Positions 1 to 30,286 of a stretch of DNA of 30,286 nucleotides are shown here, piece after piece. The stretch is from Promethearchaeota archaeon (lineage in GTDB: Archaea; Asgardarchaeota; Lokiarchaeia; Sigynarchaeales; SOKP01): the NCBI GenBank assembly GCA_019057775.1, contig JAHLWT010000186.1:1-30286 (forward strand), given 5' to 3'. Position numbers and translations under genes: made by a program. Within the stretch, counting starts at the first letter, position 1; each line of letters opens with the position of its first letter. The notes under the pieces are model-generated. The model was not told the origin of the DNA. It made no database searches and was given only the letters and a program-made list of their open reading frames with translations.

Positions 1-252
1 TGGTTTTAATTTATCCATATCTGTAGTATCGCAAGAAATAATCTCTACAAATTGAGCTTCTTCTGATTTTAGCTTATTGCATTCATCTTGAGTTTCATTT
101 AATGCATCCATGCCTCTCGCGATAATACACACACTACCTCCAAATTGTATAAATAACTTTGCCGTAGCTTTCCCCATCCCTTTGGAGCCACCGGGAATTA
201 TCGCGAACTTTCCTTTAAAGGGTTGTTGAGCTATTAATTCTTCATTCACCAT
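1..252 (-). CDS. Short-chain dehydrogenase/reductase, N-terminal part (cut by window edge)
   Basis: The minus strand reads open from an ATG at 252 to base 1, 84 codons, without a stop. The translation begins MVNEELIAQQPFKGKFAI and carries the SDR dinucleotide-binding glycine motif as GGSKGMGKATA around residues 21-31, followed by a beta-alpha-beta pattern (VCIIAR about residues 41-46) and a CDTTD stretch near residue 76 that matches the conserved acidic position after beta strand 3. Together these are the first half of a Rossmann fold. Arg at the end of the second strand suggests NADP preference; that is family knowledge, not proof. The motif and its spacing resemble 3-ketodihydrosphingosine reductase-like SDRs, but the catalytic Tyr-x3-Lys lies outside the window, so the substrate cannot be named. 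No Shine-Dalgarno sequence precedes the ATG. The next SDR lies upstream on the same strand, 271 bases away. Confidence 0.85.
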   Translation of the reverse strand, partial: MVNEELIAQQPFKGKFAIIPGGSKGMGKATAKLFIQFGGSVCIIARGMDALNETQDECNKLKSEEAQFVEIISCDTTDMDKLKP

Positions 253-523
253 TTTCAATCAATTATATTTGTATTTATTTCAATTTAAAACTTAATTTTT
301 GAGCTTTAAAGTTTCACCCAAGCATTGACAATCAAAATTGGTCAAAAAATTAACATTATCAGGATTATTACTATTCCTAAAGAATTTAGAATTTGTTTTG
401 AATATCGTATGCTAAATCTATCAAACCTAAGAACATCATTCCATTTCTAGCAAGAGCTGAAAAGAAAAAACCATATTTTTGTTCTAATAATTTTATTTCA
501 CACAACTCATTGATTTTCTTTTA

Positions 524-1336
524 TTAAACGTCAGATTTTAACTTATATGCTGGAACTCCTACTTCCCCTATACCCCCATCTACAGGAAAAGTATGACCAG
601 TTATAAAATTACTCTTTGAGGAAGCCAAGAAAACCATTAAATCAGTGACATCTTGAATAGTTCCAATCCTATTTAATGGAGTTTTTATATTCCCATCATT
701 CATACTTTGTAACATAATATCTTCTCTATTCCCATAAATCCCGGTAACATGATATCCTGGTGCTATGGCGTTAGATGTAATGTAAGGAGCAAGACTTTTT
801 GCTATAAGTTGGGTTAATGCTATTACACCTACTTTACTTATACTATAAACTGGAATGAATGGATTTACATTAACGCCTGCTGTTGATGTGGTATGAATAA
901 CTTTTCCTCTTAACGGCTTAAATTGTTGACGGTTCATCTTACGGCACACAAATTTATCAACCAACCATTGTCCTTTAAGATTAACGTTCATAGTAAAATC
1001 CCAAGCTTTTTCACCTACTTTGATTATATCAACACCATAAGCCGCTTCAGTGCCTGCGTTATTAAATAAGATATATACATTTTCAAGCTCAATAAATGCT
1101 TGTTCTGCCATTTTTTTAACTTGCTTAGCTTCAGATACATCACAAACTATTGGAACAACTTTCTTCTTTGTTTCTTTTTCAATATTTGTACAAGTTTCAT
1201 AAAGTAAATTCTCATTTATATCAACTAAAACCAGATCAGCTCCTCTTTCTGCAAAAGCGTATGCTACTCCTCTTCCAAAACCAGATGCTCCCCCGGTAAT
1301 CAGAGCACCTTTCCCCTCTAAAAACCTCTTTTTCAT
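524..1336 (-). CDS. Short-chain dehydrogenase/reductase (classical SDR, probably NAD-dependent)
   Basis: Complete classical SDR, a cytoplasmic NAD(P)-dependent oxidoreductase; the substrate is unknown. Two in-frame ATGs are available, at 1342 and 1336. The ribosome site GGTGG (about 1344-1348) touches the first but lies about seven bases from the second, so I place the start at 1336, giving 270 residues, normal for the family. Counting from the ATG at 1342, the glycine motif TGGASGFG is at residues 16-23, an acidic Asp41 ends the second strand (favouring NAD), NNAG is at 94-97, and the catalytic set is Asn121, Ser153, Tyr166 and Lys170 (YSISK). The AIAPG segment and the C-terminal FPVDGG are also typical of family members resembling 3-oxoacyl-ACP reductase. 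The gene is intact and shares strand and family with the partial SDR downstream, but the 271-base gap argues against tight coupling. Nothing links it to the surface proteins that follow. Confidence 0.93.
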   Translation of the reverse strand: MKKRFLEGKGALITGGASGFGRGVAYAFAERGADLVLVDINENLLYETCTNIEKETKKKVVPIVCDVSEAKQVKKMAEQAFIELENVYILFNNAGTEAAYGVDIIKVGEKAWDFTMNVNLKGQWLVDKFVCRKMNRQQFKPLRGKVIHTTSTAGVNVNPFIPVYSISKVGVIALTQLIAKSLAPYITSNAIAPGYHVTGIYGNREDIMLQSMNDGNIKTPLNRIGTIQDVTDLMVFLASSKSNFITGHTFPVDGGIGEVGVPAYKLKSDV

Positions 1337-1397
1337 TTTCATTCCACCGTATTAAAGTTATTTAAATTTTGTTAATGGGATTAGTTGGACTTTAATG

Positions 1398-1406
1398 TAT
1401 TTATAA
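1398..1406 (-). promoter_or_regulatory. Possible TATA box for the SDR gene
   Basis: On the minus strand this reads TTATAAATA, a fair match to the archaeal TATA element. It lies about 65 bases upstream of the chosen start at 1336, comparable to the spacing seen for other genes here. A second AT-rich candidate (plus-strand 1358-1366) is closer to the start. In so AT-rich a region chance matches are common. Confidence 0.3.
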
Positions 1407-1561
1407 TTTTAATAATATTTTTTTTAATGATTACAGTGATAGAATTAAAAAGTCTCATTATAACGAACTTGAAGAGATTAGGGTATCCATCAAGAGATTA
1501 ACATCTTTAAGAGGAAATTATAAAATTATAGAATTTTTAGATTGTAATTTTCACTATAGGA

Positions 1562-1574
1562 TTTAAATAATATA
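1562..1574 (+). promoter_or_regulatory. Putative archaeal promoter (TATA box) of the beta-helix/TIR gene
   Basis: TTTAAATAATATA lies about 65 bases upstream of the ATG at 1631, matching the archaeal TATA-box consensus and the spacing found upstream of other genes in this window. The gap 1337-1630 separates divergent genes and therefore must hold both promoters; I see no other structure in it. Confidence 0.4.
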
Positions 1575-1630
1575 AAATCATAATTACAAATTAGTCCATT
1601 GAAAATTCAAATATAAAGAGTAATCCTAAA

Positions 1631-2341
1631 ATGAAATCTAAAAATAGAACAAAATGCTTTATCGGATTATTGTTATTTTTCATCAGTCTAATTGTCAATA
1701 ACAATATAGTTAATAATGATTTAGAGAATATCAAAAAACCATTATTAAAAAACAATAGTTCTTGGGATCTTACGGGGACTCCAATTTCAATTGATGGAAA
1801 TGCAGAATGGGTAACAACTGCTGCAACAGAACCATGGTGTAATGGCTCCGGAACATGGAGTGATCCCTATATTATTGAGAATGTCACTATAGATGGACAG
1901 GATTCGGGGAATTGTATTGAGATAAGTAATTCCAATGTGTACTTTATATTACGAAATAATACATTATATAACTCGGGTTCAGGATCGAACGATGCTGGTA
2001 TTTTTCTTTATAGAACCGATAATGGCCAGCTAATAAATAACACTATTACTTTAAATGGGTATTATGGAATATATCTGGATGATAGTAATAACAATTCAAT
2101 TATTGGAAATTCTGTAACTGCAAATGTTGAAGTAGGCATAGGATTATATAATAGTGATTATAACTCAGTTTGGTTTAACATCATCAATAATAATGATAGG
2201 GGAATAAAATTAGAGATTTCTGATTATAACCATATTTTTGAAAATAACTTGAGTAATAATAATGGGTTTGGTTTCCTGAGCAGCGGTTTAATAATATTAC
2301 AGGAAATACCGCAAATAGTAATGGAGTTATATTTTTTTTAA
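1631..2341 (+). CDS. N-terminal fragment: signal peptide and NosD-like parallel beta-helix
   Basis: As read, 236 residues starting at the ATG at 1631. Residues about 9-24 are a hydrophobic export signal (CFIGLLLFFISLIV) after a basic start. Residues about 40-110 form a cap module with W..A...W and GSGTWSDPYIIE, then beta-helix rungs with the asparagine-ladder pattern of NosD-type/right-handed parallel beta-helix proteins (repeated GIYLDDSNNNSIIGN-like units about 22-23 residues long). The fold makes extracellular solenoids used for binding surfaces or polysaccharides; the ligand is unknown. After the GFGFLSSG segment near base 2286 the frame goes off-register: the last ~20 residues (through QEIPQIVMELYFF) lose the pattern and end at 2341, while the pattern resumes at once in another frame. 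So this is the front piece of the long gene rather than a complete small protein. Confidence 0.8.
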   Translation: MKSKNRTKCFIGLLLFFISLIVNNNIVNNDLENIKKPLLKNNSSWDLTGTPISIDGNAEWVTTAATEPWCNGSGTWSDPYIIENVTIDGQDSGNCIEISNSNVYFILRNNTLYNSGSGSNDAGIFLYRTDNGQLINNTITLNGYYGIYLDDSNNNSIIGNSVTANVEVGIGLYNSDYNSVWFNIINNNDRGIKLEISDYNHIFENNLSNNNGFGFLSSGLIILQEIPQIVMELYFF

Positions 2342-5300
2342 GTGTTGGTAACAATAATACGATATCAAAAAATTTTTTAAAAGTCTCATCGAGTGGGAGG
2401 GGGATTGACCTCGGTGCTGGGTTTTATAATAAAATTACTGAAAATAAAATAAATGGCACCTTAAAGGGGTCAAATAGCATTGGTATTGCGTTATATTCAG
2501 GTGGAAGCACCCTAATTTTAAAGAACCAAATAAGTTTTTTTGATATTGGCATTAGGATAGACAGTGGGAATACTTTAATAACACAAAATCATATATTAAA
2601 TAATTCTAAGGGTATCTCCCTTGAAGGTGGTTTTATAAACGTCTTGTATAAAAACTATTTTCTTGGAAATACAATCCATGCAATTGATAATCCTATTCCT
2701 TCTGGATGGGTTAATAATTGGAATAACACTATTGTAGGTAATTATTGGGATAACCATTCAACTGGAGATTCAGATGGAGATGGCATAGACGATACTCCAT
2801 ATGATATCCCCGGTACTGCTGGAAGTAAAGATTTTCGTCCAATTTTTGGCAATCCTCTAATACCATCTAATACGGTCCATATTGATGGGACCGGAGTTAG
2901 TGCTCCTAATTGGGATTGGGCTGTTACAAGAGCATGGATTAAAGGGTCAGGAACTTCTGAAGATCCATATATAATTGAAGATTTAACCTTTAATGCTGGA
3001 GAAGCGGCACAAGCTATTTTAATCGGAAACTCAAGCGCATTTTTCATAATAGAAAATTGTACCATATTGAACTTTACAGATACGGGTATTAAATTAGACA
3101 AGTCAAATAACGGTCAGCTGATAAATAACACTTGTACTTCAAATGTGCAATTTGGAATATATTTGGACTCCAGCAATAGTAACATAATTTCTAATAACAC
3201 TATTAATGATTTTTCTTTTGGAATTCGTCTAGAAAATAGTAGTTACAACTCTATTATTGAAAATTCTGCAAATGGAAATAGTCAAGTAGGAATCTATTTA
3301 TATAGTGATAGTGATTTTAACAATATTTCAAGTAATATAATTACTAATAATAGACAGGGAATAGAAATTTATGGATCATATTACAATGATATTTTGAAAA
3401 ATGAAGTAGATGGTAGCTTAATTCATGGAATTTTATTAGAAAATGGAGGGTATAACTCCATTTATGAAAATACAGTAATTTATAATGGTGATCAAGGAAT
3501 TCGCATATGGTCTTCAACTTTTGAAACTATCTATAATAATACAATTAATAATAACAATTACGGTATTCGTATTATCAATGGTGAAGATTGTAATATTTTA
3601 GCGAATGAAATTGATCAAAATAATTATGGATTATTTTTGGATCAACAATTCGCTGGACTAGATAACAACCTAATTTCAGAAAATCTATTCTCAAATTGTA
3701 ATTTTGAGGGTCTAAAAATTACTACTAGCCCAAATCTTATTTTTCTTAATAATTTTACAGGAAATCCTTCAATTGCACATGCAATTGACGATGATCAAAA
3801 TAATACATGGGATAATGGAACTATAGGCAATTATTGGGATGATTATGGAGGTTTTGATGCTGATGATAATGGTATTGGCGATACACCATATGATATAACG
3901 GGGTCAGCAAAAAGTAAAGATAATTACCCTATCTGGCGGGATGGCGATGATCTAGCCCCGAACGTATCAATTTATTATCCAATTGAAAATCAAATATTTG
4001 GATACATTGCACCTGCTTATAATATTACAATTTTTGATTTCTATGAACTTAATACCACATGGTATACAATAGATGAAGGTCTCACAAATTATAGTTTTTC
4101 TGGATTTACAGGTTTTATTAATCAAACCGCTTGGGGTAAAAAAGGAAATGAAACGGTAACTATTAAATTTTATGCAAACGATACATCAGGGCATACAGGT
4201 GTTGCATATGTTATTATTAGGAAAGATATCGTTGATCCTGTGATTTTAATAACCACTCCTATTCCCAGTCAATTTACTGGAGGAAATGCGCCAACTTATT
4301 CCCTCTCAATTACAGAACCTAACCCATACCAGGTATGGTATTCTCTTGATGGGGGGATAACAAATTCTACACCTAGCGGGGCAACAAGCGGTACAATCGA
4401 TCAAACTATGTGGGATGCGACACCGAATGGCACCGTGACTATTATTTTTTATGCGGATGATACTGCTGGCAATGTGGGAACCAATTTTGTAACAATTTGG
4501 AAAGATATCGTTGATCCTGTGATTTTAATAACCACTCCTATTCCCAGTCAATTTACTGGAGGAAATGCGCCAACTTATTCCCTCTCAATTACAGAACCTA
4601 ACCCATACCAGGTATGGTATTCTCTTGATGGGGGGATAACAAATTCTACACCTAGCGGGGCAACAAGCGGTACAATCGATCAAACTATGTGGGATGCGAC
4701 ACCGAATGGCACCGTGACTATTATTTTTTATGCGGATGATACTGCTGGCAATGTGGGAACCAATTTTGTAACAATTTGGAAAGATATTATTGCGCCAAAT
4801 ATCTTAATTAATTCACCGAGTGATAATGAAATCTTTGGTATTACCGCACCAAGTTTTAATATTTCCATAAATGAGCCTAACCTCGATTCGGTGTGGTATA
4901 CTCTTGATAATGGGATCACGAATATAACGATTAGTGAATTTACAGGAATGATTGATCAAGGAGAATGGAATAAGAAAGGAAAAAGTATTGTTATTATTAC
5001 GTTTTACGCAAATGATACATCAGGAATTATTACCCTTCAATCAGTTTCTATTGAAAAGTATTATGAATATTGGCCATTAAATTCGTTGATAATTGATGAT
5101 AGTGGTGGCGGAGATTACACATGGGAACAAGCAATTACTCTGGGATGGTGTCGGGGCTCTGGTACATCAATTGATCCATATCTTATTGAATTCATCAAAA
5201 TTAATGGTCAAAATTCAGGTAGCTGCCTAACAATTAGATTTTCACAAGTTTATTTTTCCCTGGTAAATTGTACGTTTTATAACTCAGGCAACATCAATGA

Positions 5301-5655
5301 TAATGACGCAGGCATTAAATTAATAAATATTACAAACGGAAGATTACACCTTGTTAATAGTTCATTTAACAATGGTCATGGAATTCTCTTAGAATTCTGT
5401 GAATATATAAATATAACAAACAGTACAATTAACAATAATACCTTGAACGGGATTTTATTGATCGATTGCAGCTATGTAAATATCTTAGATAATACTAATA
5501 CAATTAATAGTAATTCTGACTCTGGTATATATCTATTAAGAAGTCATAACAATGAAATCTCGGATAATACAATAAGATATAATAGTGTTGGGATAAATCT
5601 TGATGAGTCCAACTTAAATTTAATAGAGAGAAATAATTATTGGGTAATGAAATAG
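2287..5655 (+). CDS. Central fragment: beta-helix modules and four Ig-like repeats (extracellular part of TIR receptor)
   Basis: This frame is open from 2263 to 5655. The first start-like codon is a TTG at 2644, inside a beta-helix rung; the 120 codons before it already have clear rungs (FNNITGNTANSNG and following), so 2644 is not a real start and the frame continues the preceding fragment. Content: rest of beta-helix 1, ending in a Gly-Asn-Tyr-Trp-Asp plus DSDGDGIDDTPYDI motif typical of NosD C-termini (about 2740-2860); a new cap and beta-helix 2 (about 2880-3940), ending in a second GNYWDDYGG/DTPYDI motif; four Ig-like repeats of about 93 residues (about 3946-5055) with WYSLDGG, GTIDQ and FYADDTAGN landmarks; and a third cap and beta-helix (about 5080 on). 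Repeats 2 and 3 are identical at nucleotide level. It breaks at NNYWVMK, where the rung continues in the next frame. Confidence 0.8.
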   Translation, partial: FNNITGNTANSNGVIFFLSVGNNNTISKNFLKVSSSGRGIDLGAGFYNKITENKINGTLKGSNSIGIALYSGGSTLILKNQISFFDIGIRIDSGNTLITQNHILNNSKGISLEGGFINVLYKNYFLGNTIHAIDNPIPSGWVNNWNNTIVGNYWDNHSTGDSDGDGIDDTPYDIPGTAGSKDFRPIFGNPLIPSNTVHIDGTGVSAPNWDWAVTRAWIKGSGTSEDPYIIEDLTFNAGEAAQAILIGNSSAFFIIENCTILNFTDTGIKLDKSNNGQLINNTCTSNVQFGIYLDSSNSNIISNNTINDFSFGIRLENSSYNSIIENSANGNSQVGIYLYSDSDFNNISSNIITNNRQGIEIYGSYYNDILKNEVDGSLIHGILLENGGYNSIYENTVIYNGDQGIRIWSSTFETIYNNTINNNNYGIRIINGEDCNILANEIDQNNYGLFLDQQFAGLDNNLISENLFSNCNFEGLKITTSPNLIFLNNFTGNPSIAHAIDDDQNNTWDNGTIGNYWDDYGGFDADDNGIGDTPYDITGSAKSKDNYPIWRDGDDLAPNVSIYYPIENQIFGYIAPAYNITIFDFYELNTTWYTIDEGLTNYSFSGFTGFINQTAWGKKGNETVTIKFYANDTSGHTGVAYVIIRKDIVDPVILITTPIPSQFTGGNAPTYSLSITEPNPYQVWYSLDGGITNSTPSGATSGTIDQTMWDATPNGTVTIIFYADDTAGNVGTNFVTIWKDIVDPVILITTPIPSQFTGGNAPTYSLSITEPNPYQVWYSLDGGITNSTPSGATSGTIDQTMWDATPNGTVTIIFYADDTAGNVGTNFVTIWKDIIAPNILINSPSDNEIFGITAPSFNISINEPNLDSVWYTLDNGITNITISEFTGMIDQGEWNKKGKSIVIITFYANDTSGIITLQSVSIEKYYEYWPLNSLIIDDSGGGDYTWEQAITLGWCRGSGTSIDPYLIEFIKINGQNSGSCLTIRFSQVYFSLVNCTFYNSGNINDNDAGIKLINITNGRLHLVNSSFNNGHGILLEFCEYINITNSTINNNTLNGILLIDCSYVNILDNTNTINSNSDSGIYLLRSHNNEISDNTIRYNSVGINLDESNLNLIERNNYWVMK
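4222..4779 (+). repeat. Exact 279-bp tandem duplication (two copies) encoding one Ig-like repeat
   Basis: Bases 4222-4500 and 4501-4779 read as identical copies from AAAGATATCGTTGATCC to ACAATTTGG. The period is 279 bases, exactly 93 codons, so the frame is kept and the unit equals one Ig-like domain. The flanking repeats (about 3946-4221 and 4780-5055) are the same domain but clearly diverged. This looks like a recent in-frame domain duplication; an assembly duplication is possible. Confidence 0.95.
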
Positions 5656-6572
5656 CTTACTTAGATAATGGTGATGATAATACTATAGATGGTAATATTC
5701 TTCCTGGAGGAACAGGATTTCAGTTTCCTTTTGAAACCTTGTTAATTATTCTAATTGTTGGTATCGTCGCTATTGGAATTACTGGTTCTGTCATAATAAG
5801 AAAAAGAATAATGTCTTCAAGAGAAGCCGTTGGAAAAAGAGAAATAAGTGAACAGAAAAAAGAAAAAGTTCGCAAAAAACTTGAAAAAAAATTGAATTTT
5901 GTAGATTTTCTAATAGAAGAGAATAAGTTCAAATTAGCTTATAAAAATCTAGGAAAAATTAAAGATACCTCAGATCAATATGATTTCTTTGATATTTTTA
6001 ACAAAGCCAATGAAAAAGCCCAATATTGCATGGATGTAGAAAAAGGAATTATTACTAAAAAAGTAGTAAAAGAAGAAGGTATTACATCTACAACAAAAAG
6101 AAAAGTAACTGAGAGAGCAAAAGTTATCCCATTAGTAAAGAAGGAAGCAGAAAAGGGAAAAATTAAGGAATATAGAGTGTTTTTAAGTTATTCAACAAAA
6201 GATTCAAAATATTTTCAAATTCCGAGAATTGTCAAAGCCTTAGAACAATTCCCTGAAATTGAAAAAGTTTTATATTGGGAGGCAGACGCTGCGCGAAATA
6301 TTGTAGATTATATGGAGGAAACTCTTAAAGAAAGCGATTTATTTGTCTTATTTTGTTCAGAAAATTCAGTTAAATCATCAGCTGTAAAAGATGAGTGGCA
6401 AGCAGCATTCCAAATGAGGAAAAAAGGTTTTATAAAATTAATCCCCGTGTATGAAAAAGAAGAACATGTCCCTGTATTATTAATGCCATTACTGAATGTG
6501 TTATTTACTAAAGATGATTTTGGAGGATTCATTAAAAAACTCTACGAAGAGATACTTAGGGAAGGTTTTTAA
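5640..6572 (+). CDS. C-terminal fragment: transmembrane helix, helical linker and cytoplasmic TIR domain
   Basis: Read alone this is 310 residues from a TTG at 5640, but the TTG lies in a beta-helix rung (GNEIAYLDNGDDNTIDGN) that continues the preceding frame, so it is the end of the long gene. Residues 31-53 are a membrane helix (FPFETLLIILIVGIVAIG and on) followed by VIIRKR, a stop-transfer charge cluster. Residues about 70-135 are Lys/Glu-rich and helical, with a hairpin ending in AQYCMD. Residues 177-305 are a TIR domain: YRVFLSYSTKD (strand A and box 1), LEQFPEIEKVLYWEAD, NIVDYMEETLKESDLFVLFCS, then NSVKSSAVKDEWQAA. Glu252 in DEW sits where TIR NADases keep their catalytic glutamate. TIR domains either cleave NAD or act by homotypic interaction; which applies here is not decidable. 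It is strikingly like the C-terminus of the protein at 27731-29494. Confidence 0.87.
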   Translation: MGNEIAYLDNGDDNTIDGNILPGGTGFQFPFETLLIILIVGIVAIGITGSVIIRKRIMSSREAVGKREISEQKKEKVRKKLEKKLNFVDFLIEENKFKLAYKNLGKIKDTSDQYDFFDIFNKANEKAQYCMDVEKGIITKKVVKEEGITSTTKRKVTERAKVIPLVKKEAEKGKIKEYRVFLSYSTKDSKYFQIPRIVKALEQFPEIEKVLYWEADAARNIVDYMEETLKESDLFVLFCSENSVKSSAVKDEWQAAFQMRKKGFIKLIPVYEKEEHVPVLLMPLLNVLFTKDDFGGFIKKLYEEILREGF

Positions 6573-6581
6573 TCAACTCTC

Positions 6582-6597
6582 TTTAAAAAATATATAG
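6582..6597 (+). promoter_or_regulatory. Putative TATA box for the coiled-coil gene
   Basis: TTTAAAAAATATATAG lies just after the stop of the TIR fragment (6572) and about 80-90 bases before the ATG at 6675. It resembles an archaeal TATA element and suggests this gene has its own promoter rather than only read-through from the receptor gene. Confidence 0.35.
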
Positions 6598-6664
6598 CTA
6601 TAAAATCTTAATACTAAAAATTTATTTATTTAACTCTTTTTTAAACTAATAATAAAAAAATTTT

Positions 6665-6669
6665 GGTGA
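6665..6669 (+). promoter_or_regulatory. Ribosome binding site (GGTGA) that decides the start at 6675
   Basis: GGTGA sits five bases before the ATG at 6675. It covers the GTG at 6666 and overlaps the TTG at 6663, so those codons cannot be started from this site. The same GGTGA element precedes the starts at 21243 and 29644. Confidence 0.6.
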
Positions 6670-6674
6670 ATCAA

Positions 6675-8255
6675 ATGGTTGATAAAGTCGTACCATATTT
6701 AATTAACATGGGTGAAGTGATTCCCGCTCGTAGTCAAGCATCTCTATTAAATGAATTAGCAATGGGTATAATTGAATGTATTGGAATTTATGGCAAAAGT
6801 CTTAAGAAATTAGGTAGGTTAACAAAAATAGCGACAGCTTTTTGGCCAGTTAGATTAATTCCATTGACAGATACGAGAGCATGTGTGTGTTCTTATTTAT
6901 TAAATAAACAGGAAAAATTACATGTTGGAAAGTTCTCACAAATGCCTCCAAGACCTGATAATATAATAGTAGGAGCAGATCCTGTATCATTTTTCCAATC
7001 ATTACAAACTTATAATAATACTTATCTTAGGCGAGCTAAAACCTTTAAAAGAGGTATTGTTATCCAAGAAGCTTTGTTCTCTGCTAATGAAGTAAGGTAT
7101 TTTCAAAACTTTTTCCTTAATCAATATAATTTAGGTACTCATTCTTCTCCCTATTTCTTACTTGAAGGTGGTCCAATAGCTAAAAGTGTAAACCAGACAA
7201 ACATCGTTCAAGAAGTTATTGACTTTGTATCTCAAAAAGAAATTGATGTGTTAGATAAGGTTGGTGACAGAATTACTCAATTGTGTGAGAAATGGATTGA
7301 GAAAGGCAGTAAGAATGTCGATAAGATAAGAGATACAAAAGTAGACACTGGAGAGGAAGAAAAACAACTTGAAATCCTGAATAAGGAATTACAAGAAGTG
7401 AAAGAACAGGAAATTGAGAAATCACCTGAAGAATTGGTGAAGTCAGGTAAATACAAAATTAATGATAAGACAGACGAATTACATAACAATGTCACGAACA
7501 TTAAAAATAGTGTCAACAGTTTGAGAAATGGAATTAATCAGAGAGATCTTTTCTTGGTTGAAGAAGGGTTAAAAGATTTAGATATAAAGTATAAAGACTT
7601 AGGTAATTCAATTGCTCGCTACAAAAGCGAAATTGCTCAATTAAGAAAGAACGTACAACGGGAAATTAATGATATTGAAAAAAGTCGCCATCAAAAAATC
7701 AGAGAATTAGAACGCAAGAAATCTGAAGTTGAAAAACAGATTAAAGCAAAACATAGTGGCTTAAGTAAGGATTTAACCACAGCTGAAGTTGTTATTGCCA
7801 AAATTAAAACAGAAAAGCAGTCCTGTATAGCTAACATTGAATCTATTAAGGATAGAGAAATGACAAGTGTCCAGAATTTCTTTAATAATTATACTCTTGA
7901 AGTGAAGTCGCAAAATGTAGTCGTAGGTATTCCTATCTACATATTCTATTTCGTCGATCCTAACACGAGTAGAACAACTGAACGTGCTCCAGTGTTGCCA
8001 ATATTAATAGATAAAGGGGGTATAGTAAGAACAAAAGTGAAAGCAAGCTTTAGGCAGAAATTAAGGGATTTGATGAATAAAGATAATGCGATGATTAGTT
8101 TGGTTGAAACCCAAGGCGATAAAAATAATTTGATGGAAATGAAAAATTTAGATACTCGTCTTGAGGATGCGATTAATGATTTAAGAATTCAGAAAATTTT
8201 AAATAAGAAACAAGCTGAAACCGCTAAATCGATCATTGCTGACTTAGTTTGGTAA
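6675..8255 (+). CDS. Cytoplasmic coiled-coil protein of unknown function
   Basis: I do not recognise this protein. With the ATG at 6675 it is 526 residues; no signal peptide or membrane helix is visible, so it is probably cytoplasmic. The N-terminal ~200 residues look globular, with a hydrophobic/aromatic strand AFWPVRLIPL (about residue 53) followed by a Cys pair in ACVCSYLL. The middle is strongly charged: Glu/Lys-rich helix around residues 225-255 and a long heptad-like coiled coil around 320-365 (REINDIEKSRHQKIRELERK). A globular segment near residues 415-450, NVVVGIPIYIFYFVDP followed by a buried strand APVLPILID, looks like the partner of the N-terminal strand region, so the coil may be a hairpin inserted in one globular domain. 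A helical tail follows. It lies 102 bases after the TIR receptor on the same strand, so a cytoplasmic role near that receptor is possible but unsupported by any motif. Confidence 0.85.
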   Translation: MVDKVVPYLINMGEVIPARSQASLLNELAMGIIECIGIYGKSLKKLGRLTKIATAFWPVRLIPLTDTRACVCSYLLNKQEKLHVGKFSQMPPRPDNIIVGADPVSFFQSLQTYNNTYLRRAKTFKRGIVIQEALFSANEVRYFQNFFLNQYNLGTHSSPYFLLEGGPIAKSVNQTNIVQEVIDFVSQKEIDVLDKVGDRITQLCEKWIEKGSKNVDKIRDTKVDTGEEEKQLEILNKELQEVKEQEIEKSPEELVKSGKYKINDKTDELHNNVTNIKNSVNSLRNGINQRDLFLVEEGLKDLDIKYKDLGNSIARYKSEIAQLRKNVQREINDIEKSRHQKIRELERKKSEVEKQIKAKHSGLSKDLTTAEVVIAKIKTEKQSCIANIESIKDREMTSVQNFFNNYTLEVKSQNVVVGIPIYIFYFVDPNTSRTTERAPVLPILIDKGGIVRTKVKASFRQKLRDLMNKDNAMISLVETQGDKNNLMEMKNLDTRLEDAINDLRIQKILNKKQAETAKSIIADLVW

Positions 8256-8623
8256 AGAATTCTTCTTTTCTCTTTATTTGTTTTAGATTCATCGAATTCT
8301 ACAATCTAAAACATCAAATTTAGAGTAATATAAGAAAGAAAGTTGCGGAATTATTTCGGAGAGAATTATATAAAATTAGAAAAAAAAATAATAATGGATA
8401 TGATTGCTTATTCACTAGGTTCATTAATTATATCATTCAGTGTAGAGAATGTATTAATTTACAATCCCTAAAGAAATTATTAAGCCAACAAATATCTATT
8501 AAATCCCTTTCATAATTTGTTATCGCGGAACCAGCAAGAGATATGATTTTAAGGGATATTAATATATCTGCTAGAGTTTCATAATTTTCTTTTAGTTCAT
8601 CATAATTATTAAAAATTTTTTCT
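8256..8623. other. Intergenic region between convergent genes
   Basis: The 368 bases separate a plus-strand gene ending at 8255 and a minus-strand gene ending at 8624, so no promoter is expected. It holds an 11-base inverted repeat close to the first gene's stop, and, on the minus strand, a frame that stays open for about 60 codons beyond the giant gene's stop (see findings). Nothing else was seen. Confidence 0.6.
8279..8313. terminator. Inverted repeat, possible transcription end between convergent genes
   Basis: TGTTTTAGATT (8279-8289) and AATCTAAAACA (8303-8313) are perfect 11-base inverted complements around a 13-base loop, beginning 24 bases after the stop of the coiled-coil gene. A pyrimidine-rich stretch precedes it. 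Archaeal termination mainly uses U-tracts rather than hairpins, so the role is uncertain; a regulatory site or processing hairpin is also possible. Confidence 0.4.
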
Positions 8624-11600
8624 TTATTCTTCGTTGATTGCTTTTATGAGGCATATAGCAGCCAATATTAATTGGAGAATACCAATACCAATTGTAACAT
8701 AACCAAATATCTTATAATCCCTATCATAAGATTGGATAGCTGTCATGGGAGAATACGAAACGTACTCAAGACCCATAAATGAATCTTTCCACTCCTTGTA
8801 ACCTTTTACTATAAATTCGGTGAGTTCTATAGCAGGAGTAATAGGATTTTCTATCCCATAGGAATCACAAATAAAATCTATTATAGTTTTTAGCAATCCC
8901 TGGGGTTCTACTTGTTTCTTTAAAAAATCTTTAATCAATTCTTTTGGTTTAATTTCGTTCTTTATTATTGCAACAAATCTTTTCCACAAATCTTGATTAA
9001 AAAGTTGACCAGGTTTGTGTTTCCCATCCCGAATAAATTTAATTCCTGTTGCTATAGTCATTATCCCTGCTCCTAAAAAGTAAAAGGAAGACTCATAATT
9101 GCTTAGGGCTTTACCATAGACGGGAACATCTCTGGCTATTGTAAGTGGGAGAAAGAACATTGAGAGATAATAGGCAAAAGCCCCAACAAGAAGTGCATAT
9201 TTAATAACTGCAGAAATCGTATCAAAGTTGGGCATGGTTATTGAGACGGTTCCAATAATAACTGCTGTAGACCACAAATCAGCCGATTCAGTCAGACCTG
9301 AAATAAATTGTGTACTCGCCCACGCAAATTCCACTGGTTCCCAAGCCTCTGCAGATTCAGTTGAGGTTTCGGTTGAGGTTTCGAGTAGCTCATCAAAGTT
9401 TTTAATTAGTGGATCAAATATGATATCACTAATTTCTGGGATCATTCCCCTCGAATTCGGATTAATTCCTTTCTCCTGATAAATCTCTTGATAAGAAGTA
9501 TCACCAGAATTAAACTCAAATCCGGGTGGCCAAAATTTAATGGTTATATCAATTATCCTTGTAGTTCCAAGTGAAAACCAGGCATTTATATATGGCACAT
9601 AAATATCAAAAAAATCATAATATCCTATTGAAGTTTCATAACCGGTCTCAAATGAAATACCTGTGAAATCTACTCCAACTTTATTAACTGTATAATACAT
9701 AGAAGCCCCAAATATAAGCGAAATCGGTAAAAAAACTAAAGCGATAGCACCGATGGCTAATGTTAAAAAAAGTAATGTTATACCAAACATTAGCCATGTG
9801 AAAATTAGTATAGCTGCTCGTATTAGACACCATAGCATGAAAGCGAGAAATTCAACCACAGCCATCAAGACGTCGCTTACGAACTCGACTAATTGTTCCC
9901 AAATAGCAGCTATTGCCTGTCCAATTGCGACAAATATGCTTACAACAAACTCTACAATAGCAACTATAGTCTGCACCAACCATTGCAATAATGTGCGAGG
10001 TTCCCTTCCTTGAGCAGAATTATCGTAATTAAACAACCAAGGAACGAATCCTAATGCGGCACTGGGTAAATTCATCATCACTGCCATCGTGCCATTTTCT
10101 TTTAGTGATGAATAACTATAAAAGATTCCTATCTCATTAGTTGTATCGTTTAGGAGACAAGTGAGCAACATGTTTAATACCGCCATAGCATCTTCAGAGG
10201 AAATTTCGAATCTTACGAACACAAAATCAACATCGTCGCAAGCAGCTTCCGTTTCACCATCCCTTTCTATGGAAATGAATTCTGATTTTCCCTCTTCGTA
10301 TAAGACGGTCTGATTCAATTGTTCGTCCTGAACGTATTTATTTAGAATAGTCTCAGTAAATAATGAGGTTGGAATTACAATTACATTTGGTCCTTGTTCA
10401 AAAGGCGTTCCAGCTCCTGAATCCGTAACGTATAGTTGAAAAATATTCATACGTTCTTGTTTTTGATAATGTCCATTAAACGTTGTCCCGTTATTGTATA
10501 TTGCGATGATATTTACTTTATCAAGTCCTAGTGTTCTGACTTTAACCTGCATATTATTATAATGTCCAAAGAAACCTCTTTGTGAGACCGTTAGATATTG
10601 TTGATGGTCAACATTACCGATAGTATAGGTTGCATAAGCTGAAATGAGAATATTGTCCCAAACTCCACCCATTTGCCAGAGACCAAGTTTCAAGCTAATA
10701 GTATTCCCTTGAGTACGCGTATCATCATCAATATTTGCGTAATAAAGGTAGGTATCGAAAAAAGATTTCCGATTATGATATAATCTATGAATTCCAAACC
10801 ACCACCACGAGAACCGGACTACTCTATCAGCAGAAGCTTGTATTCTCGGAGTACAGAAGAGGTAATTTGATCCTCCAGATGTCAGTCCAACAGTTATTTC
10901 TAGATTAGGACTTCCTTCATTGAACCATAAGTTTCGATGATGACCGTAGATAGGATTAATCTCGATTATTATGTCGCGTAATGGGTCTCTATCAAATCTA
11001 TCCCACACTCCATCTCCATCGGTATCCGTGCTTAAAGGATTGGTAGGTTCACCTCTGTCGTAAATTTCATATTTATCGGACCACCCATCCCCATCAGTAT
11101 CCCATTTTGAGGGATCTGTAATCCATGCTTCTGTGTCTTCATTTCCTGCTTGTATAAAAGTATCAGTTACTATTAGATATTCGTTCACATTAATGATTTC
11201 ATCGTGATATGTACTATCAATTTTTAACCTTAACCGATAGGTACCATAATATCCATTCTTCATAAAAGGAATAAGGTATGAGAGGTCAATGGTTTGCTCA
11301 TATAAAAACACTTCATAATCGTAAAAATTTTCAAAATTACTAAATAATATCACATCAGGAATTGTACTATTCATGTGTTCCTTTAAGAGTTCAATTGTAA
11401 TATTTCCATTTCCCCGAGGGATGCCATCAGACACTAATTTTAATTGTAGATTAGCATCGTACACGCGACCCAAATAAGGAATCTCTAAAGAATATTCATC
11501 ATATTCTCCTATATAATCATGAACATTATCACCAACATTATAATTAGGATCCCAAGAATATCCTAGTGCGTCTATATAATTAAAGTATCCATATTGAGTT

Positions 11601-14600
11601 GTATCAGTCGTAAAGTAAGTTTTACTTGCCTCAGTAATATTAATATTAAAATTGTAATCCCCATATTCTATATCATTTACAGAAATCTGCCAAGTATTAT
11701 GCTTTAATCCGAAATACCCACCTGTAGTGGACTCAAAATCCACTTTTATATGATACCATGTATTATCAGCAATTGGGCATATGTTGTAATAACCATTATC
11801 ATAATATTGAAGGTTACCTGCCGAGATATTTAATATAATACTGCTAGATTGTCCAGTATCATTTTGAAGCATAAAAACAGAATTATATGCCGAATTAGTA
11901 GTTCTCCACCACCATTCAATGGTTCCGTAAGATTGAGAGTCATCGAAATATTGAATCAATCTGGGTGCATCTATATTAGAATTATCATATATTTCTAATA
12001 CTCCCTTATGACCGTCATTTATTCTTGATTGATTTACATATATGTTTGGACTGCTAAGTAGCACGTCCCAATTCTCAGTTAATAATGGGGTGATATCATT
12101 AGGATTAATATTACCTCCCCCATAATCATATATATCTTGATATCCTAGGCCATCATGACTAGAATTATCCCAACTGTACCCAACTGCATCTAAATAAGAA
12201 TAATAATTCGATGCTGAATTCTCTGTAGAAAAACTAATTCTATCAGCCGAACTCTGAAAACTTTCAAATGCATAATCTCCATATTCTATTCCGTCTACAT
12301 AGACATGATAATAATTTTCTGCTAAACCCTTGTAAGCAGGGGCTCCAGTACATCTAAATTGGATGTTTATATGATACCAAGTATCATCATTTATAATAGA
12401 ACCTGTACAATCTAGCCAAGAGATACCATTATAATATCGTAAAACATTATTTTCTATTGATAACTGTAGTAAATTTGTACTGCCGTCGCGTAATGACCAT
12501 ATAGTCTGAGGAGCTGAATCGTTAGTTCTTACCCAAAATTCAATATTCCCATAACCTTGAGCTGTTGTAAAATTATTATAAATATCAACTTGTCCAGCAG
12601 CATTATTATCATATAATTCCAAAACGTTTTTGTGGTCTTCTAATGAAGATATAATTTGAACTTCACAATTACTATCACTATTATCAATATCTACAAAATT
12701 AAGAAAAGTCCCGTTCGTCCCTACCTCTTCATCGTTGAAGTCATAAGTTCCATAAAATAGTCCATATTCCATTATAGTATCAAAGTTAAAAGAACCTGAA
12801 TAATAACCTCGAAGTGAATCTATAGAATCCTTAATATCAATTACGGCCTCTCCATTAACCAATAAACCCAGTTCCACTCCATCCATTATACCATCGCTAT
12901 CATAATCATCATTATTAGGATCTAAATATTTTACAACTTCTATTTTAAATTCTTCAAGCAAGCATCCAGCAGAAGTATCATTGATCCAAATCTCATACTC
13001 ACCTCGATAATCTAGAGAATGATTTTCTATCAATTCCCTAATGTCAAAAGCTTTTGAGAAGTACCTTTCTTTATTCGTAGTTTCATTGAATAGCAAAAGA
13101 TCATCATCAACTTTAGTAATTAAAACATTCAAGTCAGGCACGTCAGTGATGCCATAATCATTTTCCGTGCTTACTTCACCGAATGCTAACATAAAAGCAA
13201 TTTGAGCATTAGCTGCCCTTGAACAATATTCATCAAATCTTAAAGAAATTGGTTCAGATAAATCTTTTCTTTCGTTTATTTCAAATTTCGAAGATTGCAT
13301 TTCACCAGAATCTGATAAGAAATCATGATCAGAATCGAAATCTAACGGGTTAGTGTAAAATCCCCACCCAAATACTTCTTCACCGTCAGTCAATCCATCT
13401 TTATCTGTATCGGCGATGCCTATTGCAGTTCCGAGATTAAATTCGCGAAAGTCTGATAGACCATCATCGTCACCATCTATTTTTGTGGGATATGGATCGA
13501 AATTATCCGTTAATCCATCAGCATCCGTGTCTGGATTGTGTGGATTTGCGCCTGAATTATATTCATCACCATCTAAAAGACCATCGTCATCAGTATCATT
13601 ATCAAGAGGATCCGACGTTACATGAATAATGCCAAAAAGTTCGGAAGTGATATTCCAACCAAAAACCTCGATCGAATCGATTAATGAATCATCGTCAGTA
13701 TCTCTATCATTAGGATCAGTTCCCGCTGGCCATTCACCAATGCCATAATTGTCATAACCGTCCCAGAGTCCGTCTCCATCTGAATCAACATTATCAGGAA
13801 GGGTTCCAATAAAATCTTCATAATCATCAATTAAATTATCACCATCCATATCCCCATAATCCATACCAAACATAAATTCCTCTCCAACTACTTCTATCAT
13901 CCATTCGTAATAATCTGGGACTCCATTTGCATTATTATCTAGGATATTTTTAATGATGAAGGTAGCAACGTTACTTTTTCCACTAATTGCGTCTGTAACA
14001 GTGACTTGTCCAAAGCAATTCATGGTATCAATAGCATTGTTAAAGGAATAAATATTGCAAATTCCCGTATTTCCACTATTATGAACAACAGTAGTAGTAC
14101 CATAAGTAAGAGTCCACTCAAATATCATGTTATTGATATCATTAACGTTATCGAACACATAAGCCTTTAGTTTAATAACACCCCCAGAGGCACCGCTATA
14201 TACAAAATTGGAAGTCAATACCATTGGGGGTAGATCTTCTACAATTATAGTTATAATGACCGTATCAACATTACTATCTTGATCTTCAACTTTTAACTTA
14301 TAAACATATATTCCATCCTCTAAAATTACAACTGGTTTTTTATTATTTCTTAGATTAGAAAGCTCTAAATCATAATTATCGTACCATGTGTAGGTTAAGT
14401 ATTGCTCATCAATGAAACTGTCATAAATTTCTAGATCTAAGACTACCGCTTGCCCTTCAATTCCCTGGAAAGTAAATGGCCCGCGGATTTCAGGAGCTTG
14501 TTCTTCAATTGTAACAGTTTTGTTGGCTATATACGTTTCTCCATAACAATCAACAACAAACAGCGTCAAATTGTAGATCCCTGACGTGCTCCAAGAATGA

Positions 14601-17600
14601 ACGGGATTTTGAACTCGTGAATATGTACCATCCCCGAACGACCATTCAAATCGGTAATCAGTCTCCTCTAATTCTTCATTTCCAAAAATCAAAATATCTG
14701 AAATCAATTGAACTTGTTGGTCTTCATTAATTACATTAGGAAAATCACCAATTATTGCGAATGGGCCAACATAATCAACTGTTATCAAATCACCTGTTAT
14801 AGTTTGGAGTTGTCCATCATCAGCGATCACCTTGATCAAGTATTCTCCCTCACTATCAAAATTTAAATTACCTTCAAAAACGGGGCCATATTGGCTTAAT
14901 AGGTCTGTGTTTAAGGATAACTCCTGTATATTTATCTCATCACTGGTGCCATTATTGTAAGTTATTGTACATTTAAAAAGTTCAAATCCAATTGTAGCAA
15001 CTGGTTCAAATTCCGAACATTTACGAACAGATACCCAATCAATTCTGATATCACTTGGATCATTTAGATTATACCAACCTCTCATTCTTAGTGCTCTGCC
15101 AGATTGTCCCAATGTCTCATCATTAGAAGAAATATAAGCCCCATAATGCCATCCGGGACCAGGCCAAGCTGTATGAGCCATAAACCTTACAGGTCTTGGT
15201 CCACTCGATAGCCAAATATTTTCAGAATGAAATACATCATTCTCGTAATATGGTGCCCACGTGTCATTAATCCATTGCATGTCACCTGTAAACCATACAT
15301 CTTCAGTAGGATCGAATGTTGTTTCATTTCCTCCAAATTTATATCCATAAGTTTGTCCAGTTAATGTGTACCCGAGATGAAATCCAAAAGTAGCAGTTTG
15401 ATACCATGAATCAGGAGCATCGCTAAGTATTCTCACTTCACCACCAGATACGCTAACACTGCTATAGACATCATCATAGATGTTCCATAGGCTTGTATCA
15501 AGGCTAGTCCCTTCAAAATCGTCGAATAACATAAAAACATTGGTACCATTGCTCTCTGAAATTGCTAATGGATTACCATATTTCATTTTTATAGCTGATG
15601 TACCAGAATCTGGAACTTTCACCCAAATAATTGAAGTACCTGCATTATCCCAATTTTCGATCCAATAACTTAATGTATCATTATTTTTGTTAAAAAATCT
15701 AATATCACTCCCATCAGGTTTCACTATTGAGTAATTAAAATTAGAAGGATTTAATTGAATTTTAATTGGATAATCATTTTCTGGAGTAGCGGGATTTAAT
15801 ATGATAGTTTTTGAGTAGTTCATCACATCTGAAGTGTATTTTAAATGATGATAATCGGAAACTATGGTAAATATCGTTATATTATCCATTTCTGAAGTTT
15901 TCACAGGAATCATCGGTACTACATAGGGTGAGAGATTATAAAATTCAAAACCTTTGCTGGTGTTAAAACCTATTTCTAAATGAGCTTTACCACCATCATC
16001 ATCGGTAACATTAATATAAACACTATGAATCACTTCTAAACAATCTAATATTAAAAGATCTCCACGTCCTAAATCAGCTTCTAATAAATTTAAAAGAGAA
16101 TCTAGATCATATAACGGGTTCATAGAAAAATCTAAATCTAATTTAACTGGAAACGTGGTATCATTATAAAACTCAGATGCAAGCGTTTCACTAAACGAAA
16201 TATTCGCATAAGTATTCCCTCCTTGTTCAAAAACATCAACGAAGTAATTTATATTATTTAAATTATAAATATATGAAGCAGTAGCGTTTGAACAATTTAA
16301 TAATAATAGCGAATTAGAATTATATAATAAATCTAGACTAATATCATCCTCAGATGGATCCCATACTTGAGCAAATAAAGTAATTGGATACTTAAAATTA
16401 TAGCTATTATTATCATAGAAGTATTGATTAAGAGAGACTTCCCAAGTGCCGTTAGAACCCCCAAAAAATCTCCCAGATGACAAAACAAGTTCCTCTCCAT
16501 TAGAAAATTCTAGTATTAAATCATATTTAATCCAGGTTAAATCAGGAATTGGTATTGAAGAATTTACAACAAGTATCCAGTCCTTTAAAAGAGACAACGA
16601 AATCAATTCTTTAGTAGTATATATGAAATTACCTTCCGCATATGCAAAATCAATAAGATATTCTCTTTCTGGAGTACCATTAGCAATCAAATTAATACTA
16701 AAATTTAAGTCAACTTCTACTTCAGATCTCGTAATTATTAGTGAACTATTTGCTACAATCCCTACATCCCAAATGCTTACAGAGGGATCAGAATTTAATA
16801 CATTAATACTTCTGGTGTCATATCCACTTAAGCCTTCTTGATCTTTTGTGACTATACAAACATTACCATTATAGTCGTCTGTATAAATATTAGTTGATTT
16901 CCATCCACCTAACTCAAATCCAGTTAAATCCTCAGGATCTACTGTAGATCCATCAAACTCATAATTCCACCAATACTCAAGACTAGGCATATCATTTGAA
17001 TCATCTAATGTGTCTACATTAAATCCTACTGTTTCTCCCTCATATATCGAAATGAGACCAGCAGGAATAGAAAAACTAACATCAGGAGCTCTGTTATTTA
17101 TTGAAATAAATCGAGTTGTTGAGCCTATTTCACCATTATTATCTTTTACTGTTAAGGTTACTCGATAAAGGCCCGATTCTGAATATTGATGATATACATA
17201 TTTACCATAAGCAGTCGTTCCATCCCCAAATTGCCAGTAAAATCGTAAAGAATCTATATCACTTTCAGTATCCGTACTATTTTCCGCATTTAAAAGGAAT
17301 ACTGATTTATCAGGATAATTAGTTGCTGGCCATCTGTTATCTCCAACATAATAATATGGATCCCATGAATATCCAATTGCATCTATAAAGCTAACACCTA
17401 CAGCACTTATACTCGATTGTATTAGAATTTTATTGATCCCTAAAGCATCTTGATTATCAATTTCATATACTTTCGATTGAATGTCATTTATAATTACTCT
17501 AAATTGTTGACTATGGAGATTGTAATAATCCCCACTAGAATTATCAATACAAAAATCAATTCTGACATGAAACCATGTATTATTATTAGGACTATCAATT

Positions 17601-18703
17601 TGTAAATTAGAATAAAAGGGTTGAATAGTGTAATATTCATTAGAAGTAGTATACTTCCAATCATTTTCATCCATTAAAAATTGAAAGGCTATATCAGAAT
17701 CGTCCCATAATGATATTGACCAGGATTTTGAATAACTAGTATCAGTTTTGACCCAAAACTCAACTGTGCCAAATTCTTGAGATGCAAAGACATCTTCCAT
17801 TGAAATTGCATTTTTATCAAAACTATCTTGAAGTTTCACAACTTTCTCGTGAATCCCAGCTTCTTCGACCACTTCTATCCTCGTGGAGGTAGATTCAAAC
17901 CATTGATAAGGATCAATATAAGAAACATCCCAACCATCCGGAGTAGAACCAATAACGGCATCTCGCCAATCATAAGTAGCAATGTATTCTGTCATGGTAA
18001 GCCCATAGTCCTTTTCCAACCCAAAACCGATTCTAGCTTGAGGAGGACTATTTACTATAATAATATTCTTAGTAATTTGATATAAAGCGCCTTGATCATC
18101 AATACCAGTAATAGTTACAGGATAGACTCCCGCATTACTCCAAGAATGAGTTATTGAACTCTCATTAGTAGAAACTTGATTCTCGATACCATCCGCAAAA
18201 TTATATATATATGTTAACACACCAGGTACCATATCCACTTCAGATTCAACTAAATCGATAATGGAGATATTTACAATTTCATCCTCTCCCGCTATGTTAT
18301 TCACGTTACTAAATGAAAAATTGAATTCAGGAGCATTATTTTCAACAATAATATTTAATGTTTGATTAGTCATCTCCATATAAATGTCAATAGTACTAAG
18401 CATTACTTGATAGGAACCTTCTGTGGCATATTCATGAGAAATGTGACTTACATTAGTAACAATTTCGGTATCTGTATCACCAAAATTAATATAGGTTTCT
18501 TGGAAGCCCCCAGAGATGCTCCAACTGAATTCTACGGTTTCACCCACATCCACTGGATTTAGATCAGATAGAAATGTATCAATATTAGGAGCAGCCCACA
18601 CAGTTGGGCAATTTATAAAAAGTGAAGAAAGGATAATAAATACAATTGAGAATACTAAGATAAATCGTTTTTTCCCACTCTTTCTCAATTCGTTATTCTT
18701 CAT
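8624..18703 (-). CDS. Giant surface protein with PKD, LamG-like, DUF2341 and calcium-binding repeats and a multi-spanning C-terminus
   Basis: 3,359 residues. The start is the ATG at 18703, which has GGAGGG six bases upstream; an ATG at 18766 in the same frame lacks this and would put 21 residues before the signal peptide. Residues 13-38 are a signal peptide (hydrophobic core, then VWAAPN). Then: two PKD-like domains (about 39-215, e.g. YINFGDTDTE and THSWSNAGVYPVTI); a LamG-like module ending FIDAIGYSWDPYYYVGDN (about 240-450); a PKD with YWQFGDGT (about 465-550); a DUF2341-type module (about 975-1060, with IRFF, YWIENWD, IWVKVP and MKYGNP); another PKD (WSFGDGTYS); Asp-rich thrombospondin-3-like calcium repeats (about 1600-1800, and again about 2530-2580); two more LamG-like modules (about 2000-2390); and from about 2900 several membrane helices including one very long hydrophobic stretch, with more helices up to the end. 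Probably a cell-surface adhesin or scaffold. No catalytic motif was seen. Confidence 0.93.
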   Translation of the reverse strand: MKNNELRKSGKKRFILVFSIVFIILSSLFINCPTVWAAPNIDTFLSDLNPVDVGETVEFSWSISGGFQETYINFGDTDTEIVTNVSHISHEYATEGSYQVMLSTIDIYMEMTNQTLNIIVENNAPEFNFSFSNVNNIAGEDEIVNISIIDLVESEVDMVPGVLTYIYNFADGIENQVSTNESSITHSWSNAGVYPVTITGIDDQGALYQITKNIIIVNSPPQARIGFGLEKDYGLTMTEYIATYDWRDAVIGSTPDGWDVSYIDPYQWFESTSTRIEVVEEAGIHEKVVKLQDSFDKNAISMEDVFASQEFGTVEFWVKTDTSYSKSWSISLWDDSDIAFQFLMDENDWKYTTSNEYYTIQPFYSNLQIDSPNNNTWFHVRIDFCIDNSSGDYYNLHSQQFRVIINDIQSKVYEIDNQDALGINKILIQSSISAVGVSFIDAIGYSWDPYYYVGDNRWPATNYPDKSVFLLNAENSTDTESDIDSLRFYWQFGDGTTAYGKYVYHQYSESGLYRVTLTVKDNNGEIGSTTRFISINNRAPDVSFSIPAGLISIYEGETVGFNVDTLDDSNDMPSLEYWWNYEFDGSTVDPEDLTGFELGGWKSTNIYTDDYNGNVCIVTKDQEGLSGYDTRSINVLNSDPSVSIWDVGIVANSSLIITRSEVEVDLNFSINLIANGTPEREYLIDFAYAEGNFIYTTKELISLSLLKDWILVVNSSIPIPDLTWIKYDLILEFSNGEELVLSSGRFFGGSNGTWEVSLNQYFYDNNSYNFKYPITLFAQVWDPSEDDISLDLLYNSNSLLLLNCSNATASYIYNLNNINYFVDVFEQGGNTYANISFSETLASEFYNDTTFPVKLDLDFSMNPLYDLDSLLNLLEADLGRGDLLILDCLEVIHSVYINVTDDDGGKAHLEIGFNTSKGFEFYNLSPYVVPMIPVKTSEMDNITIFTIVSDYHHLKYTSDVMNYSKTIILNPATPENDYPIKIQLNPSNFNYSIVKPDGSDIRFFNKNNDTLSYWIENWDNAGTSIIWVKVPDSGTSAIKMKYGNPLAISESNGTNVFMLFDDFEGTSLDTSLWNIYDDVYSSVSVSGGEVRILSDAPDSWYQTATFGFHLGYTLTGQTYGYKFGGNETTFDPTEDVWFTGDMQWINDTWAPYYENDVFHSENIWLSSGPRPVRFMAHTAWPGPGWHYGAYISSNDETLGQSGRALRMRGWYNLNDPSDIRIDWVSVRKCSEFEPVATIGFELFKCTITYNNGTSDEINIQELSLNTDLLSQYGPVFEGNLNFDSEGEYLIKVIADDGQLQTITGDLITVDYVGPFAIIGDFPNVINEDQQVQLISDILIFGNEELEETDYRFEWSFGDGTYSRVQNPVHSWSTSGIYNLTLFVVDCYGETYIANKTVTIEEQAPEIRGPFTFQGIEGQAVVLDLEIYDSFIDEQYLTYTWYDNYDLELSNLRNNKKPVVILEDGIYVYKLKVEDQDSNVDTVIITIIVEDLPPMVLTSNFVYSGASGGVIKLKAYVFDNVNDINNMIFEWTLTYGTTTVVHNSGNTGICNIYSFNNAIDTMNCFGQVTVTDAISGKSNVATFIIKNILDNNANGVPDYYEWMIEVVGEEFMFGMDYGDMDGDNLIDDYEDFIGTLPDNVDSDGDGLWDGYDNYGIGEWPAGTDPNDRDTDDDSLIDSIEVFGWNITSELFGIIHVTSDPLDNDTDDDGLLDGDEYNSGANPHNPDTDADGLTDNFDPYPTKIDGDDDGLSDFREFNLGTAIGIADTDKDGLTDGEEVFGWGFYTNPLDFDSDHDFLSDSGEMQSSKFEINERKDLSEPISLRFDEYCSRAANAQIAFMLAFGEVSTENDYGITDVPDLNVLITKVDDDLLLFNETTNKERYFSKAFDIRELIENHSLDYRGEYEIWINDTSAGCLLEEFKIEVVKYLDPNNDDYDSDGIMDGVELGLLVNGEAVIDIKDSIDSLRGYYSGSFNFDTIMEYGLFYGTYDFNDEEVGTNGTFLNFVDIDNSDSNCEVQIISSLEDHKNVLELYDNNAAGQVDIYNNFTTAQGYGNIEFWVRTNDSAPQTIWSLRDGSTNLLQLSIENNVLRYYNGISWLDCTGSIINDDTWYHINIQFRCTGAPAYKGLAENYYHVYVDGIEYGDYAFESFQSSADRISFSTENSASNYYSYLDAVGYSWDNSSHDGLGYQDIYDYGGGNINPNDITPLLTENWDVLLSSPNIYVNQSRINDGHKGVLEIYDNSNIDAPRLIQYFDDSQSYGTIEWWWRTTNSAYNSVFMLQNDTGQSSSIILNISAGNLQYYDNGYYNICPIADNTWYHIKVDFESTTGGYFGLKHNTWQISVNDIEYGDYNFNINITEASKTYFTTDTTQYGYFNYIDALGYSWDPNYNVGDNVHDYIGEYDEYSLEIPYLGRVYDANLQLKLVSDGIPRGNGNITIELLKEHMNSTIPDVILFSNFENFYDYEVFLYEQTIDLSYLIPFMKNGYYGTYRLRLKIDSTYHDEIINVNEYLIVTDTFIQAGNEDTEAWITDPSKWDTDGDGWSDKYEIYDRGEPTNPLSTDTDGDGVWDRFDRDPLRDIIIEINPIYGHHRNLWFNEGSPNLEITVGLTSGGSNYLFCTPRIQASADRVVRFSWWWFGIHRLYHNRKSFFDTYLYYANIDDDTRTQGNTISLKLGLWQMGGVWDNILISAYATYTIGNVDHQQYLTVSQRGFFGHYNNMQVKVRTLGLDKVNIIAIYNNGTTFNGHYQKQERMNIFQLYVTDSGAGTPFEQGPNVIVIPTSLFTETILNKYVQDEQLNQTVLYEEGKSEFISIERDGETEAACDDVDFVFVRFEISSEDAMAVLNMLLTCLLNDTTNEIGIFYSYSSLKENGTMAVMMNLPSAALGFVPWLFNYDNSAQGREPRTLLQWLVQTIVAIVEFVVSIFVAIGQAIAAIWEQLVEFVSDVLMAVVEFLAFMLWCLIRAAILIFTWLMFGITLLFLTLAIGAIALVFLPISLIFGASMYYTVNKVGVDFTGISFETGYETSIGYYDFFDIYVPYINAWFSLGTTRIIDITIKFWPPGFEFNSGDTSYQEIYQEKGINPNSRGMIPEISDIIFDPLIKNFDELLETSTETSTESAEAWEPVEFAWASTQFISGLTESADLWSTAVIIGTVSITMPNFDTISAVIKYALLVGAFAYYLSMFFLPLTIARDVPVYGKALSNYESSFYFLGAGIMTIATGIKFIRDGKHKPGQLFNQDLWKRFVAIIKNEIKPKELIKDFLKKQVEPQGLLKTIIDFICDSYGIENPITPAIELTEFIVKGYKEWKDSFMGLEYVSYSPMTAIQSYDRDYKIFGYVTIGIGILQLILAAICLIKAINEE

Positions 18704-20939
18704 ATGATTCCCTCCTTTTTTTTCTATATCTTCTAAAAAAATATATTGAAGCTGCAACTCCAGCAAGCACTCCGGAAATTATTAAAACTATTATTAATAT
18801 AAACGTAAAATCCGGTAACTTTGGTGTTGGGACCTGTGCTTTTATTGCTACTTCAATTCCAATATAACCAGAGCTGAAATTTCCATAACTATTAATGGCA
18901 TCAACTTGATAATAATACGTACCATTATTACTTACATTAATTTGATACCTATACTCAGGCCAAACAAAATCTGGTGCAAAAGTGTCTAGAACATTGATAT
19001 TACTATCTGATTCATTCATTGGAGTTGAAGAATTATATAATATATAATAACTTGCAAATTTCGATTGTGTCCAACTCAAGAAAAAAATACCATCTTCATC
19101 AACAGTCTCGGTATCTATTTCTTTTGATAAAGTGAAAGGGGAAGGTAGTTTTTGAACAGTAACACTCACACAATTTGACATAGTTTGACCTACTTCATTA
19201 GAAGCAACAACTACAAAGTAATAAACTCCGTCAACTAACTCTTCACCTGCCAGACAGGAGTTATTGGTCAACCCTTCTTGAATTAAATTACCTTTATTAT
19301 TAATATCATCAATAAAAACGTTATTAACATACGCGGAATAATTGAGTGCCCCAGACGAATTCGACCACGATAAGATAATTGTCCCATCAGTATTTATAAC
19401 AGGTAAAGGTTGGGATAAAACAAAACCTCCTGGGGGGAATTGCACAACAACTCTAATTGAATTAGAACTCGCATTTCCATACATATTAAACGATATAACT
19501 TTATAATAGTAAATTCCTCTAGCTAGATTTGTAAGTAAATAGGTACGATTCGTATTTCCTGAAACAATTTCATTAATACTACCGTTAATATTAGTTATTT
19601 CTTTATCAGATTGATACAAAGAATAATTATCTGCATCCAAAGATTCTGTCCAAAACAAATTGAAAGCCCCATCTATATCATAAGGAGAAGCATCAGTTGA
19701 TAATTCAAAATCACTTGGGGAGGGGAATATTTTTAGCAGGAAAATGTCAGTATCACTATCTAACATTTTTGTTTTTCCTGTAAAATATTGACAATTTGAG
19801 GAGTCAATAATTATCGCAAGTCCTACATCCTGAATACCATTACTATATTTTTTATACCATTGAAAACCACCGGAATTATCGAATTTAACAATGCAAGCAC
19901 GAGTTTTATCAACATCTTCGATTGATCCTACAATATATATATTTTCTTCCGAATCAAGAGCGATATCATATCCAAAATTATTCTCATCTCCTCCCCATAG
20001 GGTGCTCCATTGGAGGTTAAAAGTAGTAAGATTAAACTTAGTTAGAATGATATTATTTCCTGCTGAGCCTGTTGGATTTCTATTCCCAATGACATATATA
20101 CTGTCTGAACCAATAATCAATGAGGAAGTATCACTCCAATTATCATCCCCCCATGTTTCATTATCTAATAAATTTCCATTACTATCATATTTAGCTAAAA
20201 ATAAATCACGAAGCACTGCTCCATAACTTTCAGTATATCCAGTTACATAAATATTTCCTGAAATATCAACATCTACATCATACGCTCCATCACCTAAGCT
20301 TTCTCCCCACGTTTTGTTCCATACTAAGGCTCCAGAGTCATCAAACTTTAAAACTACAACGTCTCCATAATCCAAATTCTCCTTAGTAAATCCAACAACA
20401 TAAATATAACTCGAATCCACTACAATTCCATGTCCTGTATCTTTTTTATCCCCACCCCAAGTTTGTGACCAAAGTAATAATCCATTATTATCAAATTTTA
20501 ATAGACTAATATCATAACTACCATTAACTCCAAAACTCTTCGTCCATCCTGCTACATAAATATTATTTGAGGTATCAACATCAATAGATAAACCAGCATC
20601 ATCAGAAGAACCTCCCCATGTTTTATTCCATTCCATATCACCACCACTATTATATTTTATAAGAATAGTGTCAAATGCATTTTTTGAAGAAACCTTTATC
20701 TTACCAGTAACAAAAACATTCCCAAATGAATCTAAAACAAGATCTCTACCTTCATCTATACCATCATTGATAAAAACCGAATCATTCCATACAAAATCAG
20801 ATAAAGATATAGGTCTTCTAACGATGTTCAATTCATACTGATTATTAGTTTCTCTTGAGCCATTATATACTTGAATTGACATAACGACAATAAATCCTAA
20901 TAATATTATCAATTTTGTTTTCTTTGTAGTTTTCCTCAT
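18693..20939 (-). CDS. Membrane-anchored seven-bladed beta-propeller protein with three fibronectin-III-like domains
   Basis: 748 residues. Residues about 9-25 are a signal peptide (LIILLGFIVVMSIQV). Residues about 60-403 hold seven repeats of about 50 residues with the pattern D(G/A)...D..GN(I/V)YV.G.T......D..L.K(F/Y)...G...W..TWGG, the SBBP-type beta-propeller repeat; seven copies make a complete seven-bladed propeller. Three related domains of about 95 residues follow (about 405-500, 501-598, 599-697), each opening with a FxLS and DxDGxxxLxW pattern and ending with a YYYxVxxxNxYG-like stretch, which fits fibronectin type III. Residues 711-735 form a membrane helix, followed by RRYRKKRR, so the body faces outside. 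The reading frame overlaps the giant gene's start by 11 bases, so the two are probably made together and may be partners at the cell surface. The ligand is unknown. Confidence 0.9.
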   Translation of the reverse strand: MRKTTKKTKLIILLGFIVVMSIQVYNGSRETNNQYELNIVRRPISLSDFVWNDSVFINDGIDEGRDLVLDSFGNVFVTGKIKVSSKNAFDTILIKYNSGGDMEWNKTWGGSSDDAGLSIDVDTSNNIYVAGWTKSFGVNGSYDISLLKFDNNGLLLWSQTWGGDKKDTGHGIVVDSSYIYVVGFTKENLDYGDVVVLKFDDSGALVWNKTWGESLGDGAYDVDVDISGNIYVTGYTESYGAVLRDLFLAKYDSNGNLLDNETWGDDNWSDTSSLIIGSDSIYVIGNRNPTGSAGNNIILTKFNLTTFNLQWSTLWGGDENNFGYDIALDSEENIYIVGSIEDVDKTRACIVKFDNSGGFQWYKKYSNGIQDVGLAIIIDSSNCQYFTGKTKMLDSDTDIFLLKIFPSPSDFELSTDASPYDIDGAFNLFWTESLDADNYSLYQSDKEITNINGSINEIVSGNTNRTYLLTNLARGIYYYKVISFNMYGNASSNSIRVVVQFPPGGFVLSQPLPVINTDGTIILSWSNSSGALNYSAYVNNVFIDDINNKGNLIQEGLTNNSCLAGEELVDGVYYFVVVASNEVGQTMSNCVSVTVQKLPSPFTLSKEIDTETVDEDGIFFLSWTQSKFASYYILYNSSTPMNESDSNINVLDTFAPDFVWPEYRYQINVSNNGTYYYQVDAINSYGNFSSGYIGIEVAIKAQVPTPKLPDFTFILIIVLIISGVLAGVAASIYFFRRYRKKRRESYEE
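18710..18715 (-). promoter_or_regulatory. Strong ribosome binding site (GGAGGG) inside the upstream gene
   Basis: On the minus strand GGAGGG lies six bases before the ATG at 18703 and within the last codons of the preceding gene (…RRESYEE). It is the best Shine-Dalgarno match seen in the window and fixes the start of the giant protein. Confidence 0.85.
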
Positions 20940-21005
20940 GTGGGAGTACCCTATAATAATAATGTAAATAGAATGAATTTCATAGATAAATATCTTGAGT
21001 CCAAT

Positions 21006-21014
21006 CTATATAAA
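21006..21014 (-). promoter_or_regulatory. TATA box for the propeller/giant-protein operon
   Basis: On the minus strand this reads TTTATATAG, close to the archaeal consensus, about 67 bases upstream of the ATG at 20939. No clear Shine-Dalgarno sequence precedes that ATG. Confidence 0.45.
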
Positions 21015-21166
21015 TGTTTTCATCATTATTAAACCTAAATCTACATATTTTCTTTTGATAATTTTATTGAATCCATTTAAAACAATATGAATTTTCTATA
21101 GACGTTATTATTGAATTTATTTAGTATTAATAAGAACTATTACCTTGGATTCTACATTGAAGAACA

Positions 21167-21181
21167 AAATTCTTAAATATA
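21167..21181 (+). promoter_or_regulatory. TATA-type promoter, first copy of a 13-base motif shared with the paralogue
   Basis: AAATTCTTAAATA begins 76 bases before the start at 21243. The identical 13 bases begin 77 bases before the start at 29644. Both leaders also carry GGTGAAA before the start codon. Confidence 0.5.
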
Positions 21182-21242
21182 TTCAGTACCTCTTAGTAAA
21201 TTATAACATTTTTTGTGATTATTAAATTTTGGTGAAACTTGT

Positions 21243-24200
21243 TTGAAGAAATTTAAAAAGAAATTAATTGTTTTAAATGTTCTATTAATATTTTGTTTAA
21301 GTAATTTTATACAATTTGTCGATATTAATACTCCTAATAGTTTAATTGAGAAGCGTACTCTTGATAAACCTTCCCCTAAGCTTAATAATCAAAATATAAA
21401 TATTACAACACCTGAAAATAAAACATATACCACTTCGATGGGTGGGTATTATCCTGCTACATACGGATTTGAGTGGGATGAAAACAATGATTTCCCAAAA
21501 GGATGGTATGAAAATTCTGGTTCTAATGGATATGCTAAAGTTATTGATGGAATTGGTGGACATAATAAAGTTTTAGAATGCTATAGTAGTTCTTCAGGCG
21601 ATTCTCGGGTCGATTCGATTATCTTTTTTGATCCTCAAGAACATGGTTTAATCGAATTCTGGTGGTACAAATCATCAAGTTATTCCTCAGCAGCAATTGT
21701 AGATTTCTGGGGAGAAACTCCGGGCGCCTGTGTCTCAATTAGGGTGGATCATAATAATGATAAAGTTGAGTATCAACCTGGTGGGGGTTATTTGGATACG
21801 GGATATTCTTATTATACTGATAATAAATGGATGCATTTCCGTATAGATTTTGATTGTTCTTCCGATACTTACAGTCTTTGGATAGATCAAGTATTATATC
21901 TTGATAATATTGATTTCATTGATTCAAAAGACGAAACTGGTGTTAATCAAATGCGGTTTGATAGTTACAATGAAGCAAACGCAGTTTTATATTATGTTGA
22001 CGCAGTAAGTTTTTCTTGGGACCCAAATTATGATATTTGGGATAATTTGAATGAAGGATTATTACTAAGTTTTACAAATTCAACAATGCTAGATTGGATC
22101 GGTTATTCATTAGATAGTCAATCGAATAAAACTATTTTTGGTAATACTACAATTCCAATGCCCGAAGAAGGAATTCATTCTATTCAAGTGTTTGGTGAAA
22201 TTTTAGGAACCACATATCAATCTGATAAAAGATATTTTACATTAGATTATCCAATTAAAATTATATCTCCTGAAGCTAAAACATATAAAAAAGCAATGGA
22301 TGGATATTATCCTGCAACTTATGGATTTGAAACTATAAAAAATGGTAGTATCCCAGAAGGTTGGACTTTTATTAGTACTGATCCCGCTGGTGAATCGTTT
22401 GTAATTGATGAAGTCGATGAACATAAAAATGTCCTCAAACTAAAGCATGGGGGGACCATTTCGACATATACTCGATTAAGAGCACCTTTATTTGATCCGA
22501 TTGTGGCAGGTTCAGTTGAATGGTGGATGTACTATGAAGATAATGCATTAAACCATGGTGCTGCTGTATCTATTAATAAATTATTTCCGTGGGAATCCTT
22601 AACGGCAGTTGGATTGAAAGGTGATGGGAGTATCATGTATTATGATGGAGGAATACAATCATTTTATGGAACTTACAGCTTAGATACATGGCATCATTTT
22701 AAACTTGATTTTGATTGTTCTACAGATAAATTTAATTTAACTTTTAATGGTAACCTTATCCTCTCTGATATAGATTTTACTGATGATCTAGATAATGTTG
22801 ATGAGTTGCATTTTCAATCAGATCAATTATCAAATCCTAATGTTTACTATGATGCTATTGGCTATTCTTGGGAATCTGGTTATAATATTGGAGACAATTT
22901 GGATGAAGGTTTGCTGCTCAGTTTTGAAAATTCGACTGCGCTAGATTGGGTTGGCTATTCTTTAGATAATGCTCCTGTTAAAACAATTTTGGGAAATGCT
23001 ACGATTCCATTGCCCAATGATGGAGAACATATAATTAAAGTGGTGGGGAATGATTCTTTTGGAGTACCGCATCGATCACCCTTTCGTCGCTTTTCCGTTT
23101 ATCATATTAATATTATCACGCCCGAAGATAAAACATACGATGAACCAATGGGTGGGTATTATCCTGCGACCTACGGATTTGAAAGTGATGATAATAATGA
23201 TATCCCAGAAGAGTGGTCAAGTTGGGTTTCTATGGGAAATGCACAAGCGAAAGTAATTTCAACTAAGGATGGGCATAATAAGGTTGTCGAACTTAATGAT
23301 ATCACAGCAGTAGGACAAACATCTTTAAGGCAAACTTTAAATGAAAATCGGACTTTTGGAACAATTGAATTTTGGTTTTATATAACGGATATTACACAAA
23401 AAACTAGATTGGTTTTGGGGGAATATCAAGATACTTCTTTTGAATTGTTTATTGAGTCTTCGAAATGGCAATATCTGGTAGGTGTAACTCCTAATGATGT
23501 ACCAAATGTAACGGCTCCACAAAATGATCAATGGACACATATTAGGATTGATTATGAATATGGAACGGGAGGATACCAAGGATTAAGTGAGGATGAATGG
23601 TATATCATTATTGATGGTGTAAATTCGTCTGCTCTCCCCGCCACATACGCTAAAGATAAGATGAATTGGATAGATTTCATTTCTTCTGTAAGTGCTTCAG
23701 GTTTTTTCTTTTATATTGATGCTATTGGGTATTCTTGGAATCCTTATTATAACATTGGAGATAATCTGGATCAAGGATTATTACTTAGCTATGAAAATTC
23801 TACAGCACTAAATGTGACAGGCTATTCATTAAACTATCAACCTATAAAGACAATTCGAGGAAATACAACTCTTCGAATACCGGATGGAGATCATACAATT
23901 CAAATATTTGGGAATGATACATCTGGAACCAATTATAAATCAGATATCCGTCAATTTTCGGTTTATCATATAAATATAACGACTCCTGAAAATAAAACAT
24001 ATTATGAACCGATGAATGGCTATTATCCTGCGACTTATGGATTTGAAAATGATGATTCAGGCTCGGTTGCGGATAACTGGCTTCACGAAGCTGTGGCTTC
24101 TACTCATGCCTACATAAATGATTCGGCTGCGGGTAGAAATAAAGTATATGAACTATATGATAATCAAGGTTCAGGAAATATAGATGTGCTTAACCAGTTT

Positions 24201-27200
24201 AGTAATCAAAGCTATGGAACTGTTGATTTCTGGCTTTATGTAACAAGTGATGGAGAGTGGACAACCATGGATATAAGGGATGATACTACTGAAACAGCGG
24301 TAATGCAAGTGGTTTTAACTCCTGGGCAATACTTATTAGGTCGAAATAGTACAGGTGATCATAATTTTACAGAATTTGGAATTATGAATGGCAATGAATG
24401 GTACCATTTTCGTGTTGATTTCCGAAGAGCAGGAGAGCCTGCCTATATGGGATTAGCTGATGATACCTATATTGTAACTCTTAATGAAAATCAAGCAAAT
24501 CAAGCTTTAGGATTCATGAACACGGGACTTCCGATAAACCAATTTTCCATAGGTACCGCATGGAGTGGTTTTGATCCTAATTATTACTGTTATTTGGACG
24601 CAGTTGGGTATTCGTGGGATCCTTATTATAATATTGGAGATAACTTAAATGAGGGACTATTACTAAGTTTTGAAAATTCGACTGCACTTGATTGGACTGG
24701 CTATTCATTGAATTCTCAATCTACAAAAACCATTATGGGAAATGTCAGTATTCCTATGCCTGAAATTGGGTTACATACAATTCAAGTATTTGGAAACGAT
24801 TCAACTGGAACAATGTATAACTCCGATTTAAGATATTTTAGAATTGATTCTCCTTTAAAAATTATTACACCTGAAAATAAGACGTATAACGAACCTACGA
24901 GTGGTTATTATCCTGCCACGTATGGCTTCGAAAATGATGTGAGTAATGAAATCCCTACCGGTTGGGAGAATTACACATATGGATATCCTAAAAATTTCAT
25001 TGAAGTTAGGCCCGAGTTTAACGGACATAAAAATGTGTTAATGGGACAACAATTAGGAGCAGGTGCATGGAATTTACTTAATTATTTCAATGAAGCTGAA
25101 GCTACAATCGAATTTTGGGTCGCTTGCACTAATGATACAAGTGGAGTAGAGATCTACCTTGCTAATAATTCCTACTTAGATTTTTTTCATCTATTCTTTG
25201 ATTCAGGAGATATTGTCCTCTCTACTAACCAGGGTTTTAATAGATTTGATACATACATACTTAACACTTGGTATCATATCAGAATAGATTTCAGATCTGA
25301 TACAGGAAACCCTTATCAGGGGCTTAACCAGAATGAGTATGAGATTTATATTAATGGAAATAGTAAAGGAAATTTTTCTTATAACAAACCTGGGACTCCA
25401 GATCATATCCAATTAATAGGTGGTAATGGGTATTTTGATGCTTTTGGCTATTCTTGGGATCCAAATTACAATATCGGAGATAATTTAAATGAGGGTTTAT
25501 TGCTTAGTTTTGAAAATTATACAAATCTTGAGTGGCAAGGTTATTCATTGGATGGTCAACCCACCAAAACAATATTAGGTAATACTACAATTCCAATACC
25601 AGGCAAAATGCGGCATACAATTCAAGTTTACGGGAATGATTCCATGGGGACAAATTATCAATCTGAAGTAAGACATTTTTCAGTTGATATTAATATTACT
25701 TACGATCTAAGCATTTTTACTCCTGAAAATAAAACTTATTCAGATCCTATGAGTGGCTATTATCCAGCAACTTTTGGATTTGAAGATGATAAAGGGAGAA
25801 CTGATACTTCAATTAGTTTTGTTGATGGAATTGAATCAGGATCAAATGTAGTTAATGTTTCTGAAGAATTGGATGGTCACAAGGATTATCTTGATTATCA
25901 AGATGATAATTATTTTTATAATAACTTTTCTTCACAAACAATGGGATATATTGATTTCTGGATTAGAACAGAGACATTAGACTCTATAAACGGTGATCAA
26001 TTATGGATCTCTGTAAGAGATTCTACCCAAGATGCCCTTACTTTGCAATTTTTTAATGGTGAAATTACGAGTCTGGAAGATGGTACCCCTAGTCCAGGTT
26101 GGTATTTTTATTCCGTAGATACATGGTATCATATAAAAATATTATTCAATTGTTCTTCTGAAAAATATAGCGTTTGGATTAATGATATACTTGTAAGAAG
26201 CGAAAAGGATTTTGCTTATTCTTCGACATATAATTACAGTGCAGGAGTAGAAGAATTAAGATTTGATAGCTATTATTCCCCAGTAAGAAGATATTTTGAT
26301 GCCATAGGATATTCATGGGATTCTAGTTACAATGTTGGTGATAATTTGAATGAAGGCTTGTTGCTTAGCTATGGAAATTATACCAATCTTGAGTGGCAAG
26401 GTTATTCATTGGATGGTCAACCCATTAAAAGAATTCCAGGCAATACTACTATTCCGATGCCAGGAGATGGAAAACATTCAATTCAGGTATTTGCCAACGA
26501 TCCTTTAGGATATAATTATCTATCTGATATAAGATATTTCACAGTTAGCACTATAATTGATATTACTAATCCTATTATAGTAATTAACTCACCTAGTTTT
26601 AATGCTCTTTTCGGGAGTTCCGCGCCTTTCTTTAATCTAACAATTACAGAGCCGAATTTGCAATCTATGTGGCATACATTAGATGGGGGGCTAACAAATA
26701 CTACTATAACGGGGCAAATTGGAATAATAGATCAAACAGTATGGAATAATGCCCCCAATGGGACAACTATCATTAGGTTTTATGCAAACGATGAGGCCGG
26801 CAATACGGGATTTGCGGAGGTAGATGTAAGAAAAGATATATTATCACCAATTATTACCATAGATGCTCCTTCTGAGAATGGAGTATTTCCAGAAACAGCT
26901 CCAGATTTTGATTTGTCTATTTCTGATGGAAATCTAGATTCTATATGGTATTCGTTAGATGGTGGTTTAACAAATACATTATCTTCGTTACCTACGGGAA
27001 CAATCGATCAAACTGTGTGGGGTAATTATCTAAATGGAACGGTTACTATTAGATTTTTTGCTAATGATACTATAGGAAACATCGGTTTTGAAGAAATAAC
27101 AATTGGAAAGGATATACTTGAACCGGAGGTTATTATTCTTAATCCAAGTGAAGGTGATAAATTTGGAGGAACTGCTCCCTTCTTTAATTTGTCTATTATC

Positions 27201-27497
27201 GATGGGAACTTGGATTTAGGTGCTATATGGTATACATTGGATGATTCTCCATTCAATCTTCCTTGTGATGCATCAGGACAAATTAGTCAACAATTATGGA
27301 ATGCGTTACCGTCTGGTTCTTATGTTTTAACGTTTTATGCTAGCGATGTGTTTGGACATGAAGGATTTTCTCAAGTTACTATTATTAAGAGAGGAGGAGG
27401 ACAAGCAATTTATGGATACGACAACCTACTTTTATCTCTAATATTAATCATGGGTATAGTGAGTATTGGTTGGCAAATTAGGAAAAAAATAAAATAA
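21243..27497 (+). CDS. Surface protein with six ~290-residue LamG/Ig-like units, three Ig-like repeats and a C-terminal membrane anchor
   Basis: 2,084 residues from a TTG at 21243; GGTGA at 21231-21235 supports it, and the start gives a proper signal peptide (KKFKKKLIVLNVLLIFCLS). Six tandem units begin at about residues 53, 341, 625, 913, 1209 and 1492. Each opens with a T/SPE.KTY…GYYPATYGFE segment, continues with a LamG/ConA-like jelly roll (EFW…, WYHIRIDF…, FDAIGYSWDPNYNIGDN), and closes with an Ig-like part (EGLLLSFENST, GYSLD.QP.KTI.GNTTIP, HTIQVFGNDS.GT). The units are similar in protein but diverged in DNA, so the duplications are old. Three 93-residue Ig-like repeats (from about 1773, 1868, 1959) are of the same family as in the TIR receptor at 3946-5055. 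Residues about 2058-2079 are a membrane helix followed by RKKIK. The protein is surface-exposed, probably binding sugars or other cells; no enzyme motif is visible. Confidence 0.92.
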   Translation: MKKFKKKLIVLNVLLIFCLSNFIQFVDINTPNSLIEKRTLDKPSPKLNNQNINITTPENKTYTTSMGGYYPATYGFEWDENNDFPKGWYENSGSNGYAKVIDGIGGHNKVLECYSSSSGDSRVDSIIFFDPQEHGLIEFWWYKSSSYSSAAIVDFWGETPGACVSIRVDHNNDKVEYQPGGGYLDTGYSYYTDNKWMHFRIDFDCSSDTYSLWIDQVLYLDNIDFIDSKDETGVNQMRFDSYNEANAVLYYVDAVSFSWDPNYDIWDNLNEGLLLSFTNSTMLDWIGYSLDSQSNKTIFGNTTIPMPEEGIHSIQVFGEILGTTYQSDKRYFTLDYPIKIISPEAKTYKKAMDGYYPATYGFETIKNGSIPEGWTFISTDPAGESFVIDEVDEHKNVLKLKHGGTISTYTRLRAPLFDPIVAGSVEWWMYYEDNALNHGAAVSINKLFPWESLTAVGLKGDGSIMYYDGGIQSFYGTYSLDTWHHFKLDFDCSTDKFNLTFNGNLILSDIDFTDDLDNVDELHFQSDQLSNPNVYYDAIGYSWESGYNIGDNLDEGLLLSFENSTALDWVGYSLDNAPVKTILGNATIPLPNDGEHIIKVVGNDSFGVPHRSPFRRFSVYHINIITPEDKTYDEPMGGYYPATYGFESDDNNDIPEEWSSWVSMGNAQAKVISTKDGHNKVVELNDITAVGQTSLRQTLNENRTFGTIEFWFYITDITQKTRLVLGEYQDTSFELFIESSKWQYLVGVTPNDVPNVTAPQNDQWTHIRIDYEYGTGGYQGLSEDEWYIIIDGVNSSALPATYAKDKMNWIDFISSVSASGFFFYIDAIGYSWNPYYNIGDNLDQGLLLSYENSTALNVTGYSLNYQPIKTIRGNTTLRIPDGDHTIQIFGNDTSGTNYKSDIRQFSVYHINITTPENKTYYEPMNGYYPATYGFENDDSGSVADNWLHEAVASTHAYINDSAAGRNKVYELYDNQGSGNIDVLNQFSNQSYGTVDFWLYVTSDGEWTTMDIRDDTTETAVMQVVLTPGQYLLGRNSTGDHNFTEFGIMNGNEWYHFRVDFRRAGEPAYMGLADDTYIVTLNENQANQALGFMNTGLPINQFSIGTAWSGFDPNYYCYLDAVGYSWDPYYNIGDNLNEGLLLSFENSTALDWTGYSLNSQSTKTIMGNVSIPMPEIGLHTIQVFGNDSTGTMYNSDLRYFRIDSPLKIITPENKTYNEPTSGYYPATYGFENDVSNEIPTGWENYTYGYPKNFIEVRPEFNGHKNVLMGQQLGAGAWNLLNYFNEAEATIEFWVACTNDTSGVEIYLANNSYLDFFHLFFDSGDIVLSTNQGFNRFDTYILNTWYHIRIDFRSDTGNPYQGLNQNEYEIYINGNSKGNFSYNKPGTPDHIQLIGGNGYFDAFGYSWDPNYNIGDNLNEGLLLSFENYTNLEWQGYSLDGQPTKTILGNTTIPIPGKMRHTIQVYGNDSMGTNYQSEVRHFSVDINITYDLSIFTPENKTYSDPMSGYYPATFGFEDDKGRTDTSISFVDGIESGSNVVNVSEELDGHKDYLDYQDDNYFYNNFSSQTMGYIDFWIRTETLDSINGDQLWISVRDSTQDALTLQFFNGEITSLEDGTPSPGWYFYSVDTWYHIKILFNCSSEKYSVWINDILVRSEKDFAYSSTYNYSAGVEELRFDSYYSPVRRYFDAIGYSWDSSYNVGDNLNEGLLLSYGNYTNLEWQGYSLDGQPIKRIPGNTTIPMPGDGKHSIQVFANDPLGYNYLSDIRYFTVSTIIDITNPIIVINSPSFNALFGSSAPFFNLTITEPNLQSMWHTLDGGLTNTTITGQIGIIDQTVWNNAPNGTTIIRFYANDEAGNTGFAEVDVRKDILSPIITIDAPSENGVFPETAPDFDLSISDGNLDSIWYSLDGGLTNTLSSLPTGTIDQTVWGNYLNGTVTIRFFANDTIGNIGFEEITIGKDILEPEVIILNPSEGDKFGGTAPFFNLSIIDGNLDLGAIWYTLDDSPFNLPCDASGQISQQLWNALPSGSYVLTFYASDVFGHEGFSQVTIIKRGGGQAIYGYDNLLLSLILIMGIVSIGWQIRKKIK
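21400..26560 (+). repeat. Six tandem protein-level repeats of about 855-885 bp
   Basis: The GYYPATYGF (or GYYPATFGF) landmark recurs at about 21444, 22302, 23154, 24018, 24903 and 25758, giving units of 285-295 codons. A seventh example starts the truncated gene at 29644, and the YSWDPNYNIGDN part recurs three times in the giant minus-strand protein. Confidence 0.9.
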
Positions 27498-27527
27498 TAT
27501 TTTTTATTTTCTAGTTATCATCTTTTT
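27498..27527 (+). terminator. Possible U-rich terminator
   Basis: Directly after the stop at 27497 the sequence is TATTTTTTATTTTCTAG, followed by another T5 run. Archaeal termination uses such U-tracts, but the surrounding region is AT-rich, so the call is weak. Confidence 0.3.
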
Positions 27528-27730
27528 AGATTTAATAATTATATTGGAGATCTGATTAGAAATAGTTTTGAAATATGAGAGTAATATAAATATTAAGTAT
27601 TCATATTGTTAATATAAATAGTATATCCAAAACATAGCTCATAAGGTCATAAACAGATTGTAAAAAAACGTTAAGAAAACTTATAAAACTCATTAATTAA
27701 ATCAAAAATATTATATAAAGGTTGATGTGT

Positions 27731-29494
27731 ATGAGAACAATTAAATTGCAGAAATCTAATTTAATAAAATTAATTTATGTTATCTTATTCTTGATTACTC
27801 TTCTCTCAATAACTTTTCCATATTATTCTAAAACTTATGTATTTCCTCCCCCACCTTCAGATCCTGTATATACAACTACAATATACTATTGGGGGCATAT
27901 CGAATTGATTTATGGAGGATGGGTAGGACTAATACTTATTATTGTATCTGTTTTTTTATTAAGTCTTGAGAGGAAAAAGAGAGCGTTTATGGTGGGAAGT
28001 TTAGGGTGTGCGTTACTCGGATTTAATTTAGTAATTAAAACTTTCTTTCAAACAATTACAATCCAGCCAGGTCTTTATATTGCCTTTATAGTTTGGATTG
28101 CCTTATGTGTTGTAAATGGATATTCGTTTATCGGAGTAGAAGGGGAAGTATCGTTAAAGCGAGTTAAACAATGGAAGATTAAATCAAAAGATAAAATAAA
28201 GCCAGTTGAAATAAAGAAAGAAGTAGATTTAAAAGCATATTGGGGAAATAGAGAGAAGATAATAGCCCAAACTATCACTTTTATCAAGGAAAAGCAATTA
28301 AAACAAAAGGAATTACCATTTTTCAAGATTACTTCAAAAATAGGAATAAGAAAAAAAGACCTAGGATTGGTTATTAGCGACATGATCTCTAATAATGAAA
28401 TTCATGCAAAAGTAAGAGATTTTGTAATTATTTTCAAGAAAGTTTCAGAAGAAAAAGAAGAAGAGCTGCCAGAAATTAAGGAAGCACTTGAAGAGAAAAT
28501 AGCTGAAATTGAAAATATAATCAAAGAAAATAGAATTGACCAAGCTATTATAGATTTAATGGAAGTAATAGAAATAGCAGATAAATATAAATTTGAAGAT
28601 CTTGTAAAAGCCGCAAAGGAAAAATTGAAACAAAGTAAAGAACTTGAAATAGAAAAGAAAAAAGAGAAAGAACTACAGAGAATTGAAGAGGAACTTCGAA
28701 CAAATCTGTCTAAGATTGATGGATATATTGAAAAAAACAAAGTTCGAGAAGCTTTAGAGTATTTAGTAAAACTCAAAAAAATTGCTAAAGAAAGAGATTT
28801 TGGCGAGATAATAGAAGCCATTGAAGAAAAAATTAAATATTGTAAAGATTTTCAACTTAATATTATCAATAAAATTCGAAAAACTATTTTAAATTATTCA
28901 ACCAAATTAACACGATTGGAACTAGTTGATATAATTGAAAAGACTGATATTCAAGATGAAAATCTAATTGAGAAAACTATTCATAAAATGATTAAAAATC
29001 GGGAGATTAACGCGGAATATTTTTCAAGTTCAAAATCAATTGCATTTTTTCAACAGGATAAAGAAGCAGTACCTGTATCAAAGAAGAAGAAGGTAAAAAA
29101 ATTAAGAGTTTTTCTTAGCTATTCTACTCTCGATGCTGAACATTTTAAAATAATTGATATTGTTAAAAGTCTAGAAGATTATCCTGAAATAAAAAAAGCC
29201 TCGTATTGGCAAGCAGATAGTAAACAAAATATAGTAGAATTCATGGAGGATACACTTAAAAATACTGAGGTCTTTGTACTCTTCTGTTCTAAAAATTCAG
29301 TTAAATCCAATGCCGTTAAAGACGAATGGCAAGCAGCATTTCAGTTAAGAAAAGAAGGTTTAATGAAGATAGTCCCAGTTTATGAAAAAAAAAGCCATCT
29401 TCCATATCTATTGAAACCAATGTTAAATGTCAAGTTTGATGAGGATGATTTTGATGGATTTATCGAAAAGCTTCATGAAGAGATTTTGAGATAA
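27731..29494 (+). CDS. Four-helix membrane protein with winged-helix-like and helical-hairpin segments and a C-terminal TIR domain
   Basis: Start chosen at the ATG at 27731, nine bases after AAAGG; ATG 27725 and TTG 27722 are in frame but lie too close to it. 587 residues. Numbering from 27722: membrane helices at about 14-36, 66-84, 88-109 and 117-138, with a proline-rich loop (FPPPPSDP) between the first two; then a basic segment, so the rest is cytoplasmic. Residues about 170-240 look like a winged helix (ITSKIGIRKKDLGLVISDM, then a beta wing), 250-315 and 320-378 are two helical hairpins, and 380-445 a second winged-helix-like part. Residues 460-588 are a TIR domain: LRVFLSYSTLD, PEIKKASYWQAD, NIVEFMEDTLKNTEVFVLFCS, NSVKSNAVKDEWQAA, with Glu535 at the catalytic position of TIR NADases. 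The TIR matches that at 6168-6554 over its full length. Unlike that receptor it has almost no outside part and would need a partner to sense anything. It lies 233 bases downstream of the six-unit surface gene, same strand. Confidence 0.9.
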   Translation: MRTIKLQKSNLIKLIYVILFLITLLSITFPYYSKTYVFPPPPSDPVYTTTIYYWGHIELIYGGWVGLILIIVSVFLLSLERKKRAFMVGSLGCALLGFNLVIKTFFQTITIQPGLYIAFIVWIALCVVNGYSFIGVEGEVSLKRVKQWKIKSKDKIKPVEIKKEVDLKAYWGNREKIIAQTITFIKEKQLKQKELPFFKITSKIGIRKKDLGLVISDMISNNEIHAKVRDFVIIFKKVSEEKEEELPEIKEALEEKIAEIENIIKENRIDQAIIDLMEVIEIADKYKFEDLVKAAKEKLKQSKELEIEKKKEKELQRIEEELRTNLSKIDGYIEKNKVREALEYLVKLKKIAKERDFGEIIEAIEEKIKYCKDFQLNIINKIRKTILNYSTKLTRLELVDIIEKTDIQDENLIEKTIHKMIKNREINAEYFSSSKSIAFFQQDKEAVPVSKKKKVKKLRVFLSYSTLDAEHFKIIDIVKSLEDYPEIKKASYWQADSKQNIVEFMEDTLKNTEVFVLFCSKNSVKSNAVKDEWQAAFQLRKEGLMKIVPVYEKKSHLPYLLKPMLNVKFDEDDFDGFIEKLHEEILR

Positions 29495-29566
29495 TAAGCT
29501 TTAAACACGATATTCTTTAGTAGAGAATTAATTATAGTTCTGCGATTAAATATTTCTTGAAAAGCT

Positions 29567-29580
29567 AAATTCTTAAATAG
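29567..29580 (+). promoter_or_regulatory. TATA-type promoter, second copy of the shared 13-base motif
   Basis: AAATTCTTAAATA is repeated here exactly, 77 bases before the ATG at 29644, as upstream of the paralogous gene at 21243. It suggests the two surface genes share a promoter type or came from one duplication including the leader. Confidence 0.5.
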
Positions 29581-29643
29581 TTGAATAACATTAGTGTAAA
29601 TTAGATTAAATGTAATTAATTTACAATATCTGGTGAAATCATA

Positions 29644-30286
29644 ATGATTAAATTAAAAAAAAAAAATATGGCATTTCTATTAATTATAATTTTTTGTCTA
29701 AATTGCGTTATATTCTTTAATCACATAGAGATCAATAAATTAAATTCTGATACCAAGAATGTTACAAAACCAAAGTTTAGTGCTCAAAATATAAACATTA
29801 CGACACCAGAAAATAAGACCTATATAGAACCGATGAGTGGATATTATCCCGCAACATTTGGATTTGAAGATGTTCTTGATGATACAACACCCACTTATGT
29901 TGAATATAACACGTTCGGCACATCTCCGGATTGGGTTAATTCCTATACAAGAGTTATTAATAACAAAATAGATGGTGCCGGAAACAAACACAATAAAGTG
30001 TTACTTTTAAAAGATGCGACAAGTTCAGCCCTGGCTCTTTCTTATTTAAATTTTACTGACTATGGTTCTGAAATTGCAAGAAATAGCACATTTGAATTTT
30101 ATCACTTACTTAATATCCCTGGTACACATTATATAAGTCGAATAGTATTTTCTGGTAATTATGGTGAATTATTTCAAGTTTTATTTGAAACAAATACCCT
30201 AGTGATTAAATATATAAATAACAGTGGAACATATTCTACAGGACTTAATCTAGTGAGAGATAGATGGTATAGATATTCTATAGATA
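29644..30286 (+). CDS. Paralogue of the six-unit surface protein, N-terminal part (cut by window edge)
   Basis: Open from the ATG at 29644 to the window end, 214 codons without a stop; GGTGA at 29632-29636 supports the start. The N-terminus is basic with a run of lysines from an A-tract of about twelve bases, then a hydrophobic signal (MAFLLIIIFCLNCVIFF). Residues about 47-61 read AQNINITTPENKTY, matching the protein at 21243 (NQNINITTPENKTY) almost exactly, followed by EPMSGYYPATFGFED, the unit landmark. The LamG-like part begins near residue 145 (STFEFYHLLNIPG) and continues to DRWYRYSID at the edge, the position of the WYHIRIDF motif. It is therefore the start of a further secreted protein with the same repeat unit. 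How many units it has, and whether it ends in a membrane anchor, lies outside the window. Confidence 0.88.
   Translation, partial: MIKLKKKNMAFLLIIIFCLNCVIFFNHIEINKLNSDTKNVTKPKFSAQNINITTPENKTYIEPMSGYYPATFGFEDVLDDTTPTYVEYNTFGTSPDWVNSYTRVINNKIDGAGNKHNKVLLLKDATSSALALSYLNFTDYGSEIARNSTFEFYHLLNIPGTHYISRIVFSGNYGELFQVLFETNTLVIKYINNSGTYSTGLNLVRDRWYRYSID

Follow-up and report, generated by a model that had tools for sequence, protein, structure and literature searches.

A split gene with a receptor-like domain order

The window, by which we mean the whole stretch of 30,286 nucleotides of Promethearchaeota DNA analyzed here, contains three open reading frames (ORFs) on the forward strand between positions 1631 and 6572, and the ORF listing together with three-frame translation placed them in three different frames. 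Fragment 1 (1631..2341) is a 236-aa ORF with a signal-peptide-like N terminus and a first beta-helix of the NosD type, fragment 2 (2263..5655, open from stop to stop and listed from a TTG at 2644) holds the remaining extracellular part, and fragment 3 (5640..6572) is a 310-aa ORF comprising the end of a beta-helix, a membrane helix, a linker, and a TIR domain. Three-frame translation located the first frame change at ~2280..2300, where the beta-helix pattern shifts between frames, and the second at ~5630..5645; it revealed no in-frame stop in the gene besides these two changes. An earlier note on this DNA had described two single-base breaks. The two frame changes are there, and a single base at each is the simplest reading, though unproven. 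Pfam, hydropathy, and two AlphaFold models agree on the domain order claimed in that note: across 1631-6572 they give a signal-like segment, beta-helices, four Ig-like repeats, a beta-helix, the membrane helix, the linker, and the TIR domain.

That the fragments form one gene rests on intact relatives, not on the window itself. L003 (2206 aa), L005 (979 aa), and L006 (876 aa) are each a single ORF matching all three window fragments in order, and at L014, which is syntenic with the window, the receptor is one ORF of 1788 aa. Across both break positions the relatives are thus single ORFs and not the separate genes that would have spoken against a joined protein. The three frames in the window could also reflect an assembly chimera of unrelated genes, but the same join recurs in many MAGs and metagenome proteins, which refutes a chimera for the family and leaves this explanation extremely improbable.

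With two breaks in it, the window receptor gene may fail to yield the protein. The copy could well be a pseudogene or a switched-off receptor, so that the family is real and this particular gene makes no receptor, a reading we take seriously and lean slightly against. Both frame changes fall within one 4.9-kb gene, while window ORFs of 3380, 2084, 748, and 590 aa are uninterrupted; with the 10-kb and 6-kb ORFs beside the receptor gene intact, the copy may be dead. One relative (L022) likewise has a frame change, inside its TIR. However, apart from the two changes the frames are free of stops, the TIR residues are intact, and the third-position G+C of the gene (0.19-0.26) resembles that of other genes, which is weak evidence of function. 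The frame changes may also stem from sequencing error.

In the outer part, Pfam matched fragment 1 to Beta_helix (3.2e-16) and NosD (1.6e-15) and fragment 2 to NosD in five stretches (1.5e-57). The strongest 19-residue hydrophobic stretch of fragment 1 lies at residue 9 (hydropathy 2.15); judged by hydropathy alone, this N-terminal stretch is consistent with the signal peptide proposed earlier. No hydropathy value above 1.51 was found in fragment 2. A second beta-helix (2875..3642) is followed on the same strand by four Ig-like repeats of ~93 residues each (3961..5097; model residues 440-818, pLDDT 53-91) and by a third, membrane-proximal beta-helix (5179..5628; model residues 846-995, pLDDT 78-96), which is 44-58% identical in relatives. 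The AlphaFold model of 2644-5652 shows these as a beta-solenoid, four beta-sandwich repeats of ~93 residues, of which the middle ones were modeled at pLDDT 53-81, and a second solenoid. Ig-like repeats 2 and 3 are almost identical, with a 279-nt direct repeat (99%) at 4209 and 4488. The Ig-like repeats scored 20.5 bits against Pfam Big_13, under its cut-off of 27, and the NosD copper maturation family TIGR04247 scored 160.3 bits with fragment 2 and 44.5 bits with fragment 1, below the cut-off of 300, for a protein scanned in pieces. No LRR family matched fragments 1-3 in Pfam at E <= 0.01.

A Foldseek search with the 1003-residue outer model returned adhesins, cadherins, and other Ig-type or surface proteins as its best rows, and in a second look (VIA) the beta-helix resembled NosD and alginate epimerases/lyases. 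Since beta-helices with Ig-like repeats are also typical of plain adhesins, the protein might be a surface adhesin or envelope component whose TIR has no signaling output and instead provides an anchor or a site of assembly on the inner side. We regard this as quite unlikely. In other proteins the same or related TIRs carry solute-binding domains or LRR, WD40, SPFH, or Ras-like parts, and such varied partners are more readily explained if the TIR is an output than if it is an anchor. The nearly invariant Glu position and the RelA-SLOG neighbor in related loci, both described below, also argue against an adhesin.

Membrane topology and the TIR domain

The single membrane helix lies at 5742..5798 (fragment 3 residues 35-53; hydropathy 2.91), with no Lys/Arg in the 15 residues before it and six in the 15 after it. 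In the AlphaFold model of fragment 3, a long helix spans residues 31-63 at low pLDDT (block means of 75, 55, and 52), and a three-helix cytoplasmic linker common to relatives follows (5850..6041; model residues 71-134, block pLDDT 87-98). All 27 Asgard receptors surveyed below have an excess of Lys/Arg on the inner side. In these receptors, sequons number 866 in 26,061 aa outside, against 514 expected, and 17 in 8,099 aa inside, against 35 expected; the inner part of the window protein has none against 0.7 expected, a count uninformative alone. Signal peptides and helices were called by a hydropathy script, not by a trained predictor. These topology signals agree in the window protein and in 27/27 surveyed receptors, in none of which is the TIR domain put outside, and on sequence grounds they support a cytoplasmic window TIR, as the earlier note had it. 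The outer part of the window receptor is probably N-glycosylated.

The TIR domain (6168..6566) was matched by TIR_2 on fragment 3 (6.7e-16) and modeled by AlphaFold as a TIR fold over residues 178-306. Glu252 of fragment 3 (6393-6395) occupies what we take to be the position of the catalytic Glu, in helix alpha-C, of NAD-cleaving TIRs. A Glu is kept there in 115 of 118 TIR rows, and Glu252 aligns with a Glu of 9m0n, Cat1, and TLR2; because TLR2 has it too and non-enzymatic Toll TIRs keep it, the residue is insufficient as a sign of catalysis. A profile search of solved structures with the TIR alignment gave 9m0n as the sole match at 0.001. Fragment 3 had 75 database matches at E <= 0.001, counting itself, and a tree of the TIRs (117 rows including duplicates) had few columns and many unresolved forks.

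The window TIR shares 56-68% identity with its counterparts in L001-L018, L020, and L021, whose N termini are of receptor, polytopic, and LRR type, and every one of the 14 receptor genomes has more than one TIR. Both observations would fit a non-catalytic scaffold, in which assembled receptor TIRs recruit soluble TIR proteins as in Toll/MyD88. We consider a scaffold unlikely, since the catalytic-position Glu is so widely kept and the RelA-SLOG neighbors favor a nucleotide product.

A family with exchangeable outer modules

The survey of Asgard genomes that the earlier note had called for found TIRs of this kind in 53 of 227 genomes. The one-helix receptor layout occurs in 27 of the 111 distinct Asgard TIR proteins examined, from 14 genomes, a fraction that overstates the receptor share because the query was built from these TIRs. 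Examined among the matches listed were 79 regions and other loci, none weaker than ~1e-24; 118 rows became 111 once duplicate cut copies were dropped, the window's two TIR rows included. Some loci had short flanks, which cut long proteins and may leave them under-classified (e.g., L054). Among long database proteins with this TIR, 44/66 have the receptor layout, some of them being survey genes (overlaps of the 66 with the loci: P0076 is L005, P0134 is L003, and P0129 is the window's second TIR).

As controls we used two other phyla, presumably Halobacteriota and Chloroflexota as assigned via Methanoperedens and Anaerolineaceae, in which 2 of 56 long TIR matches look similar. The control script classed none of the 56 as receptors; on visual inspection, L151 and L153 fit the layout, their start having been called too early. 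The Halobacteriota set comprised all 20 matches with a frame of at least 500 aa out of 79, and the Chloroflexota set 36 of at least 700 aa among the matches listed, two of which share one frame. The query here was Pfam TIR_2, and both query and length cut differ from those of the Asgard survey.

A NosD helix lies outside in 22 of the 27 receptors. Other outer modules are amino-acid-type and peptide-type binding proteins and propellers: Peripla_BP_6 (L001, L002, L004, L012, L111, L112, L117, L119), SBP_bac_5 (second gene of L016, L084, L111, L117), and propeller-type repeats (L087, L063, L140). A sequence search of solved structures with a receptor bearing a binding domain gave no match at 0.001, and a second such search gave one weak match, a branched-chain amino-acid binding protein (2.4e-4). 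The sensing role put forward earlier gains evidence from relatives that carry such domains on the same TIR. These data suggest that TIR receptors form a whole family in Lokiarchaea, as far as sequences tell. Sensor kinases and chemoreceptors combine an exchangeable outer sensor, a membrane helix, a helical linker, and a conserved output; those with solute-binding outer domains follow the same plan, except that the output here is a TIR and not a kinase or MCP domain.

The earlier note had likened the protein to Toll receptors. The layout, with one membrane helix between an outer part and an inner TIR, is indeed shared with the Toll-like receptors of animals, but a special closeness did not emerge. 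The window protein is archaeal and has a NosD-type beta-helix and Ig-like repeats outside with no LRR match, which takes it out of the Toll receptors; its TIR fold is matched about equally by SPARTA, plant, and Toll-related TIRs; and the helix script detected no membrane helix in any of the three LRR-TIR proteins given to it (L018, L020, L024). No LRR was shown in the 27 receptor-type relatives, with L063 judged from the best 25 of 41 families. The likeness is probably convergent, as the note had supposed. SPARTA TIR-APAZ proteins are soluble and Argonaute-guided, with neither membrane helix nor outer domain, unlike the window protein. Most of what is known of prokaryotic TIR domains concerns soluble defense-system enzymes. 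We found no description of transmembrane TIR receptors in Asgard archaea in titles and abstracts, with preprints and most subscription journals outside the coverage. The IL-1 receptor family, in the part of the source seen, also has Ig-like outer domains, one helix, and an inner TIR (PMC8635717), as the window protein does; in the window, however, the Ig-like repeats lie between beta-helices and have a bacterial Big_13 match below cut-off.

Neighboring genes and a proposed signaling route

A gene with RelA_SpoT, TPR, and LSDAT_prok (SLOG) parts immediately adjoins a TIR gene in 8 of the 18 genomes having it, but it is a neighbor of the TIR gene in only 4 of the 24 loci compared, and it is absent from the window. 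LSDAT_prok exceeded its cut-off of 25.4 bits in one of three complete proteins (24.0, 24.5, and 29.7 bits). In Thoeris, the SLOG domain of ThsA senses the TIR product. The likeness to Thoeris consists of a weak ThsB match and the SLOG-type domain in the neighboring gene of some relatives, whereas ThsB is soluble and the RelA neighbor has RelA/SpoT and TPR parts and a SLOG of the LSDAT type. The RelA/SpoT-TPR-SLOG protein could plausibly read a nucleotide made by a TIR.

In SPARTA, TIR-NLR, and Thoeris, the TIRs act as defense NADases, and RelA/SpoT-like enzymes serve also as defense toxins. The receptor might accordingly act in cell-suicide defense (abortive infection), contact of the surface with a virus or rival firing an NADase TIR, either alone or together with a RelA/SpoT-like effector. 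Weak PADLOC matches of fragment 3 to TIR-NLR (1.8e-5) and ThsB (1.3e-4), and of its linker to PDC-M67B (7.8e-4), point in this direction. On the other side, the ThsA-type STALD domain (PF18185) exceeded its cut-off in 0/14 receptor genomes, the window's own genome not among them, and in 0/14 control genomes; G005 had a sub-cut-off PF18185 match (7.3e-4) in a 693-aa frame also matching TIR. PADLOC at E <= 0.01 gave, for four Asgard receptors, nothing in two, a linker match in one, and a weak ThsB match in one, and outer modules of the amino-acid- and peptide-binding types suggest nutrients no less than attackers as what is sensed. We therefore hold a defense role to be rather doubtful.

Taken together, we think it probable that the locus encodes, in damaged form, a Lokiarchaeal single-pass, ligand-gated TIR receptor with a nucleotide-messenger output. 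In this proposal, the ligand of the outer part, with its beta-helices and Ig-like spacers, would most likely be a surface glycan or polymer, and binding would draw the membrane helices and linkers together. On the inner side, the conserved TIR domains would then assemble and, by cleaving NAD+, produce a nucleotide messenger, which in part of the family would be read by the neighboring RelA/SpoT-TPR-SLOG protein. The architecture, the topology signals, the family, the exchange of outer domains on one TIR, and the RelA/SpoT-TPR-SLOG neighbor in related loci are observed; ligand binding, assembly, enzymatic output, and messenger, and their application to the window's own copy, are what we infer from them. 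If true, the Toll/IL-1 layout was reached outside animals too, among the archaea most closely related to eukaryotes. The outer domains of amino-acid- and peptide-binding type would be assayable ligand modules and the RelA/SpoT-TPR-SLOG protein an assayable candidate reader, and whether TIR signaling began as enzyme or scaffold would become open to experiment in archaea.

The window holds a second TIR gene (27722..29494, forward strand), with four N-terminal membrane helices, a PCI-like part, a coiled part, and a TIR (TIR_2 2.4e-14, PCI 4.4e-6). Upstream, also on the forward strand, a 2084-aa surface protein with Laminin_G_3 and a C-terminal anchor (21243..27497) is the partner candidate in this two-gene system, and the pair of such a surface protein with a polytopic TIR gene is also found in L008 and L009. 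More tentatively, the two arrangements may belong to an expanded Lokiarchaeal class in which one TIR output is combined with interchangeable sensors (one-piece) or with giant LamG/Ig surface proteins (two-piece). An NAD-derived messenger would lead to an alarmone-type response through RelA/SpoT-TPR-SLOG proteins, a prokaryotic counterpart of Toll/IL-1 signaling that would serve environmental sensing besides or instead of immunity.

Downstream of the receptor gene, a 530-aa coiled protein (6663..8252, forward strand) has no Pfam match at E <= 0.01 and recurs beside TIR genes. A 79% identical copy adjoins the intact receptor in L014, and L008 and L007 begin with the end of this protein (90 and 95 aa). 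We note that aminotransferases are common to L002, L004, L007, and L008; the other genes present in at least 3 of the 24 loci belong to the flanks of close relatives, in the sets L001/L002/L004 and L003/L005/L022.

The putative receptor gene and the orientation of its TIR domain

We compared the three ORFs of the receptor gene (fragments 1, 2 and 3; 1631-2341, 2263-5655 and 5640-6572, plus strand) with related TIR loci. Single intact ORFs from Lokiarchaeota MAGs, of 2206 aa (locus L003), 979 aa (L005) and 876 aa (L006), matched the fragments in order, by best local matches that each cover part of a fragment; in L006, fragments 1, 2 and 3 matched residues 1-222, 324-514 and 557-876, respectively. 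Another Lokiarchaeota MAG contig, L014, has the same neighbours as the window receptor gene: its flanks are a minus-strand short-chain dehydrogenase (54% identity to the window counterpart) and a counterpart of window 6663-8252 (79% identity), and a single intact 1788-aa beta-helix/helix/TIR ORF lies between them. Because L003, L005 and L006 are intact single ORFs and the syntenic L014 is intact as well, the parts are normally one protein, which bears out an earlier note that had read one gene across two breaks; the relatives checked for three separate genes were these single ORFs instead. Sequence errors or real damage could each account for the breaks in the window; since ORFs of 3380 aa and 2084 aa nearby are unbroken, damage or switching seems more plausible than poor sequence.

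The gene downstream of the receptor gene (6663-8252) encodes a 530-aa coiled protein with no Pfam match. It recurs beside TIR genes: in L014, and in L007 and L008, which start with its end. Of these contigs, L014 and L007 belong to one genome, and both terminate in this gene. The 3380-aa ORF (8624-18766) encodes a PKD surface protein whose C-terminal part has several hydrophobic segments.

Around the window membrane helix, Lys and Arg number 0 in the 15 residues before it and 6 in the 15 after. The outer part contains 44 N-glycosylation sequons in 1332 residues versus 31 expected, a count reached in 3 of 1000 shuffles; the finding of none in the 257 inner residues is uninformative because 0.7 were expected. 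In all 27 receptor-type relatives (long outer part, one membrane helix and inner TIR in one protein), Lys and Arg were commoner after the helix, and sequons were enriched outside (866 in 26,061 aa versus 514 expected) and depleted inside (17 in 8,099 aa versus 35 expected). The charge bias and these sequon counts support the cytoplasmic TIR that the note had claimed. Of the long database proteins that carry this TIR, 66 in number and partly the same genes as the surveyed loci, 44 were receptor-type and 22 polytopic; the charge bias was present in 44/44 of the former, and a signal segment was visible in 29 and not visible in 15.

Receptor-type TIR proteins in Asgard archaea

A profile search found TIR matches in 53 of 227 Asgard genomes at E <= 1e-15. 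Classification covered 118 TIR ORFs drawn from these matches and from a further scan, of which 111 were left once duplicates had been taken out. Eighteen began with a hydrophobic segment and ran through a long outer part and one helix to a C-terminal TIR; three resembled these but showed no signal segment (one of them truncated at the 5′ end), and six were receptor-like and continued beyond the TIR (L061 and L112 cut at the 5′ end). The others were polytopic (12; 10 plus L096 and L107), had a C-terminal TIR and no helix (42), had an N-terminal TIR (24) or were of other types (6, window fragment 3 included). The note had suggested surveying Asgard genomes for other proteins with a beta-helix or Ig-like part outside and a TIR inside. 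In the present survey, 27 of 111 distinct ORFs were receptor-type, spread over 14 genomes (assigned partly by contig), and a Pfam-type scan of all 27 outer parts placed NosD/Beta_helix domains in 22. The same scan identified Peripla_BP_6 (L001, L002, L004, L012, L111, L112, L117 and L119), SBP_bac_5 (the second gene of L016, L084, L111 and L117), PKD (L085) and propeller-type repeats of the LVIVD, WD40 or SBBP families (L087, L063 and L140); no domain was recognised in the outer parts of L021 and L080. Outer domains of known binding families, one helix, a helical linker and a conserved TIR are best read as receptors.

In L012, a 727-aa Peripla_BP_6 protein (5313-7493) directly precedes the Peripla_BP_6 receptor on the same strand. 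About 230-300 residues without a Pfam match follow the TIR in L111, L117, L112, L119 and L087, possibly as an extra output.

The TIR tree (117 rows, duplicates included; few columns and many unresolved forks) gathered most receptors in a supported group (41 rows, 25 of them receptor; SH-aLRT 97) and others in a second of 8 rows, 6 of them receptor. Mapping the receptor label onto the tree takes 11 changes, of which well-supported branches force at least 4, so that, as judged from this tree, the outer parts were gained or lost more than once. In a control set obtained via Pfam TIR_2 under the same class rules (among the matches listed, 20 long ones from Halobacteriota and 36 from Chloroflexota), the receptor class comprised 0/56 by script and 2/56 by eye, both archaeal, with LamG-like (L151) and WD40-like (L153) outer domains. 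The Asgard share was 27/60 at >= 500 aa and 22/35 at >= 700 aa, and since query and length cut differ, only the large contrast is readable. The receptor layout occurs outside Asgard archaea as well but seems to be concentrated in them.

The titles and abstracts listed by literature searches yielded no description of transmembrane TIR receptors of Asgard archaea. In passages from an Asgard defence-system survey (PMC11291487), both mentions of TIR are in names of systems, and the words Toll and receptor are absent; a passage of PMC8635717 describes the TIR proteins of bacteria and archaea as poorly characterised. The single elements are known, and their combination as an archaeal receptor family appears new.

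Predicted TIR output and a possible two-piece arrangement

We take Glu252 of fragment 3 to be placed like the catalytic Glu in enzymatic TIRs. Glu was kept there in 115/118 ORFs, in line with predicted NAD+ cleavage, although TLR2, a non-enzyme, also has it. Glu252 is a putative counterpart of E77 in SPARTA, whose catalytic mutant is given as E77A (PMC10474274). Identity between the window TIR and the TIRs of L001-L018, L020 and L021 is 56-68%, whether the N-terminus is receptor, polytopic or LRR-type; among more distant members, WD40, Ras-like and other parts occur. A single shared output or a single shared partner is likely. The receptor TIRs may assemble heterotypically with soluble TIR proteins of their own cell.

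Several other architectures were observed. Leucine-rich repeats join this TIR type without a membrane helix in L018 (9038-10510), L020 (7913-10393) and L024 (9995-11434), two of which have a PCI-like part; these proteins are reminiscent of intracellular immune receptors. L105 (1433-2761), from an Asgard genome, fuses a Ras-family GTPase domain (4.7e-33) to a related TIR, and in database proteins P0050 and P0060 a PF01145 (SPFH/band 7 type) protein is fused to the TIR surveyed here. The 1226-aa protein of L092 (1409-5086) has WD40 repeats and a C-terminal TIR without a membrane helix, and C-terminal TIR proteins about as long are present in several genomes. A 693-aa frame in receptor genome G005 (C4:232453-233817) has a TIR match and a STALD match below the cut-off.

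In the product of the second TIR gene of the window (27722-29494), the same TIR follows four N-terminal helices, a PCI-like part and a coiled part. Its immediate upstream neighbour, a same-strand gene, encodes the 2084-aa LamG/Ig surface protein (21243-27497), which ends in one helix and a short basic tail. This order is kept in the window (21243-29494), L008 (451-10843) and L009 (49-7172), and the window exoprotein is 42% identical to its L008 and L009 counterparts over 2133 and 1508 residues. The recurrence of the ordered pair suggests a split, two-piece receptor. At 29644-30285 lies the start of a further LamG-type surface protein, which shares the N-terminal motif and is cut by the window end.

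A RelA/SpoT-TPR-SLOG neighbour

A RelA/SpoT-TPR-SLOG gene family adjoins a TIR gene in 4 of the 24 loci compared (the window and L001-L023). The gene lies on the same strand in L006 (5376-7091, ~120 nt downstream of the TIR gene), L007 (7011-9599, 480 nt away) and L008 (11379-13946, ~530 nt), and is convergent in L013 (10826-13339, 430 nt); it also stands beside TIR genes in L211, L213, L214 and L216. The protein combines RelA_SpoT (38.8-50.9 bits, cut-off 27), which matches the GTP pyrophosphokinase YwaC (6fgk, 1.2e-5), with TPR repeats and, in the three complete copies, LSDAT_prok ("SLOG in TRPM, prokaryote"; 24.0, 24.5 and 29.7 bits, cut-off 25.4), the SLOG region having the conserved stretches IIAGGTD and IISGGTxxGI. 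SLOG domains of ThsA and TRPM2 bind NAD-derived nucleotides. The pairing suggests a pathway in which a TIR enzyme would make a nucleotide messenger, a SLOG domain would read it and RelA/SpoT would provide the output, with the RelA/SpoT-TPR-SLOG protein as the candidate reader.

Eighteen of 227 Asgard genomes had a match at E <= 1e-40, and in 8 of the 18 a TIR gene was directly adjacent (p = 1.7e-4, assuming a guessed 10% chance per genome). The adjacent TIR was receptor-type or polytopic in G003, G004, G005 and G010; G121, G132, G141 and G144 carry a 35%-identical relative of the gene, and a diverged TIR gene on the same strand stops 56-94 nt upstream of it. TIR matches lay within ~8 kb on the same contig in G008, G103, G104 and G161. 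There was no TIR within 1.5 kb in G071 and no same-contig TIR among the matches listed in G118, G122, G146 and G153, and in G001 the contig ends at the 5′ side of the gene. The RelA/SpoT-TPR-SLOG gene was not found within the window, whose second TIR gene is of the type that has this neighbour in L008.
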